Shown here: one piece after another, positions 1 to 64,000 of the stretch | Numbering within the stretch: the stretch's first letter is position 1 | Layout: the number at the start of each line of letters is the position of its first letter | Assembly (NCBI GenBank): GCA_020850535.1 | Contig: JADZEM010000174.1 | Span: forward strand, 1-64,000 | Direction: 5' to 3' | DNA length: 64,000 bases | Origin: Chloroflexota bacterium | Lineage (GTDB): Bacteria; Chloroflexota; UBA6077; JACCZL01 | Program-made: the position numbers and the translations under genes | Notes under the pieces: generated by a model | The model's input: the letters and a program-made list of their open reading frames with translations, nothing else | Told to the model about the DNA's origin: nothing | Database searches by the model: none

Positions 1-60
1 AGATCCTTCGCTGCGCTCAGGATGACAATTGCAGCTTGCATGCTTTCACCAACATTGACG

Positions 61-127
61 ACCCACGACCCACGACCCACGACCCACGACCCACGACCCA
101 CGACCCACGACCCACGACCCACGACCC
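61..127. repeat. 7-bp tandem repeat (ACCCACG)n
   Basis: About nine uninterrupted copies of the heptamer ACCCACG lie in front of the first gene. The unit is too short for a CRISPR. The 27 bases at the window start (GCTGCGCTCAGGATGAC) are a half copy of the GTCATCC/GGATGAC hairpin repeat seen elsewhere in the window. No gene is visible in bases 1-222. Confidence 0.9.
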
Positions 128-222
128 GAAATATGACACCCGTTGTCATGTTCGACGCCGTATGGTGATCGGGTGGCACCTGAGGATCGACGGGTACTTT
201 CCCGGGGAGGACGTGGAGAGGT

Positions 223-735
223 ATGACAACGAACACCAGCGGTGCGGCGCAGCCGGTCCAGGGCCGGCCGTTGCTGCCGAAAGATTACGGCGTGCCGGAG
301 TCGGACGAGGGCACCCTGCCGTGGCCGTGGGCGGTGGAGCGCATCGAGCAGGCGCGCAACTACTGGTTCTGCACGACGCGCCCGGACGGTCGCCCCCACG
401 CGATGCCGGCCTGGGGCGCCTGGGTGGATGACGCGTTCTACTTTGACGGCAGCCCGGAGACGCGGCGCGGCAAGAACCTGGCCCAGAATCCGAGCATCGT
501 GGTGCACCTGGAGAGCGGCGACGAGGTCGTGGTGCTGGAGGGCGAGGCGCACCTCGTCGGGAAGCCGGAGCGGGCGTTCGCGGAGAAGCTGGCGGCGGCG
601 CTCGGCGCGAAGTACGGGCCAACCTACGTGCCCACGCCCGACACCTGGGACCAGGGTGGCCTGTACGTCGTGACGCTGAAGGTGGCGTTCGGGTGGGACT
701 CGTTCCCGACGGCGTTGACACGCTGGCGGTTCTGA
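223..735 (+). CDS. Pyridoxamine 5'-phosphate oxidase-like split-barrel protein (FMN/F420)
   Basis: This 170-residue protein has the split beta-barrel fold of the pyridoxamine-phosphate-oxidase/F420-reductase superfamily, a cytoplasmic flavin- or F420-dependent redox fold. Residues 45-115 carry the typical pattern: TTRPDGRPHAMPAWG (51-65), a short FYFDGS strand, and ETRRGKNLAQNP (79-90), which in the family contacts the cofactor phosphate. The ATG start follows GGAGAGG closely, with a second GGGGAGG a little further up. The gene is monocistronic, with a tandem repeat upstream and a hairpin repeat downstream. The family assignment is firm, but the substrate and choice of FMN or F420 cannot be read from the sequence; F420 is common in this type of organism. 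Confidence 0.85.
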   Translation: MTTNTSGAAQPVQGRPLLPKDYGVPESDEGTLPWPWAVERIEQARNYWFCTTRPDGRPHAMPAWGAWVDDAFYFDGSPETRRGKNLAQNPSIVVHLESGDEVVVLEGEAHLVGKPERAFAEKLAAALGAKYGPTYVPTPDTWDQGGLYVVTLKVAFGWDSFPTALTRWRF

Positions 736-751
736 GCCGGCTGCGCACTAG

Positions 752-840
752 AGGCGGTCTGCAACGGTAGCGCGAGGGCTTGTCCCCCGCCCGTTTCATG
801 GTCAGACGGGCAGGGGGCAAGCCCCCGCTACGGGGTGAGC
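752..840. repeat. Hairpin repeat (GTAGCGCGAGGGCTTGTCCCCC type)
   Basis: GTAGCGCGAGGGCTTGTCCCCCGCC is followed about 25 bases later by its near-complement, GGCAGGGGGCAAGCCCCCGCTAC, giving a long imperfect stem. The left arm recurs at about 56193-56220 as GTAGCGCGGGGGCTTGTCC. It lies between the two convergent genes at 735 and 929 and could serve as a bidirectional terminator. Confidence 0.65.
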
Positions 841-882
841 CGATCTGCATTCGTCTCGGCGCGCTGTCGCCAGCGCCAACCG

Positions 883-929
883 ACCGCCACGTACTGACCG
901 CCGCATACTGACCGTCACGTACTGACCGT
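883..929. repeat. 14-bp tandem repeat (CGTACTGACCGYCR)
   Basis: Three and a half copies of a 14-bp unit (CACGTACTGACCGC, CATACTGACCGT, CACGTACTGACCGT and a partial) abut the stop codon of the following minus-strand gene. No function is apparent. Confidence 0.7.
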
Positions 930-2299
930 CACATGTAGCCGAACAGCGGCGGGAACGCGATCACCACCATGGCCGCCCACACCACGTAGACCGTCAGGTA
1001 GCTCGTCTGCCACTGTTCGAGCGCCCCGAACGTGCCCCGGCCGAGCAGGAACCGGATGTACAGCCCGGCTGACCACGTCAAATTGACCAGCAGGATCACG
1101 TTCTCGCCGAGGGCGGCCACGCGGTTGGGCGTGTAGCCAAACTCGGAGATGCGCTCGGCGATGGCCCAGAGCGCCACGGCGTCGGCCAGCAGCGCGCTGA
1201 GCACCAGCACCACCTGCACCACGTCGAAGATGCTCGGCGGCGCGGCCGGATCGCGCGCCGACATCGAGTACAACAGCAGGCCCAGCACCACCACCAGCAG
1301 CAGATCGAACGCGATCAGCACGTTGCGCTCGATGTCCACGCCGCGCCCCGTCCAGGCCAGGGCCAGCAGAAACGCGATCAGCATGGCCGCAAACAGCGGT
1401 GAGAAGAGGCGCGTGAGGACCGGCGCCATGTTCTCGATGACGCTCTGCTTCGCCTCCACCAGCCACGAGCCGACCACCAGCGCCCCGACCGCGCCGCACG
1501 GCAGCAGCCACGATTCGACGAACGACTCCAGATCGATCCCGATGGCGATGAACGTGATCCCCGTGAACATGGTCAGGACGCCGCCGCCGAGGGCGATCAG
1601 CACGTAGTAGATGAACAGCTCGCCAGAGAAGCGGATGAAGTCCATCCGCCCGCTGACCTGATTCCAGCGCCCGCCCGCGTAGGCGATCCCCACGGCCAGC
1701 CAGAGCGCGATGGGCAGGTGCAGCGCCGTCAGCGCCTCGGTGTGGCCGTTCCTGGTGAACGGGTAGGCGTTGGCGAAGACCACCGCCGCGAGAAAGCCGA
1801 CGCCGCACCAGCGGACCGCCGCGGTGCTGAGCTGCCGTTTCCAGACGAAGTAGAGCGTCAGCAGCGGCAGCACGAACAGGCTCAGGTTGCGCGCGTAGAA
1901 GCCGCCCTGTTCGGCCACGTACAGCCCGAAGAGCGCAGGCGCCTTGATCAGCAGGGCCGCTGCCACCGCCAGTCCGAAGGCGACCATCGCATCCTTGCGC
2001 GCCGTGGCGTGGGACGCCTCGCTCTCGGATGGGACGACGACCAGCTGTTTCCAGAGCCGCTCCGAGTGCTCCCGTGCGAACTCCCGTGACAGGGCGTCGA
2101 GGCTGCCCATCCGCTTGACGGCCACCAGGAACGCCTCGTCCGTGGCCAGCCCGGACTCCTCCAGCACGGCGACCTGCTCGCGCAGGTGATCCTCAAGCTC
2201 GGCGATATCTGACGTGTGGATCGCCTGCCGTCGCCGGAGATAGGTGCGCCACTGATCGATCTGCTCTTCGAGCGATATCGTCTGACTGAGCGCACTCAT
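929..2299 (-). CDS. Membrane protein with permease-prefix N-terminal domain (DUF4153-like)
   Basis: The 456-residue protein begins with a soluble segment of about 75 residues (LEEQIDQWRTYLRRRQAIHTSDI...ELEDHLREQV...LSREFAREHSERLW). This matches the permease-prefix/HAAS-type helix bundle common in proteins encoded beside PadR regulators. About ten hydrophobic segments follow. The C-terminal GYTPNRVAALGENVILLVNL resembles the NRVAVL signature of DUF4153 membrane proteins. The gene starts 3 bases after the PadR-like stop codon, so the two form an operon. A role in envelope stress or transport would be typical of such pairs, but no substrate can be inferred. Confidence 0.75.
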   Translation of the reverse strand: MSALSQTISLEEQIDQWRTYLRRRQAIHTSDIAELEDHLREQVAVLEESGLATDEAFLVAVKRMGSLDALSREFAREHSERLWKQLVVVPSESEASHATARKDAMVAFGLAVAAALLIKAPALFGLYVAEQGGFYARNLSLFVLPLLTLYFVWKRQLSTAAVRWCGVGFLAAVVFANAYPFTRNGHTEALTALHLPIALWLAVGIAYAGGRWNQVSGRMDFIRFSGELFIYYVLIALGGGVLTMFTGITFIAIGIDLESFVESWLLPCGAVGALVVGSWLVEAKQSVIENMAPVLTRLFSPLFAAMLIAFLLALAWTGRGVDIERNVLIAFDLLLVVVLGLLLYSMSARDPAAPPSIFDVVQVVLVLSALLADAVALWAIAERISEFGYTPNRVAALGENVILLVNLTWSAGLYIRFLLGRGTFGALEQWQTSYLTVYVVWAAMVVIAFPPLFGYM

Positions 2300-2302
2300 C
2301 GG

Positions 2303-2689
2303 TCAGGCTCCCTGCGGACGTGGAAGGGCGGACGGCGAGCGCCCCGCCGAGGCGGGCGAGGACAAGACCTGCCAGATACCCCGCAGCGTGGCATCCACTG
2401 CCTGCCACTGACGACGCTCCTCGGCAAGCTGTGACCGCCCGCCATCCGTGATCCGGTAGTACTTGCGGCGGCGTCCGCTCTCCGCCGTCTGCCAGCGCGC
2501 CTCGATGAAGCCGAGCCGTTCGAGGCGATGCAGGACCGGGTAGAGCATGCCGTCCGTCCACTGGATGTGGCCGCCAGACAGCTCCTGCACGCGCTTGAGG
2601 ATGGCGTAGCCGTAGCTGTCGCCGTCGGCCAGGATCGCGAGGACCATCGGGGTGGAGGATGCGGCGATCAGGTCTTTGTTGATCTCCAT
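2303..2689 (-). CDS. PadR-family transcriptional regulator
   Basis: A 128-residue PadR-type winged-helix repressor. Residues 1-85 show the family signature: DLIAASSTPMVLAILADGDSYGYAI, then GHIQWTDGMLYPVLHRLERLGFIEARW, and GRRRKYYRITDGGR for the wing. An ATG at 2689 preceded by AGGTGA gives the family-standard N-terminus; an upstream in-frame ATG would add 29 unrelated residues. It is the first gene of a two-gene minus-strand operon with the permease-prefix membrane protein, an arrangement in which PadR proteins usually repress their own operon. Confidence 0.9.
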   Translation of the reverse strand: MEINKDLIAASSTPMVLAILADGDSYGYAILKRVQELSGGHIQWTDGMLYPVLHRLERLGFIEARWQTAESGRRRKYYRITDGGRSQLAEERRQWQAVDATLRGIWQVLSSPASAGRSPSALPRPQGA

Positions 2690-2755
2690 CGGGTCACCTG
2701 TGAGGCAGCGCGCCGGAGGGCGCACGCCGATCTCAGCTCCATGTCTTGCACCTCT

Positions 2756-2776
2756 ATACATAGCAGTCCAATACAT
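2756..2776 (-). promoter_or_regulatory. Putative PadR operator: ATGTAT direct repeat
   Basis: Upstream of the PadR gene, the minus strand reads ATGTAT, nine bases, ATGTAT, within an A+T-rich island in otherwise G+C-rich DNA. PadR proteins typically bind sites built on ATGT/ACAT half-sites near their own promoter. The assignment as operator is inference. Confidence 0.45.
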
Positions 2777-2792
2777 TGCAGCGCAAGATCTC

Positions 2793-2850
2793 GGCGGGGT
2801 TTCAAGCCCCGACGACGCTGCACGACGGGCTCACCATGCGATTGCCAGGG
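2793..2850. repeat. Solo end of the MITE-like hairpin element (copy D)
   Basis: GGCGGGGTTTCAAGCCCCGAC followed by CGACGCTGCACGACGGGCTCACCATGCGATTGCC matches, with substitutions, the terminal 60 bases of the element at 53729-53895. Only one end is present, so this is a decayed or partial copy. Confidence 0.7.
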
Positions 2851-2890
2851 TCGCCGTCCGCAGCACGGTGCTGCTCCCGGCAGCCCGGCC

Positions 2891-2896
2891 TATAAT
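2891..2896 (+). promoter_or_regulatory. Putative -10 box TATAAT
   Basis: TATAATCGGC sits 32 bases before the GTG start of the metallo-beta-lactamase gene. The same TATAATCGGC string occurs before the glycosyltransferase at 40521. No clear -35 hexamer is visible. Confidence 0.5.
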
Positions 2897-2928
2897 CGGC
2901 CCCGGACCGACTACCGGGAGGCGCGCGC

Positions 2929-3750
2929 GTGACGAGGATGTTCATCGGGTCGCTGGAAGTCGCGGTGGTGTCCGATGGCGGGCTGGCGCTCGATCCGGCG
3001 CGGGTGTTCGGGCGGGTCTCCGAGGCCGACTGGCGGCCCGTCGCGCCCCTCGACGAGCATGGGCAGATCCCGGTGGGCGTGAACTGCCTGCTGATCCGCG
3101 CTGGCGAGCGCCGCATCCTGCTGGACACCGGCGGCGGGGCCGATCTCGCCGCCGAGCGCGGCCAGAACTGCGGCCAACTGCTCTCGGCGCTGGCCGCCCT
3201 CGGAACCGATCCTGCCGACATCGACACGGTCGTGATCAGCCACGCCCACTGGGACCACGCCGGCGGCGCCAGCATCCGCGACGGCGGCCGCCGCGTGCCG
3301 ACCTTCCCGAACGCCAGCTACTGGCTCTGGCAGGGCGAGTGGGACTACTGGATGAACCCGGCGCTGCCCGAGCGACCGGCCTTCCTGGACGACGCCTTGC
3401 CACCGCTGGTCGAGCATGGCCGCCTGACCCTGACCGACGGCGAGGTGGAGGTTGCGCCGGGCGTCCGGATCGTCACCGCGCCCGGCCACACCCCCGGCCA
3501 CCTGATCGTGACGCTGACGTCTGGCTCGGAGATGGGCGTCTACACCGGCGACATGTTCCACCACCCGGCCCAGATCGAGCACCCGGAGTGGTCGCCGTTG
3601 TTCGACGTGCTGCCAGAATTGTCTGCCGAGACCCGCCGGCGCGTCTTCGAGCAGGCCCGCCGCGAGGGGCAGATCCTGCTGACGGCCCATCTGCCAACGC
3701 CGGGGATTGTGCGGCTGCCGGCGGGCGGCGGCGTGGAGGCGCTCGGATGA
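2929..3750 (+). CDS. MBL-fold metallo-hydrolase
   Basis: A 273-residue cytoplasmic hydrolase of the metallo-beta-lactamase superfamily, of the lactonase/N-acyl-homoserine-lactonase-like type by layout. Metal-binding motifs are complete: HAHWDH (105-110), APGHTPGH with His187, D208 in YTGDMF, and His254 in LTAHLP. The GTG start at 2929 has CGGGAGG six bases upstream. Its stop overlaps the next gene's ATG (ATGA), so it is co-translated with the HAD hydrolase. The substrate is unknown; lactone or ester hydrolysis is the usual activity of this architecture. Confidence 0.85.
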   Translation: MTRMFIGSLEVAVVSDGGLALDPARVFGRVSEADWRPVAPLDEHGQIPVGVNCLLIRAGERRILLDTGGGADLAAERGQNCGQLLSALAALGTDPADIDTVVISHAHWDHAGGASIRDGGRRVPTFPNASYWLWQGEWDYWMNPALPERPAFLDDALPPLVEHGRLTLTDGEVEVAPGVRIVTAPGHTPGHLIVTLTSGSEMGVYTGDMFHHPAQIEHPEWSPLFDVLPELSAETRRRVFEQARREGQILLTAHLPTPGIVRLPAGGGVEALG

Positions 3751-4427
3751 GCCACCCGGCTCTGCGCGACCGCTCGACCCTTGGGGCCGTCTGCATCGAC
3801 ATGGGCAGCGTCGTGGTGGACGAGCACCCGACGTGGTCGTACTGGCAGAGGCTGGCGCTCAAGCACCTGCGCGAGGGCGGCCTGTCCGTCAGCCGCCAGC
3901 AACTGCGGGATGCTCTCCGCGCCGCCATGATGGCCCATGCGCCGCGCGTCAGCTCGCACGCGTTCAGCGCGCTCGGCGGCGACCCGGCCATCCCCCGGCA
4001 GATCTGGCGGACCTTCTCCAACCGCGACCGCGTGCTGCCCTACGCCGACGCGGCGTTGGCGCGGCTGGCGCAGCGGTATCCGCTGGTGATGGTGGCGAAC
4101 CAGGGGCTGCACGCGCGCGCCCTGCTGGAGGGCGCGGGAGTGGATCGCCACTTCTCGCTGATGCTGCTCTCGGATGAGATCAAGATCAGTAAACCTGACG
4201 AACGCATCTTCCAGATGGCGCTCGATCACCTGAGCATGGCCCCCGAGCGCGTCGCGATGCTCGGCGACCGCTTCGACCTCGACATCGAGTCGTCGCGGAA
4301 GGTGGGGATGCTGGCGATCCGGATTCGGCGCGGGCCGTTCGCCTGCCAGCAGCCGGCGCGGCCCGAGCAGACGCCGCACCTGACGTTCAACAGCCTGGCG
4401 TCGGCGGCGCGGTGGCTGGCGCCGTAG
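3747..4427 (+). CDS. HAD-superfamily hydrolase
   Basis: A 226-residue haloacid-dehalogenase-like hydrolase, probably a phosphatase. Motif I is CIDMGSVVVD: the nucleophilic Asp18 is present, while the usual second Asp (D+2) is Gly, as in the DLGGVL-type branch of the superfamily. Motif III is KISKPDERIF and motif IV is MLGDRFDLDIESSRKVGM. A helical cap lies between residues 30 and 100. The start ATG overlaps the preceding MBL stop codon, indicating an operon. Loss of the general acid/base Asp leaves classical phosphatase activity uncertain. Confidence 0.8.
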   Translation: MSHPALRDRSTLGAVCIDMGSVVVDEHPTWSYWQRLALKHLREGGLSVSRQQLRDALRAAMMAHAPRVSSHAFSALGGDPAIPRQIWRTFSNRDRVLPYADAALARLAQRYPLVMVANQGLHARALLEGAGVDRHFSLMLLSDEIKISKPDERIFQMALDHLSMAPERVAMLGDRFDLDIESSRKVGMLAIRIRRGPFACQQPARPEQTPHLTFNSLASAARWLAP

Positions 4428-4446
4428 GAGCGGTGCCCCTCACCCC

Positions 4447-4995
4447 CTACGGCGCCAGCCGGTGCGCCGCCTTCCGGTCCTGCTCGATGCGGAGCACCCA
4501 GTAGGCCAGCACCTCGGCCAGCGTCGCGCCAAGCTCGCGGATGAAGTCCAGGTGCGTGCCGCGCGGGCGCGTCCCGATGCGGTAGGTCGAGATGCCGATC
4601 ACCACCGCCAGCGCCGAGTCCTCCTCCGGGGCCGTCTCCAGCAGGTCCGGGCGGGTGCCCCAGCAGCCCAGGCGCGGGTTCGGCTCGCCGCTCTCCAGCG
4701 GCTGCGGATCGTAGAAGTCCACCGTCAGCTCGGTCAGCTTGCTGCACAGGAACGACCAGAGCGTTGAGGCCCGCGCGTTGTCGCAGCCGAGATCGCTGAG
4801 GGTCAGCGGCTTGTCGTCCAGCAGCACCATCAGCTGCACAAGGTCGGTGTCTGGCTCGTCCGGCACTTCGGCGATGACCGGCGAGATCAGGATGTGGAAG
4901 ATGCGCGCGCCGACCCGCAGCTTGCTGTCGACGGCCGGCCGCGACAGGTCAGGCAGGGGAAACGGCCACTCGGGATCGAGACGGTTATCTGGCAT
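4447..4995 (-). CDS. Hypothetical protein
   Basis: A 182-residue acidic protein that I do not recognise. It starts MPDNRLDPEWPFPLPDL, has alternating hydrophobic strands (RVGARIFHILISPVIAEV, VQLMVLLDD, SALAVVIGISTYRIG) and ends in a long helix (FIRELGATLAEVLAYWVLRIEQDRKAA). There is no signal peptide or membrane segment. Its ATG overlaps the 3' end of the upstream amidohydrolase by 11 bases, so both are read from one transcript. The overlap and consistent codon use make it a real gene. Confidence 0.7.
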   Translation of the reverse strand: MPDNRLDPEWPFPLPDLSRPAVDSKLRVGARIFHILISPVIAEVPDEPDTDLVQLMVLLDDKPLTLSDLGCDNARASTLWSFLCSKLTELTVDFYDPQPLESGEPNPRLGCWGTRPDLLETAPEEDSALAVVIGISTYRIGTRPRGTHLDFIRELGATLAEVLAYWVLRIEQDRKAAHRLAP

Positions 4996-6241
4996 GCTGG
5001 ATCTGGTCCACCGGGCCGCTCGGCCGCTTGACGACCGCCCCGCCCTTCACTACCCACTGAATGTTGCTGTTGTCGGCCATCAGCCGAATCTCCGCGAGCG
5101 GATCGCCCTTGACGACCAGGATGTCGGCCAGCTTGCCCTCGGTCAGGGTGCCAAGTCGGTCGGCCAGCCCGCAGGCGTCGGCCGCCACGCGGGTGGCCGC
5201 TTCGAGCGCCTGGCCGGCGCTGAAGCCGCACTCCGTCATGTAGCGCAGCTCGATGGCGTTCTCGCCGGGCTTGTTGAAGGGCGTCCCACAGTCCGTGCCG
5301 AACGCCACCTTGACGCCGTTCTCATGGGCCATCCGCACGCTCTTACGGTGCCAGACGCCGATCTGCTCGCCCTTGGCGACGACGTGCGGGGCGATGCCGC
5401 CGGCCGTGCCATGATCGACGATGTGCTGACCGGCGATGATCGTCGGCACGAGAAACGTGCCGGCCTTCGCCATCATCGAGACGGCTTCCTCGTCCAGCAT
5501 CGTGCCGTGCTCGATGGTGTCGATGCCGGCCTTGACGGCCTCTTTGACGCCCATGCCGCCGTGGCAGTGGCCCGCCACCTTGACGCCAAGCTGATGCGCC
5601 TGCGAGATGGCAGCGTGCAGCTCCTCGGGCGTCCACTGGAGCGCGCCGACCTCCGAGCCGTCGGTCATCACGCCGCCGGTAACCAGCAGCTTGATCAGGT
5701 TGACGCGCATCTTGACCCAGGTGCGGACGGTCCGCCGGGCCTCATCCGGCCCGTTGACGATACCCTCACGGTTGACGCTGACGTCCGGCCGGTAGTAGCT
5801 GTCGCCGTGGCCGCCGGGGACCGTCAGCGACATGCCGGCCGCCAGCACCCGTGGCCCGACCAGCAGCCCGGCGTCGAACGCCTGACGGATCGCCACGTTG
5901 CTGAAGCCCGGCGAGCTGAGGTCGCGGACGGTCGTGAAGCCGGCCATCAGCATGGTGCGGGCGTTGGCCGCCCCCTGGAGCGACACCAGCGGCAACAGGT
6001 CTTTGAGCCGCTGCAATTCGTAGTTGGCCGCGCCAGACGACGGCAAATGCACGTGCGAGTCGATCATGCCCGGCATCACGAAGCCGCCTGCTGCGTCGAT
6101 CCGCGTGGCGTCGGCCGGCAGCGTAGCCTCCGGCCCCTGCACGGCGGCGATGCACCCGTCCCGCACCACGACCGTGCCCGGCCTCGGATCGGCGCCGGTC
6201 CCGTCCCAGACTCGTCCACCCACAATCACGACGTCGGACAC
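4985..6241 (-). CDS. Metal-dependent amidohydrolase (imidazolonepropionase/Xaa-Pro dipeptidase-like)
   Basis: A 418-residue amidohydrolase-superfamily enzyme with the complete binuclear metal set: HVH (63-65) in GMIDSHVHLP, Lys184 in NLIKLLVTGG (probable carboxylated lysine), HCH (225-227), His245 in TIEHGT and Asp317 in AFGTDCGTPF. The N- and C-terminal beta-sandwich pieces are present (VIVGGRVWDGTG; KLADILVVKGDPLAE). Such proteins hydrolyse cyclic amides or dipeptides in the cytoplasm. It starts at GTG with CTGGAGGCGC upstream and leads a two-gene operon with the hypothetical protein at 4447. Confidence 0.88.
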   Translation of the reverse strand: MSDVVIVGGRVWDGTGADPRPGTVVVRDGCIAAVQGPEATLPADATRIDAAGGFVMPGMIDSHVHLPSSGAANYELQRLKDLLPLVSLQGAANARTMLMAGFTTVRDLSSPGFSNVAIRQAFDAGLLVGPRVLAAGMSLTVPGGHGDSYYRPDVSVNREGIVNGPDEARRTVRTWVKMRVNLIKLLVTGGVMTDGSEVGALQWTPEELHAAISQAHQLGVKVAGHCHGGMGVKEAVKAGIDTIEHGTMLDEEAVSMMAKAGTFLVPTIIAGQHIVDHGTAGGIAPHVVAKGEQIGVWHRKSVRMAHENGVKVAFGTDCGTPFNKPGENAIELRYMTECGFSAGQALEAATRVAADACGLADRLGTLTEGKLADILVVKGDPLAEIRLMADNSNIQWVVKGGAVVKRPSGPVDQIQHAR

Positions 6242-6345
6242 GTGCGCCTCCAGCTACGACAGGGAATGAGCGGCCACGACCGGGCGGCCGGTCGCCAGGA
6301 GAAAGTGTACCAGCGCGGCCCCGCTCCCCCGCGTGTGACTGCGAG

Positions 6346-7608
6346 CTACGCCGTCGCCGTGGCCGGCTCGATCTTCCGCAGGCGCGTGTTGATCCAGAGC
6401 GACATGCCGGCCGCGATGAACCCGAACAGCGCCGAGATCAGGAACGCCAGCGTGTAGTCGCCGAAGAGGTCGCGCGCCACGCCGCTGCCGTACGAAGCGA
6501 CCGCCCCGCCCACCATGTGCGAGAACGAGATCCAGCCGAAGACCGTCGCGAGGCTGGCCCGCCCGAACCGCTCGGCCGTCAGCGCGATGGTCGGCGGGAC
6601 AGTGGCGATGTAGTCCAGCCCGAACATCACCGAGAAGACGATCAGCCCCGTCTCGGTGGTCACCGACGGAAGCAGCACCAGCGAGGCCGCCCGGAAGGCG
6701 TAGTACGTCGCCAGCAGCACGCGCGGGCTGAAGCGGTCCGTCAGGTAGCCCGAGCAGATCGTGCCGATGACGTTGAACGCCCCGATCAAGGCCAACGAGC
6801 CGGCCGCCACCGTCTCGGTGAAGCCGTGCTCCAGCGCGTGCGGGATCAGGTGGGTGCCGATCAGCCCGTTGCTGGTGAAACCGCAGACGAAGAAACTGCC
6901 CGCCAGCAGCCAGAAGTCGCGCGTCCGCATCGCCTCCGACATCGGGGTGGTGCGCTGATCGGCGGCCGCCATGCCGGCCGGGGCATCGGCCGCGCCGTAC
7001 GCCTCGATCCCGACCTGGGCCGGCGCGTCCCGCACGATCAGCAGCACCACCGGGACCAGCGCCAGCAAGAGCGCGGCCCCGAGCAGGATCGCGGCGCGCC
7101 AGCCGAAGTTGACCGTCAGCGACATCATGATCGGCACGAAGATCAGCGCGCCGGCCGACGATCCTGCTCCGAGGATGCCCGTCACCAGCCCGCGCCGCGC
7201 CACGAACCAGCGCGAGGCCAGGGCCGCGCCGAGGGGGATCGCCAGGACGCCCGTCGCCAGGCCGACGATCATGCCCCAGATGACGGTAAGCTGGACGATG
7301 TTCTGGAGGAAGTAGAGGACCGCCGTCCCAAACGCCGAGACCATCAGCGCGCCCGTCAGCAGGCGCATCGGTCCGAATCGCCCGATCAACCGGCCGCTGA
7401 ACGGGCCGCCCAGACCGTAGGCCAGGATACTGATGCCGATGGCGAACGAGATCGCCGAGCGGGTCCAGGTGAACTCCTCTTCCAGCGGCTTGATGATCAG
7501 CCCGGGGATGTTACGGATGCCGGCCGAGATCAAGAGGACCAGGAAAATGATCGCCACCACGAACCAGCCGTAGTGGACGCCCATGCGGGATGCGACTCTC
7601 GCCAGCAT
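6346..7608 (-). CDS. MFS transporter (oxalate/formate or monocarboxylate type)
   Basis: A 420-residue major facilitator with twelve predicted membrane helices in two bundles separated by a charged loop near residues 195-230. The loop 2-3 region reads GLGGPFSGRLIGRFGPMRLL, the MFS signature, and the N-terminus MGVHYGWFVVAIIFLVLLISAG is typical of the OFA/monocarboxylate branch. ATG at 7608 is preceded by GGGGAG. It is a single minus-strand gene downstream of the small membrane protein at 7707. Organic-anion transport is the best guess; the substrate is not readable. Confidence 0.85.
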   Translation of the reverse strand: MLARVASRMGVHYGWFVVAIIFLVLLISAGIRNIPGLIIKPLEEEFTWTRSAISFAIGISILAYGLGGPFSGRLIGRFGPMRLLTGALMVSAFGTAVLYFLQNIVQLTVIWGMIVGLATGVLAIPLGAALASRWFVARRGLVTGILGAGSSAGALIFVPIMMSLTVNFGWRAAILLGAALLLALVPVVLLIVRDAPAQVGIEAYGAADAPAGMAAADQRTTPMSEAMRTRDFWLLAGSFFVCGFTSNGLIGTHLIPHALEHGFTETVAAGSLALIGAFNVIGTICSGYLTDRFSPRVLLATYYAFRAASLVLLPSVTTETGLIVFSVMFGLDYIATVPPTIALTAERFGRASLATVFGWISFSHMVGGAVASYGSGVARDLFGDYTLAFLISALFGFIAAGMSLWINTRLRKIEPATATA

Positions 7609-7706
7609 CTGTCTCCCCTAACGCGAACTGCCGCCGCCAGTCTGGCGACAGGAGCAACACCCGGGCGGGTGTCGCTATTCCGGAGCAAGTGACCTGCTCG
7701 GGAAGT

Positions 7707-7925
7707 TTACCGCTTCCGGCGCGCCCGAATGGTGACCACCAGCACAATCGCCACGACGGCGGCGATCAGCCCGACGATCAGGATGTCGAAGCCGCCGGCC
7801 GGCGCAACATCCGCGGCCGGCGCCGCGGAGGCGGTGCGCGCCTCTTCGAGGGTCGGCTTGATCGGGACGATGTCGCGGAGCCGGTCTGCGGTCTCGAGCG
7901 TCGTGCTCGTGAACAGGAGCGCCAT
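7707..7925 (-). CDS. Small single-pass membrane protein
   Basis: A 72-residue protein: a soluble N-terminal half (TADRLRDIVPIKPTLEEARTAS), an Ala/Pro stretch, one hydrophobic helix (about residues 47-66) and a basic tail (RARRKR). ATG at 7925 has AGGTGG upstream. The same reading frame continues upstream only as the antisense-frame shadow of the next gene, so I place the start here. It lies 50 bases after the histidine-rich membrane protein and may be its small partner. Confidence 0.65.
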   Translation of the reverse strand: MALLFTSTTLETADRLRDIVPIKPTLEEARTASAAPAADVAPAGGFDILIVGLIAAVVAIVLVVTIRARRKR

Positions 7926-7975
7926 AGATGCCACCTCACCTCCCGCGTGCGCCGCTGCCATCGCCGGGCACGGCG

Positions 7976-9058
7976 TCACGCTCGACGCCAGCTCACCACG
8001 AACAGCAGCAACAGGGTGTATTCCAGGTACGCATGGTAGCCGGCCAGGGCGGCGTACAGGGACCGACCCCGCTGGAAGTCCGCCCACATCAGCGCGAAGA
8101 TCAGCCCGGCGAGCAGCAGGACGAGACCGGTCAGGGTGCGCCCGCGCGGCAGGCCAAGCCCCAACATCGTCTGATTGAACTGGCCGACCTCGACCGCGCC
8201 AACGGACGGGAAGAAGCGGCACCAGACGTAGTAGTGCAGCAACTGGAGCAGCGCGAAGACGGCGAGCAGGCGGGCGCCCAGCAGCGTGTCGCCGCCGGGC
8301 GGCGTCATGGCGCGGACGTAGCCGTCCACGTCCCCCACGATGCGGGCGGCCGGCGTCCAGTCCGCCAGGACCGACCCGACGCCGCTCATCAGCCCGTCGA
8401 AGAGGCCGGCCAGCAGCAGGGCCGGCAGCACGATGGCCCAGGTCAGGTGCAGCCCCCGGAAAGCACGGACGGACGGCGTGGGCGCACCCTGCCCCAACCA
8501 CTCCCAGAGGAAGACCAGCGGCAGGACGTTGTGCAGGTGCGTGATGACGACAAAATGGTGCTCGACGTAGGCGAGTGAGGCGACGAGGGCCAGGGCGACG
8601 ATCCCCAATCCGGCCGCGAGCAGCCACGGACGGCCGCCGAGCCGCAGCACGAGCGTCACCGCCAGCAGCCCGTAGACGGCGACGATCTCCAACGGGCGGC
8701 CCCAGCCGCCGAGCGGCAGCAGGCGCAGCACCACCACGACCGTCAGGCCGAGGAGCGTCGCCTCGAACAGGCGGCGGCTGAACAGCGGGCCGAACCGCCC
8801 GACGACGTACCGCAGCTCAAAGTAGTTGTGAAGGACGCCGAACAGCAGCAGGGCGAAGACGGAGGTCGCGAGTGGCAGGCTGAGCGCCAGCCCCAGGCCG
8901 ACCGTCACGACCGCCGCCAGCTCGGCCACCTGCCACCAGCCGACGAGACCACGGATCTCCGCCGGGGCACGCGCAGGGTCGCTCCGCCGGCCATCCGCCC
9001 CGACACCGAACGAGGGGAGGCCCGGCGCAGACGTCGCGGGCTGCGCCCGGGCTACCAT
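7976..9058 (-). CDS. Histidine-rich polytopic membrane protein of unknown function
   Basis: A protein of about 360 residues with eight or nine hydrophobic helices. Conserved-looking polar motifs sit inside or at the edge of the helices: LHNYFELRY (76-84), EHHFVVITHLHN (166-177), LHYYVWCRFFP (274-284) and YHAYLEY (about 342-348). Histidines in membrane helices with nearby Glu and Tyr are what one expects of a membrane metal-site enzyme, for example carotenoid-cleaving Brp/Blh proteins or diiron desaturases, but none of those signatures is an exact match. It is divergent from the membrane gene at 9089 (30 bases between starts) and precedes the 72-residue membrane protein. No family could be named. 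Confidence 0.6.
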   Translation of the reverse strand: MVARAQPATSAPGLPSFGVGADGRRSDPARAPAEIRGLVGWWQVAELAAVVTVGLGLALSLPLATSVFALLLFGVLHNYFELRYVVGRFGPLFSRRLFEATLLGLTVVVVLRLLPLGGWGRPLEIVAVYGLLAVTLVLRLGGRPWLLAAGLGIVALALVASLAYVEHHFVVITHLHNVLPLVFLWEWLGQGAPTPSVRAFRGLHLTWAIVLPALLLAGLFDGLMSGVGSVLADWTPAARIVGDVDGYVRAMTPPGGDTLLGARLLAVFALLQLLHYYVWCRFFPSVGAVEVGQFNQTMLGLGLPRGRTLTGLVLLLAGLIFALMWADFQRGRSLYAALAGYHAYLEYTLLLLFVVSWRRA

Positions 9059-9088
9059 CCTCGGTCACCCTGACCGTGAGCCACCTGG

Positions 9089-9475
9089 ATGCCCCTCCAC
9101 GATCCGCTGGGCCAGTACCTGCTGGCGCTGTTCCTGACGCTGCTCGTCGAAGCGCCGCTGGTTGCGTGGGCGCTCGCCCGATGGTACCGCGTTCGGCCGC
9201 TGGCTGGCGTCCTGCTCGGGCTGGCGGGGAGCCTGCTGACCCATCCGGTCGTCTGGTTCGTGCTGCCGGCGGTGACGCTGCCCACGCTGGGCGTGCGCGG
9301 CTACCTGCTGACCGCCGAGGGGTTCGCCTGGCTGGCCGAGGCGGCGCTCTACTGGCTGGCCGTAGGCTGGCTGGCCGGCCGCCGGGACGCGGCAGGGCTG
9401 CTGCTGTTGAGCCTGCTGGCTAACCTCGCGTCGTTCATGCTCGGAGCGGCGCTGTCGATGGCGGGGTACGTGTAA
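9089..9475 (+). CDS. Small polytopic membrane protein, unknown
   Basis: A 128-residue protein with four hydrophobic segments, containing LLVEAPLVAWALARW and SLLTHPVVWFVLP. I do not recognise the family. Its start is 30 bases from that of the histidine-rich membrane gene on the other strand, so the two share a divergent promoter and probably a process. Confidence 0.6.
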   Translation: MPLHDPLGQYLLALFLTLLVEAPLVAWALARWYRVRPLAGVLLGLAGSLLTHPVVWFVLPAVTLPTLGVRGYLLTAEGFAWLAEAALYWLAVGWLAGRRDAAGLLLLSLLANLASFMLGAALSMAGYV

Positions 9476-9561
9476 GCCGCGGCCAGGGCTGGGGGCGCAG
9501 GGAATCGCGCCCCCCAGCGGCTACCGAGGCATCGGCAGCCGCTGGGGGGCATCGCCGGCGG

Positions 9562-10344
9562 CTACCGAGGCATCGGCGGCGGGCCGCCAGCCGTCTGGTG
9601 CTGGCCGTCCGGGCCGCCGCCGGGCTCGATGCCGTGGCCGGGCGCACCCATCGTGCCGGTCGGGGCGGCCGGCGGCTGGCCGGCCGCTGGCTGCGTGCCC
9701 GGCGGCTGGCCGGCCGCTGGCTGCGTGCCCGGCTGCTGGGCCGGCGGCTGCTGGCGTGGCGCGAGCGGCAGGCTGGCCGGCGCGGCCTGCCGCCACTGGC
9801 CACGTGGCTCGCCACCAGCGGGAGGCACGAACGGGCCGCCGGCGCGGAACCCCTCTGCCCCGCTCTCGACAATCGCCAGAGCCGTGTCGTCATCATCGTC
9901 GTCGGTGATGACCACCACCAGCTCGCCGACCTGCAGATCGTCCAGGTTCCGGTCGTCGCCGTCCTGGCCGCGCACGTCCGTGTCGTCGTCCACGTCGAAC
10001 GTCTGGGTGTCGCCGTTCGCAAGGCGGATGGTGATCTCGTCGTCGTCCACGCTGACCAGCTGACCCAACGTGAACACATAGTCGTCGCGATCCTGCACGC
10101 GCGGGACCGTGACGATGCTGGTGGCCGCCATCGGTTCCTGGGAGGGCGTGGCGGCGAACGTGGCAACGGGGCCTGCCACGAGGCCCGCCGTCAGACCGAG
10201 CGTCAGCGCCAGGGCGGCGAGCGTCCGGCGACCGACGGCAGGGAACATGCGAGCGCGGTGGCGCACAGCGAGACGCTGCAGGCGGGTCGTCATCGGGCGC
10301 GCCTGGGCCTCGGCCGGCGTCTGGGGGGTGGTTGTCGCGGTCAT
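9562..10344 (-). CDS. Secreted Asp-rich protein with DUF5666-like domain and Pro/Gly/Gln-rich tail
   Basis: A 260-residue exported protein. An unusually long basic N-terminal region (RLQRLAVRHRARMFPAVGRR) precedes the signal helix (about residues 41-62). The central domain (75-145) is a small beta-barrel pattern, VFTLGQLVSVDDDEITIRLANGDTQTFDV, as in DUF5666. It contains runs of Asp (VDDDTD, DDDDDD) that could bind divalent cations. The tail is low complexity, with a 30-base unit duplicated at about 9668-9728 encoding PGTQPAAGQP repeats. ATG at 10344 is chosen over an upstream ATG because it gives the cleaner N-region. Role unknown. Confidence 0.65.
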   Translation of the reverse strand: MTATTTPQTPAEAQARPMTTRLQRLAVRHRARMFPAVGRRTLAALALTLGLTAGLVAGPVATFAATPSQEPMAATSIVTVPRVQDRDDYVFTLGQLVSVDDDEITIRLANGDTQTFDVDDDTDVRGQDGDDRNLDDLQVGELVVVITDDDDDDTALAIVESGAEGFRAGGPFVPPAGGEPRGQWRQAAPASLPLAPRQQPPAQQPGTQPAAGQPPGTQPAAGQPPAAPTGTMGAPGHGIEPGGGPDGQHQTAGGPPPMPR

Positions 10345-10578
10345 CGGTCCATCCTCCGTGTGTGGGGGTGATGGGACCATCCTGCGAGAACGACGTGGCG
10401 ACGCCCTGAATGGGGCATCAGCAACTGTTCAGTAACAGGCCGCTGGCAGCGTCGCTCGGCGTGGCTGCCCGAGCGAGACCATCCGCCGACTTGAAGGGGC
10501 CGGGTGTTAGCAGAATCTTCAGGTTTCTGCCGCCGAGACTTCAGCCCAACCTGCGACAGTGTGCAGGAGGGGGTTGGT

Positions 10579-12495
10579 GTGCGGTCTCCCCGGGCGCGCC
10601 TGGCGCAGCAAACGGCCTGCTGGGTCATCCTGGGGCTGGTGATGGCCGGCGTCGTCGTGCTGGCCCCGCCCGGCGGCGAGTTCCCCGTCGACGACGACTG
10701 GATCTACGCCCAGACGGTCCAGCAACTGCTGACCGAGGGCCGCTACCAGCGCTCGGTGTGGATCGACTCGGCGTTCCTGGCCCAGGCGTGGTGGGGAGCA
10801 GCCCTCTCCTGGCTGTTCGGGTTCTCCCACACCACCCTGCGCGCCGGCACACTGGTGCTGGCAGCGCTCGCGCTGGTGGCGTACGTGGGACTGCTCCGCA
10901 CGGCCCTGCGCCCCTGGCTGGCGCTCGCCCTGGCGCTGCTGCTGCTGCTGCACCCCCTGTTCGTACACCTCGCGGCATCGTTCATGACCGACGTGCCGTT
11001 CCTGGCCATCATGCTCCTGGCGCTCTGGTGCGGGCAGATCGGGCTGGGCAGTCGGCGGCCAGACGGCGCGTCCGCCGATAGGTTGACGGCTGAGACGGCC
11101 CGGGTCCAACTCGGGCGCCCGGACGACCGGGGCCTCAGCCTGGGCTGGCTGGCGCTCGCCTCGGGGCTGATCGGGCTGGCCTGCCTGGTACGACAGGTCG
11201 GCATGGTGCTCGGACCGGCCGTGCTGCTGGCCGCCCTGCCGGAGCTATGTGCGGCATGGCCAGGACTGCGCGCCACGCCGCGCGGGCGCACCTGCCTGCT
11301 GGCCGCGCTCAGCGTGCCCTTCTTGCTGGTGGTCACCCTGCTGACCTACGCCGATCCGCGCGACGTGACGGTGGAGGTGCGGCTGCTGGACGGCCTGCGG
11401 ACGGCCGATCTGCCAGGCCTGCTCTGGACCGAGCTGCGGGCGAGCGGCGCAGCCCTGATGCTGCTCGGGTGGTCGGTCGGGCCGGCCACGCCGCTGCTGC
11501 TGGCCAACCCGAGCCTGCTCGGCTGGCGGCGCTGGCAGTGGAACGCGGCAGCCTGTTCCCTGCTGCTGGTCTGGCTGGCCCTCGGCGTCCAGCTGGATGC
11601 GGCAGGCACGCTCACGCCGTTGTTCGGCAACACGCTGAACGCGGCCGGCCTGACCGTCTCCGGGCTGCATCCGCGCGCCGTCACGGCGGACGCACTCGGG
11701 CAGACGCTGCTGGCGATCCTCGGGGTGTTGGGAGCAGTCGGGCTGACGACGGGGCTGGTCAGCGCACTCGGAGCAACGCCGGGCGGACGGTCGCCGGCGA
11801 GTTCGCCGCTGGCGTCAGGTGCGCGGACGGCGCGGGGTTGGCAGCTGCAGGCTGTCGCGCAGACGCCGTTGGCGATCCGGCTCCTCGGCCTCGCCAGCCT
11901 GGGCATCCTGCTGCTGACCCTCGGGTACGGACCGCTGGCCGGCCCGGTCAACGGCCTGTACGACCGCTACCTGTTGCCGGTGCTGCCGGGCCTGCTGGCC
12001 TGCGTCGGGTACGCCGTCCGCGAACGGCGCGCCGCCGTGCCCCTGCTGCTGGTCGGCGCGCTCTGCTTCGGCGGGTGGTCGCTCTCCTGGCAGCGCGAGT
12101 ACCTCCAGCGGCAGGCAGCCGTCTGGCAGGTGGCTGATTCGCCGGTGGCCCAGGGTATCCCGCCGACCGATATCGACGGCGGCTACGAGTGGAACGGCTG
12201 GTATCGCGGGCCGGCCGCCATCGAGAATGCCCGCCTCGCAGCGCTGGCCTCCAGCGATTCGCGCAGCTTCGTGCAGCGCGTGGTGGACAGCATCTACCGC
12301 ACCAGTCCGTGGTACGTGGGCTTCGATCTTCGGCGGCCGGCCTGCCCGGGCACACCAGCCGTCCAGGCGCACTACGGCGACGGCGACTGGCCGATCTACG
12401 GTCTGCGCCGCTGCGCCGGCCCGGGCGGCCCGCCCGTCCGCGCGCCTTCTGGCCCGCCCGTCCGCGCGCCTTCTGGCACGACGGCCACACGCTGA
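10579..12495 (+). CDS. Membrane glycosyltransferase-like protein (GT39/ArnT type)
   Basis: A 638-residue polytopic protein of the GT-C glycosyltransferase class. The first periplasmic loop carries FPVDDDWIYAQTVQQLL, the acidic catalytic motif expected for polyprenyl-phosphate-sugar-dependent enzymes, and later HPLFVHLAASFMTDVPFLAI. About eleven hydrophobic helices follow, then a periplasmic C-terminal domain. The start is placed at GTG 10579, six bases after AGGAGGGG; an upstream in-frame GTG at 10504 would add 25 non-hydrophobic residues. The last residues repeat PPVRAPSG twice, from a 24-base duplication. The glycan acceptor is unknown. Confidence 0.7.
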   Translation: MRSPRARLAQQTACWVILGLVMAGVVVLAPPGGEFPVDDDWIYAQTVQQLLTEGRYQRSVWIDSAFLAQAWWGAALSWLFGFSHTTLRAGTLVLAALALVAYVGLLRTALRPWLALALALLLLLHPLFVHLAASFMTDVPFLAIMLLALWCGQIGLGSRRPDGASADRLTAETARVQLGRPDDRGLSLGWLALASGLIGLACLVRQVGMVLGPAVLLAALPELCAAWPGLRATPRGRTCLLAALSVPFLLVVTLLTYADPRDVTVEVRLLDGLRTADLPGLLWTELRASGAALMLLGWSVGPATPLLLANPSLLGWRRWQWNAAACSLLLVWLALGVQLDAAGTLTPLFGNTLNAAGLTVSGLHPRAVTADALGQTLLAILGVLGAVGLTTGLVSALGATPGGRSPASSPLASGARTARGWQLQAVAQTPLAIRLLGLASLGILLLTLGYGPLAGPVNGLYDRYLLPVLPGLLACVGYAVRERRAAVPLLLVGALCFGGWSLSWQREYLQRQAAVWQVADSPVAQGIPPTDIDGGYEWNGWYRGPAAIENARLAALASSDSRSFVQRVVDSIYRTSPWYVGFDLRRPACPGTPAVQAHYGDGDWPIYGLRRCAGPGGPPVRAPSGPPVRAPSGTTATR

Positions 12496-12687
12496 GCGGA
12501 CGTCCCGGCCGCGAATGCACGTCCTTGAACCGTGAGCGCCCGTCCGTGACCCCCACAATTGGACGACGGCCACCCCCTCAGATCACGCATACATACGATG
12601 GAGCATCGATAAACGTCCCGTTATCGCGACAGTCTACGTTTGGATCTTTAAGCCGCTGATCTCAAGCAGCATCCCTGGAGTCCCCCA
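12496..12687. other. Intergenic, no gene seen
   Basis: 192 bases between the GT39-like gene and the small ORF at 12688. It is locally A+T-richer (CATACATACGATGGAGCATCGATAAACG), which could hold a promoter for the small ORF, but no convincing -35/-10 pair is visible. Confidence 0.4.
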
Positions 12688-12879
12688 ATGTCCTCGGACC
12701 TCGCGCCCGCGCAGCCACAGTCATCGGCGGCGCTCGTCAACGACATCGTGAGTCGCGTCATTCGGCAGGAGCTTGCCAGGACTCAGTCCGCGCGGCAGCG
12801 TGCCGGGCGTCGGCGGGCCGCGGCCCAGCGAGCCCGCAGCTTCGAGCGGCAAGCCCTGGCGGCCGTCGGACGGAGCTGA
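12688..12879 (+). CDS. Small basic helical protein, hypothetical
   Basis: A 63-residue Ala/Arg-rich ORF (LVNDIVSRVIRQELARTQSARQRAGRRRAAAQRARSF split by basic runs) predicted to be largely helical. Only a weak TGGAG precedes the ATG. The amphipathic N-terminal helix and basic tail could bind nucleic acid, but a chance ORF in G+C-rich DNA is quite possible. Confidence 0.35.
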   Translation: MSSDLAPAQPQSSAALVNDIVSRVIRQELARTQSARQRAGRRRAAAQRARSFERQALAAVGRS

Positions 12880-12972
12880 CGCCGCCGCGCTTCCTGGGGG
12901 CCTTGTCGCGCTCTATTCCCGAATCTGATCTCTGGACCTGCGCTGGACGCTCGGCTGTCGGCCAGCGGTGCG

Positions 12973-13827
12973 TCAGCCGGCGGTGCGCCAGCGCGCGACG
13001 CCCAGCGTCACCGGGGCGCTCCCGCGAACGACCAGCACGCCATCGCGCTCCTCCAGCAGCTCGGCCATCGCGGAGCGCAGGCGACGGTCGGCCTCGCTGC
13101 CCGGCACGACGTACAGCCGACGCCGCAGCCGGGCCAGCGCACCGTCAGGCGAGCCCATCGGGAACGGCTCAACCTCGATCACGGTCGTTTCGATGGGGCC
13201 GAGACCCAGGTCTTTCAGCACCGCCGCCAGCTGCGGGAAGTGGGGGGCCGGCAGCCGCTCCTCGCCGTGCACCAGCGGCCAGAACGGCGCGATCCACGCC
13301 TGCGGCGGCACTGCGAAAAGGGCGATGGCCGCCCAGCGGCGGGCCGCGCCCGACATCCAGCGTACGAACGGCTCGATGTCGAGGAACGGGTAGACCGTGT
13401 GCGACGAGAACACGGCGTCACCGCGCAGGTCCGGCAGCTCCTGCCAGCGTGACGGCATCAGGCGGACGTTCGCGATGCCACGCGCTCGGGCGTCTTCCGT
13501 GAGCGTCTCGCCCATGATCGGGCTCGGCTCGACGGCCACCACCTCGCGGACGGCTGCCGCCAGCGGCAGCGCGAAGCGGCCAGCCCCCGCCCCGACATCA
13601 ACCAGGGTGTCGGTGGGGCGCAGGTGCGGGCGCAGGATCTCGACGACCGCCGCGTCGTCCTGGCGACTTCGGCCCGCCCGAAAGCTCTCCACGAAGGTGG
13701 GCCGAAAGTCGGTCCCGGACTCCCAGGCCGGATCGCGCAGCCGCTCGCTCTGCGCCCGGTGGGCCAGCGCCATCTGCTGCCAGCGACGGCCGGCCGGGGT
13801 TGCGGCGTCGGGGCGATCCTGGCTCAT
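12973..13827 (-). CDS. Class I SAM-dependent methyltransferase
   Basis: A 284-residue cytoplasmic methyltransferase. Motif I is TLVDVGAGAGRFALPLAAA, followed by the acidic VVAVEPS loop that binds the adenosyl ribose and a motif II-like AVFSSHTVYPF. The start ATG at 13827 (MSQDRPDAA) is chosen because everything further upstream in this frame is translated from the inverted-repeat element at 13916-14132. No good Shine-Dalgarno site is visible. Substrate unknown; the layout resembles small-molecule methyltransferases. Confidence 0.75.
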   Translation of the reverse strand: MSQDRPDAATPAGRRWQQMALAHRAQSERLRDPAWESGTDFRPTFVESFRAGRSRQDDAAVVEILRPHLRPTDTLVDVGAGAGRFALPLAAAVREVVAVEPSPIMGETLTEDARARGIANVRLMPSRWQELPDLRGDAVFSSHTVYPFLDIEPFVRWMSGAARRWAAIALFAVPPQAWIAPFWPLVHGEERLPAPHFPQLAAVLKDLGLGPIETTVIEVEPFPMGSPDGALARLRRRLYVVPGSEADRRLRSAMAELLEERDGVLVVRGSAPVTLGVARWRTAG

Positions 13828-13915
13828 CACGGGAAACTCGTCTGCTCCAGCAAGCGTCTGCGCGGGGAGTGTAGCCGCCACACGGTGAGCCCCGCGAACA
13901 ACCACCATGCAGTCG

Positions 13916-14132
13916 CAGGGCGATTGCATGATGGGCACGTCCCGCAGCGTCGTCGGGGCTTGAAAGCCCCGCCTACGATCCTGCAGTCGCTGCGCGACGC
14001 TCCAGTCGCACCAGTGCCTGCCGTTCCCGACGGCCGTCGCGCAGCGACTGAATGACTGTGGTCGGGGACTGAAGTCCCCGACCGCCCGTTCCATGATGCT
14101 TCGGGTACACCAACGAACATGCAACCGCCCTG
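13916..14132. mobile_element. MITE-like inverted-repeat element, copy A (217 bp)
   Basis: The element ends in 15-bp terminal inverted repeats, CAGGGCGATTGCATG (13916-13930) and CATGCAACCGCCCTG (14118-14132), with one mismatch. Inside are two short hairpins, GTCGGGGCTTGAAAGCCCCGC and GTCGGGGACTGAAGTCCCCGAC, and a nested inverted pair CAGTCGCTGCGCGAC/GTCGCGCAGCGACTG, so the whole unit folds into one long stem. It has no coding capacity. It is nearly identical in structure and equal in length to copy B ten bases downstream. Confidence 0.85.
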
Positions 14133-14142
14133 AGTCACGAAC

Positions 14143-14359
14143 CGGAGCGATTGCATGTTGATGTCGTCGTGCCGCCGCGTCGGGGCTTGAAAGCCCCGCC
14201 TACCATCCTGCAGTCGCTGCGCGACGCTCCAGTCGCACCAGTGCTTGCCGTTCCCTGCGTCCGTCGCGCAGCGACGGCGTGACTGTAGGCGGGGACTTCA
14301 GTCCCCGACCGCCCGTTCCATGATGCTTCGGGTACACCAACGAACATGCAACCGCCCTG
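14143..14359. mobile_element. MITE-like inverted-repeat element, copy B (217 bp)
   Basis: Same orientation and exactly the same length as copy A. The left end CGGAGCGATTGCATG has two changes from copy A; the right end CATGCAACCGCCCTG is identical. The internal hairpins and CAGTCGCTGCGCGAC inverted pair are kept. Divergence between the copies is concentrated in the first 40 bases and around 14250-14290. It ends 135 bases before cysK. Confidence 0.85.
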
Positions 14360-14407
14360 CAGTCAGCCGTCAGCCCTGGCGCAGCGCATCACGATCAGCA
14401 CACATAG

Positions 14408-14430
14408 TTGACAAACTCGACTACCCGAGT
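14408..14430 (+). promoter_or_regulatory. Putative cysK promoter with dyad operator
   Basis: TTGACA (14408-14413) is a consensus -35 hexamer. Immediately downstream is the dyad ACTCG-ACTACC-CGAGT (14415-14430), positioned in the -35/-10 spacer where a repressor would act. Cysteine biosynthesis genes are often controlled by Rrf2-type regulators; which protein binds here is unknown. Confidence 0.5.
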
Positions 14431-14494
14431 CAGCATTAGGGGGGGAGAAGACCGAGCGGCGCCCGGCCTCCAGCTCTGAAAAGAGGATCCTGTC

Positions 14495-15430
14495 ATGAAA
14501 ATCGCCGATGACGCGACCCAGCTCGTTGGGCACACGCCCCTTGTCAGGCTCAATCGGGTCACCGAAGGGGCCGTTGCGACGGTCGTCGCCAAGCTTGAGT
14601 TCTACAACCCGGCCCACAGCGTCAAGGACCGTATCGGCGTCTCGATGATCGACGCCGCCGAGGCGGCCGGCCTCATCAAGCCCGACACGATCCTCGTCGA
14701 GCCGACCAGCGGCAACACGGGCATCGCCCTGGCGTTCGTCTGCGCTGCGCGCGGCTACAAGCTCGTGCTGACCATGCCCGAGACGATGAGCGTCGAACGG
14801 CGCATCCTCCTGCGGGCCTATGGGGCCGAGCTGATCCTGACCCCGGGCAGCGAGGGCATGGCCGGCGCGATCAAGCGTGCCGAGGATATCGCCGCCTCGG
14901 ACCCCCGGTACTTCATGCCGCAGCAGTTCAAGAACCCGGCCAACCCGGAGATCCACCGCAAGACCACGGCCGAGGAGATCTGGGCCGACACCGATGGACA
15001 GGTCGACATCCTGGTGGCCGGCATCGGGACGGGCGGCACGATCACCGGCGTCGGGCAGGTCATCAAGGCCCGCAAGCCCTCGTTCAAGGTCGTTGCCGTC
15101 GAGCCAGACGCCTCGCCGATCCTCTCTGGCGGGCAGAAAGGCCCGCACCCGATCCAGGGCATCGGCGCGGGCTTCGTGCCCGACGTGCTGGACACGACGG
15201 TCTACGACGAGGTCATCCGCGTCAAGAACGACGATGCGTTTGAGACGGCGCGGCGCATGGGGCGCACCGAGGGGATCCTGGTCGGCATCTCGTCAGGGGC
15301 GGCGGTCTGGGCGGCGCTTCAGGTGGCGCAGCGGCCTGAGAACGCCGGCAAGCTGATCGTGGTGATCATCCCGTCGTTCGGCGAGCGCTACCTGAGCACG
15401 CCACTCTACGCCGGCCTGGCGGACGCCTAG
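14495..15430 (+). CDS. cysK: Cysteine synthase A (O-acetylserine sulfhydrylase)
   Basis: The 311-residue enzyme makes L-cysteine from O-acetylserine and sulfide with pyridoxal phosphate. The PLP lysine is Lys44 in [11 protein letters not shown]. Other family marks are [12 protein letters not shown] (69-80) for the substrate carboxylate, the phosphate loop [10 protein letters not shown], and GISSGAA near residue 268. The length is standard for CysK. It is a single gene behind its own promoter and the two inverted-repeat elements. CysK rather than cystathionine beta-synthase fits the lack of a C-terminal CBS region; CysM is less likely from the motif pattern. Confidence 0.95.
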
Positions 15431-15524
15431 TCCAGAGCGACACTGGAAACTCCGCGGCTTCCGTCCGAAGGAGCCTCACCCCCCGACCCCCGATGCCGTC
15501 CGGAGAGGACGCCCTCCGCACCGC

Positions 15525-15574
15525 GAGCGTCGGCGAGTCGGACCGTCACCATGCGGGTCCACTCGCTGACGCTC
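15525..15574 (+). terminator. Stem-loop after cysK
   Basis: GAGCGTCGGCGAGT (15525-15538) pairs with ACTCGCTGACGCTC (15561-15574), 14 pairs with one G-T, around a 22-base loop. No T tract follows, so termination is plausible rather than certain. Confidence 0.45.
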
Positions 15575-15669
15575 GTGGCACGGAAGCGCGACGCGTGCCA
15601 ACAGGCGGCGCGGCGCGAGCGCCGGCCTGACAGCCCTTGGCGCTCGCCTTCCCCTGGTCTGACAGCGGG

Positions 15670-17025
15670 TCAGAAGGCCGGCGGCGTCTGGACGTTGACG
15701 GTCACGTTCTTCCGCTGCGTGAAGCTCTCAAGCATGCCCTCAAGCGAGAACTCCCGACCGATACCGCTCTGCTTGTAGCCGCCGTACGAGTGCCCTGGCG
15801 TCTGTCCGAGGCCCTGGTTGACCTGGACCCAGCCCGCCTCCACCGCGTGCGCTGTCCGCAGCGCCCGTCCGATGTCGTGGGTCCAGACGTAGGCGGCCAG
15901 CCCGTAGTGGGAATCGTTCGCCATGCGGATGACGTCCTGCTCGTCAGTCCAGCGGATCGCGACCAGGACCGGCCCGAAGATCTCCTCGCGGGCGATGCGC
16001 CAGTCGTTAGAGACGTCGGCGAAGACCGTCGGGAGGGCGAAGTACCCGGCTGACAGCGGACCTTCCTTCGGCGGCAACCCGCCAAGCACCAGGCGCGCAT
16101 CCGCCCGTTCGAGGCCGTCTGCGACGTACGAACAGACCTGCTTGAACTGCTTCTCGTTGATCAGCGTCCCGATGTCGCTGGCCTCGTCGAGCGGATCGCC
16201 CAGCCGCAGCGTCGCGACCTTCACGGCGAGCTTCTCCAGAAAGCTGTCGAAGATCGAGGCGTGCAGGAACAGCCGTGAGCCGGCCGTGCACGACTGGCTC
16301 TGGCGGGTGAAGCGCATCGCCGCGATGATGCCGTCAACCACCCAGTCCTCGTTCGCGTCGGGGAACACGATGGACGAACTCTTGCCGCCCAGCTCCAGCG
16401 AGACCGGCACGACCCGCTCGGCGGCAGCGCGCATCACCAGTTTCCCGACCTCTGTGGAGCCGGTGAACGAGAGCTTGGCGATGCCCGCATGTTGGATCAG
16501 CGCGCTGCCGCACTCCTCGCCGAGGCCCGTCAGCACGTTGAGCACGCCCGGCGGCAGGATCTCGGAGGCCACCCGCGCGACGAGCAGCACACCCAGCGGC
16601 GCATCTTCGGCCGTCTTGAGGACGATGGTGTTGCCGGTGCAGAGGGCCGGCGCGATCTTGAGCGCGGCCAGGAGGACGGGCGCATTCCAGGGGATGATCG
16701 CGCCGACGACGCCGAGCGGCTCGCGTCGGGTGTAGCTCAGAACCTGCTCGCCGAGCGGGAGCGTCTCACCCTTCAGCTCGCTACCAAGGCCGCCAAAGTA
16801 GCGGAAGATGTCTGCCGAGAGGCGCGCCTCATTGCGAGCCTGGGTCCGCAGGGCGTTTCCCGTCTCCAGCGCAATGATCCGCGCCAGCTCCTCGCCGCGG
16901 GCATCCAGCGCATCGGCGATCCTCAGCAGCAGCCGACCTCGGTCGCGCGGGATCACGGTGCGCCAGGAGGCGAACGCGGCCTGGGCGGCCTGGACCGCCC
17001 GATCCACGTCGGCGGCACGCACCAT
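15670..17025 (-). pseudogene. Aldehyde dehydrogenase lacking its N-terminus
   Basis: The frame encodes most of an NAD(P)-dependent aldehyde dehydrogenase: IIPWNAP with the Asn of the active site, SLELGGKSS with the general-base Glu, RQSQSCTAGSR with the catalytic Cys, and EEIFGPVL. The homologous sequence starts abruptly at VRAADVDRAVQAA, so about 35-40 residues of the usual N-terminal strand and NPATGEV segment are missing. An ATG at 17025 could start a 451-residue product. Further upstream the frame is antisense to a binding-protein fragment. The break coincides with the start of that fragment, indicating a rearrangement. It may still be expressed, but loss of the N-terminal oligomerisation strands makes activity doubtful. 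Confidence 0.7.
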
Positions 17026-18300
17026 GTCACGGTCAACCTCTTCAATGGGCTTGTCGGGCTCGACGCCGACCTCAACCCGGTGCCGGATCTCGCAGAGAGC
17101 TGGGTCGTCTCTCCGGACGGCAAGACGGTGACCTTCACGCTGGCGTCGGGTGTGCTCTGGCACGACGGCCAGCCGTTCACCTCGGCAGACGTCGCGTTCA
17201 CGTTCCAGGACATCCTGCTCAAGTACCACTCGCGCACCAGGGCCGGATTGGAGCACGTCCTCGAAGGGATCGATGCGCCAGACCCCCAGACCGTCGTCAT
17301 GCGATTCACGTCAGCGTATGGCCCGCTGCTCCAGCGCCTCGACGTGGTGGAGGCGGCCATCCTCCCCAGACACATCTACCAGGGCAGCGACCCGGAGCAC
17401 ACCGACGCCAACCTGCACCCGGTCGGGACCGGGCCGTACCGGCTGGCCGAGTATCGCAGCGGCGACATGGTCCGGCTGGTACGGAATGAGCGCTACTTCA
17501 AGCCTGGCCTGCCCTACCTGGACGAGCTGGTGTACATCATCGTCGCCGACACGGCCACGGGCGTCTGGGCCTTTGAGCGCGGGGACGTCGATCTGCTGAC
17601 CTCGACGCCGCCCACCGAGATGGCTCGGCTCCAGGCAGGCGGAAAGGCCGTTGTCAAGACGGCTGGCTTTGGCGACGGCAACTCGAACTGCCAGGAGACG
17701 ATGTTCTTCAACCTCCGGCGTCCGATCCTCCAGCGTCGTGAGGTCCGGCAGGCCATCGTCCACGCCGTTGACCAGCAGCGCATTCTCGACGAGGTGCGCT
17801 TCGGCCTGGGCAAGGTGGGGAGCAGCCCGATCTCCAGCGCCCTGGCCTGGGCGCACCATCCCCACGTTCGGCGCTACCCGCACGACCCGGCGCAGGCCGA
17901 GCGGCTGCTCGACGACGCCGGCTGCCGGCGGGGTACAGATGGCGTCCGCTTCAGCCTGGGCATGCCGTCGCTGGCCGTCCTGGAGAAGCTGCACGAGGCG
18001 ATCCGCCGCGATCTCGCTGCCGTGGGGATCGCCGTCCAGATTCGGCCGATGGAGTTCAACGCCGCGCTCGACACGCTGTTCATCAAGCGCGAGTTTGACG
18101 TCAGCATCTGGGGCTACTGCAACGGCCCAGACCCCGAGGTTGGTGTGACGCGAGCCCACGTCACCTCGAACATCAAGCCGATCCCGTTCGCGAATGTCGC
18201 CGCGTACGCCAACCCACGCGTGGACGCGCTGCTTGAGCGCGCCGCCAGCCTGATCGACCGGACCGAGCGCGCCGCCGTCTACGCCAGGATTCAGGAGGAG
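17023..18300 (+). pseudogene. Family-5 ABC solute-binding protein fragment (both ends missing)
   Basis: The reading frame from HVTVNLFNGLVGLD onward matches dipeptide/oligopeptide/nickel-type binding proteins: DLAESWVVSPDGKTVTF, LASGVLWHDGQPFTSADVAFTF, VGTGPYRLAEYRSGDMV and RREVRQAIVHAVDQQ. The signal peptide and about 60-80 N-terminal residues are absent. At the 3' end the frame passes directly into an aldehyde-dehydrogenase tail at YARIQ/EEIFGP, removing the C-terminal lobe. No ribosome-binding site or start is present. The open frame continues to 18600, so it has not accumulated stops, which suggests a recent event. Confidence 0.75.
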
Positions 18301-18600
18301 ATCTTCGGTCCCGTCCTCTCGGTGATCGAGTTCACCGACGTGGATGAGGCGGTCCACATCGCGAACGGCACCTGCTACGGCCTGGGCGCGTCGGTCTGGA
18401 CCCGCGACATCCAGCGCGCGATTCAGCTCGCGAAGAGCATTGAGTCCGGCCAGGTCTACGTCAACCAGTACGGCTCGGCCGGCGTCATCGGTGCGCCGTT
18501 CGGCGGCTACAAGAACAGCGGCTTCGGGCGGACGAACTGCGCCGACACGATCCTGGAGTACACCCAGATCAAGGCGGTCGTGTTCAACGCCGGCCAGTAG
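18292..18600 (+). pseudogene. Duplicated 3' end of an aldehyde dehydrogenase gene
   Basis: Bases 18292-18600 are about 96% identical (11 differences in the 300 bases from 18301) to 23992-24300, exactly 5,700 bases away. Both end at the same GGCCAGTAG stop. It encodes EEIFGPVLSVIEFTDVDEAVHIANGTCYGLG through the C-terminus, without the catalytic Cys or Glu. Fused in frame to the binding-protein fragment, it forms a chimeric ORF. Identity begins at CAGGAGGAG, which also fits the expected IQEE of the binding protein, so the joint lies in a short shared sequence. Confidence 0.85.
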
Positions 18601-18671
18601 GCTCCGGCGGCTGGGCCTCTGGCGGATCGGGCGTCCATCCGCTGGAGGTCAGCCCTGCCGCTACGCCGACC

Positions 18672-19256
18672 TCAGGGGAACAGCCGCTGCTCCATCAAGT
18701 AGGCCACCCGCTGAGCGAGGCACACCGGCCCCCACAGATCCACCCGGAAGCGGAAGGTGTGCTGCGAGCCGACCCAGGCGTCGGGCAGCGGGAGGATCCG
18801 GAACTTCCAGCCGCCCTCGGGCGGCAACTCGTACTGATCCGGCCACTCCTGCATCGTGACCAGGGTGTCCACCACCATCCCGAGCGTCGTCCCGGCCAGC
18901 GTGTGGGTCAGGGTGGGGGCGCCGTTGGCAGCGCTCCAGGCAGCGTGGCGCTCGCGCAGCGTCCCGGCGATCTCGTGGGTCAACACCACGTACGCCTCGG
19001 TGATCCACTGGGCGATATCAGGCTCCAACGTCGTGACGCTGGCGACGCCGAACCGCTCGCAGATCGTGGACAGCGACGCGACCTCGTCGCAGCGGCGCGC
19101 GTGCGCATCGCGGCGGGCGGCTGCACGCAGCCCCCGAAGATCGCGCTGGCTGACGGCTACCACAGGATGCCACCTCAGGAAGAAAGGATGGTCGGCGCGG
19201 CCACCGTCTGGGGCAAACGGGACGTTGGCGACCACGCCGACTGACACTGCCACCAT
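18672..19256 (-). CDS. Hypothetical protein
   Basis: A 194-residue protein with no recognised domain. The N-terminal third is Arg/Ala-rich and may not be part of the real gene. The C-terminal part is better conserved-looking: IAQWITEAYVVLTHEIAGTL, LAGTTLGMVVDTLVTMQEWPDQYELPPEGGW, then aromatic strands FRFRVDLWGPVCLAQRVAYLMEQRLFP. There is no signal or membrane segment. It lies between the mosaic remnants and an aldehyde dehydrogenase on the same strand. A downstream start is possible. Confidence 0.5.
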   Translation of the reverse strand: MVAVSVGVVANVPFAPDGGRADHPFFLRWHPVVAVSQRDLRGLRAAARRDAHARRCDEVASLSTICERFGVASVTTLEPDIAQWITEAYVVLTHEIAGTLRERHAAWSAANGAPTLTHTLAGTTLGMVVDTLVTMQEWPDQYELPPEGGWKFRILPLPDAWVGSQHTFRFRVDLWGPVCLAQRVAYLMEQRLFP

Positions 19257-19334
19257 CCCCGCGGGCGACGGCGGCAGGTCAGGATGTGCGTACGGCGGCC
19301 GGCCAGTCGCCGCACGCTGGTCGGGTGTCGGTTG

Positions 19335-20849
19335 CTACGAGGGCAGGGCCACCACCACCGACTTGACCTCGGTGTACAGCTCCAGCGCGTAGTGCCCCAT
19401 CTCACGGCCCCAGCCAGACTCCTTGTAGCCGCCGAATGGCAGCGCGGCGTCGAAGACGTGGTAGGTGTTGATCCAGACCGTGCCGGCCTTGAGTTCGGCC
19501 GCCAGCGCGTGGGCCTTCGCCACGTCCTTCGTCCAGATGCCGGCCGCCAGGCCGTAGGTCGTGTCGTTCGCGATGCCGGCCAGCTCGTTGATGTCGTCGA
19601 ACGGCAGCGCCACCACGACCGGCCCGAAGATCTCCTCCTGGACGATCTTCATCTCCTGCTTGGCGTCCACAAGCACCGTCGGTTGGAAGAAGTAGCCGCG
19701 CTCGCCGAAGCGGCTGCCGCCGACCAGCGAGCGAGCGCCCTGCTCCGCGCCAGACTGGAGGTAGCCGGTCACGCGCCGCAGCTGCTCGTCGGAGATCAGC
19801 GGCCCCATCTGGGTGTCGGGGTCGAAGGCGTTGCCGAGCTTGATGCCCTCGGCGGCGTCCGCCACGCCCTGGGCGACCTCGTCAAAGACCTTCCGCTGCA
19901 CGTACAGGCGGGAGCCGGCGTTGCAGCACTGGCCGTGGTTGAAGAAGATCGCGTTGGACGCCCCGGCGATGGCGGCCGGCACGTCGGCGTCGTCGAACAC
20001 GATGTTGGGTGACTTGCCGCCCAGCTCCAACGAGACCTTCTTGAGGTTGCCGGCCGCCGCCTGGACGACGATCTTGCCGACCTCGCCCGAACCGGTAAAG
20101 GCGACCTTGTCCACGTCCGGATGCGCCGCCAGGGCCGCGCCGGCCGTCTCGCCAAAGCCGGTGACGATATTCACGACGCCGTTCGGGATGCCAGCCTCGG
20201 CGATCAGCTCGCCGAGGCGCAGGGCCGTCAGCGGTGTCTGCTCGGCCGGCTTCAGCACCACCGTGCAGCCCGTCGCCAGGGCCGGGCCAAGCTTCCAGGC
20301 CGCCATCAGCAGCGGGAAGTTCCAGGGGATGATCTGCGCGACCACGCCAATCGGCTCGTGGCGGGTGTAGGCGAAGAACCTGTGGCCCGGCAGCGGGATG
20401 TTCGAGATCGGGATGGTGTGGCCCTCGATCTTCGTGGCCCAGCCGGCCATGTAGCGGAGCAGATCGACGGCCAGCGGCACGTCGGCGGCCCGGGCCACCG
20501 CCACCGGCTTGCCGTTGTCGAGCGCTTCGAGCTGGGCGAACTCCTCAGCGTTCTGCTCGAGCAGGTCGGCCAGCTTCCAGATCATCCGGCCCCGCTCGGA
20601 CGGCGAGACGCTCCTGCGCCACGGGCCGACCTCGAAGGCCCGGCGAGCAGCCGCGACGGCCTTCTCGACGTCCGCCTTGTCGCCCTCAGCCACCTGGGCA
20701 ATGACCTCTTCGGTGGCTGGATCGAACACGTCGAAGACCTTGCCAGACGCCGCCTGCACCCACTGGCCGTCGATGAGCATCGGGCGCGGGCTGCCGACGA
20801 ACTCGGCGACGTTCGCGCCCAACCCCGGCCTGCTCTCTGTCAGTACCAC
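19335..20849 (-). CDS. NAD(P)-dependent aldehyde dehydrogenase (class 1/2, betaine- or phenylacetaldehyde-type)
   Basis: A 504-residue cytoplasmic enzyme oxidising an aldehyde to the acid. Active-site residues are all present: Asn177 in IIPWNFP, Glu275 in LELGGKSP and Cys309 in NHGQCCNAGSR, the double-Cys form typical of ALDH1/2-like enzymes. The cofactor loop FTGSGEVGK (251-259) is intact. The GTG at 20849 follows GAGAAGGGG by seven bases; the longer frame adds 20 residues without a ribosome site. The putative promoter is TTGAAT-17-CATAGT, whose -35 lies inside a 52-bp palindrome. The aldehyde substrate is unknown. Confidence 0.9.
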   Translation of the reverse strand: MVLTESRPGLGANVAEFVGSPRPMLIDGQWVQAASGKVFDVFDPATEEVIAQVAEGDKADVEKAVAAARRAFEVGPWRRSVSPSERGRMIWKLADLLEQNAEEFAQLEALDNGKPVAVARAADVPLAVDLLRYMAGWATKIEGHTIPISNIPLPGHRFFAYTRHEPIGVVAQIIPWNFPLLMAAWKLGPALATGCTVVLKPAEQTPLTALRLGELIAEAGIPNGVVNIVTGFGETAGAALAAHPDVDKVAFTGSGEVGKIVVQAAAGNLKKVSLELGGKSPNIVFDDADVPAAIAGASNAIFFNHGQCCNAGSRLYVQRKVFDEVAQGVADAAEGIKLGNAFDPDTQMGPLISDEQLRRVTGYLQSGAEQGARSLVGGSRFGERGYFFQPTVLVDAKQEMKIVQEEIFGPVVVALPFDDINELAGIANDTTYGLAAGIWTKDVAKAHALAAELKAGTVWINTYHVFDAALPFGGYKESGWGREMGHYALELYTEVKSVVVALPS

Positions 20850-20924
20850 GGTGTACCCCTTCTCACTCGCAACGTTCGGTCTGGTGTGGCGACCAGCAAG
20901 CGCGAGCACCAGCCTGCGCGACTA

Positions 20925-20953
20925 CTATGGCGCAGACCACCCTGACTATTCAA
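20925..20953 (-). promoter_or_regulatory. Putative promoter of the aldehyde dehydrogenase at 20849
   Basis: On the minus strand TTGAAT (20953-20948) and CATAGT (20930-20925) are separated by 17 bases. The -35 element lies within the left arm of the 52-bp palindrome, so a protein bound there would block RNA polymerase. Confidence 0.5.
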
Positions 20954-20988
20954 ACACGGAATATTCCGTGTTTGAATAGTCAGGGTGG
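20937..20988. promoter_or_regulatory. 52-bp perfect palindrome with two overlapping 19-bp operator dyads
   Basis: The 26-base arms are perfectly complementary with no loop, centred between 20962 and 20963 on GGAATATTCC. Each outer arm holds CTATTCAAA/TTTGAATAG. Two 19-bp sites overlap: CTATTCAAA-C-ACGGAATAT (20946-20964) and its mirror ATATTCCGT-G-TTTGAATAG (20961-20979). These match the dyads at 22761, 25122, 31807, 31835 and 31972. There is no T tract, arguing for an operator over a terminator. Confidence 0.75.
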
Positions 20989-21055
20989 ACGGGAAGCTTC
21001 TCTGGGTGTGACGGGCGGCGCCCCAGCAGCGCGCCCACGACCATGGTCACCGCGT

Positions 21056-22549
21056 CTACAGCTGGATCACCACCGACTTCACCTCGGTGTACAGCTCCAG
21101 CGCGTTGTGGCCCATCTCCCGGCCCCAGCCGGACTGCTTGAAGCCGCCGAACGGCAGGGCCGGATCGCCGACGTTGTAGCAGTTGACCCAGACCGTCCCC
21201 GCGCGCAGCTTCGCGGCCACCCGGTGGGCCTTGCGGACGTCCGTGGTCCAGATGCCGGCGGCCAGGCCGTAGGTCGTGTCGTTCGCCCGCTGCGCCACCT
21301 CTTCGATGTCGTCGAACGGCATCGCCGAGATGACGGGGCCGAAGATCTCCTCCTGAGCGATCCGCATGCCGTCCTGCACGTCGGCGAAGACCGTCGGCGG
21401 GACGAAGTAGCCGTTGGCCAGCTCGCCCTCGGTCAGGCGCGCCCCGCCGACCGTCGCCCTGGCCCCCTCATCCGCCCCAAGCTGCAGGTAGCTAGTGACC
21501 CGCTCGATCTGCTGCTGCGAGACCAGCGGCCCGATCTGCACATTCGGATCGAGGCCGTTGCCGACCTTCAGCTCTGAGGCGAAGTTCGACAGGCGCTCCA
21601 CGAACTCGTCGTGCACCTTGCGCTCGACGAAGAGGCGTGTTCCAGCGCTGCAGATCTGTCCGGAGTTGGCGAAGACCGCCATCGCCGCCCCGGGGACGGC
21701 TGCGTCAAGGTCGGCGTCGGCGAACACGACGTCTGGCGACTTGCCGCCCAGCTCCAGGGACACCCGCTTCAGGTTCAGCGCCGACGAGCGGATGATCTCC
21801 TGGCCCGTCACGTGTGACCCGGTGAAGGCGACCTTGTCGACGTCGAGGTGCCGCGCCAGGGCCGCGCCGGCCGTCTCGCCGTAGCCGGGCACCACGTTGA
21901 CGACGCCATCGGGAACCCCAGCCTCCTGGCACAGCTCGGCGAAGCGGAGCGGGGTCAGCGGCGCCTCTTCGGCCGGCTTGAGGATCACGGTGCAGCCCGT
22001 CGCGATGGCCGGCCCGACCTTCCAGATACAGGCGCCGAGCGGCCCGTTCCAGGGGATGATCGCGCCGACGACGCCGACCGGATCCTTGAGGGTGAACGAG
22101 ACGTACTCGCCGGGCAGCGAGTTCTCGATGGTCTCGCCGTGGATGGCCGTCGCCTGTCCAGCGTACCAGCGGAGCATCCCGAGCGCCCGCCGCCTGGTGG
22201 ACATGGTGCGGCTGACCGGCGCGCCCATGTCGAGCGTGTCGAGGGTGGCAAGCTCCTCGAAGTGCTCCTCCACCAGATCGGCCAGTTTGAGCAGGATCGC
22301 CTGCCGCTCGTACGGCTTGACCTTGCTCCACGGCCCCTCGAACGCCGCCCGCGCCGCCCTGACCGCCCGGTCGATGTCGACGGCGTCACCCTCGGCGACC
22401 GTCGCGAGCACCTCCCCCGTGGCCGGATTGACGCTCTCGAAGGTCTTGCCCGAGGCCGCGTCGACCCACTGACCGCCGATCAGCATCTTCTTCGGCGTGC
22501 CGTCCAGGAACGGATGCCGCGTGTTGGCCCATGCGCCTGCTAGCGCCAT
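21056..22549 (-). CDS. NAD(P)-dependent aldehyde dehydrogenase
   Basis: A 497-residue enzyme of the same family as its neighbour, with Asn168 in IIPWNGP, Glu266 in SLELGGKSP, Cys300 in NSGQICSAGTRL and the cofactor loop AFTGSHVTGQ. It is full length, beginning MALAGAWANT with the oligomerisation strand MLIGGQWVDAASGK (22-35). It is transcribed away from the dehydrogenase at 22816; the 266-base gap contains a TATAAT and a 19-bp dyad. Together with 19335 it forms a same-strand pair separated by the palindrome. The substrate cannot be told apart from related aldehydes. Confidence 0.9.
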   Translation of the reverse strand: MALAGAWANTRHPFLDGTPKKMLIGGQWVDAASGKTFESVNPATGEVLATVAEGDAVDIDRAVRAARAAFEGPWSKVKPYERQAILLKLADLVEEHFEELATLDTLDMGAPVSRTMSTRRRALGMLRWYAGQATAIHGETIENSLPGEYVSFTLKDPVGVVGAIIPWNGPLGACIWKVGPAIATGCTVILKPAEEAPLTPLRFAELCQEAGVPDGVVNVVPGYGETAGAALARHLDVDKVAFTGSHVTGQEIIRSSALNLKRVSLELGGKSPDVVFADADLDAAVPGAAMAVFANSGQICSAGTRLFVERKVHDEFVERLSNFASELKVGNGLDPNVQIGPLVSQQQIERVTSYLQLGADEGARATVGGARLTEGELANGYFVPPTVFADVQDGMRIAQEEIFGPVISAMPFDDIEEVAQRANDTTYGLAAGIWTTDVRKAHRVAAKLRAGTVWVNCYNVGDPALPFGGFKQSGWGREMGHNALELYTEVKSVVIQL

Positions 22550-22603
22550 CGCGCCTGACCTCCCACCCCACCCGCAGCCCCATGACGAACGAGATTACTA
22601 CGG

Positions 22604-22632
22604 GCTAAACTGCACGCTTAGCTATGTATAAT
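22604..22632. promoter_or_regulatory. A+T-rich divergent promoter region with GCTAA/TTAGC dyad and TATAAT
   Basis: GCTAAACTGCACGCTTAGC (22604-22622) is a dyad with 5-base arms; TATAAT follows at 22627-22632. It lies 55-83 bases upstream of the minus-strand dehydrogenase start at 22549 and is the likely promoter area for one or both divergent genes. Confidence 0.4.
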
Positions 22633-22760
22633 ACCAGCGCTCGTGGGGAACGGCGGGTACGGAAGTAGCCGCTCGCGCTGCGGCCCAGAGCATCTGCGCC
22701 GGGCCGAGTGCGCGCCCGAGCGGCCGGCGAAGACCAGGGCGCGACCTCGACCTTGATACT

Positions 22761-22779
22761 CTATTCAAACTTTGAATAG
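22761..22779 (+). promoter_or_regulatory. Operator dyad CTATTCAAA-C-TTTGAATAG
   Basis: This perfect 19-bp dyad has nine-base arms around one central base. It sits 37 bases before the GTG of the aldehyde dehydrogenase at 22816, next to a TTGATA (22753-22758) that could be its -35. It is the cleanest member of the operator family described for this region. Confidence 0.75.
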
Positions 22780-22815
22780 ACTGTCAAGGAGCTTTCCGCA
22801 GGGAGGACTAGCATC

Positions 22816-24300
22816 GTGGCAGTGAGCGCTCCGCCTCAGACTCGGGCCCCTGGCATCCTCGAACAGGTTCCTGACGGTGTCCAGTTCATCGGGGGCGTCT
22901 GGACCCCCGCGAAGCACGGCGAGACCATCGCCGTCATCAACCCCGCCTCGGGCGAGCATCTGCGAAGCGTGCCGCGCGGCGGCGCCGACGACGTTGCCGA
23001 GGCCGTGTCGGCGGCGGCGGCGGCGTTCCCGAAGTGGCGCGACCTGAGCGCCACCCAGCGCGGCAACCTGATCCGCCGCTGGGGCGACATCTGCAACCAG
23101 CACGCCGAGGACATCGCGATCCTCGAGTGCCTGGAGGTCGGCAAGCCGTTCAAGGGGCCGGCCAACGTTGGCGACCGCGCCATCTACTTTGCCGGGCTGG
23201 CCGACAAGCTGACCGGCGACACGCTGCCCTCGGCCAACCCGAACGTGCTCGGCATCACCCTGCGCGAGCCGTACGGCGTCTGCGGCAGCATCGTCCCCTG
23301 GAACTTCCCGCCCCACCTGATGATGAGCGACGTGGCCCCGGCCATCGCGGCTGGGAATACCATCGTGGTCAAGCCACCCGAGGACGCGCCGATCACCTGC
23401 CTCTACCTGGCGAAGCTGGCGCAGGAAGCTGGCATCCCGGACGGCGTGATCAACGTCGTCACCGGCTACGGCTCCGAGGCCGGCTCGGCCCTGCCGCTGC
23501 ATCCGCTGGTCCGCCACATGAGCTTCACCGGCTCGCCGGAGACCGGCTCGAAGGTGATGACGGCCTGCGCCCAGCGGCTGATCCCGCTGCACCTGGAGCT
23601 GGGCGGGAAGTCGCCGCAGGTCGTGCTGCGCGATGCCGACCTCAACGCGGCGGTCCCACACATCGTCCGCAACTTCACCAGCAACGCCGGTCAGGTCTGC
23701 GTGGCCGGGACGCGGCTAGTGGTCGATCAGTCGGTGCGCTCGCAGATCGTCGAGGCGATCGCGGCCGAGATGGAGCGGGTGCGGGTTGGCCACTGGTACG
23801 AGGACGTGGACATGGGGCCGCTGATCTCCAAGAAGTAGGAGAATCGCGTGCTCGGCTACATGGACGTCGCGCAGCAGGAAGGCGTCCAGGTGGTCGTCGG
23901 CGGCAACAAGCTCGGCGGGGCCAAGTTCGACAACGGCTTCTTCGTCGAGCCGACGCTCTTCGACAACGTCAAGCCGGACATGCGGGTCGCCCAGGAGGAG
24001 ATCTTCGGTCCCGTCCTCTCGGTGATCGAGTTCACCGACGTGGACGAGGCGGTCCACATCGCGAACGGCACCCGCTACGGCCTGGGCGCGTCGGTCTGGA
24101 CCCGCGACATCCAGCGCGCGATTCAGCTCGCGAAGAGCATCGAGTCCGGCCAGGTCTACGTCAACCAGTACGGCTCGGCCGGCGTCATCGGTGCGCCGTT
24201 CGGCGGCTACAAGAACAGCGGTTTCGGCCGGACTGGCGGCGTCGACACGATCCTGGAGTACACCCAGATCAAGGCGGTGGTGTTCAACGCCGGCCAGTAG
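22816..24300 (+). pseudogene. Aldehyde dehydrogenase interrupted by an in-frame amber codon
   Basis: A full-length aldehyde dehydrogenase frame of 494 codons is broken at codon 341 by TAG (23836-23838). Translation is GPLISKK-stop-ENRVLGYMDVAQQEG; relatives have Gln there (SKKQxxRVLGY), so one CAG-to-TAG change explains it. Both parts are in the same frame with no indel. Glu261 (LELGGKSP) and Cys295 (NAGQVCVAGTR) are in the first part; the C-terminal EEIFGPVLSVIEF and oligomerisation segment are in the second. The start is GTG with GGGAGGA upstream, 37 bases after an operator dyad. The downstream piece may be re-initiated at GTG/ATG near 23848 but would be inactive alone. Recent inactivation, suppression or a sequence error are all possible. 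Confidence 0.85.
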
Positions 24301-24309
24301 GCCCGATGC

Positions 24310-24348
24310 GTGTCTCTGGCGGCAGGCGTGGCCTGCCGCCAGAGACAC
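24310..24348 (+). terminator. 17-bp perfect stem-loop terminator
   Basis: Bases 24310-24326 (GTGTCTCTGGCGGCAGG) pair perfectly with 24332-24348 around a five-base loop. It begins ten bases after the aldehyde dehydrogenase stop and lies between convergent genes, so it can act in both directions. Confidence 0.75.
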
Positions 24349-24398
24349 CCCACACCAGCCGGTACGCCTGACGCGCTGCCAGTCGTTGCCGGCCGTCT

Positions 24399-25064
24399 CT
24401 ACCGGGCGCGCATCGCCTCGAGGATCTGCTGCACCAACGGGTTGTGGCGGCGCTCGAAGCCGATGGTCGTCTGATCCATGTGGCCCGGACGCACCACCGT
24501 ATCCTCAGGCAATGGCATCAGCCGGCTCATGATGCTGATCATGATCCGCTCGAAGCTGCCATCGGGCGAGTCGAACTTGCCGACCGACCCCTGAAACAGG
24601 GTGTCGCCGCTGAACAGCACGCCGTCGGTGTAGAAGCAGACGCTGCCCGGCGTGTGCCCGGGCGTGTGGATCACCTTCAGGTCGACGCCCGCCACCCCGA
24701 CCGTGTCGTCGTGTGCCAGGAAGTCGTCGGGCTCGGGTGACGGCCGCTCGTGCCGCCCGAACATCCGCGGCGCCGAGGCCGGCATCCGCCGCGCGATCTC
24801 CAGGTCGTCGGCGTGGAGCAGGTACGGCGCGCCGGTCTCCTCCTGGAGCGCACGCACGGCCATGATGTGGTCGAGGTGCCCGTGCGTGCAGACGATCTTC
24901 TTGATGGAGACCTTCATCTCCCGCGCGAGCGCCTGAACCTCGCCGACCTCGTCGCCGGGGTCGATGCAGATCGCCTCGCCGGTGCGTCTCGACCCGACGA
25001 TGTAGCAGTTGGCCTGAATCAGTCCGACCACCGTGTGGCGGATCATCAGCTCGGTGGCGTCCAT
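24399..25064 (-). CDS. MBL-fold hydrolase (glyoxalase II-like)
   Basis: A 221-residue metallo-beta-lactamase-fold enzyme of the hydroxyacylglutathione-hydrolase-like group. It shows CTHGHLDHIMAV with THGHLDH (60-66), VIHTPGHTPGSVCFY, FSGDTLFQGSVGKFD and a C-terminal RPGHMDQTTIGFER. Such enzymes hydrolyse thioesters or related metabolites and often accompany aldehyde detoxification. ATG at 25064 has GGGGAGGG upstream. It is divergent from the acyl-CoA-dehydrogenase-like gene at 25190, with an operator dyad centred between them. Confidence 0.88.
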   Translation of the reverse strand: MDATELMIRHTVVGLIQANCYIVGSRRTGEAICIDPGDEVGEVQALAREMKVSIKKIVCTHGHLDHIMAVRALQEETGAPYLLHADDLEIARRMPASAPRMFGRHERPSPEPDDFLAHDDTVGVAGVDLKVIHTPGHTPGSVCFYTDGVLFSGDTLFQGSVGKFDSPDGSFERIMISIMSRLMPLPEDTVVRPGHMDQTTIGFERRHNPLVQQILEAMRAR

Positions 25065-25121
25065 GTGCCCTCCCCATCCCTCTCGTCGCGCTGGCGTCGC
25101 TTGACGCGCCGCCCCAACCCG

Positions 25122-25140
25122 GTATTCAATCGATGAATAC
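25122..25140. promoter_or_regulatory. Operator dyad GTATTCAAT-C-GATGAATAC
   Basis: The same 19-bp architecture as the site at 22761 (arms GTATTCA/TGAATAC, single central C). It lies 58 bases upstream of the glyoxalase-II-like gene and 50 bases upstream of the acyl-CoA-dehydrogenase-like gene, which are divergent, so one site could control both. Confidence 0.65.
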
Positions 25141-25189
25141 TACGCCGGTGTCGGCCTGTCCGCGCCGATCTGAGGAGAACTCCTCTCCC

Positions 25190-26389
25190 ATGACTGCCCA
25201 CCAGACGACTCCCACTCCTCTGGCCGAGTCGGCTTCGCTCGCTGAGCGGCGCGCGGCCCTGCTGGCGGCCGTTCAGGCCCTTGCCGCCGAGTTCGCCCAG
25301 GATCGCCAGCAGCGCCAGCGCCGGCGCGAGCTTGACCCGGCCGATGTCGACCGCCTTCGCGCGGCCGCCTACACGCTGACCGCCGTGCCAGTCGAGCAGG
25401 GCGGCCTCTGGGACACGCTGGCGGGATCGGCCCGCCCGGTGGCCGCCGTCCTGCGGGCGCTGGCGCACGGCGACTCGTCCCTGGCCCTGGTCTCGGCGAT
25501 GCACCCCTCCATTCTCTCGCCCTGGCTCGCCTCGACCAGCATCGCGGACGGCGACGAGGAATGGCAGGCGCAGCGAAGCTGGATCTTCCAGACCGTCAAG
25601 GATGGCGACCTCTGGGGCACTATCACCTCGGAGCCGGGCAGCGGCGGCGATCCTGGGAAGACCAAAGCCGTCGCCGTCCGCGACGATGGCCCGACGGGCT
25701 GGCGGCTCACGGGCGTCAAGCATTTCGGCAGCGGCATGGGCATCATGTCGTACATGGTGACGACGGCCATTCCGGAGGGCGAGACGGCTCCGGCCACCTT
25801 CTTCCTGAGGATGAAGGGCGTCCCCTGGGACGGCTCGCAGGGCGCGACCCTGACAGCACCCTGGGACGGCCACGGGATGGTCGCCACCCAGAGCCACGGC
25901 ATGCGGTACGACAGCTTTCCGGCCACGCGGCAGGCCTGGAAGGGCACGCGCGATGCCATCGCCTCGCCGGCCGGGGCCTTCGACAACTTCGTGTTCACGG
26001 CGGTGATCGTCGGGATCGTCGAGGTCGCCTTCGAGACGGCCCGCGCGTCGCTGGCGAAGAAGGCGGGCGCCCTGCGCGCCTACGAGCGGGTGGAATGGTC
26101 GCGCGCGGAGCTGGACGAGTGGACGATCCTCCAGGCGTTCGAGGGGATGACCCGCGCGATGGAGACGAAGGCCCGCCCGAACCGCGACATCCTGAAAGGC
26201 AAGACGGTCATTGCCGAGCTGGCAGAGTCGGCGCTGGGCCGGCTGTCGAAAGTGATCGGCGGCGGGACGTTCGCGCGGTACTCGCCCTTCGGCTACTGGA
26301 ACGAGGATGTCCGCGCGCTCGGGTTCCTGCGTCCGCCCTGGGGGTTCGCCTTCGACCGCCTGTTCGACGGCTCGCTGCCGACGGGATAG
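25190..26389 (+). CDS. Acyl-CoA dehydrogenase-like flavoprotein
   Basis: A 399-residue protein of the acyl-CoA dehydrogenase fold. The N-terminal helical part has LDPADVDRLRAAAYTLTAVPVEQGGLWD; the middle beta-domain contains LWGTITSEPGSGGDPGKTKAVAV, like the TEPGSGSD flavin motif, and GWRLTGVKHFGSGMG. The C-terminal four-helix bundle is shorter in recognisable motifs and the catalytic Glu position is not obvious, so it could be a monooxygenase-type member (DszC/HpaB-like fold) rather than a true dehydrogenase. ATG at 25190 follows GAGGAG; an upstream ATG at 25133 would place the operator dyad inside the message. Confidence 0.75.
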   Translation: MTAHQTTPTPLAESASLAERRAALLAAVQALAAEFAQDRQQRQRRRELDPADVDRLRAAAYTLTAVPVEQGGLWDTLAGSARPVAAVLRALAHGDSSLALVSAMHPSILSPWLASTSIADGDEEWQAQRSWIFQTVKDGDLWGTITSEPGSGGDPGKTKAVAVRDDGPTGWRLTGVKHFGSGMGIMSYMVTTAIPEGETAPATFFLRMKGVPWDGSQGATLTAPWDGHGMVATQSHGMRYDSFPATRQAWKGTRDAIASPAGAFDNFVFTAVIVGIVEVAFETARASLAKKAGALRAYERVEWSRAELDEWTILQAFEGMTRAMETKARPNRDILKGKTVIAELAESALGRLSKVIGGGTFARYSPFGYWNEDVRALGFLRPPWGFAFDRLFDGSLPTG

Positions 26390-26459
26390 GGACGGCCGGG
26401 ACGCCCCCTCGTCGGCTGAAGCGCTCGCCCACACGCCCTGTGGGGCGAGCGGGGCGCCT

Positions 26460-27647
26460 TCAGCGCGTCTGCAGGAAGTGCAGCAGCATCGCACGGTCCT
26501 CGCGCGACAGTTTCGTGTACCGGTCCGAGGCCAACGCCGCCTCGCCACGGTGCGCCCCGATGGCCGCCTCGATGCTTCGCGCGCGGCCGTCGTGCAGAAA
26601 GCGCTCCCGCTCGCGGAGGCCCCAGAGCGGCGTGGTGCGCCAGTCTCGACCGCCCGCCTGCCCCTGCACGATGCCGTCGTTGAGCGGCGCGCCCATGTCG
26701 TGCAGCAGCAGGTCGGAGTAGAGGCGGACCTCGCCGTTCGGCGTCGAGAGCGACGGCGTGTGGCAGCTCGCGCAGCCGACCTGCGCGAACAACGCCTCGC
26801 CGGTGGGGTGCGCCGGCGAGGTCGGCGCGGGCAGCGATGCGACGAATGCGGTCAAGGCCGCCACGTCCGCACCGTCCATCTCGGGTGACCCCGCCCCGTT
26901 GCCCGTGCTGGCGGAACAGGTATCGATCTGACCGTTCGGGGGCAGGAGATCGACGGAGGCGAGCGGGCTGGTGATGCCATGCTCGTTGCGGAGGGCGTCC
27001 GCCGAGAACTGCTCCAGCGTGGCCGTGTCCGCCTTCCAACCGAACCGCCCGACGCGCTGCCGGCCGCCGGCATCTATCACCAGATGCGGCCGGCCGTGGG
27101 TACCATCCTCGCGCGCAATGGCTCCGGCCAGGATGACCTCGTCCGGGATCTGGTCGATCAGCCCGAGGCCGAACAGGCCCGGCGTGTTGCGCTCGACGGC
27201 AAGCGCGGCCTCGGCCGGGACGCCGGGCGTCAGCGAGCAGGATGCGCCCAGCTCCGAGATCGCGTGGGCCCGGGCAATCGGACCGCCGCGCTCCAGCAGC
27301 GGATCGAACGTGCCGCCCGTCTGCCGCCCGACGCGGGTGACCACCGCCAGGCCGCCGCGCCCCATCCCGCCCGTGCGCGGGGTCAGGTGGCAGCCGGCAC
27401 ACGACGTCTCGTTGTAGAGGGGGCCAAGCCCCTGCTCGGGCGTCAGCTCGGCGGTGAAGAGTATGCGCCCCCGCGCGACGACCTCCGGGGCCGGTGCAGG
27501 CGCCGGCGGAGCGTCCTGGGCGGCGGCCGGCGCTGCCGACAGCCACGCAACAGCGGCCAGGACGCCGATCACCATGATGGTCGCCAGCGCACGCCCACGG
27601 CGTGCCCGGGCAAGCGCCCACTGCGGCCCCCACGCCGCTTGCGTCAT
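26460..27647 (-). CDS. Di-heme c-type cytochrome (DHOR/DUF1111, putative thiol oxidase/peroxidase)
   Basis: A 395-residue exported protein. The N-terminal signal helix (ALATIMVIGVLAAVAWLSAAPAAAQ) is followed by an Ala/Pro linker, then two haem-binding sites: ETSCAGCHLTPRTGGMG and QVGCASCHTPSLSTPNG. The region PGLFGLGLIDQIPDEVILA and GRFGWKADTATLEQFSADALRNEHGI are hallmarks of the di-heme oxidoreductase family, and the C-terminus TTPLWGLRERERFLHDGRARSIEAAI is the MauG-like end. It acts outside the membrane. It is the last gene of a five-gene minus-strand set behind the flavin monooxygenase. The exact redox partner is unknown. Confidence 0.85.
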   Translation of the reverse strand: MTQAAWGPQWALARARRGRALATIMVIGVLAAVAWLSAAPAAAQDAPPAPAPAPEVVARGRILFTAELTPEQGLGPLYNETSCAGCHLTPRTGGMGRGGLAVVTRVGRQTGGTFDPLLERGGPIARAHAISELGASCSLTPGVPAEAALAVERNTPGLFGLGLIDQIPDEVILAGAIAREDGTHGRPHLVIDAGGRQRVGRFGWKADTATLEQFSADALRNEHGITSPLASVDLLPPNGQIDTCSASTGNGAGSPEMDGADVAALTAFVASLPAPTSPAHPTGEALFAQVGCASCHTPSLSTPNGEVRLYSDLLLHDMGAPLNDGIVQGQAGGRDWRTTPLWGLRERERFLHDGRARSIEAAIGAHRGEAALASDRYTKLSREDRAMLLHFLQTR

Positions 27648-27697
27648 CGTGCATCCGCCGAGATCACTGGACCGACCTCCTGCGAGGTTCGAGGCCG

Positions 27698-28753
27698 TCA
27701 GCCGGCCCCGAATGCTCCTGCATGATGCTCCACGCGCGCACTCGCTCGCACGGCAGCATCCGTGACCTCCGTACCAGGGAAGCGCGGCATCACCTCGGCT
27801 GCGAAGATCTCCAGGGACTGCCGCAACAGCGGCCCCGGCAGATACCCAAAGAAGGCCGGCAGCAGGTTCAGGTACTGCATGCCCAGCCGCGCGTGCAGGC
27901 CTGCGATCCGCGCAGCGACCGTCTCCGGACCGCCGACAATGGCGACCTCGGCCATGAACCGCTCTGGCTCCAGCTCTTCCTCGGCGATGACCCGCCGTGA
28001 CCGCGCTATCCCGACCTGGCGGAGCTTCGCCGTCAGATCGAGGATCGTCGGCCAGACCTCGCGGCGGGCCTGCTCGTCGCTGGCGCTGACGTAGACGAAG
28101 CGCCCCACCGGCACGGTTGCGATGTCGCCGCCGGCCTCCGCGAAGAGGATCATGGCGCGTTCGACCGTCGTCAGCGACTGGATGCCGTGCTGAATCAGCC
28201 GGTGGCCGGCCGTCGCCGCCCACCGCACTGACTCATCTGTGTACGCGCCGACGTAGATCGGCGGGGTCGGCTGCTGGACCGGCTTCGGCTCGACGGGGAA
28301 CACCTCGCCATGCAGCTCGACGGTGTCCTCGGTCCAGCAGCGCCGCATGAAGTCGAGCGTGTCCCGAAACGCCTGGGTGTTGTCCGCCAGATCGACCCCG
28401 AACGCCTCGAAGTAGCGCCCGTTGTTGCCCCGCGAGATGCCCACGTCGATACGTCCGCCGGACAGCACGTCCAGCGATGCCAGCTCCTCGGCCAGCCGCA
28501 ACGGATGGTGCAGCGGCGCGAGCAGCACCGAGAACCCGATGCGGATCCGTGAGGTGGCCGCCGAGAGCGCCCCGGCCAGGATCAATGGTGAGAGGCAGAG
28601 GCGGCCCCGTCCCGCCTCCGGCCGATTGAAGTGCTCCTCGTTGATCCAGAGCCCGGCGTACCCGAGCGCGTCGGCGAGGCGGGCAAGATCGAGGAGATCG
28701 CGCGGATCGCCAGACTCCAGCCCGCCGCCGCACCCAGACAGTCCAAACTGCAT
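27698..28753 (-). CDS. Luciferase-like (LLM) flavin monooxygenase
   Basis: A 351-residue TIM-barrel flavin-dependent oxidoreductase of the bacterial luciferase family: LADALGYAGLWINEEHFN, IRIGFSVLLAPLHHPLRLAEELASLDVLSGGRIDVGISRGN and PPIYVGAYTDESVRWAATAGHRLI. The HHPLRLAEE element is typical of FMN-using members. ATG at 28753 has AGGTG upstream. It sits between the ABC binding protein (58 bases) and the di-heme cytochrome (50 bases) in the same orientation, so it is probably co-transcribed and may oxidise the compound imported by the ABC system. Confidence 0.87.
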   Translation of the reverse strand: MQFGLSGCGGGLESGDPRDLLDLARLADALGYAGLWINEEHFNRPEAGRGRLCLSPLILAGALSAATSRIRIGFSVLLAPLHHPLRLAEELASLDVLSGGRIDVGISRGNNGRYFEAFGVDLADNTQAFRDTLDFMRRCWTEDTVELHGEVFPVEPKPVQQPTPPIYVGAYTDESVRWAATAGHRLIQHGIQSLTTVERAMILFAEAGGDIATVPVGRFVYVSASDEQARREVWPTILDLTAKLRQVGIARSRRVIAEEELEPERFMAEVAIVGGPETVAARIAGLHARLGMQYLNLLPAFFGYLPGPLLRQSLEIFAAEVMPRFPGTEVTDAAVRASARVEHHAGAFGAG

Positions 28754-28811
28754 CAGCGCACCTGATCCGTGTCGGCCGCCCGGCCGGTCTCTCGTGGAGT
28801 CGCCGCCGCGC

Positions 28812-29888
28812 TCACAACTGACCGCTCAGGATGTCCGTCACCTGGGCATCGGTCAGCTCGGTCCTGAAGATGTCGCGGTAGAACGCCTTGACCTCTTTCG
28901 GCAGATCGACGCCGGGCAGGCGGTCGCCGTGGATCTTGCTGGCAGCCCACAGCACCGTCATCGGCTGCTCGGTGGTGCGGTTCCCCCAGGTGTGGGCCGC
29001 GATGGGAGCGGTGTACACGCGCCGATCCTTCACCGCCTGGACCGGTGCGAGGCGGGCATCGTTGAACACGCCCTGCGCGTCGGCCGGCGAGTTGACGAGG
29101 ATCACCTGCGGATCCCAGCGCAGCAACTGCTCGATGGTGAACGTCAGGCTCTCCGCCTTCATGTCCTCACGCGTCACGCTGCGTCCGCCGGCCGTCTCGA
29201 TCCACCACTCGGCGATCGCGTGGGGCTGGGTCAGCGTGGCCGGCGTGAAGTAGAGGACGCGCGGGCGCTGGTCGGCAGGGATGGCCGACGTCTCGCGGTG
29301 GACCCGCCCGACAACCTCGTCAAAGGTCTTGACGTACGCCTCGGCCCGCGCCCGCTCGTCAAAGATCTGCCCCATCAGGGTCATCACCTGCTTGACGTCC
29401 TCGGGGTCTCGCCACTGGAGCAGCACGACGCGCAGGCCAGCCTTCTCAAGGGGCTCCACCCGCGGCGGGTCCATGGTGAACACCACGTCAGGCTCGGCCT
29501 TCAGGATCTCTTCGACGTTCGGATCGTTGTTCGAGGCCTGCATCATCGGCTTCTCGTTGATGCCCGGCGCGAAGAGGCTGTGGTAGCGATAGCGCGGCGT
29601 CCGCGCGAACTGGGGCAGGCCGTTGACGATGGTGTCGCCCTTGCCCACGGCGAAGATGAAGCTGTTGATCACCGGCACCGAGCCGACGGTCACGACCCGC
29701 TTGATCTGGGCCGGCAGGCTGACCGACCGGTTGCCCATGTCGGTGACGGTGCGCTTCGACGCGCCGGGCGCTGCCTGCGGGGCGATCGACGAGCAGCCGG
29801 CGACGAGCACGGCGATCAGCGACACCAGCAGCGTGAGCGCGGCGCGGGCCGGCCGTCGGGCCGCGAACGGACGGTGGATCGAGAACAT
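28812..29888 (-). CDS. ABC substrate-binding lipoprotein (iron-siderophore/corrinoid type, BtuF/FepB family)
   Basis: A 358-residue lipoprotein: signal helix LTLLVSLIAVLVAGC with lipobox VAGC, then a periplasmic-binding fold of the helical-backbone (TroA/BtuF) type: RVVTVGSVPVINSFIFAVGKGDTIV, NVEEILKAEPDVVFT, AGLRVVLLQWRDPEDVKQVMTLMGQIF, DPQVILVNSPAD. ATG at 29888 has AGGAGGAG upstream; the longer frame overlaps the ATPase gene. It captures the ligand outside the membrane for the FecCD permease and ATPase just upstream. The ligand (ferric chelate, cobalamin or another metallophore) cannot be read. Confidence 0.88.
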   Translation of the reverse strand: MFSIHRPFAARRPARAALTLLVSLIAVLVAGCSSIAPQAAPGASKRTVTDMGNRSVSLPAQIKRVVTVGSVPVINSFIFAVGKGDTIVNGLPQFARTPRYRYHSLFAPGINEKPMMQASNNDPNVEEILKAEPDVVFTMDPPRVEPLEKAGLRVVLLQWRDPEDVKQVMTLMGQIFDERARAEAYVKTFDEVVGRVHRETSAIPADQRPRVLYFTPATLTQPHAIAEWWIETAGGRSVTREDMKAESLTFTIEQLLRWDPQVILVNSPADAQGVFNDARLAPVQAVKDRRVYTAPIAAHTWGNRTTEQPMTVLWAASKIHGDRLPGVDLPKEVKAFYRDIFRTELTDAQVTDILSGQL

Positions 29889-29941
29889 CGGCAGCTCCTC
29901 CTGCGAGCACCGATGCCCGGTGCCTCGCGCTGGTGCGCTGG

Positions 29942-30739
29942 TCATGCCAGCATCGGTACGCAGACCTTGACGGTGGCCGGCTCGTGCTCCTCGATGGCCG
30001 CCGCCACCACGCGCACATCCACGCCGTAGAGCGCGCTGAGGCTGGCGCCCGAGATGACCTCGTCGGGTGGACCCAGCGCGGCGATGCGGCCCTCCTTCAT
30101 CAGGGCTACCTGATGGGCGCACTCGAAGGCGTGACTCGGAACGTGCGAGGTCATCACGACGGTGTGGCCAGCCGCCGCCAACCCCTTGACCAGCCGAAGC
30201 ATGCGGACCTGATTGCCGTAGTCCAGGCTGGCCGTTGGCTCGTCCATGACCAGGATCGAGGCTTCCTGCGCCAGCGCCCTGGCGATCAGCGCCAACTGGC
30301 GCTCGCCGCCGCTGACCTGGGTACAGGGCCGGGTCGCAAGGTGCCCGATCCCGACGCGCTCCAGCGCAGCCTGGGCGACCTGCCGGTCGTGGGCGGTAGG
30401 GGTCTGCATGAAGCCGAGGTGCGGGCTGCGCCCCATCACCACGATGTCCAGCAGGCTGAACGGGAAGACCGTGCTGCTGGCCTGCGGGACGTAGGCCACA
30501 TGCCGGGCCAGCTCCTTCGCCGTCATGCTGGCGGTGTCACGCCCGCCGATGCTGATGGCGCCGTTGGACGGTTTCGCCAGCCGCACCAGGCAGCGCAACA
30601 GCGTGGTCTTGCCGGTCCCGTTTGGGCCGAGCAGGCAGAGCACCTCGCCCGCGCCCACCCCGAACCCGACGCCGTGCAGCGTCGGCGGCCGGCCGGGATA
30701 GGCGAAGGACAGCCCGTCCACCTGGAGCAGCACACTCAC
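29942..30739 (-). CDS. ABC transporter ATP-binding protein (FecE/BtuD type)
   Basis: The 265-residue ATPase drives the importer. Walker A is GPNGTGKTT (38-46), the Q-loop is in AYVPQASSTVFPFSLLDIVVMGR, the signature is VSGGERQLALIARALAQ and Walker B is ILVMDEPTASLD. The VVMGRSPHLGFM segment is typical of iron-chelate/cobalamin ATPases. It is read directly after the permease with a 10-base gap and before the binding protein. Confidence 0.93.
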   Translation of the reverse strand: MSVLLQVDGLSFAYPGRPPTLHGVGFGVGAGEVLCLLGPNGTGKTTLLRCLVRLAKPSNGAISIGGRDTASMTAKELARHVAYVPQASSTVFPFSLLDIVVMGRSPHLGFMQTPTAHDRQVAQAALERVGIGHLATRPCTQVSGGERQLALIARALAQEASILVMDEPTASLDYGNQVRMLRLVKGLAAAGHTVVMTSHVPSHAFECAHQVALMKEGRIAALGPPDEVISGASLSALYGVDVRVVAAAIEEHEPATVKVCVPMLA

Positions 30740-30749
30740 GGCCGCCCGC

Positions 30750-31769
30750 CTACACCTTCGCCGTCCGGGCGAGCAGCACGATGAAGAACGGCGCGCCGAT
30801 CAGGGCCGTCAGGATGCCGAGCGGGATCTCCAGCGGCCCGGCGCTTCGCCCGATGTTGTCCACCAGCAGCAAGAAGCCGCCGCCCATCAGGATCGAGGCC
30901 GGCAGCAGCACCGGGAAGTTCGGGCCGACCACCATCCTTGCCATGTGCGGCACCAGCAGCCCGACCCAGCCGATGATGCCGCCGATGCTCACGACGGTGG
31001 CCGTCATCAGCGTCGCGCTGACGATGACGATGGCCCACACGCGCGAACGGTCGATCCCGAGCGCCGTCGCCTCGTCACTGCCGAGCGCCAGCACCTGCAC
31101 CTGCCAGCGCACGGCGTACAACAGGCCGCAGGAGAGCGCAACCGGCCAGACCGCGAACAGCACGTCCCGCATGCTGACCCGGGACAACCCGCCCATCAGC
31201 CAGAAGGTGATGGTGGGCAGCGTGTCGACCGGGTTCGCAAGGTACTGCAGGATCGAGATCAACGCCTGGAACAGCGCCGAGATCACCAGCCCGCCGAGCA
31301 CCAGCACGACGGTGGAGCCAGCGCCGACCCAGCGTCCGATCAGCAACGCCAGACCCGTTGCGACGATGGCGAACACGAAGGCCGATCCCTGCACGGCCAG
31401 CCAGGGCAGCTGCAGAACGATCGCCAGCGCCGCCCCGAAGCCGGCCCCGGCCGAGACGCCGAGGATCGCTGGCGAGACCAGCGGGTTGGTGAAGACGTTC
31501 TGATACGCCGCGCCGGAGGCCGCCAGGGCCGCGCCAATCAGCAGGGCGGCCAGGATGCGGGGCAGCCTGACCTGCAGCACGACCGTCTCCATCGTGTCGG
31601 TCCAGGTCCGCGGCAGCGATACCAGCTGCGAGCCGAGAATGCCGAGCACGGTATCGACCGGGATCGGGTAACGGCCGAGCGGGAACGACACGAGGAAGAG
31701 CGCGACGACGCCGACCAGGAGCGCGGCGAGGCGCAGACCGGGGGCGGCGGCAGAGGACGAGGACTGCAT
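30750..31769 (-). CDS. FecCD-family ABC permease
   Basis: The 339-residue permease has about ten membrane helices and the FecCD marks LPRILAALLIGAALAASGAAYQNVFTNPLVSPAILGVSAGAGFGAALAI and GFIGLL-like IGGIIGWVGLLVPHMARMVVG (given here in parts; helices 3-4 and 8). It forms the channel for the ATPase and lipoprotein that follow. It is the first gene of the five-gene minus-strand operon; its upstream region carries two operator dyads and a TATACT -10 box. Confidence 0.93.
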   Translation of the reverse strand: MQSSSSAAAPGLRLAALLVGVVALFLVSFPLGRYPIPVDTVLGILGSQLVSLPRTWTDTMETVVLQVRLPRILAALLIGAALAASGAAYQNVFTNPLVSPAILGVSAGAGFGAALAIVLQLPWLAVQGSAFVFAIVATGLALLIGRWVGAGSTVVLVLGGLVISALFQALISILQYLANPVDTLPTITFWLMGGLSRVSMRDVLFAVWPVALSCGLLYAVRWQVQVLALGSDEATALGIDRSRVWAIVIVSATLMTATVVSIGGIIGWVGLLVPHMARMVVGPNFPVLLPASILMGGGFLLLVDNIGRSAGPLEIPLGILTALIGAPFFIVLLARTAKV

Positions 31770-31806
31770 GCGAGCACACCAGGCCGGCGAGGCGAGGGAG
31801 CCGGCG

Positions 31807-31825
31807 CTATCCAGAGATTGAATAG
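31807..31825 (-). promoter_or_regulatory. Operator dyad (degenerate) CTATCCAGA-G-ATTGAATAG
   Basis: A 19-bp site with one near-consensus arm (ATTGAATAG), 38 bases upstream of the FecCD start and just downstream of the predicted transcription start from TATACT (minus strand of 31834-31839). Confidence 0.5.
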
Positions 31826-31834
31826 ATGGGCCCA

Positions 31835-31853
31835 GTATACATATATTGAATAG
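31835..31853 (-). promoter_or_regulatory. Operator dyad overlapping the FecCD -10 box
   Basis: GTATACATA-T-ATTGAATAG has one good arm and one diverged arm, with its start 28 bases from the neighbouring site. On the minus strand the diverged arm includes TATACT, a probable -10. A protein on this site would occlude the promoter of the ABC/monooxygenase operon. Confidence 0.5.
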
Positions 31854-31971
31854 TCGCGACCAGCGGGCCGGCGGCTCATGTGGGCGGCTGCCGCGGCGCG
31901 CTCACCCGGCAGCGGGCTGGGCCTTGCAGGCCGGTCGGCCCGACTTGTCGGCCAGGCAGACCGCCGCTAGA

Positions 31972-31990
31972 CTATTCGAAGAATGAGTAG
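31972..31990 (+). promoter_or_regulatory. Operator dyad CTATTCGAA-G-AATGAGTAG
   Basis: A 19-bp member of the same family, 112 bases upstream of the molybdenum hydroxylase start. The outer CTATTC/GAGTAG positions are kept with two inner substitutions. Confidence 0.5.
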
Positions 31991-32101
31991 TCAGGCCGGG
32001 CTGGGCGGCGGCTTCTGCGACCGCTTCTCCCAGCCCTGCGCTGTTGCCGGGGCAGCGCCGCTGCCGCACTGCCTGCACCCGGCGTGAGGGAGGACGCATC
32101 G

Positions 32102-34431
32102 ATGGCGACCGTGATGAAGACCAGTCGAGACGTGCGGGGCGTTGGCTTCTCGGTGCCGCGCTACGACGCGCCAGACAAAGTCGTCGGGAAGACGCGGTAC
32201 GTGAACGACGTGATCCTGCCCGGCATGCTGCACGCTCGCCTGCTCCGCAGCCCACACGCCCATGCCCGCATCACGCGCATCGACGTCAGCAAGGCGAAGG
32301 CGCTCAAGGGAGTACGGGCGGTCCTGACGGCGGCGGACATTCCGACGCTCCATCACGGCGCAAAGACGCGCGGCCACGCCATCATGGCCATTGACCGGGC
32401 GATCTTTGCCGGCCAGCCGGTGGCAGCCGTCGCCGCCGACGAGCTGGCGATCGCGGACGAGGCGCTCGACCTGATCGAGGTCGAGTACGAGGTGCTGCCG
32501 GCGGCCGTTGACCCGATCAAGTCGATGGACTGGGATGCCCCGCGCGTCGCCGACGAGGGCACCGAAGCCGACACCTCCGAAGCCCTGGCCCACTCTGGCA
32601 TCGCTGCCACCGCCACCGAGCAGGTGAAGACCGCCCCGAACGTCACCCAGACCTCGAAGCTCGGGCGGGGGATCTCGCGGCGGCGTTCGCCGAGTCCGAC
32701 GTGATCCTGGAGAAGACGTACCACGTTCCGATGGTCCACCAGGGGTACATCGAGACCCATGGCACCGTCGCGCACGTCGATCAGACCGGCCGCATCACGG
32801 TGTACGCCAGCACCCAGGGCTCCTTCAACACGCGGGCCGAGATCGCGGATGTGCTGCAGATCCCCGAGGAGATCGTCAAGGTCATCCCGATGGAGTGCGG
32901 CGGTGGCTTCGGCGCGAAGATCCGCGCGCTGACCGAGCCGATCACCGTCCTGCTCTCGCAGGTGACGCGGCGGCCGGTCAAGTACATCATGACGCGCCGC
33001 GAAGAGCTCGAGGCGGGCATGCCGGCCCCGAGCGTGACCATCAAGCTCCGGACCGGCGTCAAGCAGGACGGCACCCCGATGGCGCTGGAGGGCGAGACGG
33101 TCATCGAGGCCGGCGCGTACTCGGGGGCCGTGCTGACGATGAGTGGCGTATTCCTGGCGTCCGTCTACCAGTGGCCGACCTTCCAGGTGACCGGCTACGA
33201 GGTGCTGACGCACAAGCCGAGCATCGCGGCGTACCGCGCCCCGATGGCCCCGCAGACCGCCTATGTCATCGACTCGCACATGGACCAGATCGCGCGGCAG
33301 CTCGGGCTGGATCCGGGCCAGTACAAGCTGAAGCACCTCCAGCGCGGCGGCGACCTGATGGCGCACGGCCAGAAGTGGGCGGTCAACGGCGCCTGGGAGT
33401 GCCTCGAGCGCATGCTCGAGCACCCGTTCTGGCAGACTCGAGACGCCTGGCGTGAGAGCGGCGGCAAGAACGGCGCTGGCTACCGGGGGACCGGCGTGGC
33501 CGTTGGCGGGTGGGTGCCGGGCGCGCAGCCGTCCAGCGCCACCATGCGGCTCGATACGGACGGCACGCTGACCGTCTTCACCGGCTCGGTGGACATTGCC
33601 GGCACCAATCAGGGCCTCGCGATGATGGCTGCCGAGACCTACGGCGTCGACATCAGCAAGGTCAAGATCGTCACCGGCGACACCGACAGCTCGCCGTGGA
33701 CTGGCCTGAGCGCCGGCTCGAAGACGACCTACTCGGTCGGCAGCGCCGTGGTGGCAGCGGCGAAGGATGCCCGCACCAGGACGCTGAGTGTGGCCGCCGA
33801 CGAGCTGGAGGCGTCTCCGGACGACCTCGACATCGACGGCGACGCGGTGGTGGTCCAGGGCGTGCCGGGCAAGTCGATGACCCTCTCGGCCATCGCGAAG
33901 AAGGCGACGGCGCTGGCCTCGTCGCGCGGCCCGATCATCGGGCTGGGCGCCGCGGGCGTCTCGGAGCTGGCGCCGGCCTTCGCCGCCGAGCTGGCCCGCA
34001 TCGAGATCGACCCGGACACCGGCCAGATCACGCTGCATGACTTCGTGGTCGTGCAGGACGTCGGCAAGCTGATCAACCCGCTCGGCGCGGAGGGCCAGAT
34101 GCAGGGTGGCGCCGTGCAGAGCCTCGGCTTCGCGCTGACCGAAGGTCTGATGTACAGCGACAGCGGCCGGCTGATGAACCCGAGCCTGCTGGACTATCGC
34201 AAGCTCACGGCGGCCGACGTGCCGGACATCGAGACGATTGTGATCGAGGTGCCGGCCCCATCTGGTCCGATGGGGGCGCGCGGCGTCGGCGAGCCGCCAA
34301 TCGTGCCCGCGCTCGCGGCCATCGCCAACGCGGTCCACGACGCCACGGGTGTCCGCCTGACCACGCTGCCGCTCACGCCAGAGCGAGTGGTGCTGGGGTT
34401 GGAAGCCGCGCACCCGAACGGCTCGGCGTAG
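32102..34431 (+). pseudogene. Xanthine dehydrogenase/aldehyde oxidase molybdenum subunit, frameshifted
   Basis: Two frames together encode a normal-length (about 776 residues) molybdopterin-binding subunit of the xanthine oxidase family. The first (32102-32704) ends NVTQTSKLGRGISRRRS; the homologous sequence continues in the next frame as DLAAAFAESDVILEKTYHVPMVHQGY. One base is missing in the G run at 32667-32671. The second part has GGGFGAKI, AYRAPMAPQTAY, the cofactor motifs and the catalytic Glu in ARGVGEPP. The start is ATG 32102 with GAGGGAGGA upstream. No FAD or iron-sulphur subunit gene is nearby. A sequencing error in the homopolymer would restore the gene, so inactivation is unproven. 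Confidence 0.85.
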
Positions 34432-34441
34432 CGTCGCATCT

Positions 34442-34476
34442 CGGCCGCCACGGCTGATGTCGTGCCGTGGCGGCCG
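34442..34476 (+). terminator. 13-bp stem-loop after the molybdenum hydroxylase
   Basis: CGGCCGCCACGGC (34442-34454) pairs perfectly with GCCGTGGCGGCCG (34464-34476) around a nine-base loop, starting 11 bases after the stop. No T tract follows. Confidence 0.65.
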
Positions 34477-34528
34477 TCAGTCCCTCAGCGGGCTTCGCGC
34501 CACATCATGCCGCCGTGCGGGTCTGGCC

Positions 34529-34534
34529 TATACT
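34529..34534 (+). promoter_or_regulatory. Putative -10 box TATACT
   Basis: TATACTCGCC lies 30 bases before the GTG of the following flavin/F420 oxidoreductase, in the same relative place as the TATAATCGGC boxes at 2891 and 40487. Confidence 0.45.
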
Positions 34535-34563
34535 CGCCCGACACCAGTGTGGGGAGTGGCAAG

Positions 34564-35412
34564 GTGGCAGCACCACAGGTCCGCGTGGGCATCAAAGTCG
34601 CCCAGATGACCGGCCTCTACGACGACGCCAAGGAAGCATGGCTGGAGGCCGACCGGCTCGGCTTCGATACCGGCTGGCTCCACGACCATCTGCTCAACCA
34701 GAACGACCTGTCCGCGCCCGAGGAGGAGGGCTGGTCGATCCTGGCGGCGCTCCTGGCGCTCAGCAAGAGCATCCGGGGCGGGCTGCTGGTCACCTCGAAC
34801 ACGTTCCGCCACCCGAGCCTGCTCGCCAAGATCGCCACGACCATCGACCGCATCTCCGGCGGGCGGGTCGAGGTCGGGCTGGGGGCCGGCTGGATGGAGG
34901 CCGAACACGAGCAGTACGGCATCACCCTGCCGCCCCTGAAGGACCGCGTCCGCGCGCTCGACGAGGCCTGCCAGATCCTGATCTCGCTCTGGACCCAGGA
35001 GCGGACCACCTTCAACGGCCAGTACTACACCCTCAAAGAGGCGTACCACGAGCCGAAGGCGATCCAGAATCCGCATCCGCCGCTGGTGATCGGCGCGAAG
35101 GGCGAGAAGGTGACCCTCCGCACGACGGCCAGGTACGCCGCCGAGTGGAACTATTCCGGCGGCACCCCGGAGGAGTTCGCGCACAAGAGCGCCGTCCTGG
35201 ACGAGCACTGCCGGGCCATCGGGCGTGACCCGAAGACCATCGAGCGCTCAACCCAGTTCCGAGCCGGCGCCTCGGCCGCCGAGTTGCTCGACCTCAGCCG
35301 CCAGTACATCGGGCGGGGCGCCACGCACCTGATCTACACCTGCCCGCAGCCGTACAGCGCCAAGGGCGCACGCTGGATCTGGAACGAGGTGGTGATGCCA
35401 CTGCGCGGCTAA
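34564..35412 (+). CDS. LLM-class F420-dependent oxidoreductase
   Basis: A 282-residue luciferase-fold protein: EADRLGFDTGWLHDHLLNQNDL, GGLLVTSNTFRHPSLLAKIATTIDRISGGRVEVGLGAGWMEAEHEQYGI (in parts) and HPPLVIGAKGEKVTLRTTARYAAEWN. The RHPSLLAK and GGRVEVGLGAGW elements are typical of F420-dependent members. GTG at 34564 has GGGGAG eight bases upstream and is preferred over the ATG at 34462, which precedes the -10 box. It is a single gene between two stem-loops. The substrate is unknown. Confidence 0.85.
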   Translation: MAAPQVRVGIKVAQMTGLYDDAKEAWLEADRLGFDTGWLHDHLLNQNDLSAPEEEGWSILAALLALSKSIRGGLLVTSNTFRHPSLLAKIATTIDRISGGRVEVGLGAGWMEAEHEQYGITLPPLKDRVRALDEACQILISLWTQERTTFNGQYYTLKEAYHEPKAIQNPHPPLVIGAKGEKVTLRTTARYAAEWNYSGGTPEEFAHKSAVLDEHCRAIGRDPKTIERSTQFRAGASAAELLDLSRQYIGRGATHLIYTCPQPYSAKGARWIWNEVVMPLRG

Positions 35413-35509
35413 TGCCGCTCCGTGGCTACGGGACACGCTCAGGTTGAGAGACGCTGGAGCCTCTCAAGGCTCCCTCAGGGCCACAGCGGGCGGACCGCCC
35501 ATCCGTAGT

Positions 35510-35554
35510 CCACACGACGAAGCCCCTTCTGGTGCAGGAAGGGGCTTCGTGTGG
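35510..35554 (+). terminator. Stem-loop with CGAAGCCCCTTC stem
   Basis: CGAAGCCCCTTC (35518-35529) pairs with GAAGGGGCTTCG (35538-35549), extended by CCACA/TGTGG after a three-base bulge. A very similar hairpin, also with a GGTGC-containing loop, follows the aldolase at 52939. It probably terminates the oxidoreductase transcript. Confidence 0.65.
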
Positions 35555-35626
35555 TCCTGGCGCCGGTGCAGACCTGAGCATCACCCACGGCACGCGCACC
35601 GCCAGCAGGCCGCGCGGCGCGCCTGC

Positions 35627-35632
35627 TACACT
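35627..35632 (+). promoter_or_regulatory. Putative -10 box TACACT of the argF leader
   Basis: GCTACACTCCT precedes the leader ORF ATG by nine bases. The identical 11-base string occurs immediately before the response regulator start on the minus strand (39257-39265 area), suggesting a shared promoter type with very short 5' leaders. Confidence 0.45.
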
Positions 35633-35641
35633 CCTCGCAGC

Positions 35642-35734
35642 ATGACGGAACTGGTCGCGCGCACCATCGGGCCCAGGCTCAGGCATCCTGCCATGAGCCG
35701 GCCAGCCGCGCCCTCCCTCTCCGTCCCCCGGTAG
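35642..35734 (+). CDS. Candidate argF leader peptide
   Basis: A 30-codon ORF, MTELVARTIGPRLRHPAMSR followed by PAAPSLSVPR, with five Arg codons, begins just after a TACACT box. It ends 30 bases before a strong intrinsic terminator that precedes argF. Position and layout suit a ribosome-sensing attenuator, though the Arg codons are scattered and Arg is common in this genome. No Shine-Dalgarno site precedes it; initiation would be near-leaderless. Confidence 0.4.
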   Translation: MTELVARTIGPRLRHPAMSRPAAPSLSVPR

Positions 35735-35764
35735 ACCGCTCCCCTTTCGCCACGCGCACTCCCT

Positions 35765-35805
35765 GACGGGGCTGGCCCTCTCGTTTGAGAGCCAGCCCCG
35801 TCTTT
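35765..35805 (+). terminator. Intrinsic terminator upstream of argF (attenuator candidate)
   Basis: GACGGGGCTGGC (35765-35776) pairs with GCCAGCCCCGTC (35791-35802); inside, TCTC pairs with GAGA after a two-base bulge, and TTT follows the stem. It lies between the putative promoter at 35627 and the argF ATG at 35841, so most transcripts would stop here unless the hairpin is prevented. Confidence 0.7.
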
Positions 35806-35840
35806 GCGTTCGGTGCGCCCCACCGCTGGAGACTCCTCCC

Positions 35841-36800
35841 ATGAAGCGCGATGTGATCAGCATTGCCGACCTGTCCACCCCCGAGATCGTGGCCCTCCTG
35901 GACGTGGCGGCCCGCCTCAAGGCTGAGCGCAAGGCCGGCCTGACCAACGCGCCGCTGGCCGGCAAGGCCCTCGCGTTGCTGTTCCTCAAGCCGTCGCTGC
36001 GGACCCGCCTCTCGTTCGAGATCGCGATGGAGCAGCTTGGCGGCACGTCGCGCTTCCTTGGCCCCACCGAGGTCGGGCTGGGCACCCGCGAGTCCGTCCC
36101 CGACGTGGCGCGGACCCTGGGTTGTTATGTCGACGCGGTGGCCGTGCGGGTCTTCGCGCACGAAGTGGCGAAGGAGCTGGCGCAGCATTGCCCGGTCCCG
36201 GTCATCAGCGGCCTCTCGGATGACGAGCATCCCTGCCAGATCCTGGCCGACCTCCTGACCCTCAAGGAGCGGTTCGGGCAGCTACGCGGGTTGACTGTCG
36301 CGTATGTCGGGGATGCCAACAACGTGGCGAACTCGTTGCTGCTGGCGCTGCCGCGCCTCGGGGTCAACCTCTGCCTCGCCACGCCAGCCGAGTACGAGCC
36401 GGCCGGGGCGATCCTCGAGCAGGCTCACGCCGACGCGAAGGTCGGCAACGCGTTCGTCGAGGTCTGCCGCGATCCAGCGGTTGCGGTGGCGAACGCGGAC
36501 GCCGTCTATGCCGACTCCTGGTACAGCATGGGCCAGGAGCATGAGGCGGCAAGACGCCGCCCGATCTTCAAGCCGTACCAGATCAACGAGGCGTTGATGG
36601 GCAAGGCGCAGTCGCACACGGTGGCCATGCACTGCCTGCCGGCCCATCGCGGCGACGAGATCACGGACGGCGTGCTGGACGGACCGCGGTCGGTGGCGTT
36701 CCAGCAGGCAGAGAACCGGTTGCACGCGCAGAAGGCGCTGCTGCTGGGACTGCTGGGGACGCCCGGGCTGGCCTCGTGGGCGGGAAGCTCGCTGGCGTAG
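35841..36800 (+). CDS. argF: Ornithine carbamoyltransferase
   Basis: A 319-residue enzyme that forms citrulline from ornithine and carbamoyl phosphate in arginine synthesis. The carbamoyl-phosphate motif reads SLRTR (52-56; usually STRTR), with HPCQ (130-133). The ornithine-binding DSWYSMG (224-230) and HCLPAHRG (263-270) distinguish it from aspartate carbamoyltransferase. The length is normal. ATG 35841 has TGGAG ten bases upstream. It stands alone, with a leader ORF and terminator before it, so transcription attenuation is likely. The Thr-to-Leu change in STRTR is conservative in position but unusual. Confidence 0.95.
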   Translation: MKRDVISIADLSTPEIVALLDVAARLKAERKAGLTNAPLAGKALALLFLKPSLRTRLSFEIAMEQLGGTSRFLGPTEVGLGTRESVPDVARTLGCYVDAVAVRVFAHEVAKELAQHCPVPVISGLSDDEHPCQILADLLTLKERFGQLRGLTVAYVGDANNVANSLLLALPRLGVNLCLATPAEYEPAGAILEQAHADAKVGNAFVEVCRDPAVAVANADAVYADSWYSMGQEHEAARRRPIFKPYQINEALMGKAQSHTVAMHCLPAHRGDEITDGVLDGPRSVAFQQAENRLHAQKALLLGLLGTPGLASWAGSSLA

Positions 36801-36821
36801 CCTGCCGCCATGCCAAACCGG

Positions 36822-37103
36822 CCGTCATCCCGACCGTCGCGAGGCACCCGCCCACACCCCGTCACGTCATCCCGACCGTCGCGAGGCACGACCACGCCGT
36901 CATCCCGACCGTCGCGAGGAACGAGCGAAGCGGAGGGATCTTCCCTGGCAAGCACGAGTGAATCGATGGGGAAGATCCCTCGACTGCGCTCGCAAGCTCG
37001 CTCTGCTCGGGATGACGGGGTGGAGGGTCGTCAGGCTTGCCCGGTGCTTGCCACATGGACTCACTTCGTTCGCGATGACCACTCCGGCCTGCTCGGGATG
37101 ACG
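36822..37103. repeat. GTCATCCCGACC hairpin repeat cluster
   Basis: Three direct copies of CGTCATCCCGACCGTCGCGAGG start at about 36822, 36865 and 36898. The third opens a full hairpin: GGAACGAGCG..GGAGGGATCTTCC, a short loop, then GGAAGATCCCTCG..GCTCGGGATGACGG ending near 37018. A further GCTCGGGATGACG half lies at about 37090. The gap between argF and the histidine kinase holds nothing else. Confidence 0.85.
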
Positions 37104-37118
37104 ATGCGTGATGGTGGC

Positions 37119-38543
37119 TCACTCCTCGCCGACGGCCCCCTTGCGCACGTCGGGCGGGGCGGCCGGCAGCGTCACCACGAACCTGCTTCCGACGCCCGGC
37201 TCGCTCTCGGCCCACACGCTGCCGCCGTGTACCTCCACGATGTGCTTGACGATGGACAACCCCAGCCCGGTGCCGCCCGTCGCACGGCTGCGGGCCGGGT
37301 CCACCCGGTAGAAGCGGTCGAAGACACGGGGCAGGTGCTCGGAGGGAATGCCGATGCCGTCGTCCGCAACCTCCAGCCGCGCCGTCCTCTCGTCCGGCCG
37401 GCACGCGCGCACCGTGATGTGCCCGCCAGGCGGCGTGTAGCGGATACCGTTTTCCACGAGGTTCGTCACCAGTTGGCGGAGCCGGTCCTCGTTGCCGAGC
37501 ACCACGACCGGCCCGGCGTCCTCGGCGCGGACCTCGTGCTCGGGCGCGAGCGCCATCAGCCGCTCGACGACCTCCTCAGCCAGCCGGTCCAGGCGCACCG
37601 GCTCGGCATCCCCGACGGCGGCCTCCTCCTCGCGGGACAGGAACAGCAGGTCGGCCACGAGGCGGCTCATCCGCTCGGCCTCCTCCTGGGCCTCGGCAGC
37701 GACCTCCTGGCGCGTCTCGGCGTCGAGGTCGAGGCCAAGCAAGTCGAGGTCGGTGCGAATGACCGTCAGCGGGTTGCGTAGCTCGTGGGAGGTGTCGGCG
37801 AGCAACTGCCGCTGGGAGTCGAGCAGGCGGCGCAGCCGGCCGATCATGTGGTCGAACGAGGTCGCCAGCCGGCGGACCTCGGCGGTGCCCTCCGGGCGGA
37901 CGGAGAGGCCGACATCGCCAGTCGCGGCGATACGCTGGGCGGTGGCCGCGATCTCCTCCAGCGGATCGAGCGCGCGGCTCACCACGAGCCACGTCGCCAC
38001 GATGCAGACCAGCAGCACCAGCACGCTCCCCACCGTCAGCGGCCGGAGAAGATCGTTCACCGCCTGGTCGATGGCCTGGAGCGACTCCCCAATCCGCACG
38101 ACGGCGGTCACCCGCCCGTGCTCGACGATGGGCCGGGTGACGACCCGCGCACGGCGGCCGTTCACCGACACCGACTCCGTCAACGGGCGGCCGCTTTCGG
38201 CGGCTGCACGGGTCTGATCGGTCCAGGGCAGGCCGCCGGCCGGCAGGCCCGGCGACGCCGCGATGGCACGGCCCTCACCGTCCCAGATCTCGAAGAAGAG
38301 GCGCGGCTCGGAGAAGGCGTCGAAGCCGGGCGAGTTCGGATCGAAGCTGGCCGGGTCGCCAGCCCCCGTCTGGAGCATCCCGAGAACGGTCGCTTCGAGG
38401 GCGTCGGCGCGCGCGGACAGCAGCTGGTCGGCGTCGGCGCGCAGCGTCCGCTCGAACGACTCGACGACCAGCGTCCCGAGCAGCGCCATGCCGGCCGCCA
38501 GAATCGCGACCTGGGTCAGCGCCAGTATCGCCTTGAGGGTCAC
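37119..38543 (-). CDS. Sensor histidine kinase (HAMP, HisKA, HATPase)
   Basis: A 474-residue membrane kinase. Helix 1 is about residues 6-28, a periplasmic sensor of about 135 residues follows, helix 2 is about 165-188, then a HAMP linker (SRALDPLEEIAATAQRI). The phospho-His lies in LLADTSHELRNPLTVIRTDL. ATP-binding N, G1, F and G2 boxes are NLVENGIRYTPPGG, VADDGIGIP, DRFYRV and GGTGLGLSIVKHIVEVHGG. It is encoded 15 bases after its response regulator. The stimulus is unknown; the sensor region has no recognised domain. Confidence 0.92.
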   Translation of the reverse strand: MTLKAILALTQVAILAAGMALLGTLVVESFERTLRADADQLLSARADALEATVLGMLQTGAGDPASFDPNSPGFDAFSEPRLFFEIWDGEGRAIAASPGLPAGGLPWTDQTRAAAESGRPLTESVSVNGRRARVVTRPIVEHGRVTAVVRIGESLQAIDQAVNDLLRPLTVGSVLVLLVCIVATWLVVSRALDPLEEIAATAQRIAATGDVGLSVRPEGTAEVRRLATSFDHMIGRLRRLLDSQRQLLADTSHELRNPLTVIRTDLDLLGLDLDAETRQEVAAEAQEEAERMSRLVADLLFLSREEEAAVGDAEPVRLDRLAEEVVERLMALAPEHEVRAEDAGPVVVLGNEDRLRQLVTNLVENGIRYTPPGGHITVRACRPDERTARLEVADDGIGIPSEHLPRVFDRFYRVDPARSRATGGTGLGLSIVKHIVEVHGGSVWAESEPGVGSRFVVTLPAAPPDVRKGAVGEE

Positions 38544-38558
38544 CGCGGCTACGTTTCT

Positions 38559-39251
38559 CTACTCGCGGCCGGGATTCGGCTCGCGGAGCGCGTACCCGAC
38601 ACCGCGCACCGTGTGGATCAGGCGCGTCCCGCCGTTCGACTCCAGCCGGTCACGCAGGTAGCTGATATTCACGTCGATGACGTTCGACGCCCCCAGGAAG
38701 TCCGAGCCCCAGATCGCCCGGAAGATCTGCTCGCGGGTCAGCACCTGGCGCGGGTGACGCAGGAAGTACTCCAGCAGGGTGAAGCCGCGCGCCGTCAGCT
38801 CAATGGGCGCGCCGGCCCGCGTGACCTCGTGGGTGCGGGTGTCCAGCTCGACATCCGCGAAGGTCAGCGTCTCGACCTGGGGCGGTCGCGAGCGCCGCAG
38901 CAGCGCCTCGATCCGCGCCAGCAGCTCCTCGAACGCGAACGGCTTGACAAGGTAGTCGTCCGCGCCGCTGCGGAGGCCGGCGACACGGTCGGCGATGGCG
39001 TCGCGGGCCGTCAGCATCAGGATCGGTACCTGACTGTCGCGTCGCAACCGGCGAGCCGTCTCCAGGCCGTCCATGCCGGGCATCATCACGTCGAGGATCA
39101 CCAGATCGGGGACGGAGCGCGCCGCCAGGGCCAGGGCCTCGTCGCCGGAGGCCGCCAGATCGACCTGGAAGCCCTCGAAGCCGAGCCGCCGGCCAACCGC
39201 CGACAGCACGCGGGGATCGTCGTCTACCAGGAGCAGCTTCGCGTTACTCAC
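38559..39251 (-). CDS. OmpR-family response regulator
   Basis: A 230-residue regulator with an N-terminal receiver (LLLVDDDPRVLSAV, phospho-Asp in LVILDVMMPGMDG, Lys in YLVKPFAFEELLARI) and a C-terminal winged helix (EVTRAGAPIELTARGFTLLEYFLRHPRQVLTREQIFRAIWG, VIDVNISYLRDRLE, TVRGVGYAL; in parts). I place the start at GTG 39251: a TACACT -10 box ends six bases upstream and no ribosome site exists, which suggests a leaderless transcript. It precedes the sensor kinase in one operon. Confidence 0.92.
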   Translation of the reverse strand: MSNAKLLLVDDDPRVLSAVGRRLGFEGFQVDLAASGDEALALAARSVPDLVILDVMMPGMDGLETARRLRRDSQVPILMLTARDAIADRVAGLRSGADDYLVKPFAFEELLARIEALLRRSRPPQVETLTFADVELDTRTHEVTRAGAPIELTARGFTLLEYFLRHPRQVLTREQIFRAIWGSDFLGASNVIDVNISYLRDRLESNGGTRLIHTVRGVGYALREPNPGRE

Positions 39252-39394
39252 ACCAGGAGTGTAGCCGCGCCGCACGGGGCGCGTCTGAACGCTTCACGAT
39301 CCTCTCATCAACCTCTTACGCGGCATTTATGCTGCACTTATGCGCCGCTAACGAGCGCGCACCGACAATACCAGTGAGGCATTCGAGACGCCGC

Positions 39395-39454
39395 GTCGCA
39401 CCCGCCCAGGTCGCACCCGCCCAGGTCACACCCGCCCAGGTCGCACCCGCCCAA
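39395..39454. repeat. 15-bp tandem repeat, four copies
   Basis: GTCGCACCCGCCCAG is repeated four times without gaps (39395, 39410, 39425, 39440), with one base change each in the third and fourth copies. It lies in the 300-base gap between the divergent response regulator and the HtpX-like gene. The rest of the gap shows only A+T-richer sequence at 39300-39350 that may hold promoters. Confidence 0.85.
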
Positions 39455-39551
39455 CCGGGCCTGCATCGTGCATCTGCCCGTGGGCAACCCTGGGTGTGTG
39501 GCCGTGGGCGGCCAGGTGCCAGCGGCGTCGTCTCACAGAGGAGCTGAACCC

Positions 39552-40412
39552 ATGTCGAATACCATCAAGTCCGTCATTCTCCTGGGCGCCCTGACCGGCC
39601 TCCTGGTCGTGATGGGGCGGGTGCTCGGCGGCACCACCGGCATGATCGTCGCCTTTGGCATGGCGGTGGTCATGAACTTTGCGTCGTACTGGTTCTCGGA
39701 CCAGATCGCGATGAAGATGGCCGGCGCGCGCGAGGTCTCGCCTGAAGAGGCCCCGCAGCTGCACGGCATCGTCGAAGAGCTGGCGTACCGCGCGGGCCTG
39801 CCGAAGCCGCGCGTCGCGATAGTCGAGAGCCCGTCGCCGAACGCCTTCGCCACGGGCCGCGACCAGAACCATGCGCTGGTGGCCGTGACCACGGGCATCC
39901 AGCAGATCCTGAATCGCGATGAGCTGATGGCCGTCCTCGGGCACGAGCTGGGGCACGTCAAGAACAAGGACATCCTGATCTCGTCCATCGCGGCGACGGT
40001 CGCCGGGGCCATCGTAATGATCGCGCACATGCTCCAGTTCGCGGCGTTCTTCGGTGGGTTCGGCGGCTCGCGGGACGGCGAGCGCGGCGTCAACCCGATC
40101 GCGGCGCTCGGGATGATCATCCTGGCTCCGCTGGCCGCCACGCTGATCCAGATGGCGATCTCCCGCTCGCGCGAGTACGGCGCGGACGACACCGGCGCCC
40201 ACATCGTGGGCGATCCGATGGCGCTGGCCTCGGCGCTCCAGAAGCTGGAGGCAGGCTCGCAGCGGATGCCGATGGACGTGAACCCGGCAGCGGCGCCGCT
40301 GTTCATCGTGAACCCCTTGAGTGGGCAGTTCATCGGCAACCTGTTCTCGACGCACCCGCCGATCTCGGAGCGGATCAAGCGGCTGCAGCGGATGGCCGGC
40401 TACCCGGTCTGA
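39552..40412 (+). CDS. htpX: HtpX-like M48 membrane metalloprotease
   Basis: A 286-residue zinc protease of the inner membrane that degrades damaged membrane proteins. Two N-terminal helices (4-24, 28-47) precede SYWFSDQIAMKMAGAREV. The zinc motif is HELGH (131-135) in AVLGHELGHVKNKDIL; the third ligand Glu is in SRSREYGADDTGA. Two more helices surround residues 150-205. C-terminal FSTHPPISERIKRL is the HtpX signature. ATG 39552 is preceded by GAGGAG. It is divergent from the two-component system, which may be relevant because HtpX genes are often envelope-stress controlled. Confidence 0.92.
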   Translation: MSNTIKSVILLGALTGLLVVMGRVLGGTTGMIVAFGMAVVMNFASYWFSDQIAMKMAGAREVSPEEAPQLHGIVEELAYRAGLPKPRVAIVESPSPNAFATGRDQNHALVAVTTGIQQILNRDELMAVLGHELGHVKNKDILISSIAATVAGAIVMIAHMLQFAAFFGGFGGSRDGERGVNPIAALGMIILAPLAATLIQMAISRSREYGADDTGAHIVGDPMALASALQKLEAGSQRMPMDVNPAAAPLFIVNPLSGQFIGNLFSTHPPISERIKRLQRMAGYPV

Positions 40413-40486
40413 CGACGGGCGGCCCGTACCCGTCAGCGCCCCTCACCTCGCCGGCGAAATCCGCCGGCCGTGCTGCCGCCGGGCCG

Positions 40487-40492
40487 TATAAT
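40487..40492 (+). promoter_or_regulatory. Putative -10 box TATAAT
   Basis: TATAATCGGC lies 28 bases before the ATG of the first glycosyltransferase and matches the box at 2891 over ten bases. Confidence 0.5.
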
Positions 40493-40520
40493 CGGCGCGG
40501 CCAGCACGGCCGGTTGTCGT

Positions 40521-41471
40521 ATGTCAGTACCTCAGATTGCCGTCGTCGTCGTCAACTGGAATGGCGCTCACCTGCTGCGGACCTGTCTCGGGGCGCTGCG
40601 GGCGCAGACGTTCACGGATTTTGAGACGGTCCTGGTCGACAACGGCTCCTCGGACGACTCGCTGGCGCTGGTCCGCGCGGAGTTTCCCGAGGTCCGCATC
40701 CTGGCGTTGACCGAGAACCTCGGGCTGGCCGGCGGCACCAACGCCGCCCTCCCCCACACCGACGCCCCGATCATCGCCACCCTCAACAATGACACCGAGG
40801 CCGATCCGCGCTGGCTCGCCGAGCTGCACGCGGCGCTCGAGGCCCACCCCGAGGCTGGCTCGGCGGCGTCCAAGCTGCTCCTGTTCGACCGCCGCGACAC
40901 CATCCACTCGGCCGGCGACTTCTACGGCCTGGACGGCATGCCGGGCAACCGCGGCGTCTGGCAGCACGACGACGGCCAGTACGACCGGCCAGAGCTGATC
41001 TTCGGGGCGTGCGCGGGCGCGGCAGCCTACCGCCGGGCCATGCTCGACGATGTCGGGTCGTTCGAAGACAGTTTCTTCATGTACTGCGAGGATGTCGATC
41101 TCTCGTTCCGCAGCCAGTTGCTTGGGTATCGTTGCGTCTACGTCCCGACGGCCATCGTCTACCACATGCTGAGCGCGACGGGCGGCGGACCGCTGGCGAG
41201 CTACTACTGCGGGCGCAACTTTCTGCGAGTCATCGCGCGGAACATGCCGGGGCCGCTGCTGCGGCGGGTCTGGCCGAAGATCGCCCGGGCGCAGTTGACG
41301 ATGGCGCTGGAGTCGCTGCGGCACATCCGCGAGCCGGCCGCTCGGGCCAAGCTGCGCGGCCAGCTCGCCGGCCTGCTGGAGCTGCCACGGCTCCAGGCCG
41401 AGCGCCGCACGATCCAGCAGCGGCGGCGCGCGCCGATTGGCTACCTCCGCTCGATCATGGTGACGCCGTGA
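40521..41471 (+). CDS. Family 2 glycosyltransferase (first of three)
   Basis: A 316-residue cytoplasmic GT-A enzyme. Residues 1-110 hold the nucleotide-sugar fold: AVVVVNWNGAHLLRTCLGAL, VLVDNGSSDDSLALV, LGLAGGTNAAL and IATLNNDTEAD, with NDT in the place of the DxD metal motif. The acceptor part includes EDSFFMYCEDVDLSFRSQLLGYRCVYVP, the ED catalytic-base region. These features match rhamnosyl/galactofuranosyl-type GT2 enzymes. Its stop overlaps the GTG of the next glycosyltransferase. The three consecutive enzymes probably build one surface polysaccharide or lipid glycan. Confidence 0.9.
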   Translation: MSVPQIAVVVVNWNGAHLLRTCLGALRAQTFTDFETVLVDNGSSDDSLALVRAEFPEVRILALTENLGLAGGTNAALPHTDAPIIATLNNDTEADPRWLAELHAALEAHPEAGSAASKLLLFDRRDTIHSAGDFYGLDGMPGNRGVWQHDDGQYDRPELIFGACAGAAAYRRAMLDDVGSFEDSFFMYCEDVDLSFRSQLLGYRCVYVPTAIVYHMLSATGGGPLASYYCGRNFLRVIARNMPGPLLRRVWPKIARAQLTMALESLRHIREPAARAKLRGQLAGLLELPRLQAERRTIQQRRRAPIGYLRSIMVTP

Positions 41472-42379
41472 CGGCGACCCTCTCCGTCGTCGTCGTCAGC
41501 TACAACCGCCGCGAGCTGGTGGCCCGCTGCCTCGACTCGCTCCTGGCCGACCCCGACGCCCCGAGCCTTGAGCCGATCGTCGTGGACAACGCCTCGGCGG
41601 ACGGCACGGCTGCCGCTGTCGGTGAGCGCTACCCGACGGTCAGAGTCATCGCGAACGGGGAGAACGTCGGGTACGGGCGAGCCTGCAACCAGGGGCTGGC
41701 CGTGGCGCGTGGCCGCTATCTGATGGTGCTGAACCAGGATATCGTAGTGCGGCCCGGGAGCCTGGCGGCCCTGGTCCGGTTTGCCGACGCCCACCCGGAC
41801 GCCGCACTCGTCGGGGCGCGCCTGGAGTACGAGGACGGGCGGTTCCAGCACTCGGCGTTCCGGCTGCCAGACTGGAAGCAGGCGCTCTTCGGGTTCTTCG
41901 ACGGGCTGGCGCCGCTCGACAGCGAGCGCAACGGGCGGTACCCGCCATCCTCCTACGACCACCCCTTCCAGACCGAGCACCTGCTGGGCGCCTGCCTGCT
42001 GCTCCGCCGTGAGGCCGTCGAGCAGTTCGGGCTGTTCGATCCAGCATTCTTCATGTACTACGAGGAGACGGACCTCTGCGCGCGCGCCCTGAAGGCCGGC
42101 TGGCGCAACTACTATTGCCCGGACGCCCGGGTCATGCACGTCAGCGCCGCCAGCACCTCGGCCGCCAGCGAGAAGATGTCCGTCGAGTTCCACCGCTCGC
42201 AGGCGATCTTCTACCATCGGCACTACGGCGGAGGCGGCTACGCGTTGCTCAAAGCCATTGTCTGGGCCGGCACGGCGTATCGCTTCGCGCGGAGCCTGCG
42301 GGCCGTGCTGCGCCGGCGGATCAGCCCGGACCTGTTCCGCGAGCGCTGCGGCGGCTACTGGAGGATCCTGTGGTTCTGA
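41468..42379 (+). CDS. Family 2 glycosyltransferase (second of three)
   Basis: A 303-residue paralogue of its neighbours: LSVVVVSYNRRELVARCLDSLL, IVVDNASADGTAAAV, VGYGRACNQGLAVARGRYLMVLNQDIVVRPG with NQD as the metal motif, HLLGACLLLRREAVEQFGLFDPAFFMYYEETDLCARA. The GTG start at 41468 overlaps the preceding stop (GTGA), and the stop lies inside the start of the third enzyme. A weakly hydrophobic C-terminus (ALLKAIVWAGTAYRFA) may attach it to the membrane. Confidence 0.9.
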   Translation: MTATLSVVVVSYNRRELVARCLDSLLADPDAPSLEPIVVDNASADGTAAAVGERYPTVRVIANGENVGYGRACNQGLAVARGRYLMVLNQDIVVRPGSLAALVRFADAHPDAALVGARLEYEDGRFQHSAFRLPDWKQALFGFFDGLAPLDSERNGRYPPSSYDHPFQTEHLLGACLLLRREAVEQFGLFDPAFFMYYEETDLCARALKAGWRNYYCPDARVMHVSAASTSAASEKMSVEFHRSQAIFYHRHYGGGGYALLKAIVWAGTAYRFARSLRAVLRRRISPDLFRERCGGYWRILWF

Positions 42380-43296
42380 CCGACACGAACGCCAGCACGC
42401 CGCGGGATGCCGAGACGCCCCTGCTCGACGTTTCCGTGGTCATCGTCAACTACAAAGTGCGCGACCTCCTGCGCGACTGCCTTCGCTCGTTGGAGCACGA
42501 CCTTGCGACGCTCACCGGCGAGGTCTGGGTGGTGGACAACGCCTCGGGCGACGGTTCGGTCGAGATGGTCCGCGAGGAGTTCCCGTGGGTCCGGCTGATC
42601 GCCAGCACCTGGAACCGAGGGTACGGCGCGGCGAACAACCTGGCCATCCGCGAGGCGGCCGGCCGCTACCGCTACCTGCTGATCCTCAATCCCGACACGA
42701 AGCTGCCGCCCAACGCCCTGGTGGACACCATCGCCGAGATGGAGCGCCACCCGGACATCGGGGCGCTCGGCCCGAAGCTGATCCGGGGCGACGGCACGCT
42801 GGACCGGGCCTGCCGGCGCTCGTTCCCGTCGCCGGAAGTGGCATTCTACCGGCTGTTCGGGCTGGCACGCCTCTTCCCGAACCATCCCCGCTTCGCCCGC
42901 TACAACCTGCTGAACGTGGACGAAGACACGGCCATGGACGTGGACTCAGTGTGCGGGGCGTACATGCTGCTGCGCCGCGAGGTCGTGGAGCGCGTCGGCA
43001 TGTTCGACGAGGCCTATCGGATGTACGGCGAGGATCTGGACTGGGCCTACCGGATCAAAGCGGCTGGCTGGCGGGTGCGCTACCACCCGGCCGTGACGGT
43101 CTTGCACCTGAAGGGCCAGAGCAGCCGCCAGCGGCCGGTCTCCTCGATCCGCGCGTTCTACGACGCGATGCGCGTCTTCTACGACAAGCACTACGCACGG
43201 GAGCACGACGCGGCGTTCAACCTGGCGGTGCACGGTGGGATCGGGCTGCTGGAAATGGCGGCGCTGGCCCGGAACCGGTTCAAGCCAGCTCGCTGA
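42370..43296 (+). CDS. Family 2 glycosyltransferase (third of three)
   Basis: A 308-residue GT2 enzyme with LDVSVVIVNYKVRDLLRDCLRSL, VWVVDNASGDGSVEMV, RGYGAANNLAIREAAGRYRYLLILNPDTKLPPNAL (NPDT metal motif) and DSVCGAYMLLRREVVERVGMFDEAYRMYGEDLDWAYRI. This is the WbbL/rhamnosyltransferase-like subtype. GTG 42370 is preceded by GGAGG and overlaps the previous gene by ten bases, so translational coupling is likely across all three. Confidence 0.9.
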   Translation: MVLTDTNASTPRDAETPLLDVSVVIVNYKVRDLLRDCLRSLEHDLATLTGEVWVVDNASGDGSVEMVREEFPWVRLIASTWNRGYGAANNLAIREAAGRYRYLLILNPDTKLPPNALVDTIAEMERHPDIGALGPKLIRGDGTLDRACRRSFPSPEVAFYRLFGLARLFPNHPRFARYNLLNVDEDTAMDVDSVCGAYMLLRREVVERVGMFDEAYRMYGEDLDWAYRIKAAGWRVRYHPAVTVLHLKGQSSRQRPVSSIRAFYDAMRVFYDKHYAREHDAAFNLAVHGGIGLLEMAALARNRFKPAR

Positions 43297-43359
43297 CGTT
43301 CGCCCGACAGCGTCCAAACGTCTAGCGCGACTGGCAGGCGGGACACGCCTCCACGCTGC

Positions 43360-44310
43360 CTACAGCTCGCGCCAGCGCAGGCGGGTGCGCCGGCCGGGCT
43401 GGCGCACCTCATCGAGGTTGTGCCCGTAGCCCGTCACGCCGCCGACCGCCTGCTGCCACGTCGGGCTGATGGCGTGCCCCAGCGCGGTGACAAAGGCCAC
43501 CGCGCTCGCGAAGCGGTGGCAAGGATCCTTCGCCAGCATCGTCCCGAGCACGAGATCGACGGCGGCCGGCAGCGCGGGGTTCAGGTCAGCGGCGGACGGC
43601 AACGGCATGGCGATGTGCGCGTACAGCACGCCGACCGTGGACGGCCCGACGAACGGCGGCCGGCCCGTCAGCAGCTCGAACGCCAGCGCGCCGAAGCTGT
43701 ACAGGTCGCTCAGGCGGCTGGAGGGCGTGGCGTCGCCAGCCACCTGCTCGGGGGCGGCGTACTCGGGGGCAAGCGCCAGGTGCCCGAACTGCGCGAGATC
43801 CTCCAAAGGGTCGAACGGGCGCGGCGTGAGGATGTCGCAGAGGAGCGGCGTGCTTCCGTCGAACAGGACGTTCGATGGCTTGAGGTTGCGATGCACCCCG
43901 TTTTGGCCGTGCATGGCGTCGAGGCCGCTGGCGAGCGGCCCCAGGAGCGTGATGGCCGCGTCCACGGTCCAGGGCTGGCCGGCCAGGCGCTGGGCCAGCG
44001 AGCCGTCGGCAGCCAGCGGACTCGCCACGTACGCCCGGCCATCCGCCGCGCCGGCATCCAGGCAGGGCAGCAGGTTCGGGTGGCGCAGCTCGGCGGCGAC
44101 GCGTGCGGTGCGCTTGAGCCGCTGCACGAACGACCAGTCCAGGGCGAACCGCGAGGGATACAGCTTGAGCGCGACCGTTCGACCGCGCACAACGTCCTCA
44201 GCCTGCCAGACCTCGGTGTCCAGACCGACCCCGACGCGCGCGACCAGCCGATAGTTACCGATCCCCTGTCCGGGTGTCTGCCCGCCATCCTGCCCGACTG
44301 CTCGCTCCAT
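43360..44310 (-). CDS. Protein-kinase-fold protein with HRD-to-HRN change (probable pseudokinase)
   Basis: A 316-residue soluble protein covering one Ser/Thr kinase domain (20-300). Retained: Gly loop VGVGLDTEVWQ (26-36), Lys49 in VALKLY, Glu74, Lys144 and Asn147 in NLKPSNVLF, Asp159 and APEQV. The catalytic loop reads VHRNLKPSN: the HRD aspartate is Asn142, and the DFG motif is DIL. Such a protein should bind nucleotide but transfer phosphate poorly. ATG 44310 follows GGAGGGG by six bases; an upstream ATG lacks a site. No transmembrane helix follows the domain. It is divergent from a CheY-like receiver, 269 bases between starts. Confidence 0.85.
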   Translation of the reverse strand: MERAVGQDGGQTPGQGIGNYRLVARVGVGLDTEVWQAEDVVRGRTVALKLYPSRFALDWSFVQRLKRTARVAAELRHPNLLPCLDAGAADGRAYVASPLAADGSLAQRLAGQPWTVDAAITLLGPLASGLDAMHGQNGVHRNLKPSNVLFDGSTPLLCDILTPRPFDPLEDLAQFGHLALAPEYAAPEQVAGDATPSSRLSDLYSFGALAFELLTGRPPFVGPSTVGVLYAHIAMPLPSAADLNPALPAAVDLVLGTMLAKDPCHRFASAVAFVTALGHAISPTWQQAVGGVTGYGHNLDEVRQPGRRTRLRWREL

Positions 44311-44579
44311 CTGGCGCCCCTCCAGGCCGCGCGTCTCGCCACGCCCGTCCGTACCGCTGCTGACCGTACTGTCGGGTGGCACGGATCTCGCAGGCCCTGA
44401 CTGCGGAGCCGGGGCGTGTCTCATCGGGCGAAGGCACGCGGCAGAGGGGACAAACGGCCGCGAATGACGGGTCATGTTTCGCTCGTGGATGGGGGTTCTG
44501 CTGAGCTAATGTGAGATTGCGGTACGGATTCTGCTTTAGCTCCTGGTGAGATTGCTGATCGAGATCACCGGAGAGGTAG

Positions 44580-44993
44580 ATGCTAGATCCACAAGGGCGC
44601 TCACCCGCACCCTCTGACAACCAGGTGCTCGTCGTCGAAGACGACCTGACCATCGCGCTCCTGATCGCCGCTATTCTCGAAGACGCCGGCTACCAGCCGG
44701 TCGTCGTGCGGGACGGGCGCAAGGCGTTGCGCGTCATCCGCGAGCTGCGGCCGGTCGTCATCACGCTCGACCTGGAGCTGCCAGACCTTGACGGGCGCGC
44801 CGTGCTGCAGCGGCTGATGGCCGAGCGCGCCACCGACCGACTGCCGGTCGTCGTCGTCTCGGGCAGCACCGAGCTGCTGTCTCGCGAGGAACGGCGGTCG
44901 GTGTCGCGCGCGCTCACCAAGCCGTTCGACCTGACCGAGCTGATCCAGGCAGTTGACGAGGTTGCCGCGCGGGGGGTGTCCGGATGCAGCTGA
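44580..44993 (+). CDS. Stand-alone response regulator receiver (CheY-like)
   Basis: A 137-residue single-domain receiver: acidic pair Asp21-Asp22 in VVEDDLTIALL, phospho-acceptor Asp64 in VVITLDLELPDLDG, Ser94 in VVVVSGST and Lys114 in LTKPFDL. There is no output domain. ATG follows GGAGAGG. It overlaps the following secreted protein by about ten bases and is divergent from the kinase-like gene. Its cognate histidine kinase is not in the immediate neighbourhood. Confidence 0.9.
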   Translation: MLDPQGRSPAPSDNQVLVVEDDLTIALLIAAILEDAGYQPVVVRDGRKALRVIRELRPVVITLDLELPDLDGRAVLQRLMAERATDRLPVVVVSGSTELLSREERRSVSRALTKPFDLTELIQAVDEVAARGVSGCS

Positions 44994-45970
44994 TGCGCGC
45001 CAGGCCGCCGGTGCCAGTCGCTCGGCGGACGTGGGCCGCCGCGGCCGCGCTGGCGCTGCTGGCGAGCGCCGCGGCGGCGACGGGTGCGCCGCCCGTCGTC
45101 CTGGCCGCCCCGGCCCTGGACCCGGCCTGCGCCTCGGCCCCTGAGCGGCCGGCCAGCCGGGCAGTCGCGCCGGCGAGCGTCGCCGCGGACCTGCCCGCCC
45201 CGTTCGCCTACCGTCCGAACGAGACCGAGCAGGCGGCGGCGCTGGCCGAGGCAACAACCGTGGTGACGAAGCAGGCGGCCGAGCTTGGCCTCGACGGCTG
45301 CTACCGCGAGAAGCCGCGCGAGATCGCGGGGCGGGTGGATCTGCTCAGCCCGTTCGAGTTCCTGGTGTACAGCACATTCGACGCCGATCTCCAGAAACGC
45401 GATGCCTTGCTCGAACAGTACCGGACCGATCCGCGCGGCGCGATCAAGAACCTCGGCGATGCGTTCCCCTCAACCCGGGCCCAGGCGGCCCTCGCCAGCT
45501 ACGCCTACTACGACGTGAGCAGCGACCGCATCCGCGTCAACGCCGAGCACGTCCCCTCGGCCGAGCTGCGGCGGGTGCTGGTGCACGAGTTCTGGCACGC
45601 CATGCCGAAGGCGCGTCGCTGGTCGGAGGGCGAAGGCCGGCTGCTGCGCGCCAGCGGCTTCTGGCTCCAGGAGCAGCCGGCGGGCCGCCGCATCTGGCTG
45701 CCGGTGGAGGATCGGCGGGGGTTGCCGTATGCGTCCTACCTGCTGGACGAGGCGATGGCCACGCTGATGGAGACCCGCTACGCCGGACCGTCGAAGCACG
45801 CACGACCGGACCTGCTCGAAGTCCAGGGCTACCTGGACAAGCTGATGTCGGTGGCTGGCCGCGACGACGTGCTGGACGCCTATCTCGGCTCAGAGCCGGA
45901 GGCGCTGGCGGCGCTGACGCAGGCCCACCGCGCCGAGTTCCCCGAGCTTGAGGTGCTGGCGCGCCCGTAG
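44984..45970 (+). CDS. Secreted protein with HExxH zincin motif
   Basis: A 328-residue exported protein. The signal peptide (basic MRARPPVPVARR, hydrophobic TWAAAAALALLASAAAATG, cleavage near APPVVLA) is clear. The mature part has RRVLVHEFWHAMPKARRW with the zinc-binding HEFWH (201-205) and, downstream, SYLLDEAMATLMETRY, whose Glu256 is a plausible third ligand, as in gluzincin/metzincin-like folds. I do not recognise the peptidase family. An alternative ATG at 44993 overlaps the receiver stop (TGATG). The link with the receiver is by operon overlap only. Confidence 0.75.
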   Translation: MQLMRARPPVPVARRTWAAAAALALLASAAAATGAPPVVLAAPALDPACASAPERPASRAVAPASVAADLPAPFAYRPNETEQAAALAEATTVVTKQAAELGLDGCYREKPREIAGRVDLLSPFEFLVYSTFDADLQKRDALLEQYRTDPRGAIKNLGDAFPSTRAQAALASYAYYDVSSDRIRVNAEHVPSAELRRVLVHEFWHAMPKARRWSEGEGRLLRASGFWLQEQPAGRRIWLPVEDRRGLPYASYLLDEAMATLMETRYAGPSKHARPDLLEVQGYLDKLMSVAGRDDVLDAYLGSEPEALAALTQAHRAEFPELEVLARP

Positions 45971-45990
45971 CGCGGGAAGAGCATCGTCAT

Positions 45991-46416
45991 ATGACACGGT
46001 ATCGGGTGGGCCTGATCGGCTGTGGTCTCATCGGCCGGTCGCACGCCTACGGCTGGACCCACAGCGAGCGGACGGGGCTGGTGGCCCTGGCGGACATCAC
46101 GCCGGCCGCGCGGGACGAGTGAGGACAGCTGCGTCGGGCTGATCCAGTTCGCGAACGGCGCGCAGGCCACCATCGAGAGCGATCTGACGCCGCGTGAGAC
46201 GGCTTCGATCAACTGCATCTTCTACGGCACCGAGGCATGATCCAGGTGGACGAGGACGACGTCCGGATGATGAACGCCTCGACGAACGGCTGGAAGACCC
46301 TCACGACCTGGGAGCACGCCCAGACGTTTGAGGATGCCTTTGTGGCCCGGTCCAACAGCATCGCCGACTGGCTGGACGGCTCCATCGAGACGTTCCGGGG
46401 TGAGTCGTGGGTGTAG
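45991..46416 (+). pseudogene. Gfo/Idh/MocA oxidoreductase remnant
   Basis: Three pieces of one oxidoreductase lie in order. The N-terminus MTRYRVGLIGCGLIGRSHAYGW carries the GxGxxG nucleotide site and stops at ADITPAARDE. A piece in another frame reads VGLIQFANGAQATIESDLTPRETASINCIFYGTE, from the C-terminal domain, and a third reads FEDAFVARSNSIADWLDGS. About 200 residues between the first two are deleted (joint near 46118) and a further frameshift occurs near 46237. Confidence 0.85.
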
Positions 46417-46426
46417 TTCGCGGGTT

Positions 46427-46484
46427 TCAGATGCTGGGTTTCGGGTTTCAGGGGACCACCCCCGAAACCCGAAACCTGAAACCG
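46427..46484 (-). terminator. Long hairpin GGGTTTCGGGTTTCAGG / CCTGAAACC
   Basis: GGTTTCAG..GGGTTTCGGGTTTCAGGGG is followed by CCCCCGAAACCCGAAACCTGAAACC, forming a stem of more than 20 pairs with a short loop. It lies between the oxidoreductase remnant and the 3' end of the lactonase gene and may terminate both. Its simple repeat nature (GGTTTC units) suggests an expandable sequence. Confidence 0.65.
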
Positions 46485-46491
46485 AGGACTC

Positions 46492-47562
46492 CTACGCAAA
46501 CAGGATGCAGACCGGCGCGCCGACCGTGGTGACGTTGCCGGTCGGGGTGAGCTGACCCGTCTCCCCATCGATCCGGAACTGGACGATGCTGTCCGAGCCC
46601 TGGTTGGCCGCGTACAGGAACGTGCCGCTCGGATCGATGTTGAAGTTGCGGGGCGTCTTGCCGCCGCTGGAGGCGTGCCCGCGCGCCGTCAACCGGCCCG
46701 TCTCCTGGTCGATCTCGAAGATCGCGATGGTGTCGTGACCCCGGTTCGAGACGTAGACGAACCGCCCAGATGGAGCGACCAGGATCTGCGCCGTCGACAT
46801 CCGCTCGATCTTCGTGCCCTCGGGGAGGGTCGAGAGGTAGTGCAGCTCCTTGAGGACGCCCGCGGCGGCGTCGTAGGTGAACGCCGTGATCGTCAGGTCG
46901 GCCTCGCCGTTGACGTAGGCAAAGCGGCCGTTCGGGTGGAAGGCGATGTGCCGGGGGGCCGCGCCGCTGTGGAGCCGCGCGAACGGCGGATCGGCCGGCA
47001 CGAGCTTCTTCGCCGCCGCATCGAGCCGGTAGATCATCACCTTGTCGATGCCCTTGTCGCAGACGAGGATGCGCTGCTGCGCCGGGTCGAAGGTGACGAA
47101 GTGGGCGTGCGGCCCCTGCTGACTCGGGCCGGGGCCGGAGCCGACATGCTGCTGGAGGTCCGAGGTCGGCTGCAGCGTGCCGTCCGGGTCGATCGGGAAG
47201 ACGGCGACGGTCCCGTTCTCGTGGTTCGCGACGATCAGCACCGAGCCGCTCGGGTCGGTGGTCAGATGGCAGGGCTCGCCGCCGTGGGTGGACTGCTCGC
47301 TCAGTTGGGTGAGCGCGCCGGTCTCCTGGTCGATGGCGAACGAGACGGCGTCGCCCGGGCCTTCGCCGGCCGCCTCGCGCAGCTCGCGCACGGCGAACAG
47401 GAAGCGCTTGTCCGGGCTGAACGCCAGGAACGACGGATCGACCATCGGTGCGGTGGACAGGTGGGTCAACACGCCCGACTCTGGATCGCGGCGGTAGGTC
47501 TCGATGCCCGTCGCGACGCCGTGCCGGGTGTAGGTACCGACGTAGACAAGATTCGGCTGCAT
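46492..47562 (-). CDS. Lactonase-family beta-propeller (6-phosphogluconolactonase-like)
   Basis: A 356-residue cytoplasmic seven-bladed propeller of the YbhE/Pgl lactonase family: LVYVGTYTRHGVATGIETYRRD, PSFLAFSPDKRFLFAV, GGEPCHLTTDPSGSVLIVANHENGTVAVFPI, GPHAHFVTFDPAQQRILVCDKGIDKVMIY, RFVYVSNRGHDTIAIFEID. The repeated HxxxxPxG..V elements are typical. ATG 47562 with AGGGA upstream excludes the Ser/Pro-rich extension. In this sugar-degradation cluster it would open a sugar lactone formed by one of the nearby dehydrogenases. Confidence 0.88.
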   Translation of the reverse strand: MQPNLVYVGTYTRHGVATGIETYRRDPESGVLTHLSTAPMVDPSFLAFSPDKRFLFAVRELREAAGEGPGDAVSFAIDQETGALTQLSEQSTHGGEPCHLTTDPSGSVLIVANHENGTVAVFPIDPDGTLQPTSDLQQHVGSGPGPSQQGPHAHFVTFDPAQQRILVCDKGIDKVMIYRLDAAAKKLVPADPPFARLHSGAAPRHIAFHPNGRFAYVNGEADLTITAFTYDAAAGVLKELHYLSTLPEGTKIERMSTAQILVAPSGRFVYVSNRGHDTIAIFEIDQETGRLTARGHASSGGKTPRNFNIDPSGTFLYAANQGSDSIVQFRIDGETGQLTPTGNVTTVGAPVCILFA

Positions 47563-47625
47563 GCATGTCCCTTCACTCCCCCTCTCCGACGCGGAGAGGG
47601 GGTTGGGGGGTGAGGTCATCTCCGC

Positions 47626-48423
47626 CTAGATCTCCGTGATCGGCGGCAGCAGCATGCCGCCGTCCACCAGGATGCAGGTGCCGGTGACGTACCGGGCCTC
47701 GTCCGAGGCGAGGTAGACGGCTGCGCCGGCGATGTCGGACGGCTTGCCCGGGCCGAGCAAGACCTCGGTCTCGGCGCGGACGTTGTACGAGTCGTACCGC
47801 TCGCCGCGCTCGCCGGGGAACAGGCGATTGTCGATGAAACCCGGCGCGATGGCGTTCACCCGGATCTTGTGGGGGGCAAGCTCGCGGGCCTGGCTCATGA
47901 CCAGCCGTCGCAAGGCCGCCTTCATCGAGCCGTAGACCGAGTCCCAGCCCCAGGCCCGCTCCTGGTGGACCGAGGTAATGGTGATGACCTGGCCGCCCGT
48001 GCCCTGCCTGACCATCTCGCGGGCCGCCAGTTGGGTGTTCACGAACGCCGCTTTGAACGGCAGATAGAAGCCCTGGTAGAGCTGATCCTCGCTCTGATCC
48101 AGGTACGCCCGCGAGGCGTTCGGATCGCGCCGGCCGGGGTTGGCGTTGTTGACGAGGATGTCCAGCTTGCCGAAACGCTCGACGGTCGCCTTGACGACGC
48201 GCTCCATGTCGGAGGTGTCGCTGGCGTCGCCCAGCACCACCTCGACGTCGCCGCCAGCCTCGGCGATCAGCTTCGCCGCCTCCTCGGCGTGCCCGATGCT
48301 CGGGTCACGTTCGAGGTCGTTGACGATGACCTTCGCGCCTTCGCGGGCGTAGGCCATCGCGATGCCGCGCCCGATGCCGTGGCCGCTGCCGGTGATCAGC
48401 GCGACCTTCCCTTCGAGTCTCAT
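47626..48423 (-). CDS. SDR-family oxidoreductase
   Basis: A 265-residue short-chain dehydrogenase. The NAD(P) site is TGSGHGIGRGIA (11-22), with DASDTSDM and NNANPG (Asn of the fold). The catalytic Ser lies in ITITSVHQ and the Tyr-Lys pair in VYGSMKAAL. APGFIDNRLFPGERGE and the C-terminal YVTGTCILVDGGMLLP are standard. It begins 11 bases after the NHL gene and ends 64 bases before the lactonase, in one orientation. It likely oxidises the sugar or a related alcohol; the co-factor preference is not clear. Confidence 0.9.
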   Translation of the reverse strand: MRLEGKVALITGSGHGIGRGIAMAYAREGAKVIVNDLERDPSIGHAEEAAKLIAEAGGDVEVVLGDASDTSDMERVVKATVERFGKLDILVNNANPGRRDPNASRAYLDQSEDQLYQGFYLPFKAAFVNTQLAAREMVRQGTGGQVITITSVHQERAWGWDSVYGSMKAALRRLVMSQARELAPHKIRVNAIAPGFIDNRLFPGERGERYDSYNVRAETEVLLGPGKPSDIAGAAVYLASDEARYVTGTCILVDGGMLLPPITEI

Positions 48424-48434
48424 GGTGCGTCCCT

Positions 48435-49433
48435 CTAGATCCGCGCGAACTTGATCAGCGAGTGGCAGCGCTCGTCCCAGGTCGTGTTCTTGAAGAAGGC
48501 CGAGAGCGCCGTCTTCGTGACCTCGCCGACGTACAGGTCGCCGCGCGAGTCCACCCACATCCCGTGCGGCGCGGAGAAGCCATCCAGCGCGCACGGATCC
48601 TTGCCGCCCCAGGTGGACAGGATGTTGCCGTCGATGTCGCGGACGGTCAGGCGGGATGGGCGGTCCTCCGGCAGCAGCTTGCCGGCCATGTTGGTGGTGC
48701 CCTTCTCCCAGCCCATCTCACCGATGTAGACGGTGCCGTCCGCGCCAATGCACAGGTCGCCGGGGCGGGTCACGTGGTCCCAGATGGTCAGCAGCTCGCC
48801 CGCGGGGCCGAAGATCTGGACGCGGTCGTTCTCGCGGTCGCAGATGAAGACGCGGCCGTCCGTGTGCACCCAGACCGAGTGGACGAGGTTGAACTGGCCG
48901 GGGCCGGTACCCGGCTCGCCCCAGGACTGCAACAGCTTGCCGTCCGCCGAGTAGCGGTGGACCCGCGCGTTGCCGTACCCATCCGAGACGTAGATCTCGC
49001 CGTTCGGGGCGACGGCCGCCCGGGTCGGGACGTTGAACGGCCCGGCCGCCCGCGCGATGGTCGTCAGGTTGCTCGGGGCCTTGGCGTTGTAGCCGGTGTC
49101 CGAGACCTGCCCGGGGACGCCGAGCGTCATCAGCACCTTGCCGTCGAGCGTGCACTTGCGGACCGTCTGGTCCGTCGCGTCCACCAGGAACACCTCGTCG
49201 TTGACGATGGTGATGCCGTGGGCGCGGGGGTAGAGCGTGGTGTCACCCCAGGTGTCGAGGAACTTGCCGTCGCGGTCATAGATGATGACCGGGTGCTCGC
49301 TGCGATTGAAGACGTAGACCCGGTCCTGCGAGTCGGTCGCCACGCCGGCCACGTCGCCGTGCGACCAGCCGGCCGGCAGTTGCTCCCAGCCCTCGACAAC
49401 CTCGTAGCGGTACTTGCCGTCACCAACGATCAT
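48435..49433 (-). CDS. NHL-repeat beta-propeller protein (SMP-30/PAL-like)
   Basis: A 332-residue protein made of six repeats of the form HGI/GxxVDxxGxIYVxDxxNxRVxxFxxDG, for example GVATDSQDRVYVFNRSEHPVIIYDRDGKFL and PTRAAVAPNGEIYVSDGYGNARVHRYSADGKLL. It has no signal peptide. Such propellers act as lactonases or ligand-binding scaffolds. It is located between the SDR and the enolase-superfamily gene on the same strand, so a lactonase role in the same pathway is possible. Confidence 0.85.
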   Translation of the reverse strand: MIVGDGKYRYEVVEGWEQLPAGWSHGDVAGVATDSQDRVYVFNRSEHPVIIYDRDGKFLDTWGDTTLYPRAHGITIVNDEVFLVDATDQTVRKCTLDGKVLMTLGVPGQVSDTGYNAKAPSNLTTIARAAGPFNVPTRAAVAPNGEIYVSDGYGNARVHRYSADGKLLQSWGEPGTGPGQFNLVHSVWVHTDGRVFICDRENDRVQIFGPAGELLTIWDHVTRPGDLCIGADGTVYIGEMGWEKGTTNMAGKLLPEDRPSRLTVRDIDGNILSTWGGKDPCALDGFSAPHGMWVDSRGDLYVGEVTKTALSAFFKNTTWDERCHSLIKFARI

Positions 49434-49454
49434 GGTTGTGTTCCTTCCGTCTGC

Positions 49455-50570
49455 CTAGTGCGCGACCGACCCATCCTCGCGGAACCAGCCGCGCGTCGTG
49501 TACGGCCGGTACGGGTGATCCTTCAGCTTCTCCTCGCGGATCTCCAGCCCGATGCCCGGGCGGTCCGGCACCACGACGTAGCCGCCATCGCGCACCAGCG
49601 GCGCTTCGAGGATGTCGTTCAGCCTGTCGGCGACGGGATACGCCTCCTGGAGGAAGTAGTTCGGGATCGCCGCGTCGAGCTGGACGTAGGTGGCCATGTT
49701 GATCGGGCTGCCCATCAGGTGCGGGAAGACGCCGATGAACGCCGACTCGGCCAGCGCCGCGATCTTCTTGACCTGGGTGAAGCCGCCCGCCAGCGACAGG
49801 TCCGGCCGGATCAGCGCGACCGCGCCGGTGTCGATGATCTCCTTGAACTGGTAGAGGTTGTACGAGCGCTCGCCGGCCGCGATCGGCACGTTGACGTGGG
49901 CAGCCACGTACTTGAGCGCGTCGGTGCTCTCCGGGGCCAGCGGATCTTCGATGTAGAGCAGCCGGTACGGCAGCACGGCGTTGCCGAAGACGACGATCTC
50001 GTGCTTCGAGAAGTTGCGGTGGATCTCCACGCCCAGGTCGATGCCGAAACCGACCGCCTCGCGGATCGCCTTGACGATGTCGATGGCCTCGGTGACCGTC
50101 TGCGAGGACGGCCGCTGCTCGAAGCCCTCGAACATCGGGATGGTGCGGAGCGAGGTGTAGCCCTGAGCCACGAAGTCGGCGGCCTGCCGGGCGCGCTCCT
50201 CCAGCGTGTTGCCGCCGACGTTGGCGAAGACCTTGACCTTGTCGCGGACCTTGCCGCCGAGCAGTTGATACACCGGCTTGTTCAGCGACTTGCCGAGGAT
50301 GTCCCAGAGGGCGATGTCGATGGCGCTCATCGCGGCGCTGAGCACCGCGCCCTGGAAGTGGGTGTCTCGCGAGACCGTCTGGTAGTGGTGCTCGATCTTC
50401 GAGGCGTCCTTGCCGACGTAGTACTCGCTGAGGTCTTCGATGGCCTCCAGGACAAGGTCATGGTGTGCCCAGAGGCCGGCCTCGCCGGTCCCGATGATGC
50501 CCTCGTCGGTGTAGACGCGTACCAGCAGGCTTCTCTCGACGAGAATCGTCTTGATTCGCTCGATCTTCAT
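49455..50570 (-). CDS. Mandelate racemase/muconate lactonizing family dehydratase (sugar-acid type)
   Basis: A 371-residue enolase-superfamily enzyme: N-terminal capping domain (1-120), then a TIM barrel. Metal ligands appear as EIH in GVEIHRNFSKH, Glu in LLYIEDPLAPES and Glu in PIAAGERSYN; FPHLMGSPI provides the catalytic His. The usual KxK base is replaced (LRTIP), as in the galactonate/mannonate dehydratase branch. The first ligand being Glu where many have Asp is notable. It would dehydrate an aldonate to a 2-keto-3-deoxy sugar acid, the substrate for the aldolase at 51949. Confidence 0.85.
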   Translation of the reverse strand: MKIERIKTILVERSLLVRVYTDEGIIGTGEAGLWAHHDLVLEAIEDLSEYYVGKDASKIEHHYQTVSRDTHFQGAVLSAAMSAIDIALWDILGKSLNKPVYQLLGGKVRDKVKVFANVGGNTLEERARQAADFVAQGYTSLRTIPMFEGFEQRPSSQTVTEAIDIVKAIREAVGFGIDLGVEIHRNFSKHEIVVFGNAVLPYRLLYIEDPLAPESTDALKYVAAHVNVPIAAGERSYNLYQFKEIIDTGAVALIRPDLSLAGGFTQVKKIAALAESAFIGVFPHLMGSPINMATYVQLDAAIPNYFLQEAYPVADRLNDILEAPLVRDGGYVVVPDRPGIGLEIREEKLKDHPYRPYTTRGWFREDGSVAH

Positions 50571-50587
50571 TGAGCAATGCTCCCAGT

Positions 50588-50690
50588 CGTTGGGTGTGGC
50601 GTTGGGGTATCGCGTTGGCGTGTGGCGTTGGGGCGTCGCGGTTGGGGCGTCGCGGTTGGGGTGTCGCGATACGTGCGCCCGTGCTGCCGA
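50588..50690. repeat. Imperfect tandem repeat GTTGGGGCGTCGCG
   Basis: Five or six imperfect copies of a 14-15 bp unit (GTTGGGGTATCGC, GTTGGCGTGTGGC, GTTGGGGCGTCGCG twice, GTTGGGGTGTCGCG) fill most of the gap upstream of the enolase-superfamily gene. No other feature is seen there. Confidence 0.75.
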
Positions 50691-50724
50691 GCGCGACGCG
50701 CACAGTCGCCGGGCTGGTTGCGCG

Positions 50725-51834
50725 TCAGCCGTGGCCCCCGTGCGGCCCCGGCTGTGGGCTGTGGGATACCTGCAGCAGGGGCAACGGTATGGTAGCCGCC
50801 CCGGCCTGACGGTGCGCGGCCGGATCGGGGATCTCCAGGATCTGTCGGTTGCGGGATGCCGCGTAGGCCAGCTCGATCAGCTGCGTGGTGCGGAGACCGT
50901 CCGCGCCGGGACAGCGGACCGGGCCACCTTCAAGTACGGCCCGCACGAAGTCCTGCACCAGCGGTCGGTGGGTCGCTGGCGAGCGCGGCGAGACCTCCAG
51001 CGTGTCCACGTCGTTGCCGAGCTGGAGCACGATGCTGGTCCCCTCCAGGTTCGGCACGCTGACCGAGCCTTCGGTGCCGAAGATGGTGATGCTGTCCTGC
51101 GGCGTGTAGCTGCAGCCGCTCTGATCGAGCGTCGCGACGACGCCGTTCGCGAACTCGACCGTGACGTTGGCCTGATCCTCGCTCTCGGTCCAGGTCTCGA
51201 CGTGCCGCACGTTCGCCGAGACGCGACTGGCATCCCCGAACAGCCAGAAGAGCAGATCGACGCGGTGCGATCCCGCGTCGGTCAGCGCGCCGCCGCCAGC
51301 CTGCGCCACGACGCCGCGCCAGGCGGGCGCCGTCCCCGGGGCCGGGCGCTTCGGCACCGAGTAGCCGCGGCAGACCATCTGCGCCGAGGTGATCTTCCCC
51401 AGCCGATTCGAGCGCACAATCGCGCGCAGCATCTCCATGACCGGGTAGAAGCGGCGGTAGTAGGCCACCCCGAGGATCAGGCCGGCCTGCTCGGCCGCCT
51501 CCACCACCTCCAGTCCCTCGCGGGTCGTGATGGTGAGCGGCTTCTCGCAGAGGACGTGCTTGCCAGCCTTGATGGCGGCCAGGACATGCTGCGTGTGCAG
51601 GTGGTGCGGCGTGCAGACGAAGACGGCGGTGACGTTCGCGTCGGCGCACAGCTCCTCGACGCTGCCGTAGGCCCGCTCGATGCCGTACTGCTCGGCGTAC
51701 GCTTCGGAGCGCGCGAGGTCGGTGCGAGCCACGGCGACCACGCGCGACTGCTCGAACGTAAACGCACTATCCGGCGGCGCTTTCGTCTCCGTGACGTTGC
51801 CGCCGCCCACGAATCCCCAGCGAACCTCGCTCAT
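50725..51834 (-). CDS. Gfo/Idh/MocA-family NAD(P) oxidoreductase
   Basis: A 369-residue sugar oxidoreductase: Rossmann domain RWGFVGGGNVTETK, AVFVCTPHHLHTQHVLAAIKAGKHVLCEKPLTIT with the conserved Lys of CEKP, then the C-terminal beta-sheet domain with GGGALTDAGSHRVDLLFWLFG carrying the catalytic-type His. ATG 51834 has GGGAGG nine bases upstream; an ATG three codons earlier overlaps that site. It is divergent from the aldolase gene (114 bases). It probably oxidises a sugar to a lactone as the first pathway step; a decayed relative lies at 45991. Confidence 0.88.
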   Translation of the reverse strand: MSEVRWGFVGGGNVTETKAPPDSAFTFEQSRVVAVARTDLARSEAYAEQYGIERAYGSVEELCADANVTAVFVCTPHHLHTQHVLAAIKAGKHVLCEKPLTITTREGLEVVEAAEQAGLILGVAYYRRFYPVMEMLRAIVRSNRLGKITSAQMVCRGYSVPKRPAPGTAPAWRGVVAQAGGGALTDAGSHRVDLLFWLFGDASRVSANVRHVETWTESEDQANVTVEFANGVVATLDQSGCSYTPQDSITIFGTEGSVSVPNLEGTSIVLQLGNDVDTLEVSPRSPATHRPLVQDFVRAVLEGGPVRCPGADGLRTTQLIELAYAASRNRQILEIPDPAAHRQAGAATIPLPLLQVSHSPQPGPHGGHG

Positions 51835-51948
51835 CGCGGCCATGCCTCCCGTGTGTCAGGGAGAGGGTAGCCCGGGTTGGGGGGTGAGGGCACCCACGGT
51901 GTACGCTGCCATGCAGACCCAGCCGGTGACGGACGAGGAGGCCAACCG

Positions 51949-52812
51949 ATGCCTGAGGGGACTCGGCTCAACGGGGTGATCGCGGCGCTGGAGGCCGGGC
52001 AGCCGGCCTTCGTGACGTTCTCCGCCGCGACACCCGACAACGCGCAGGCGATAGGCGACGCAGCCTACGACGGCGTCGTGTTCGAGATGGAGCACGGCCC
52101 GTACGACATCCGCGCCCTGCGCGACTCGCTGCAGTACCTGCTCAATCGGAAGCAGATCGTGGATCGCGGCACGCTCGCGCCGGCCGTCACACCGCTGGTA
52201 CGCATCCCCCCGAACGGCGGCGAGATGAACCAGTGGATCGCCAAGCAGGTGCTCGACAGCGGCGTCTACGGCATCGTCTGGCCTCACGTCAGCACCGTGG
52301 AGGAGGCGCGCAACGCCGTGGCAGCCTGCCGCTACCCGCGCCCGCCGAGCGCGCCGATCTTCGAGCCGGCCGGCCAGCGCGGCGATGCCCCGACCGCCGC
52401 CGCGCGCTACTGGGGCCTCTCGCAGCAGGCCTACTACAAGCAGGCGGACGTCTGGCCGCTGGCCCCGGACGGCGAGATCATCGTGGCGATCATGTGCGAG
52501 GAGGTCAAGGCGGTCAAGAACCTGCCGGACATCCTGGAGCAGGTGCCGGGCATCGGGGCCGTCATCATCGGCGAGGGCGACCTGTCGCAGGACCTCGGCT
52601 ACCCGCGCCAGTACGACCACCCGGCCGTGGTCGAGGCGATGCAGTCGGTGGTCGAGACCTGCAAGCGCTTCAACGTCGTCTGCGGGCACCCGCACGTCGA
52701 TACGGCGAACGTCGAGCGGGTGTTGGAGCAGGGGTACCGCTGGCTGATGCCCGCGCCGACCCGCTCGTTCGGGGCGCTCGACCTGGGACGAAAGCTCGCC
52801 GGCCGAAGCTGA
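51949..52812 (+). CDS. HpcH/HpaI-family class II aldolase
   Basis: A 287-residue metal-dependent pyruvate aldolase. It has the family layout: LNGVIAALEAGQPAFVTFSA, YDGVVFEMEHGPYDIRALRDSLQYLL (metal/substrate Glu), VYGIVWPHVSTVEEARNAVAACRYPR, DEIIVAIMCEE-like IIVAIMCEEVKAVKNL with the metal Glu, GIGAVIIGEGDLSQDLGY. ATG 51949 is preceded by GAGGAGG. It would cleave a 2-keto-3-deoxy sugar acid to pyruvate and an aldehyde, the last step of the neighbouring set, and is transcribed divergently from the oxidoreductase. Confidence 0.87.
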   Translation: MPEGTRLNGVIAALEAGQPAFVTFSAATPDNAQAIGDAAYDGVVFEMEHGPYDIRALRDSLQYLLNRKQIVDRGTLAPAVTPLVRIPPNGGEMNQWIAKQVLDSGVYGIVWPHVSTVEEARNAVAACRYPRPPSAPIFEPAGQRGDAPTAAARYWGLSQQAYYKQADVWPLAPDGEIIVAIMCEEVKAVKNLPDILEQVPGIGAVIIGEGDLSQDLGYPRQYDHPAVVEAMQSVVETCKRFNVVCGHPHVDTANVERVLEQGYRWLMPAPTRSFGALDLGRKLAGRS

Positions 52813-52938
52813 CCCGCGTGGGCAGCTGCCGGTTTTGACACGCGCCACACGGTGAGATACCGTTCGCAGCGGCGTCGGCCGGCGGGCCGGCTCACGCGAC
52901 GGCCGCGGCGATCGTCGCCGTGTCCAGCACACATGACG

Positions 52939-52968
52939 AAGCCCCTTCCCGGTGCGGAAGGGGCTTTC
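52939..52968 (+). terminator. Stem-loop terminator AAGCCCCTTCC
   Basis: AAGCCCCTTCC (52939-52949) pairs with GGAAGGGGCTT (52956-52966), followed by a short TTT. The stem sequence and GGTGC-type loop are nearly the same as in the hairpin at 35518. It lies 127 bases after the aldolase. Confidence 0.7.
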
Positions 52969-52969
52969 G

Positions 52970-53468
52970 ATGATCTGTGTACCTGATGAACGACCGGTCG
53001 AGTTTTCGATGATCTGGGCGATGACTCGGGGCCAGCCTTGCCCTCTGGGACTTCGGTCGACGGCTCTGCTCTACATGCGGGGCGGCGCTCACTGGCCTGC
53101 CCGTGGGTGGCCGCTTCTTCCTACTCGCCCGGGGCGCTGGCGAACTGCTCAGTCAACTTGCAGCACCCCCAACTCGAGGTAGCGGGCCTGGGACCGTCTT
53201 CGCTCTGCCATCTTCCCGCGCTCCGATGTGTCTCGTGTCGTGCCAGGCGCCCTGTCTGTGGTGTCTCGCCACTGGCTTCCTGGTGACTCAAGAATACCGC
53301 CCCCCTGGCGCGCCACGCAGGGGACGGCTGTACCGACTTCCAGGGGGGCGGATGTCCCGATCGGCGCCGACGTTGGAACATCGGACAGTCTCTGGCAGTT
53401 CTGGCCGAGGTTCTGGCAGCCGCGCAGGCGCATCGTGCAGGTGAGAAACCGCGCAAGGATGACAGGCC
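52970..53468. other. 500-base gap, no gene recognised
   Basis: Direct repeats TTTCGATGATCTG at about 52965 and 53005 are the only clear structure. Six-frame translations here are low-complexity and lack ribosome sites. The base composition is slightly less G+C-rich than in the genes, consistent with decayed sequence. Confidence 0.5.
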
Positions 53469-53728
53469 ATGCGCTGCCCAACCTGCAACGCCAGCTTTCA
53501 CGAGGGGACGGCCGAGCTGCTCGGCCTCTCGCTGATCCAGTCCTTGGGGCTGATGGGCGACGGGCTGGACTGGACCGTCTACGCCACCTTCCTGCTGGTC
53601 GAGAGCGTCGGCCTGCTGGCGCTCGGGGCGGCGCTGCGCTGGCGCAACACGTTCCTGGCCGGCGCACTGGCCTTTGCGGGCGCTGAACGCGTGGTACCTC
53701 GTGGCGCTGATCGGGCTGACGCTGATCG
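53469..53728 (+). pseudogene. Remnant of a Cys-motif membrane protein, joined to an inverted-repeat element
   Basis: The frame starts MRCPTCNASFHEGTAELL with a CxxC knuckle and runs into a membrane segment (WTVYATFLLVESVGLLALGAAL). Near 53685 the hydrophobic sequence switches frame: NAWYLVALIGLTLIG is read in another frame, so a small indel has occurred. At 53729 the coding sequence meets the hairpin element; beyond it any continued translation is repeat-derived. The intact gene was probably a small zinc-ribbon membrane protein. Confidence 0.6.
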
Positions 53729-53895
53729 GTCGGGGACTGAAGTCCCCGCCTACAGTCGTTCAGTCGCTGCGCGACGGACGCCGGGCACGGCAGGCACTGG
53801 TGCGACTGGAGCGTCGCGCAGCGACTGCAGGATCGTAGGCGGGGCTTTCAAGCCCCGACGCGGGGGCACGACGCGCTCGACATGCAATCGCCCTG
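53729..53895. mobile_element. MITE-like inverted-repeat element, copy C (truncated)
   Basis: Opposite orientation to copies A and B. It contains GTCGGGGACTGAAGTCCCCGC, the inverted pair CAGTCGCTGCGCGAC/GTCGCGCAGCGACTG and GGCGGGGCTTTCAAGCCCCGAC, and ends in CATGCAATCGCCCTG (53881-53895). About 48 bases with the other terminal repeat are missing at the side that touches the gene remnant. Confidence 0.8.
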
Positions 53896-53989
53896 CCCCG
53901 CTCACCTCTTCCTGTACGCGGGAGCGGGGGAGTCCGCATTGCTGTTCGCATGAGTGACAGCATCGTCATTGATTCAAAGAGATGCAACT

Positions 53990-54030
53990 CATAAGTGTCA
54001 TCCTGCACTGCGCTCAGGATGATGTAACCA
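53990..54030. repeat. Half copy of the GTCATCC hairpin repeat
   Basis: GTCATCCTGCACTGCGCTCAGGATGATG forms a short inverted repeat (CATCCTG/CAGGATG) and resembles the sequence at the window start (CTGCGCTCAGGATGAC). Confidence 0.6.
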
Positions 54031-54092
54031 TGCCGTGCGCTCACTGACGCGTACCCTGATGCGGGGGCCGGGACGCGGCTACCGGGACGCGG

Positions 54093-54833
54093 CTACGCCA
54101 TGAACAGGCCGCCGTTTACGTCCAGCGACGCGCCCGTTACGTAGCTGGCGGCGTCTGAGGCCAGGAAGAGGATCGCCTGGGCGATCTCCTCGGGCTGGGC
54201 GGCGCGCCCGAGCGGCACGGCGCTGACGGTGCGATCCATCAGCTCGGCTGAGTAGTTGTCCGTCGCCAGCGGCGTCAGCACGACGCCGGGGTTGACCGCC
54301 GTGACGCGGATGCCGCGCGGCGCAAGCTCCTTGGCGAGATGCCGCGTCAGGCCGAGCAGCCCGGCCTTGGAGGCCGAGTAGGCGCAGGCCATCGACGGGC
54401 TGGACGAGCGGCCGGCCAGCGAGGCGACGTTGACGATGCAGCCGCCGGTGGCGAGCTTCGGGGCGGCGGCCCGGGCGCAGATGAACGCGCCTTTCAGGTT
54501 GATGTCGATGATCCAGTCCCACAGCTCGTCCGAGACATCGGCGAGCGGGGCCGGCTTCCCGACCCCGGCGTTGTTGACCAGGATGTCCAGGCGGCCGAAC
54601 CGCTCCAGGGCCGTCGTGACGGCTGCCTCGGCGTCGGCGGGGCTGGTCACGTCGAGCTTGACGCCGACGATGCTGCCAGGGGCCGCGTCGATGGTGGTGA
54701 GGGTCTCGTCCAGGCTGGCAACGTCGCCGAGGACGAGTTTCGTGCCGGCGGCGGCCAGTGCGCGGGCGGTCGCCAGCCCGATGCCGCCGCGCGCGCCGGT
54801 GACCAGGGCAACCTTGCCGTCGAGTGCTCCCAT
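54093..54833 (-). CDS. SDR-family oxidoreductase
   Basis: A 246-residue classical short-chain dehydrogenase: TGARGGIGLATARAL (12-26), NNAGVG, VNVASLAGRSSS with the catalytic Ser, and AYSASKAGLLGLTRHLAKE with Tyr and Lys. VNPGVVLTPLA and YVTGASLDVNGGLFMA complete it. An Asp-ended second strand (LVLGDVASLDE) suggests NAD preference. It is separated from the LOG-family gene by 46 bases in the same orientation. The substrate is unknown. Confidence 0.9.
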   Translation of the reverse strand: MGALDGKVALVTGARGGIGLATARALAAAGTKLVLGDVASLDETLTTIDAAPGSIVGVKLDVTSPADAEAAVTTALERFGRLDILVNNAGVGKPAPLADVSDELWDWIIDINLKGAFICARAAAPKLATGGCIVNVASLAGRSSSPSMACAYSASKAGLLGLTRHLAKELAPRGIRVTAVNPGVVLTPLATDNYSAELMDRTVSAVPLGRAAQPEEIAQAILFLASDAASYVTGASLDVNGGLFMA

Positions 54834-54879
54834 AGCAGCTCCAAGAGTTGTCAGGGTTTGGGTATCCCGACGAATTCGA

Positions 54880-55479
54880 TCAGGTCTCCTCGGGCTTGAG
54901 CCACTTCCAGATCGGCGGGGGCGGCTCGTAGACGGCCAGCCGGTCGATCATCGCGGCGGGGTCCGAGTCCTCGAGGATCAGGGCGCGGTGCGGCTCGGGG
55001 ATGAAGCCCTCGCTGACGGCATGGTCTACCAGCGCCAGCAGGCCGTCGTAGAAGCCGCCGACGTTGAGGATGCCGAACGCCTTGTTGTGGATGCCAAGCT
55101 GCGACCACGTCAGCGTCTCGAACAACTCCTCGAAGGTGCCGAAGCCGCCCGGCAGCGCGATCACGGCGTCTGACAGCTCGGCCATCAAGGCCTTGCGCTC
55201 GTGCATGGTGGCGACGACACGCAGCTCGGTCAGGTGGTCGTGGGCGACCTCTGGGCGAACCAGCGCCTGCGGGATCACGCCGATCACTTCGCCGCCGCCC
55301 CTGAGGGTGGCGTCCGCGACCGCACCCATCACCCCGACGCTCGCGCCGCCGTAGACCAGGCCGATGCGGCGCTCGGCCAGCAGGCTGCCAAGCTGCCGCG
55401 CCAGGGCGAGATACTCTGGCCGGACGCCCGGCCGCGAGCCACAGAACACACAAATCCGACGAAGACCCGCTTGCGGCAT
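54880..55479 (-). CDS. LOG-family protein (TIGR00730, cytokinin-riboside phosphoribohydrolase-like)
   Basis: A 199-residue Rossmann-like protein with RRICVFCGSRPGVRPEYLALARQLG, IGLVYGGASVGVMGAVADATL and the signature ALPGGFGTFEELFE (PGGxGTxxE) that binds the nucleotide substrate. Members hydrolyse nucleoside 5'-monophosphates to base and ribose phosphate. ATG 55479 follows AGAGGTC; the longer frame is a repeat-derived extension. It is upstream of the SDR on the same strand. Confidence 0.92.
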   Translation of the reverse strand: MPQAGLRRICVFCGSRPGVRPEYLALARQLGSLLAERRIGLVYGGASVGVMGAVADATLRGGGEVIGVIPQALVRPEVAHDHLTELRVVATMHERKALMAELSDAVIALPGGFGTFEELFETLTWSQLGIHNKAFGILNVGGFYDGLLALVDHAVSEGFIPEPHRALILEDSDPAAMIDRLAVYEPPPPIWKWLKPEET

Positions 55480-55554
55480 CTGACCTCTTTCGCACTGGCA
55501 GTCGCGGGTCACGCCGCGCACGGAGCCCCCACGGCTCGTGCCATTGATGATGGC

Positions 55555-55616
55555 ACAGGCGAGGTGACAGGGGCGAGGGGACAGGGGCGAGGTGACAGGT
55601 GATAGGGGACAGGGCG
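55555..55616. repeat. Tandem repeat of GGTGACAGGGGCGAG units
   Basis: About five imperfect copies of a 12-14 bp unit (AGGTGACAGGGGCG, AGGGGACAGGGGCG, AGGTGACAGGTGATAG) lie between the divergent LOG gene and the tRNA-binding protein. It resembles other low-complexity tracts in this genome's gaps. Confidence 0.75.
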
Positions 55617-55703
55617 TATACCATTCACCCACGAGATCGGCTTCTGGACCGCAACGCATTCGTCCTGCTGACCGATCCCCCAGACCCCGCAAGGAGACTG
55701 CCC

Positions 55704-56171
55704 ATGAGTGAGCAGACAAGCACCCGGCGGCCCGCGGCGTCGTCCGACGCGTCGTCCGCCGACGTTGTGCCGGCGGCCGAGTCGGCGGCGGCGACGCCCG
55801 CCCCGGCCGCTCCAGCGCCAGCCGTATCGGCGGACGACGGCATCGTCACCATCGACGACTTCGCGAAGCTCGATCTGCGGGTGGCGCTTGTCACGGCCGT
55901 CGAGCGCGTGCCGAAGACCGAGAAGCTCCTGAAGCTGAGCCTCGATCTCGGCTTCGAGCAGCGGACCATCGTCTCGGGCATCGCGCAGTTCTACGAGCCG
56001 GAGCAGCTTGTCGGGCGTCGCATCGTCATCATCGCCAACCTCAAGCCGGCCAAGATCCGGGGGGTCGAGTCGCGGGGGATGCTGCTGGCGGCCGGTGGGC
56101 GGGGCGAGGGCGAGCAACTGGGGCTTATCACGCTCGACAAGGAGATTCCGGCGGGCACGCGGGTCTCGTAG
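55704..56171 (+). CDS. Stand-alone tRNA-binding (EMAP/MetG-beta-like) domain protein
   Basis: A 155-residue protein. Residues 1-45 are a disordered Ala/Pro/Ser tail. Residues 46-155 form an OB-fold tRNA-binding domain: TIDDFAKLDLRVALVTAVERVPKTEKLLKLSLDLGFEQRTIVSGIAQFY and LVGRRIVIIANLKPAKIRGVESRGMLLAA (in parts), the pattern of methionyl-tRNA synthetase C-terminal domains and Trbp111. Here it is a separate gene with AAGGAGA before ATG 55704; no metG is adjacent. It probably binds tRNA in trans for MetRS. Confidence 0.88.
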   Translation: MSEQTSTRRPAASSDASSADVVPAAESAAATPAPAAPAPAVSADDGIVTIDDFAKLDLRVALVTAVERVPKTEKLLKLSLDLGFEQRTIVSGIAQFYEPEQLVGRRIVIIANLKPAKIRGVESRGMLLAAGGRGEGEQLGLITLDKEIPAGTRVS

Positions 56172-56192
56172 CCCGCTGTCCGATGGCGCAGC

Positions 56193-56401
56193 CGTAGCGC
56201 GGGGGCTTGTCCCCCCGCCCGAGGCCAGGGCGGCGCGCACACTTCGTCATCCCGACCGCGGCGAGGAACGAGCGGAGTGGAGAGGGATCTTCTTCGCATA
56301 GCCACGAAGGGGAAGATCCCTCGGCTCCACTCGCAAGCTCGTTCCGCTCGGGATGACGGAGAAGGTGCGCGGCCATGCTCGTTCCGCTCGGGATGACGGG
56401 G
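56193..56401. repeat. GTAGCGCGGGGGCTTGTCC hairpin and GTCATCCCGACC hairpin repeat
   Basis: A short hairpin GCGGGGGCTTGTCCCCCCGC is followed by a full GTCATCCCGACC element: CGTCATCCCGACCGCGGCGAGGAACGAGCGGAG..GGGATCTTC (from 56246), a loop, then GAAGATCCCTCGGCTCC..GCTCGTTCCGCTCGGGATGACGG (to about 56359). A second GCTCGTTCCGCTCGGGATGACGG half follows at about 56378-56400. Left and right arms are complementary over most of their length. Confidence 0.85.
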
Positions 56402-56744
56402 TGGAAAGTCGCAGCGCCTGCCCTGAACTTGCCAAACCGACTTGTATCGCTGGGGATGGCGGGCGGGTTCGCAGCGCCTGCCTTGAGCCGGCGACTGGGT
56501 CGCTTCGCTCGCGGTGATTGGTGGTACCGGCGGTTTTGTCGTCGTTGAGGACGGCCGTTGGCCCGGCTGCATCCGATTTCGCCGCCCGCGCGTATCCACC
56601 GGTACGTGCGGGCGGCGTCGCGTTTACTCGCCTTTGACAGGGCGTGCGGGCATCGCTAGCATGGGGCGTGCTGGGACGCACTGGGAGACTTTGTAGGGAG
56701 CACACGTCGGGGATACATCGGCCGGATCGCCCTGGAGGTGAAGC
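56402..56744. other. Intergenic, repeat debris and upstream region of the binding protein
   Basis: Fragments such as GCAGCGCCTGCC and GGGTCGCTTCGCTCGCGGTGA resemble decayed hairpin repeats. Nearer the gene, TTTGACAGGGCG (56633) could supply a -35 with GCTAGCATG as a weak -10. No ORF with a ribosome site is seen. Confidence 0.4.
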
Positions 56745-58430
56745 GTGGTTCGCGTTCGTCGTCTACTGTACGCGCCGCTCTTGTTGCTGGTGATCTTGTG
56801 CGTCGCCTGTCAAGGCGCCGCCGCGCCACCGGCGAAGCCGGCCGAATCGAAGCCGGCCGAGAGCAAGCCCGCTGCCACCACGGCCCCGGCCGCCCCCGCT
56901 GCTCAGGGGGCGGCCACCGCCAAGCCGGCCGAGGCTGCGAAACCCGCCGAAGCTGCCAAGCCGGCCGCCGCTGCGAAGCCGACCACTGGTGGCCAACTGA
57001 AGGTCGGTATCAACGCCGATCTGACCACGATGGACCCGCACGTCTCGTCGGCGGCCGTCGACCGCCAGATCTACCAGAGCATTTTCGACTCGCTGGTGCG
57101 GCTGGACAAGGATCTGAGCATCAAGCCAGGGCTTGCCGAGTCCTGGGAGCAGCCAGATCCGAAAACGCTGGTCTTCAAGCTGCGCTCGGGCGTGAAGTAC
57201 CACGATGGCGAGCCGTTCAACGCCGCCTCGGTGAAGGCGAACATCGAGCGCGCGCAGACGCACCCGAAGTCGCAGCGCAAGAGCGAGCTTGCAGACGTGG
57301 CCTCGGTGGAGGTCGTCAACGACACGACCGTCAAGTTCACCCTCAAGAACCCGTCCTCGCCGCTGCTCAGCCTGCTGACGGACCGGGCCGGCATGATGGT
57401 CTCGATCAAGGCTGCCGAGGCGGCCGGCGACGACTTCGCGCGGAAGCCGGTCGGCACGGGGCCGTTCTCGTTCGTCGAGTGGGTCAAGGATGACCGGCTG
57501 GTCGTCAAGAAGAACCCTGACTACTGGCAGAAGGACGAGGCCGGCGTGCAACTGCCGTACCTGGATGGGATCACCTACAAGCCGATCCCGGACGGCACGC
57601 AGCGCCTCAACGCGCTCAAGACCAGCACGGTGGACATCATCGACGTGCCGGCCTCGAAGGATATGCCGATCCTCAAGAGCGGCCAGGATCTGGCCTACTC
57701 CGAGATCCCCGGGCTGGCGTTCCGCTACATCCAGATCAATGTCAAGCGGACGCCGCTCGACAAGAAGGAGATCCGCCAGGCCATCGCCTGGGCCATCGAC
57801 CGCGAGGCGATCAACAAGGCGGTTTTCTTCGGGGTGGGGACGCCCGCCTACCAGGCGATCCCGCCGCTGAGCTTCGCCTTCGACAAGGATTTCAAGGCCA
57901 ACTCGCCGCGCGACGTGGCGAAGGCGAAGTCGCTGGTACAGGCCTCGGGCGTCGCCAACCCGACCTTCACGATGCTGGTCACCAACACCCCGGAGGACAA
58001 GCAGATCGCCGAGGTGTACAAGGAGCAGCTCTCCGAAGTCGGCATCACGATGAACATCGAGCTGCTGGAGTTCGCGACGCTGCTGGACCGCAGCCTGAAG
58101 GAGGAGTTCGACGCGATCTCCCTCCAGTGGAGCGGCCGGCCCGATCCTGACGGCAACGTCTTCCTCTACTTCCACACCAAGGGCAGCGGCAATCGCAGCC
58201 AGTACTCGAACCCCGAGGTTGACAAGCTGCTGGAGCAGACGCGCGTCACCTCGGACAACGCCGAGCGCAAGAAGCTGTACGCCGACGTCAACAAGATCGT
58301 CACCGACGACTCGCCGATGGTCTTCATCCAGCACCGCCCGGAAGTGAAGGTGATGTCCAAGAAGATCCAGGGGTTCACCCACGTTCCGGACGGGATGATG
58401 CGGTTCGCGGCGGTGTCGCTGACGCCGTAG
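56745..58430 (+). CDS. Family-5 ABC solute-binding lipoprotein (first copy)
   Basis: A 561-residue lipoprotein that binds peptides, nickel or similar solutes outside the membrane. Signal: LLYAPLLLLVILCVACQG with lipobox VAC. A 55-residue AKPAESKPAEAA linker follows. The binding fold starts GGQLKVGINADLTTMDPHVSS and includes ESWEQPDPKTLVFKLRSGVKYHDGEPFNAASVK, VGTGPFSFVEWVKDDRLV, IRQAIAWAIDREAINKAVF and SLQWSGRPDPDGNVFLYFHT. GTG start with GGAGGTGA upstream. A close paralogue follows at 58835, then two permeases. Confidence 0.92.
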   Translation: MVRVRRLLYAPLLLLVILCVACQGAAAPPAKPAESKPAESKPAATTAPAAPAAQGAATAKPAEAAKPAEAAKPAAAAKPTTGGQLKVGINADLTTMDPHVSSAAVDRQIYQSIFDSLVRLDKDLSIKPGLAESWEQPDPKTLVFKLRSGVKYHDGEPFNAASVKANIERAQTHPKSQRKSELADVASVEVVNDTTVKFTLKNPSSPLLSLLTDRAGMMVSIKAAEAAGDDFARKPVGTGPFSFVEWVKDDRLVVKKNPDYWQKDEAGVQLPYLDGITYKPIPDGTQRLNALKTSTVDIIDVPASKDMPILKSGQDLAYSEIPGLAFRYIQINVKRTPLDKKEIRQAIAWAIDREAINKAVFFGVGTPAYQAIPPLSFAFDKDFKANSPRDVAKAKSLVQASGVANPTFTMLVTNTPEDKQIAEVYKEQLSEVGITMNIELLEFATLLDRSLKEEFDAISLQWSGRPDPDGNVFLYFHTKGSGNRSQYSNPEVDKLLEQTRVTSDNAERKKLYADVNKIVTDDSPMVFIQHRPEVKVMSKKIQGFTHVPDGMMRFAAVSLTP

Positions 58431-58439
58431 GAGCGAGTT

Positions 58440-58739
58440 GTCAGTCCTCAGCAGAAGCTGGTTCTCGACCATGCTGGACATGATGGGTACACAGCAACCT
58501 TGTTATCCCGACTGCGGCGAGGAACGAGCACACCCCTCCGTCACCCGACCGCGGCGAGGAACGAGCGGAGTGGAGAGGGATCTACCTCGTTGTGGCTATG
58601 TGAGGAAGATCCCTCGACTGCGCTCCGGATGCTTGCCCTGAGCTTGCCGAATGGGTCGCTTCGCTCGGGATGACGGGGGAGGCGTCGAGTGACCCGACCC
58701 GGTCGTTCACGACTGACAGGACACGCGCTGAGGACTGAC
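58440..58739. repeat. Inverted pair flanking a hairpin repeat between the two binding-protein genes
   Basis: GTCAGTCCTCAGC (58440-58452) and its exact complement GCTGAGGACTGAC (58727-58739) flank about 270 bases. Inside, 58501-58678 is a degenerate GTCATCCCGACC hairpin element (GAACGAGCGGAGTGGAGAGGGATCTACC / GGAAGATCCCTCGACTGCGC..GCTCGGGATGACGG; in parts). Confidence 0.8.
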
Positions 58740-58834
58740 GACTTCTTTGACAGTATCCCTGTGCGCCGCTACTATGGCGGTTACTGGGAGCGCACAGACG
58801 GGGATACGTTCAGCTCGGCGGAGGGTTGTTCGCC

Positions 58835-60544
58835 GTGGGTCGTATTCAACGTGCCTTGCTTGCGCCGTTCCTCCTGCTGGTGGTGCTGACACTCGCGTGT
58901 CAGTCTGCGAGCGCGCCGGCCCCGAAGCCGGCCGAGACCAGGCCTGCTGAATCGAAGCCAGCAGCCGCGGCGCCGGCCGCCACCACTGCGCCGGCCCCGG
59001 CCAAGCCGGCTGAAGCTGCTAAGCCGGCCGAAGCTGCCAAACCGGCCGAGGCCGCGAAACCGTCGGCTGCCGCACCGGCCGCCGCTGGGAAGCCGCAGCC
59101 GGGCGGCGTCATGCGCGTGGCGCTCTCCGGCGAGATCACCACGCTGGACCCTCACCTCTCGACCTCGTCGCAGGACCGCCAGATCTACCAGAGCGTCTTC
59201 GACTCGCTGGTGCGGCTGGACAAGGATCTGAACATCGTGCCGGGGCTGGCGAAGTCCTGGGAGCAGCCAGATCCGAAGACCATCGTGTTCAAGCTGCAGT
59301 CCGGCGTGAAGTACCACGACGGTGAGCCGTTCAACGCGGCCTCGGTCAAGGCGAACGTCGACCGGATGAAGACGCATCCGAAGTCCCTGCGGAAGGGCGA
59401 GCTTGACGACGTCACCGCCGTGGACGTGGTGGATGATCTGACCGTCAAGTTCACCCTCAAAGCGCCCTCGGCTCCGCTGCTCAGCCTGCTGACCGACCGG
59501 GCCGGCATGATGGTCTCGACCAAGGCTGCCGAGGCCGCCGGCGACGACTTCGCGCGGAAGCCGGTCGGCGCCGGCCCCTTCACGTTCGTGGAGTGGGTCA
59601 AGGACGACCACATGACGCTTCGCAAGTGGGCGCAGCACTGGGAGAAGGACGCGGACGGCGTTCAGCTGCCGTACCTGGACGAGGTCATCTACAAGCCGAT
59701 CCCGGACGGCAACCAGCGGCTGGTCGCCGTCAAGACGGGGACGGTGGACATGATCGATCTGCCGCCCTCGAAGGACATGCCGGCCCTGAAGCGGGGCACG
59801 GAGGTCCGCTACTCCGAGGTGCCGGGGCTGGCGTACCGCTACATCCAGATCAACGTGAAGAAGGCGCCGCTCGACAACAAGGCGTTCCGCCAGGCGATGG
59901 CCTGGAGCATCGACCGCGAGGGCATCAACAAGGCGATCTTCTTCGACGTCGGGCAGGTCGGCTACCAGGCGATCCCGCCGTCGAGCTTCGCGTTCGACCC
60001 GGACTTCAAGCCGTACTCGCCGCGCGACCTGACGAAGGCGAAGGCGAAACTGGCCGAGTCCGGCGTGGCCGATCCGACCTTCACGGCCATCGTGCCGAAC
60101 ACGCCAGACGACAAGCAACTGGCCGAGGTGTTCAAGGAGCAGTTGGCCGAGGCTGGCATCACCATGAACATCGAGCTGCTGGAGGCGACGGTCCTGGGCG
60201 ACCGCGCCCTGAAGCGCGAGTACCAGGCGGTCATCAACGGCTGGAGCGGCCGGCCAGACCCTGACGGCAACGTTTTCAACTTCTTCCACAGCAAGGGCGC
60301 GCAGAACCGCAGCGACTACGTGAACGCCGAAGTGGACAAGCTGTTGGAGGCGGCGCGCAACACCTACGACAACGGCGAGCGGAAGAAGCTGTACGGCCAG
60401 GCGAACGTGCTGATCCTGGACGATTCGCCGGTGATCTTCAGCCAGCACCGGCCCGAGGTCAAGGTGCTGACGAACAAGGTGCAGGGGTTCAGCCACGTCC
60501 CTGATGGGATGATCCGTCTGTGGTCGGTCTGGCTCCAGAAATAG
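58835..60544 (+). CDS. Family-5 ABC solute-binding lipoprotein (second copy)
   Basis: A 569-residue paralogue of the preceding gene. Signal LLAPFLLLVVLTLACQS with lipobox LAC, an AKPAEAAKPAEAAKP linker, and the same blocks: LSGEITTLDPHLSTSSQDRQIYQSVFDSLVRLDKDLNIVPG (in parts), DPKTIVFKLQSGVKYHDGEPFNAASVK, VGAGPFTFVEWVKDDHM, FRQAMAWSIDREGINKAIF. GTG 58835 lies ten bases after GGCGGAGGG and gives the same N-terminus as the first copy. It is followed by permeases after a 133-base gap. The copies have diverged in the ligand lobes, so they may accept different solutes. Confidence 0.92.
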   Translation: MGRIQRALLAPFLLLVVLTLACQSASAPAPKPAETRPAESKPAAAAPAATTAPAPAKPAEAAKPAEAAKPAEAAKPSAAAPAAAGKPQPGGVMRVALSGEITTLDPHLSTSSQDRQIYQSVFDSLVRLDKDLNIVPGLAKSWEQPDPKTIVFKLQSGVKYHDGEPFNAASVKANVDRMKTHPKSLRKGELDDVTAVDVVDDLTVKFTLKAPSAPLLSLLTDRAGMMVSTKAAEAAGDDFARKPVGAGPFTFVEWVKDDHMTLRKWAQHWEKDADGVQLPYLDEVIYKPIPDGNQRLVAVKTGTVDMIDLPPSKDMPALKRGTEVRYSEVPGLAYRYIQINVKKAPLDNKAFRQAMAWSIDREGINKAIFFDVGQVGYQAIPPSSFAFDPDFKPYSPRDLTKAKAKLAESGVADPTFTAIVPNTPDDKQLAEVFKEQLAEAGITMNIELLEATVLGDRALKREYQAVINGWSGRPDPDGNVFNFFHSKGAQNRSDYVNAEVDKLLEAARNTYDNGERKKLYGQANVLILDDSPVIFSQHRPEVKVLTNKVQGFSHVPDGMIRLWSVWLQK

Positions 60545-60553
60545 CGGTCAGAT

Positions 60554-60662
60554 GTCAGTCATCAGCCGTCAGCGGTCGGGCGCCAACGGTTAGATGGCTG
60601 GCCCTGCGCGGTCCGACCGCATCTGACAACTGATCTCTGACCGCTGACACCTGATGACTGAC
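60554..60662. repeat. Long imperfect hairpin before the permease genes
   Basis: GTCAGTCATCAG (60554-60565) pairs with CTGATGACTGAC (60651-60662), and GTCAGCGGTC (60568-60577) with GACCGCTGAC (60639-60648). It is similar in sequence to the GTCAGTCCTCAG pair around 58440. In the message it would form a stem between the binding protein and permease cistrons, which could reduce downstream expression. Confidence 0.7.
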
Positions 60663-60677
60663 TTCTGAAGGCTGCAT

Positions 60678-61622
60678 ATGACGACCTACATCCTCAAACG
60701 CATCGTGTCGATGGTGCCGGTCCTGCTGCTGGTGAGCGTCGTGATCTTCTCCCTGATCCACCTGACGCCGGGCGACCCCGTCGTGGCGATGCTCGGCGAG
60801 GAGGCGACGCCCCAGGCCCGCGACAACCTGCGCCGGCAACTGGGGTTGGATCAGCCGTTGCCGGTGCAGTACGCCACCTGGCTGGTGAAGGTCGTCAGCG
60901 GCGACCTCGGCCGCTCGATCCGCACGAACCAGCCGGTGGCACAGGCCATCGTGGAGCGGCTGCCGGTGACGGTGCAACTGGCGGTGCTGGCCCTGATCTT
61001 CGGGCTGGTGATCGCGATCCCGGCCGGGGTGATCGCGGCCACCCGACGCGGGAGTATCGCCGACATCGGCTCGACGGTCCTGTGCCTGCTCGGCGTCTCG
61101 ATGCCGAACTTCCTGCTGGCCGTCTTCCTGGTCTACGTCTTCTCGCTGACGCTGCGCTGGCTGCCGCCCATCGGCTACACCAGCCCGCTGACGGATCTCG
61201 GGGCGAACCTGAAGGGGATGATCATGCCGGCGATCACCCTCGGGGCGTTCGCGGCGGCGGCCACGGCCCGGCTGACCCGCTCGACGCTGCTGGAGGTGCT
61301 GAACCAGGACTACATCCGGACCGGCTTCGCCAAGGGCCTCACCGAGACGGCCGTCATCCGCAAACATGCCATGAAGAACGCGATGATCCCGGTCGTGACG
61401 GTGGTGGGGCTGCAACTGGGCAACCTGCTCGGCAGCGCCATCGTCACCGAGACGATCTTCGCGCTGCCGGGCATCGGGCGGCTGGTGGTGGACAGCATCT
61501 ACCAGCGCGATTTTCCGCTGGTGCAGGGGGTGGTGCTCTACCTGGCGCTGATCTTCCTGGTGGTCAACCTGCTGGTGGACCTGATCTACGCCTATCTGGA
61601 CCCACGGATTCGGTACGGATGA
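60678..61622 (+). CDS. ABC permease, DppB/GsiC type
   Basis: A 314-residue inner-membrane permease with six helices. It starts MTTYILKRIVSMVPVLLLVSVVIFSLIHLTPGDP (in parts), the DppB signature. The cytoplasmic EAA loop is ATARLTRSTLLEVLNQDYIRTGFAKGLTETAVIRKHAMKNAMIPV (in parts). It pairs with the next permease to form the channel for the binding proteins upstream. No ATPase gene lies in the window. Confidence 0.93.
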   Translation: MTTYILKRIVSMVPVLLLVSVVIFSLIHLTPGDPVVAMLGEEATPQARDNLRRQLGLDQPLPVQYATWLVKVVSGDLGRSIRTNQPVAQAIVERLPVTVQLAVLALIFGLVIAIPAGVIAATRRGSIADIGSTVLCLLGVSMPNFLLAVFLVYVFSLTLRWLPPIGYTSPLTDLGANLKGMIMPAITLGAFAAAATARLTRSTLLEVLNQDYIRTGFAKGLTETAVIRKHAMKNAMIPVVTVVGLQLGNLLGSAIVTETIFALPGIGRLVVDSIYQRDFPLVQGVVLYLALIFLVVNLLVDLIYAYLDPRIRYG

Positions 61623-61689
61623 TGGCGCACGTGGAGGGACTCGTCGCGTCTTGCGGCGGCTGGCTGCCGGCCGCCTCTGGAGGGATCTC

Positions 61690-62601
61690 GTGACGGCACA
61701 GGCTACCCTGCCGCTGGCCGACGCCGAGACGGTGTCGGCGCGGCGTCCATCGGATCAGACGGGCTTCGCGGCGTTCTTCCGCCGGCTCTGGAAGGTGCGG
61801 CTGGCGGGCGTGGGCATGGGGATCGTCCTGCTGGTGGTGGCGTGCGCCGTCCTTGCGCCGTTCATCAGCCCGTACGACCCGAACCGCCAGCAGCTCTTGA
61901 AGACGTTGCAGGCGCCCAGCGCCGAGCACCTGCTCGGCACCGACGAAAACGGTCGGGATGTGCTGAGCCGAATCCTGTACGGCACGAGCGTCTCGCTGAA
62001 GGCCGGAGTCATCTCGGTGTCGATTGCGCTGGCGCTGGGCGTCGTCAGCGGCCTGACCTCTGGCTACTTCGGCGGGCGGGTGGACAACCTGATCATGCGC
62101 GGGATGGACGCGCTGCTGGCGTTCCCGACGCTGGTGCTGGCCCTGGCGATCACGGCGACGCTCGGGCCGGGCCTGAGCAATGCGATGATCGCCATCGGCA
62201 TCGTCTACACGCCGATCTTCGCCAGACTGACGCGCGGACAGGTGCTCTCCGTCCGCGAGCGCGAGTTCGTGGAGGCGGCGCGGACCATCGGGGCGGGGCA
62301 TGTCCGGATCATGGGCCGGCACATCCTGCCGAACGTGATCGCGCCGCTGATCGTCCAGGTGTCGCTGAGTATCGCGCTGGCGATCCTGGCCGAGGCGACC
62401 CTGAGCTTCCTGGGGCTGGGCGTCCAGCCGCCAGATCCGTCGTGGGGCTCGATGGTCAGCCGAGGCAAAGACTACCTGGACATGGCGCCGTGGCTGGCGT
62501 TCGCGCCCGGCGGCGCGATCCTGCTGGCGGTGATGGGGTTCAACTTCCTGGGGGACGCCATCCGCGACGCCCTTGACCCGAGGATGGCCCGGGCGAAGTG
62601 A
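61690..62601 (+). CDS. ABC permease, DppC/GsiD type
   Basis: A 303-residue permease with an N-terminal cytoplasmic segment, helix 1 at GMGIVLLVVACAVLAPFI, then the DppC marks HLLGTDENGRDVLSRILYGTSVSL and the EAA loop VREREFVEAARTIGAGHVRIMGRHILPNVIAPLIV (in parts). GTG 61690 is five bases after GGAGGG and is preferred to a TTG at 61651. It is the last gene of the importer set here; a convergent gene follows, so ATPases must be elsewhere. Confidence 0.92.
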   Translation: MTAQATLPLADAETVSARRPSDQTGFAAFFRRLWKVRLAGVGMGIVLLVVACAVLAPFISPYDPNRQQLLKTLQAPSAEHLLGTDENGRDVLSRILYGTSVSLKAGVISVSIALALGVVSGLTSGYFGGRVDNLIMRGMDALLAFPTLVLALAITATLGPGLSNAMIAIGIVYTPIFARLTRGQVLSVREREFVEAARTIGAGHVRIMGRHILPNVIAPLIVQVSLSIALAILAEATLSFLGLGVQPPDPSWGSMVSRGKDYLDMAPWLAFAPGGAILLAVMGFNFLGDAIRDALDPRMARAK

Positions 62602-62666
62602 TGCCCCCCTGTTCGAGGCGTCTTCGGGCGCCATGAGGCCGAATCGGCGCCTGGTGTGCGTCAGGG

Positions 62667-64000
62667 TCAGGCGTCGTCGGGCTGCGAGCCGCCGGCCGAG
62701 CTTGACGCGGCCGGCCCGGCCCGCTTCTTGGCCGTCAGCAGCCGCGCCCCGAGCGCCGACGAGCTGGCGGTCCGCGAGGAGGCCACCGCCGAGCCGGCCG
62801 TCGCCGGGCCGTTGCGGGCAGCCGCTCCCCGCCGGCCCGCCGCCAAGCCGCCGCCCTCGATGGAGATGCGGCCCTTGGCGGCCAGCAGCCGCGAGGCGGC
62901 GGGAGCCGCCGCCAGCTTTGCGCGGCCAAGCCAGTTGTCCAGGACGTAGCTCCAGGCCAGCTCGGCGTCCATCCAGCCGAGCCGCAGACGGCGAGCCGCC
63001 ACGTCGAAGAGGAACAGCAGCGCCGCCAGGATCAGGAACCACGGCCACAGCTCGCGCGGCTGGCCGTCCACCCGCCGGTCGCGCTCGAAGACCGTCTTCG
63101 GATCGCTGACCACCTGCCCGCTGGTGATGCCCGCAAGCTGGCCCAACAGGTCCGGGTTGGCGCGGAGATCGCGGTACTCCTGCGAGTATGGGATCACGAA
63201 GCCGGCCGGCCGGCCGGCAATCGGCGCGCCGCTCGCGTCAGACTGCACGATGTTCAGGAAGTACGCGCCCTCGCCGCCGATGGGAATGCGGGTCTCGTAG
63301 CGGCCAGGGGCTACCTGCGGGATCGTCACCTGACTCTGCCCGTTGGCCGGGTCGACTACCGTCGCGCTGGTCCGCAGGAAGTTCTGGTACGTCTTGTCGT
63401 CGGCGACGCTGTCCACCGTCACCTTCGCCGTGGCGCCCTCCTGGGTGATCTGCACCTGGAGATTGCGGTCCACCGGCACCGGGATCGTGCGCTTGACCAC
63501 CTGCGCCCAGAACTGGCTGAAGGCCGGCCAGGTCAGCATGTCCTGCGCCCAGCGGTTCTTCACGTCGGAGGTCCAGGCCACCACGTGCCCCAGGCCGTAC
63601 TGCCACTCCGAGAGGACCGGGTCCATCTGGTTCGAGACCAGCAGCACCTGGCTCGTCGGCTTCGGCGTGGTCGAGACGTACCCGAGCAACGGCGGCATCT
63701 GGCGCACGTCGATGCCTTCGAGGATCGGGCTGGAGCCGACCTGGGCCGGCCGGAACGCCTCCTCCACGATGGCCGCCCGCGCGACCTCCTGGGTGTCCTT
63801 CACGATCATCTGCGGCACTTCGAACGGGTCGTTCCCCTCGAAGTAGCGTCCCTTTCCGAGGTTCGCCAGCCGCTGCATCAGTGCGAAGTCCGCGTCCGAC
63901 CCGACGGCGATGGTCGAGAGGGTGATGCCGTTCTGCTGCATCGCGTTGGTCAGACGGTCGTAGTCGCCGCCCGAGGAGAGGCCGTCCGTCAGCAGCAGGA
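62667..64000 (-). CDS. von Willebrand factor A domain protein, C-terminal part (runs off the window)
   Basis: The visible 440 or so residues are the C-terminal part of a large membrane protein. At the window edge LLLTDGLSSGGDYDRL and ITLSTIAVGSDADFALMQRLANLGKGRYFEG form the end of a VWA domain. Next come a glutamine-amidotransferase-like/BatA-type domain (PVLSEWQYGLGHVVAWTSDVKNRWAQDM), a beta-sandwich, one membrane helix (WPWFLILAALLFLFDVAARRL) and an Ala/Gly-rich cytoplasmic tail. The N-terminus lies beyond 64000. It is convergent with the permease gene. Confidence 0.85.
   Translation of the reverse strand, partial: LLLTDGLSSGGDYDRLTNAMQQNGITLSTIAVGSDADFALMQRLANLGKGRYFEGNDPFEVPQMIVKDTQEVARAAIVEEAFRPAQVGSSPILEGIDVRQMPPLLGYVSTTPKPTSQVLLVSNQMDPVLSEWQYGLGHVVAWTSDVKNRWAQDMLTWPAFSQFWAQVVKRTIPVPVDRNLQVQITQEGATAKVTVDSVADDKTYQNFLRTSATVVDPANGQSQVTIPQVAPGRYETRIPIGGEGAYFLNIVQSDASGAPIAGRPAGFVIPYSQEYRDLRANPDLLGQLAGITSGQVVSDPKTVFERDRRVDGQPRELWPWFLILAALLFLFDVAARRLRLGWMDAELAWSYVLDNWLGRAKLAAAPAASRLLAAKGRISIEGGGLAAGRRGAAARNGPATAGSAVASSRTASSSALGARLLTAKKRAGPAASSSAGGSQPDDA

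Follow-up and report, generated by a model that had tools for sequence, protein, structure and literature searches.

Illegitimate recombination at short stretches of homology has been described in bacteria, for example at 9-bp borders (PMC11111574). The locus described here resembles bacterial pseudogenes and fusions formed by deletion between short direct repeats in that neighbouring genes are truncated, ~6-9 bp may be shared at the joint, no reciprocal product is found and no mobile element is visible at the joints. It departs from that pattern in carrying two scars within 1.3 kb and in that the partner gene, ALDH-B, is separately broken by a stop codon; in addition, the ancestral gene order that we propose below is seen in neither relative compared (G001 and G002). 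The truncated binding-protein gene belongs to the SBP_bac_5 family (PF00496), and its middle domain shares ~59% protein identity with the corresponding dipeptide/oligopeptide ABC operons of the same organism family (G001:C345 and G002:C19), whereas both ends of the binding protein (SBP) and the dppB/dppC orthologues of those operons are missing here. The other family is that of the aldehyde dehydrogenases (PF00171), of which the window contains two intact copies, two that are broken but near full size, and a 309-bp tail. Relative to the PF00171 profile, this tail comprises positions 365-461 only, ALDH-A lacks positions 1-25 and ALDH-B contains a TAG.

The window, a stretch of 64,000 nucleotides, lies on an 82-kb contig (C174) of a Chloroflexi-type draft assembly (G000; 7.65 Mb in 227 contigs) with 96% completeness and 4.6% (4.58%) estimated contamination. 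Comparisons were made with two members of the same family that represent other genera (G001 and G002) and, for ALDH-A, with a homologue from G004. The base rate of repeats was taken from a 755-kb sample of the window's assembly, ~10% of the genome. Coordinates are collected in Table 1.

Table 1. Genes, gene remnants and joints of the locus, with the analyses that define them.
Feature	Position	Strand	Basis
ALDH-A, aldehyde dehydrogenase	15670..17016	-	Pfam Aldedh, alignment to G004 homologue (60% identical)
Left joint, CGGCGGC(A)	17010..17017	.	Alignment with G001, G002 and G004 homologues
SBP_bac_5 extracellular solute-binding protein gene, middle part	~17011..18297	+	Pfam, nucleotide identity, protein alignment
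Right joint, CAGGAG(GAG), start of ALDH QEEIFG motif	18292..18300	.	Alignment to relatives
ALDH-B-like gene end, last 309 bp, in-frame fusion to SBP fragment	18292..18600	+	Repeat search, alignment
Intact aldehyde dehydrogenase between damaged copies	19335..20909	-	Pfam Aldedh 1-461
Intact aldehyde dehydrogenase between damaged copies	21056..22549	-	Pfam Aldedh 1-461
ALDH-B, full-length tail homologue, interrupted	22816..24300	+	ORFs, Pfam, alignment to relatives

At the left of the locus, the Pfam Aldedh match of ALDH-A starts at profile position 26 and continues to the profile end, and the protein lacks ~47 N-terminal residues; the Glu and Cys active-site motifs (LELGGKS and QSCTAGS) are retained and there are zero internal stops. 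Its missing start was searched for elsewhere in the assembly and was not found. The SBP fragment on the opposite strand, which is responsible for the SBP_bac_5 match of the plus-strand ORF at 16489-18600 (Pfam, E 6e-79), lacks ~111 N-terminal and 44 C-terminal residues relative to intact relatives and is likewise free of internal stops. Of 70 columns without variation in eight other sequences, it departs at 6, against 0-19 in intact homologues, so that there is no excess of change at conserved columns. The freedom of both genes from internal stops and this lack of excess change agree with an earlier note on this DNA, which had proposed recent breakage at short homology. That note had also described the two genes as losing their N-termini abruptly at a single point, and this stands; the position that it gave, 17023-17025, does not, since alignment with homologues places the joint 6-15 bp to the left. 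The string at this joint fits both the ALDH-A and the SBP sequence, and the divergent start regions of the two genes are gone.

With the G002 SBP as query, the best match in the window's own genome is the fragment itself, over residues 110-546 only. Neither of the missing SBP ends was found in the assembly, although for the C-terminus this result comes from a short query run without a positive control. Orthologues of dppB and dppC were not found in the assembly either, the best DppB/DppC homologues standing at 47%, versus 82% and 77% in G001. The SBP gene is complete in G002 and complete at its 3′ end in G001, and in both relatives dppB and dppC lie directly 3′ to it. In G002 the operon is flanked by lexA and a ParA-like gene; the G001 contig is just 3.7 kb long.

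At the right joint, the earlier observation that the SBP fragment reads in frame into a ~96% identical copy of the ALDH-B end 5,700 bases away is confirmed by both the repeat search and Pfam, and its placement of this joint agrees with the alignment. The direct repeat (18292-18600 and 23992-24300, spaced by exactly 5700) contains 11 differences in 309 bp, with similarity stopping 2-3 bases past the stop codon, and within the plus-strand ORF the match to Aldedh positions 365-461 (Pfam, E 6e-34) follows that to SBP_bac_5. When the dispersed hairpin family is masked, no other repeat with 85% identity or more in the 755-kb sample is as long as this pair, and so the pair does not reflect chance or background. 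The joint is read from GTTCAGGAGATCCTC in the G002 SBP gene versus GCCCAGGAGGAGATCTTC in ALDH-B. The string CAGGAGGAGATCTTCGG is also present in both intact intervening ALDH genes (at 19624 and 21339, minus strand), where it recurs as the coding sequence of the conserved QEEIFG motif. The joints are compatible with homology of up to 7 nt at the left (CGGCGGC) and 6 nt at the right (CAGGAG), both being upper estimates, as the native flanks had to be taken from other genera, which share 68-71% identity; at a random joint, homology of at least 6 nt has a probability of 0.0035 (0.35%).

Six of the 11 substitutions between the tail and ALDH-B are silent, versus 24% expected (P=0.03). Six of the 11 differences also fall within ~20 bp (18522-18542; P=0.0008), and a search of the rest of the window and of the 755-kb sample gave no source for this patch. 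Four codons are replaced in the tail, three of them adjacent, and the change from GGV to NCA removes a glycine that is conserved in nearly all relatives. Because the changes are enriched for silent ones, the pattern suggests that the pair goes back to two working genes, already diverged under selection when one of them was truncated, and not to a freshly copied tail. ALDH-B, which the earlier note had named as the parent of the copy, is itself broken: bases 23836-23838 form an in-frame TAG at a position where the closest relatives have Gln, and the gene is thereby split into two ORFs. This TAG may reflect either a true nonsense mutation or an error in the sequence.

Several further features accompany the ALDH genes. 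At their 3′ ends (19353-19571 and 21068-21286), the two intact copies are 83% identical, and another 300-bp part is 67% identical; the higher identity at the 3′ end possibly arose by gene conversion. One ALDH gene is preceded by a near-perfect long palindrome, CCCTGACTATTCAAACACGGAATATTCCGTGTTTGAATAGTCAGGG, at 20938-20987, and ALDH-B by a short one resembling it, CTATTCAAACTTTGAATAG, at 22764-22782; the two look like putative sites of a common regulator. Just past the ALDH-B stop, at 24310-24349, is a perfect-looking long hairpin (GTGTCTCTGGCGGCAGGC / GCCTGCCGCCAGAGACAC) that is absent after the copied tail.

The window also contains a dispersed repeat (at 13910-14365 and 53727-53896), with a ~227-bp unit and hairpin arms (GTCGGGGCTTGAAAGCCCCGCCTAC...). 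It often occurs as head-to-tail pairs and forms 42 islands in the 755-kb sample, and several contigs end within it. No Rfam structured RNA matched anywhere in the window, this repeat included. A mobile element at the joints was considered and rejected: the hairpin repeat is at neither joint, and the repeat search showed no flanking repeats there.

Taken together, the locus probably bears the scars of two deletions, within a cluster of aldehyde dehydrogenase and ABC-transporter genes that is in decay. In the ancestor that we infer, ALDH-A (minus strand) and the SBP gene (plus strand) would have been divergent neighbours, with the dppB and dppC permease genes 3′ to the SBP gene and a second, ALDH-B-like gene farther on in the same direction. 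One deletion, near CGGCGGC, would have removed the shared upstream region together with both start regions. Another, from CAGGAG in the SBP gene to CAGGAG in the ALDH gene, would have eliminated the end of the SBP gene, the permeases and approximately the first three quarters of the ALDH gene, leaving its last 309 bp in frame behind the SBP fragment. The interval presumed lost in this way is that in which the permeases of G001 and G002 are found, 3′ to the SBP gene. Since ALDH-A is arranged head to head with SBP, and the tail has the same direction as SBP, two deletions suffice and an inversion is unneeded. Thus, the inverted event that the earlier note had envisaged can be replaced by a single deletion across divergent start regions, which yields an inverted break, and the recent copying of the tail by a second deletion, which yields the fusion, the silent changes fitting an older divergence between genes. 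The failure to find reciprocal halves also fits deletion, as an inversion or translocation should leave them elsewhere; nevertheless, the missing ends could sit in the unassembled few per cent of the draft. Deletion does not account for the ~20-bp cluster of tail differences.

The deletions may have proceeded by slippage or short-homology recombination. Ku-dependent end joining was rejected: no match to the Ku gene family (PF02735) was found in the assembly, while a B. subtilis control and two relatives did match. Slippage or another Ku-independent route therefore appears more likely.

A less probable explanation is that the locus is an assembly chimera, in which contigs or reads of strains or relatives assembled together were connected at one or both joints, the tail coming from the ALDH-B allele of a different strain. 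The draft is in 227 contigs with estimated contamination of 4.58%, the tail and ALDH-B differ mostly at silent sites, as strain alleles would, and neither missing SBP end is present in the assembly. However, the strings shared at the joints are ~6-17 bp long, versus contig-end dovetails of 49 and 104 bp, which makes a misjoin in the assembly graph unlikely, and the explanation calls for two joins of this kind at a distance of 1.3 kb. The SBP fragment also matches its host in composition and nearest relatives: GC3 is 0.88-0.95 on all sides of the joints with alike codon composition, the nearest sequences found are those of host-family relatives (71% and 68% nucleotide identity), and the nearest named relative is a Chloroflexi MAG.

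A copying model that follows the earlier note, with template switching or gene conversion carrying the final 309 bp of ALDH-B over 5.7 kb into a broken SBP gene and an inversion forming the left joint, seems unlikely. The presence of the copy on the same contig, its end 2-3 bases past the stop and the repetition of the joint string in four ALDH sequences would all suit it, but it demands both an insertion and an inversion although two deletions are enough, the copy is enriched for silent substitutions and the reciprocal halves were not found. More doubtful still is the specific idea that the tail is a product of template switching among the QEEIFG-coding strings dispersed over the four ALDH sequences; if that were true, short conserved coding motifs would be recurrent points of rearrangement in a Ku-less genome.

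That the SBP-ALDH fusion is a working protein is highly improbable: the frame is open over 703 codons (16489-18600) and the SBP part retains most conserved residues, but the N-terminal part is antisense of ALDH-A and so supplies neither a lipoprotein nor a signal region, the cofactor and catalytic regions are missing from the ALDH part, which has also lost a near-universal glycine, and both family relatives carry a separate SBP with its own C-terminus. Alignment with related genomes, one of the checks proposed in the earlier note, thus indicates that the fusion is not conserved in G001 and G002. The frame is indeed still open, as had been noted, yet this carries little weight: the upstream part is open because it crosses ALDH-A antisense in GC-rich DNA, just as the long minus-strand ORF crosses SBP antisense, and openness is thus weak evidence of function.

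Under the two-deletion explanation, the event is most simply explained as ordinary gene decay, with no new gene or system. For annotation, the 703-codon ORF should not be described as a fusion protein, nor the long minus-strand ORF as a full dehydrogenase, and the ALDH-B entry should carry a note of its interruption. More generally, an inverted break between two genes can arise by simple deletion across a divergent promoter region.

Follow-up and report, generated by a model that had tools for sequence, protein, structure and literature searches.

A perfect 52-bp palindrome as a putative twin operator of a PadR-type regulator in a Chloroflexota bacterium

In the window analysed here, which is the whole 64,000-nucleotide stretch of contig C174 from a Chloroflexota bacterium, a perfect palindrome lies in the gap between two aldehyde dehydrogenase genes on the minus strand. 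The locus raises two questions: what the palindrome does there, and how it came to be exact.

20937-20988, no strand: perfect 52-bp palindrome (arm comparison, whole-genome palindrome count)
20946-20964, no strand: putative operator site 1 of the twin, CTATTC-N7-GAATAT (motif and twin pattern search)
20961-20979, no strand: putative operator site 2 of the twin, ATATTC-N7-GAATAG (motif and twin pattern search)
19335-20849, minus strand: ALDH1, aldehyde dehydrogenase downstream of the twin (Aldedh domain, profile match)
21056-22549, minus strand: ALDH2, Aldedh protein 60% identical to ALDH1 (domain and protein comparison)

Reality and rarity of the palindrome

The first-pass annotation described a loop-free palindrome with 26-base arms, and this is what the assembly holds: the arms (20937-20962 and 20963-20988) are complementary at 26 of 26 positions (100%) around the centre GGAATATTCC. 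Within 499,153 bp drawn from its genome (the window with 18 kb of the adjoining sequence, 20 kb from contig C95 and 397 kb from other contigs; GC 0.69) no loop-free palindrome was longer, the runner-up having 24 bp, and the 52-bp sequence occurs once in the 7.65-Mb genome, where about 4e-8 loop-free palindromes of 52 bp would be expected (p = 0.28 per pair). With the genome in 227 contigs, the exact mirror could have arisen from an imperfect twin through misassembly or chimera formation, but we regard this as very unlikely, as the arms stop at 26 bp on flanks that are unrelated to each other and other genomes have the twin too.

A function as RNA is conceivable because ALDH2 and ALDH1 are co-directional and the transcript of the palindrome folds strongly (z = -6.8); a 24-bp hairpin in the 3' region of ALDH2 would then protect or process the transcript. 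However, the strong fold follows from the sequence being palindromic, the terminator scan found no intrinsic terminator at the palindrome (a GC-rich stem followed by a T run; there is no T run), and the Rfam comparison of the window matched no family. Twins elsewhere are also far less symmetric, and thus pairing is not the conserved property. The suggestion that the palindrome terminates the gene at 21056 is therefore not supported; we rejected the palindrome as a terminator or RNA element and consider an RNA role highly improbable.

Two further proposals fared poorly. An overlap with the -35 element (TTGAAT) of ALDH1 is weak, since TTGAAT (20953-20948)-N18-CATAGT (20929-20924) gives 8/12 promoter matches when counted by eye and the promoter scan, with a threshold of 9/12, reported none at the palindrome. 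Instability is a property of long palindromes and 52 bp is short, so an argument from instability to selection is not supported.

The twin sites and their neighbourhood

The claim of two overlapping operator sites with a common centre held up better. The two sites are 19 bp each and mirror images of one another, with a 4-bp overlap and centres 15 bp apart; each is one mismatch away from CTATTC-N7-GAATAG, and the middle common to both is GAATATTC. The twin pattern TAYTC-N7-GARTAYTC-N7-GARTA is matched at 20947-20978 with 0 mismatches, and the inner half of both sites reads GGAATA, not TGAATA. The centre of the twin is 113 bp upstream of the ALDH1 start, a GTG at 20849 preceded by GAGAAGGGG-N6. 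The best match of ALDH1 was the phenylacetaldehyde dehydrogenase StyD, with a score below its cut-off.

Further sites of the same kind, and the genes next to them, were found in the window:

22761-22779, no strand: perfect putative operator CTATTCAAACTTTGAATAG (motif search)
22753-22782, plus strand: promoter-like TTGATA-N18-TAGACT across the 22761 operator (promoter scan)
22758-22787, minus strand: promoter-like TTGACA-N18-TAGAGT across the 22761 operator (promoter scan)
22816-24300, plus strand: ALDH3, Aldedh protein with one in-frame TAG (ORFs, domain, protein comparison)
25122-25140, no strand: putative operator GTATTCAATCGATGAATAC in the gap between a metallo-beta-lactamase-fold gene and an SfnB-like gene (motif search, domains)
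30750-31769, minus strand: FecCD-family ABC transporter permease (domain match)
31807-31825, no strand: putative operator site upstream of the FecCD gene (motif search)
31835-31853, no strand: second putative operator site upstream of the FecCD gene (motif search)
31972-31990, no strand: putative operator site upstream of the Mo-hydroxylase gene (motif search)
32084-34431, plus strand: XdhA-like Mo-hydroxylase, split into two overlapping ORFs (ORFs, domain and profile matches)

When the own genome was searched with the reversed motif as a control, CTATTC-N7-GAATAG (<=1 mismatch) was found at 7 places versus 1 for the control, and STATTCAANNNTTGAATAS (<=3 mismatches) at 10 places versus 2. Seven of these ten are within C174:20946-31990, namely the pair in the palindrome and the sites at 22761, 25122, 31807, 31835 and 31972, so that about 11 kb of a 7.65-Mb genome holds seven sites alongside aldehyde dehydrogenases, a Mo-hydroxylase and an ABC transporter. 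All sites of the window are intergenic, provided that the SfnB-like gene starts at 25190. Two divergent promoter-like matches (10/12 and 9/12; 0.0 in shuffles) overlap one another within 22753-22787 with the 22761 operator in their spacer, so that a single regulator could shut off ALDH2 and ALDH3 alike.

On other contigs, a site at C95:15282 lies between a minus-strand WtpA-like gene (match below the NCBIfam cut-off) and a gene for a luciferase-like oxidoreductase, and one at C130:45768 lies between a padR gene and moeA, with 3 mismatches, a level at which the reversed control also gives 2 places. The tenth place, C23:89802, was set aside, since by eye it seems to be within a coding stretch. 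The CTATTC-N7-GAATAG search also listed C116:61405.

Several other features were noticed in the window. In ALDH3 the single in-frame TAG separates ORFs 22816-23838 and 23848-24300, and right behind the gene is a perfect 18-bp inverted repeat with a 3-nt loop (24310-24348). The Mo-hydroxylase ORFs (32084-32704 and 32701-34431) overlap, possibly through a frameshift. ORF 16489-18600 (in 15670-18600) joins an SBP_bac_5 domain to an aldehyde dehydrogenase C-terminus, a close repeat of the one in ALDH3; its neighbour on the minus strand, ALDH4, has no N-terminus, so the spot is rearranged or misassembled. Three 48-bp inverted repeats with 35-nt loops form one dispersed family (13952-14082, 14179-14309 and 53729-53859). 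An ORF with the wording of that family (GVPEASWNGRSG...) at 13827-14156 overlaps the first of them, and ORFs of this type are also present in L004 (2590-2913) and L164 (871-1188).

Search for the regulator

The aldehyde dehydrogenases of the best relatives among the genomes searched were 49% identical. From named genomes, the best 80 of 588 relatives of ALDH1 were taken (59-71% identity). A strong PadR match (>190 bits) was beside the aldehyde dehydrogenase gene in five of these 80 loci, all five from Actinomycetota, and all five carried a GTAGTC-type N7 site (GTAGTC-N7-GACTAC; GACTAG in L117), compared to one of the remaining 75 (L123), which indicates PadR as the family of the regulator. L146, with a weak PadR match (26.7 bits), had no site.

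The own genome has four PadR matches. A profile of three of the Actinomycetota PadRs scored 80.1 bits with the protein on C130, 27.5 with that on C203 and 24.7 with that of the window (2303-2776); the PadR on C21 was not among the matches listed. The low score places the PadR of the window in a different subfamily, and we rejected it as the regulator. The C130 PadR has about 188 residues (PadR winged-helix regulators have about 180-200) and matches Pfam PadR above the cut-off. Its nearest profile matches were PadR 5x11 and AphA 1yg2, and its model (pLDDT 93.4) had PadR-family structures as the best fold matches, with modest TM-scores of 0.4-0.6.

At E <=0.001 the C130 PadR found matches in 121 of 201 genomes. 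We took the 30 best PadR loci by protein alone, 29 of them from other genomes, and TAYTCA-N5-TGARTA (<=1 mismatch) was present in 13 of the 30; an inverted repeat, the putative operator, is beside padR or its presumed targets in these 13 and in the five strong PadR-aldehyde dehydrogenase loci. The same pattern was found 0 times in 397 kb of own-genome background, 0 times in 121 kb of the relatives' aldehyde dehydrogenase loci (0/29), and five times in 793 kb of the best 80 ALDH1 loci, two of these being the twin of L087. Exactly 15 bp away there was a second site (<=3 mismatches) in ten of the 13 site-bearing PadR loci; the only other partner distance within 45 bp was 22 bp (L187), and L188 and L189 had no partner. 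A ModA/WtpA match (E <=1e-5) was found in 11 of the 13, versus a single one (L170) of the 16 remaining loci that came from other genomes. Among the control loci ModA/WtpA was found in none (0/29 aldehyde dehydrogenase, 0/9 TetR), and one of the 29 aldehyde dehydrogenase loci had moeA.

The twin pattern itself (<=1 mismatch) occurred at 52 places in 37 of 400 genomes, the own genome included, as against 2 places in 2 genomes for its reversed control. Gene context was read for 30 twin loci among the matches listed. ModA/WtpA was present in 16 of them; TIGR01256 was above its cut-off in all five ModA proteins tested (L213, L214, L215, L220 and L224), and the WtpA-like matches of L207 and L210 were below the NCBIfam cut-offs. 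A molybdopterin oxidoreductase was found in one locus (L211), ALDH1 orthologues in two (L219 and L225) and PadR only in L205. Ten loci fit no Mo, adjacent PadR or aldehyde dehydrogenase gene (L197-L200, L203, L212, L216-L218 and L223), the twin of L223 having a PadR-like gene 280 bp off. Thermogemmatispora aurantia (L087) has the same twin in front of its ALDH1. At the level of sequence, these data show the twin, the conservation of its 15-bp offset and a phylum-wide association with genes for PadR-1-type proteins, ModA/WtpA and ALDH1 orthologues, and twins that adjoin PadR genes and precede ALDH1 orthologues further back the twin-operator claim.

L197-L200 (family f20) contain TTCGA-rich repeats that match the twin pattern, with no PadR or Mo gene alongside. 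In L212 and L217 a DUF6788 gene is downstream of the twin; the L212 protein also matches BTAD and Trans_reg_C, the L217 protein starts like it, and this DUF6788 protein could be another regulator under PadR control.

A promoter-like match overlapped the twin in 13 of 20 twin loci examined (raw count), and in 10 of these 13 TATACT runs into the first bases of the twin, a placement that the twin of the window does not have. Such a placement would suit a repressor.

Some candidates were discarded. Motif matches in L010, L048 and L050 were beside unrelated genes, intergenic without symmetry, or inside a gene. In G022, CTATTCAAGTCCGCTTGAATAA precedes an aldehyde dehydrogenase gene but was not counted as support because its spacer is N10, not N7, and G022 has no C130 PadR match. 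A literature match of the motif to RolR was a chance string in a test fragment.

Could another transcription factor bind the sites of the window, the PadR link being true only of other genomes? Upstream of the C130 padR there is no consensus site, and what ties the motif to PadR is solely the phylum-wide association. Against this, the sites of the window share their core and 15-bp twin geometry with the PadR-linked sites, and TetR, the sole other family searched, was rejected: of its nine TetR_N matches in the genome none is on C174 or C95, and their loci hold no perfect site. We find another factor unlikely.

In the PadR tree (39 rows), the C130 PadR groups with its relative from G007 (96/86) and with L170, next to proteins of family f30 (81/89), and the other three PadRs of the genome are on long branches apart from it. 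The G007 protein is its nearest relative (49%), and the G007 locus has no TAYTCA-N5-TGARTA site. The 13 PadRs with a local site are outside the C130 clade, which weakens the case for the C130 PadR and has lowered our confidence in the preferred explanation. Among the family-f30 genomes in the tree that have a PadR of the wider C130 clade (n=11), none has a local site and 8 of 11 have twins elsewhere; where the context of these was read, modA and ALDH1 were among the adjoining genes. As far as the sequences go, twins away from padR are the trans arrangement that we propose for C130.

It is possible, if doubtful, that the regulon with this operator family and twin answers to aldehydes, the substrates of the aldehyde dehydrogenases, and that the Mo genes elsewhere belong to related but distinct PadRs. 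The cluster of the window is rich in aldehyde-oxidising enzymes, the Actinomycetota PadR that adjoins ALDH1 has a different half-site (GTAGTC), and the site-bearing PadRs linked to ModA are outside the C130 clade. However, sites in the own genome adjoin the WtpA-like gene and moeA, and family-f30 genomes have the same twin before modA and before ALDH1.

From these sequence patterns we consider it probable that the palindrome serves as twin operator in a molybdenum/aldehyde regulon controlled by a PadR-1 protein (C130), and that a template switch mirrored it. Binding, effector, direction of control and the cognate regulator (the PadR on C130) are what we infer. Two PadR dimers would bind the twin, probably cooperatively, and would most likely keep transcription repressed until they are released by a signal related to molybdenum or aldehydes. 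The regulator here would be the PadR encoded beside moeA on C130, and it would control in trans both the WtpA-like gene of C95 and the window's cluster of aldehyde dehydrogenase and Mo-hydroxylase genes.

Origin of the exact mirror and comparison with known regulators

The role as operator accounts for the conserved half-sites, not for the mirrored spacers and flanks. In the twin of the window 7/7 spacer and 10/10 flank positions are mirrored, versus 1 to 6 of 7 and 0 to 6 of 10 at 31 other twin places, not all of which are independent; mirroring of all 17 positions by chance has a probability of about 5e-10. Imperfect inverted repeats in E. coli are reported to become more perfect through template switching (PMC7202029), and by analogy an inverted template switch may have overwritten one half of the twin with a copy of the other, which would mirror spacers and flanks up to 26 bp. 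Such correction is the likely cause of the exact mirror, and the palindrome would then show how inverted-repeat correction can perfect an operator in nature.

Cooperative binding of two dimers is possible, as suggested by the conserved spacing and by the parallel of AphA of Vibrio cholerae, although the 4-bp overlap of the inner half-sites means that simultaneous binding of both sites might clash. AphA belongs to the PadR family, has a winged helix and binds adjacent pairs of its consensus ATGCAA-N4-TTGCAT cooperatively (PMC6855506, as far as the accessible text goes), and this consensus resembles ATTCAA-N3-TTGAAT of the window. In contrast, the spacer is N4 instead of the N3 of the window frame, so the sites of the window are not AphA operators, AphA governs virulence and competence genes, and in the portion available that paper reports neither a 15-bp overlapping twin nor molybdenum. 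CodY likewise has two overlapping sites with a fixed overlap: two dimers occupy two overlapping 15-nt sites, and affinity drops when the overlap is cut by 1 or 2 nt (PMC10415144, excerpt). It differs in being a GAF-wHTH protein of nutrient regulation, by inspection the 19-bp sites with 4-bp overlap do not fit its operator (AATTTTCWGAAAATT sites, 6-nt overlap), and that excerpt mentions no 15-bp twin and no molybdenum. Bacillus subtilis PadR (5x11), which the C130 PadR matches best by profile and by fold, differs in its response to phenolic acids (p-coumaric acid in PDB titles), with TM-scores to the C130 model of about 0.44-0.47. Literature searches by the operator motif, for a PadR-type molybdenum regulator, and for PadR with a link to modA, AphA or aldehyde dehydrogenase gave no relevant paper or title among the matches listed.

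ModE molybdate repressors, which would control modA-type genes, have MOP domains and a different operator. We see about an even chance that the MOP-less PadR-1 proteins are a new class of molybdenum (or tungsten) regulator, which would act through twin operators 15 bp apart on modA/wtpA, moeA, Mo hydroxylases and NAD-dependent aldehyde dehydrogenases, do the job of ModE in this phylum and have a GTAGTC variant in Actinomycetota. From an isolated palindrome the analysis has led to the prediction of a regulon, with candidates for its regulator family and its signal and with operators of rigid geometry. The PadR family is better known for sensing phenolic acids and drugs; if the prediction is true, molybdenum homeostasis in many members of the phylum would rest on a PadR protein.

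Follow-up and report, generated by a model that had tools for sequence, protein, structure and literature searches.

The DNA described here carries a conserved four-gene set, not a conserved five-gene system: a FecCD-type importer (permease, ATPase, and binding lipoprotein) together with a luciferase-like (LLM) flavin monooxygenase. The set lies on the minus strand of the window, by which we mean the whole 64,000-nucleotide stretch that was analysed, from Chloroflexota bacterium GCA_020850535.1 (JADZEM010000174.1:1-64000). An earlier note on this DNA had joined a fifth gene, for a di-haem cytochrome, to the four. The reading that we tentatively favour, with somewhat less than even confidence, is that a molybdenum/tungsten-type or metal-chelate importer was acquired laterally together with the LLM and is tied to a molybdenum-dependent aldehyde-oxidation regulon.

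Gene layout and affinities of the importer

Five minus-strand reading frames, all open, lie between positions 26460 and 31769, and all five products exceed the curated cut-offs of their Pfam families. In order along the operon they encode a MolB-like FecCD permease (30750 to 31769; FecCD, 268.7 bits), an ABC ATPase with a GTG start (29942 to 30739; ABC_tran, 109.5 bits), a binding lipoprotein of the Peripla_BP_2 type that starts at an ATG at 29888 and has the lipobox LVAGCSS (28812 to 29888; Peripla_BP_2, 55.9 bits), the LLM (27698 to 28753; Bac_luciferase, 192.3 bits), and, in the same orientation, a DHOR-type di-haem cytochrome (26460 to 27647). The gaps between them are 10, 53, 58, and 50 bp, and in frames, families, and gaps the layout is the one given by the earlier note, of five co-directional genes separated by 10 to 58 bases. 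No terminator-like site was found inside the five-gene operon, and the genes are probably read as one transcript. A molybdenum-cofactor riboswitch or similar RNA element was ruled out, as an Rfam scan of the window returned no RNA element. The Bac_luciferase score of the LLM far exceeds the cut-off of 27.9 bits and places the protein in the LLM superfamily. It reached the cut-off of none of the curated F420-dependent LLM subfamilies, the best being TIGR03619 (126.6 bits, cut-off 166.9).

The joint encoding of a FecCD permease, an ABC ATPase, and a Peripla_BP_2 binding protein identifies a type II (FecCD/BtuCD-F) importer. The best PDB match of the permease, and thus its nearest solved relative, was HI1471 (MolB; 2nq2) at 224.6 bits, versus 146.9 bits for FhuB, 144 bits for the haem permeases, and 123.9 bits for BtuC; the curated BtuC cut-offs were not reached (215.5 of 461 bits and 177.3 of 334 bits). 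As a control, we compared a FecCD paralogue from the same genome (contig C142), whose permease matched HmuU first (192.8 bits) and HI1471 only fourth (166.1 bits) and whose binding protein matched siderophore proteins at 315 bits. For the window importer, siderophore/haem proteins (FhuB, HmuU) were neither the best permease match nor the best binding-protein match. On this control comparison we rejected a siderophore, haem, or B12 importer, and the siderophore or cobalamin frame in which the earlier note had set these genes is not supported.

The binding protein is less clear-cut. Searched alone against PDB, it ranked 4ovk, 4pag, MolA (3psa), and 4hn9 in that order, while a profile of four of its close relatives put 4ovk, 4pag, 4hn9, and MolA, in this order, ahead of siderophore proteins and placed BtuF much lower. 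MolA, which we take to be the best match with a published substrate, ranked below 4ovk and 4pag in both searches and below 4hn9 in the profile search. Since MolB is the best match for the permease but these entries come ahead of MolA for the binding protein, we call the predicted importer "MolB-like" and not a molybdate importer. It resembles MolBCA of Haemophilus influenzae (HI1470-1472), whose permease is the best-matching solved one, in being a type II importer with a FecCD permease; it differs from MolBCA in being encoded with an LLM and a cytochrome and in that 4ovk and 4pag outrank MolA among the matches of its binding protein. The cargo of MolBCA is molybdate, and the specificity of the MolBCA binding protein is for molybdate and tungstate (PMC4031551). 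The BtuCD-F, FhuBCD, and HmuUV importers share superfamily and architecture with the window importer, but its permease scores clearly lower against them than against MolB, and the importer of the haem/siderophore kind is the C142 paralogue.

Recurrence on methanotroph plasmids

Permease, ATPase, binding protein, and LLM occur together, at 45 to 54% identity to the window proteins, on plasmids of Methylocystis sp. MJC1 and Methylosinus sp. C49, where all four genes and a TonB receptor gene are adjacent. Identities to the methylotroph plasmid proteins are 52 to 55% for the permease, 46 to 50% for the ATPase, and 40 to 45% for the binding protein (28% to its nearest own-phylum relative), and the LLM is 50 to 54% identical to LLMs of three methanotroph plasmids. 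A search of 72,556 plasmid records turned up three with the LLM subfamily (MJC1, C49, and "Ca. Mycobacterium methanotrophicum") and three with the binding-protein subfamily (MJC1, C49, and Paracoccus ferrooxidans); two records hold both subfamilies, about 2 kb apart. Phylogenetic trees placed the window permease (support 96/97) and the window binding protein (support 100/99) with alphaproteobacterial plasmid proteins, to the exclusion of the sampled relatives from their own phylum. This grouping indicates lateral transfer and points to the importer set as laterally acquired. That phylum is probably Chloroflexota, to judge by the named organism with the closest relative of the DHOR protein. No genome of the phylum sample had a close LLM.

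The MJC1 and C49 clusters have the same four protein subfamilies as the window, side by side, but differ from it in that the LLM gene is convergent with the importer genes, a TonB receptor is present, and a DHOR gene is absent. Nor was the operator described below found there; the 19-bp dyad was not found at one locus, and the other had one match with three mismatches, which is at chance level. PQQ methanol dehydrogenases are encoded near the importer loci of Methylocystis and Paracoccus; the one near the MJC1 set, a further difference from the window, carries the DYD motif (lanthanide-type), while the Paracoccus locus has an mxa operon nearby and a DUF364 gene behind the importer. Neither an aldehyde dehydrogenase nor a hydroxylase was found near the Methylosinus importer. 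An open-access full-text search returned no described system pairing an LLM with a FecCD importer, consistent with the earlier note, which knew of no described system with its set, and no study of the MJC1 and C49 importer-LLM-TonB clusters, which are annotated only; the methylolanthanin paper is silent on both monooxygenases and FecCD importers.

None of the other genomes examined had the full set of five genes. The earlier note had named such an absence as grounds for refutation, and these grounds hold against the five-gene set but not against the four-gene one. The DHOR protein, which carries a signal peptide and the two CxxCH motifs CAGCH and CASCH, scored 122.8 bits against a cut-off of 22 bits, with the match covering the C-terminal half of the Pfam model. 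No DHOR gene was found at the plasmid loci that have the four-gene relatives, and no such importer was found beside the nearest DHOR relatives, which stand elsewhere. For these two reasons, we leave the cytochrome outside the core definition as a passenger or late addition, and the proposal that it is a member of the system is not supported. A second DHOR of the same genome, on contig C81, has genes for imelysin and the FTR1 iron permease as neighbours. The window cytochrome shares its family with such imelysin-FTR1-DHOR iron loci, but neither of these genes was found among the neighbouring proteins scanned, and it is only distantly related to the C81 paralogue (46% over part).

A shared operator and its oxidation genes

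The operon is preceded by two copies of a 19-bp dyad, CTATTCA-N5-TGAATAG, on the minus strand; the earlier note had likewise described two operator dyads there. Dyad 2 (CTATTCAATCTCTGGATAG; 31807 to 31825) lies 37 bp before the permease gene, and dyad 1 (CTATTCAATATATGTATAC; 31835 to 31853) has TATACT, a candidate -10 element, at its 3' end. A third dyad (31972 to 31990, plus strand) faces a divergent molybdenum hydroxylase gene. Elsewhere in the window, a dyad separates a metallo-hydrolase gene from a divergent flavin monooxygenase gene (25122 to 25140, plus strand), a perfect dyad lies between two divergent aldehyde dehydrogenase genes (22761 to 22779, plus strand), and a perfect 26+26 nt palindrome before aldehyde dehydrogenase 1 (20937 to 20988; 52 nt, no strand) contains two overlapping dyads (20946 to 20964 and 20961 to 20979). 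From its position over promoters, we infer that the dyad is a repressor-type operator; we found no regulator for it.

Motif matches in the window numbered nine, versus 0.11 in shuffles. With up to two mismatches, the 7.65-Mb genome has eight copies of the dyad, of which the window contains seven and contig C95 one; at one mismatch, the genome has three, versus none in a backward-read control. A matrix trained on only the three sites at 31.8 to 32.0 kb recovered, with scores of 21.8 to 33.1 (best background position, 9.7; maxima of 20 shuffles, up to 13.3), the remaining four sites of the window, each of which precedes genes for an aldehyde dehydrogenase, a metallo-hydrolase, or a flavin monooxygenase. 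Other genomes of the class held only one single-mismatch site, in G020. A WtpA-like protein beside a distant operator was rejected as a regulon member, having no signal peptide and a start about 470 bp away.

The genes behind these sites encode an acyl-CoA-dehydrogenase-fold flavin monooxygenase (25190 to 26389, plus strand; PDB 5gj7 and 6u76 [methanesulfinate monooxygenase]), whose frame opens at 25133 and whose ATG, led by a ribosome-binding site, is at about 25190; a metallo-beta-lactamase-fold hydrolase (24399 to 25064, minus strand; Lactamase_B); aldehyde dehydrogenase 3 (22816 to 24300, plus strand), interrupted by an in-frame TAG at 23836 to 23838 and matching Aldedh on both pieces; aldehyde dehydrogenase 2 (21056 to 22549, minus strand; Aldedh, 609.7 bits); and the StyD-like aldehyde dehydrogenase 1 (19335 to 20909, minus strand; Aldedh, 607.5 bits), which scored 672 bits against NF045735, below the cut-off of 850. 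A second LLM oxidoreductase, of the TIGR03560 type (34462 to 35412, plus strand; NCBIfam TIGR03560, 256.6 bits, above cut-off), begins 30 bp behind the hydroxylase, and the C95 site precedes a third LLM of that same type. The importer operon is predicted to be part of this operator-defined oxidation regulon. The earlier link between importer and oxidation is in this respect retained, with four of the five genes recurring on two plasmids and the operon placed among oxidation genes, while the five-gene link itself is not.

The molybdenum hydroxylase is of the xanthine-dehydrogenase type, and its large subunit is encoded in two plus-strand pieces, an N-terminal one (32084 to 32704; Ald_Xan_dh_C) and one that binds the molybdenum cofactor (32701 to 34431; MoCoBD_1 and MoCoBD_2), split by the loss of one base relative to paralogues (85% for the one on contig C94). 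Partner subunits are lacking, with no FAD-subunit gene on the window's contig. Given the frameshift and the absent FAD-subunit gene, the window's hydroxylase may be non-functional, or this part may be misassembled. The nearest hydroxylase orthologue (67%), found in a genome of the same family, lies about 2 kb or less from an HTH-PBP_like regulator and a ModA that scores above its cut-off. In "Ca. Mycobacterium methanotrophicum", the relative of the LLM sits in a molybdenum-cofactor cluster (moaA, moaC, moaD-like, moaE, moeA-like [Glp], and mogA/moaB) that also has a putative sulfate/molybdate transporter. Distant importer relatives were found near a molybdenum hydroxylase with DUF364 (L083), near FmdE (L112), and near a molybdopterin-type domain protein (L082); no recognised molybdenum gene was found near L105, L107 to L111, or L113. 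DUF364 genes have been associated with molybdenum, tungsten, vanadium, and iron transport (PMC2954201).

Cargo of the importer and role of the monooxygenase

In the reading that we favour, a type II importer of the MolBCA branch would bring in molybdate, tungstate, or a chelate of such a metal, and a cytoplasmic LLM coupled to it would have as its target either the imported ligand or an intermediate of the pathway. The importer set would have been brought, in the window's genome, under a repressor-type operator common to the molybdenum hydroxylase, aldehyde dehydrogenase, metallo-hydrolase, and flavin-monooxygenase genes. With the operator common to importer and oxidation genes, the metal supply for molybdenum-dependent aldehyde oxidation would be switched on together with the pathway. 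Molybdate/tungstate or their chelate is the substrate that we infer from the MolB affinity of the permease, the MolA match, the adjacency of the LLM on two plasmids, and the operator common with the molybdenum hydroxylase. The molybdenum-cofactor cluster around the mycobacterial LLM relative, the ModA near the hydroxylase orthologue, and the importer relatives near molybdenum or DUF364 genes also speak for it. Against it stand the closer match of 4ovk and 4pag than of MolA to the binding protein, the several importer relatives with no recognised molybdenum gene nearby, the frameshift and absent FAD-subunit gene of the window's hydroxylase, the PQQ methanol dehydrogenases by the Methylocystis and Paracoccus loci, and the failure to find the operator at the methanotroph loci. 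Bare molybdate needs no TonB receptor, so the receptors at the methanotroph loci count against bare molybdate and suggest a bulky ligand.

It is possible, though on the unlikely side, that the importer's cargo is a metallophore complex in which the metal is neither molybdenum nor tungsten (but copper, iron, a lanthanide, or other) and that the metal is freed in the cytoplasm by LLM cleavage of the chelator. EDTA and NTA monooxygenases, which also belong to the LLM superfamily, act on chelates, and import of a chelate followed by LLM oxidation may be a logic common to those systems and this one, but those enzymes are of another LLM subfamily and no such importer is documented in the sources consulted. 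The TonB receptor that adjoins the importer in each of the two methanotrophs, the adjacency of LLM and importer in two orientations that differ between these loci and the window, the DUF364 "heavy-metal chelation" gene behind the Paracoccus importer, and the DYD-type dehydrogenase near the Methylocystis set are all consistent with another metal. MolB as the nearest solved permease argues against one, as does the failure to recognise any gene for chelator biosynthesis next to the operon; the host genome is also without a PQQ alcohol dehydrogenase, so lanthanide supply to that enzyme is not the purpose here. Lanthanide uptake serving XoxF in the host was ruled out by the lack of a TIGR03075 match in the 96% complete genome. 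We consider it rather unlikely that methanotroph plasmids and a Chloroflexota-like bacterium have in common a recurring set for metal acquisition, spread by lateral transfer, whose FecCD-type importer is partnered by an LLM that opens the imported chelate oxidatively in the cytoplasm; such an LLM would be a kind of metal-release enzyme undescribed for metallophores.

An imported organic substrate, oxidised by the LLM and the acyl-CoA-dehydrogenase-fold monooxygenases and then by the aldehyde dehydrogenases and the molybdenum hydroxylase, would fit the observation that all other genes of the operator regulon encode oxidising or hydrolytic enzymes. This seems improbable to us, as the known cargo of FecCD-type importers consists of metal complexes, haem, and corrinoids, the permease has its affinity to MolB, and the Methylosinus importer has no aldehyde dehydrogenase or hydroxylase nearby. 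Iron uptake (siderophore or haem), with the DHOR cytochrome handling iron redox outside the membrane, would recall the C81 locus, but the control comparison places the importer outside the siderophore/haem branch, and with the window DHOR lacking the C81 neighbours and resembling its paralogue only distantly, we judge it quite improbable. Least credible, and very improbable in our view, is that importer, LLM, and cytochrome are chance neighbours without a joint function; the DHOR association is indeed not conserved and the phylum-sample relatives have no close LLM, but two plasmid records hold both of two subfamilies that are so rare, and the common operator ties the operon to its neighbours.

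The tie between the importer set and an oxidation regulon marked out by its operator is a new finding that can be tested, and the regulon is a ready gene list for joint testing. The LLM superfamily is large, with many members that have no assigned substrate, and a conserved partner importer narrows the substrate search for this LLM to the importer's cargo. Should a metal chelate be what the pair handles, bacteria that oxidise methane and methanol would have in it a new way of releasing a scarce metal.

Interrupted and duplicated coding sequences

Several reading frames in the window and elsewhere in its genome are broken in the assembled sequence. A single in-frame TAG (window 23836-23838) interrupts aldehyde dehydrogenase 3 (22816..24300, plus strand), and a paralogue of the Mo hydroxylase on contig C143 of the same genome likewise carries an in-frame TAG; these two stop codons are either assembly errors or marks of pseudogenes. 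The Mo hydroxylase large subunit, which is divergent from the importer operon, is split because one base is missing from a run of G, compared with its paralogues, at window 32640-32704.

Two copies of the last 300 bp of an aldehyde dehydrogenase gene, 96% identical to each other, lie at window 18292-18591 and 23992-24291. An open reading frame at 16489-18600 joins the upstream copy in frame to another piece, which by eye resembles an SBP_bac_5-type solute-binding protein. This arrangement was left by recombination or is a chimera of the assembly.

Surroundings of the operator dyads

Two overlapping copies of the operator dyad (CTATTCA-N5-TGAATAG) lie inside a perfect 52-nt palindrome (window 20937-20988) that separates two tandem aldehyde dehydrogenase genes. 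On contig C95, the operator belongs to an LLM gene divergent from a minus-strand gene (locus L104, 6901-7815) whose product is a WtpA-like tungstate/molybdate-binding protein that lacks a signal peptide. A promoter-like sequence, TTGACA-17-TAGATT, overlies this operator and points to the WtpA-like gene.

Neighbors of importer and DHOR relatives

At one locus (L106, 8907-13328), nitrogenase-component-like and NifH-like genes adjoin a relative of the binding protein, and at two others a TiaS-like protein is encoded after an importer relative (L082, 6540-7292; L105, 10363-11115). Another DHOR cytochrome is encoded on contig C81, where genes for an imelysin, an FTR1 permease, and DHOR are consecutive (locus L079, 3509-7941); with imelysin and FTR1 as its neighbors, DHOR stands in an iron-type setting at this locus.
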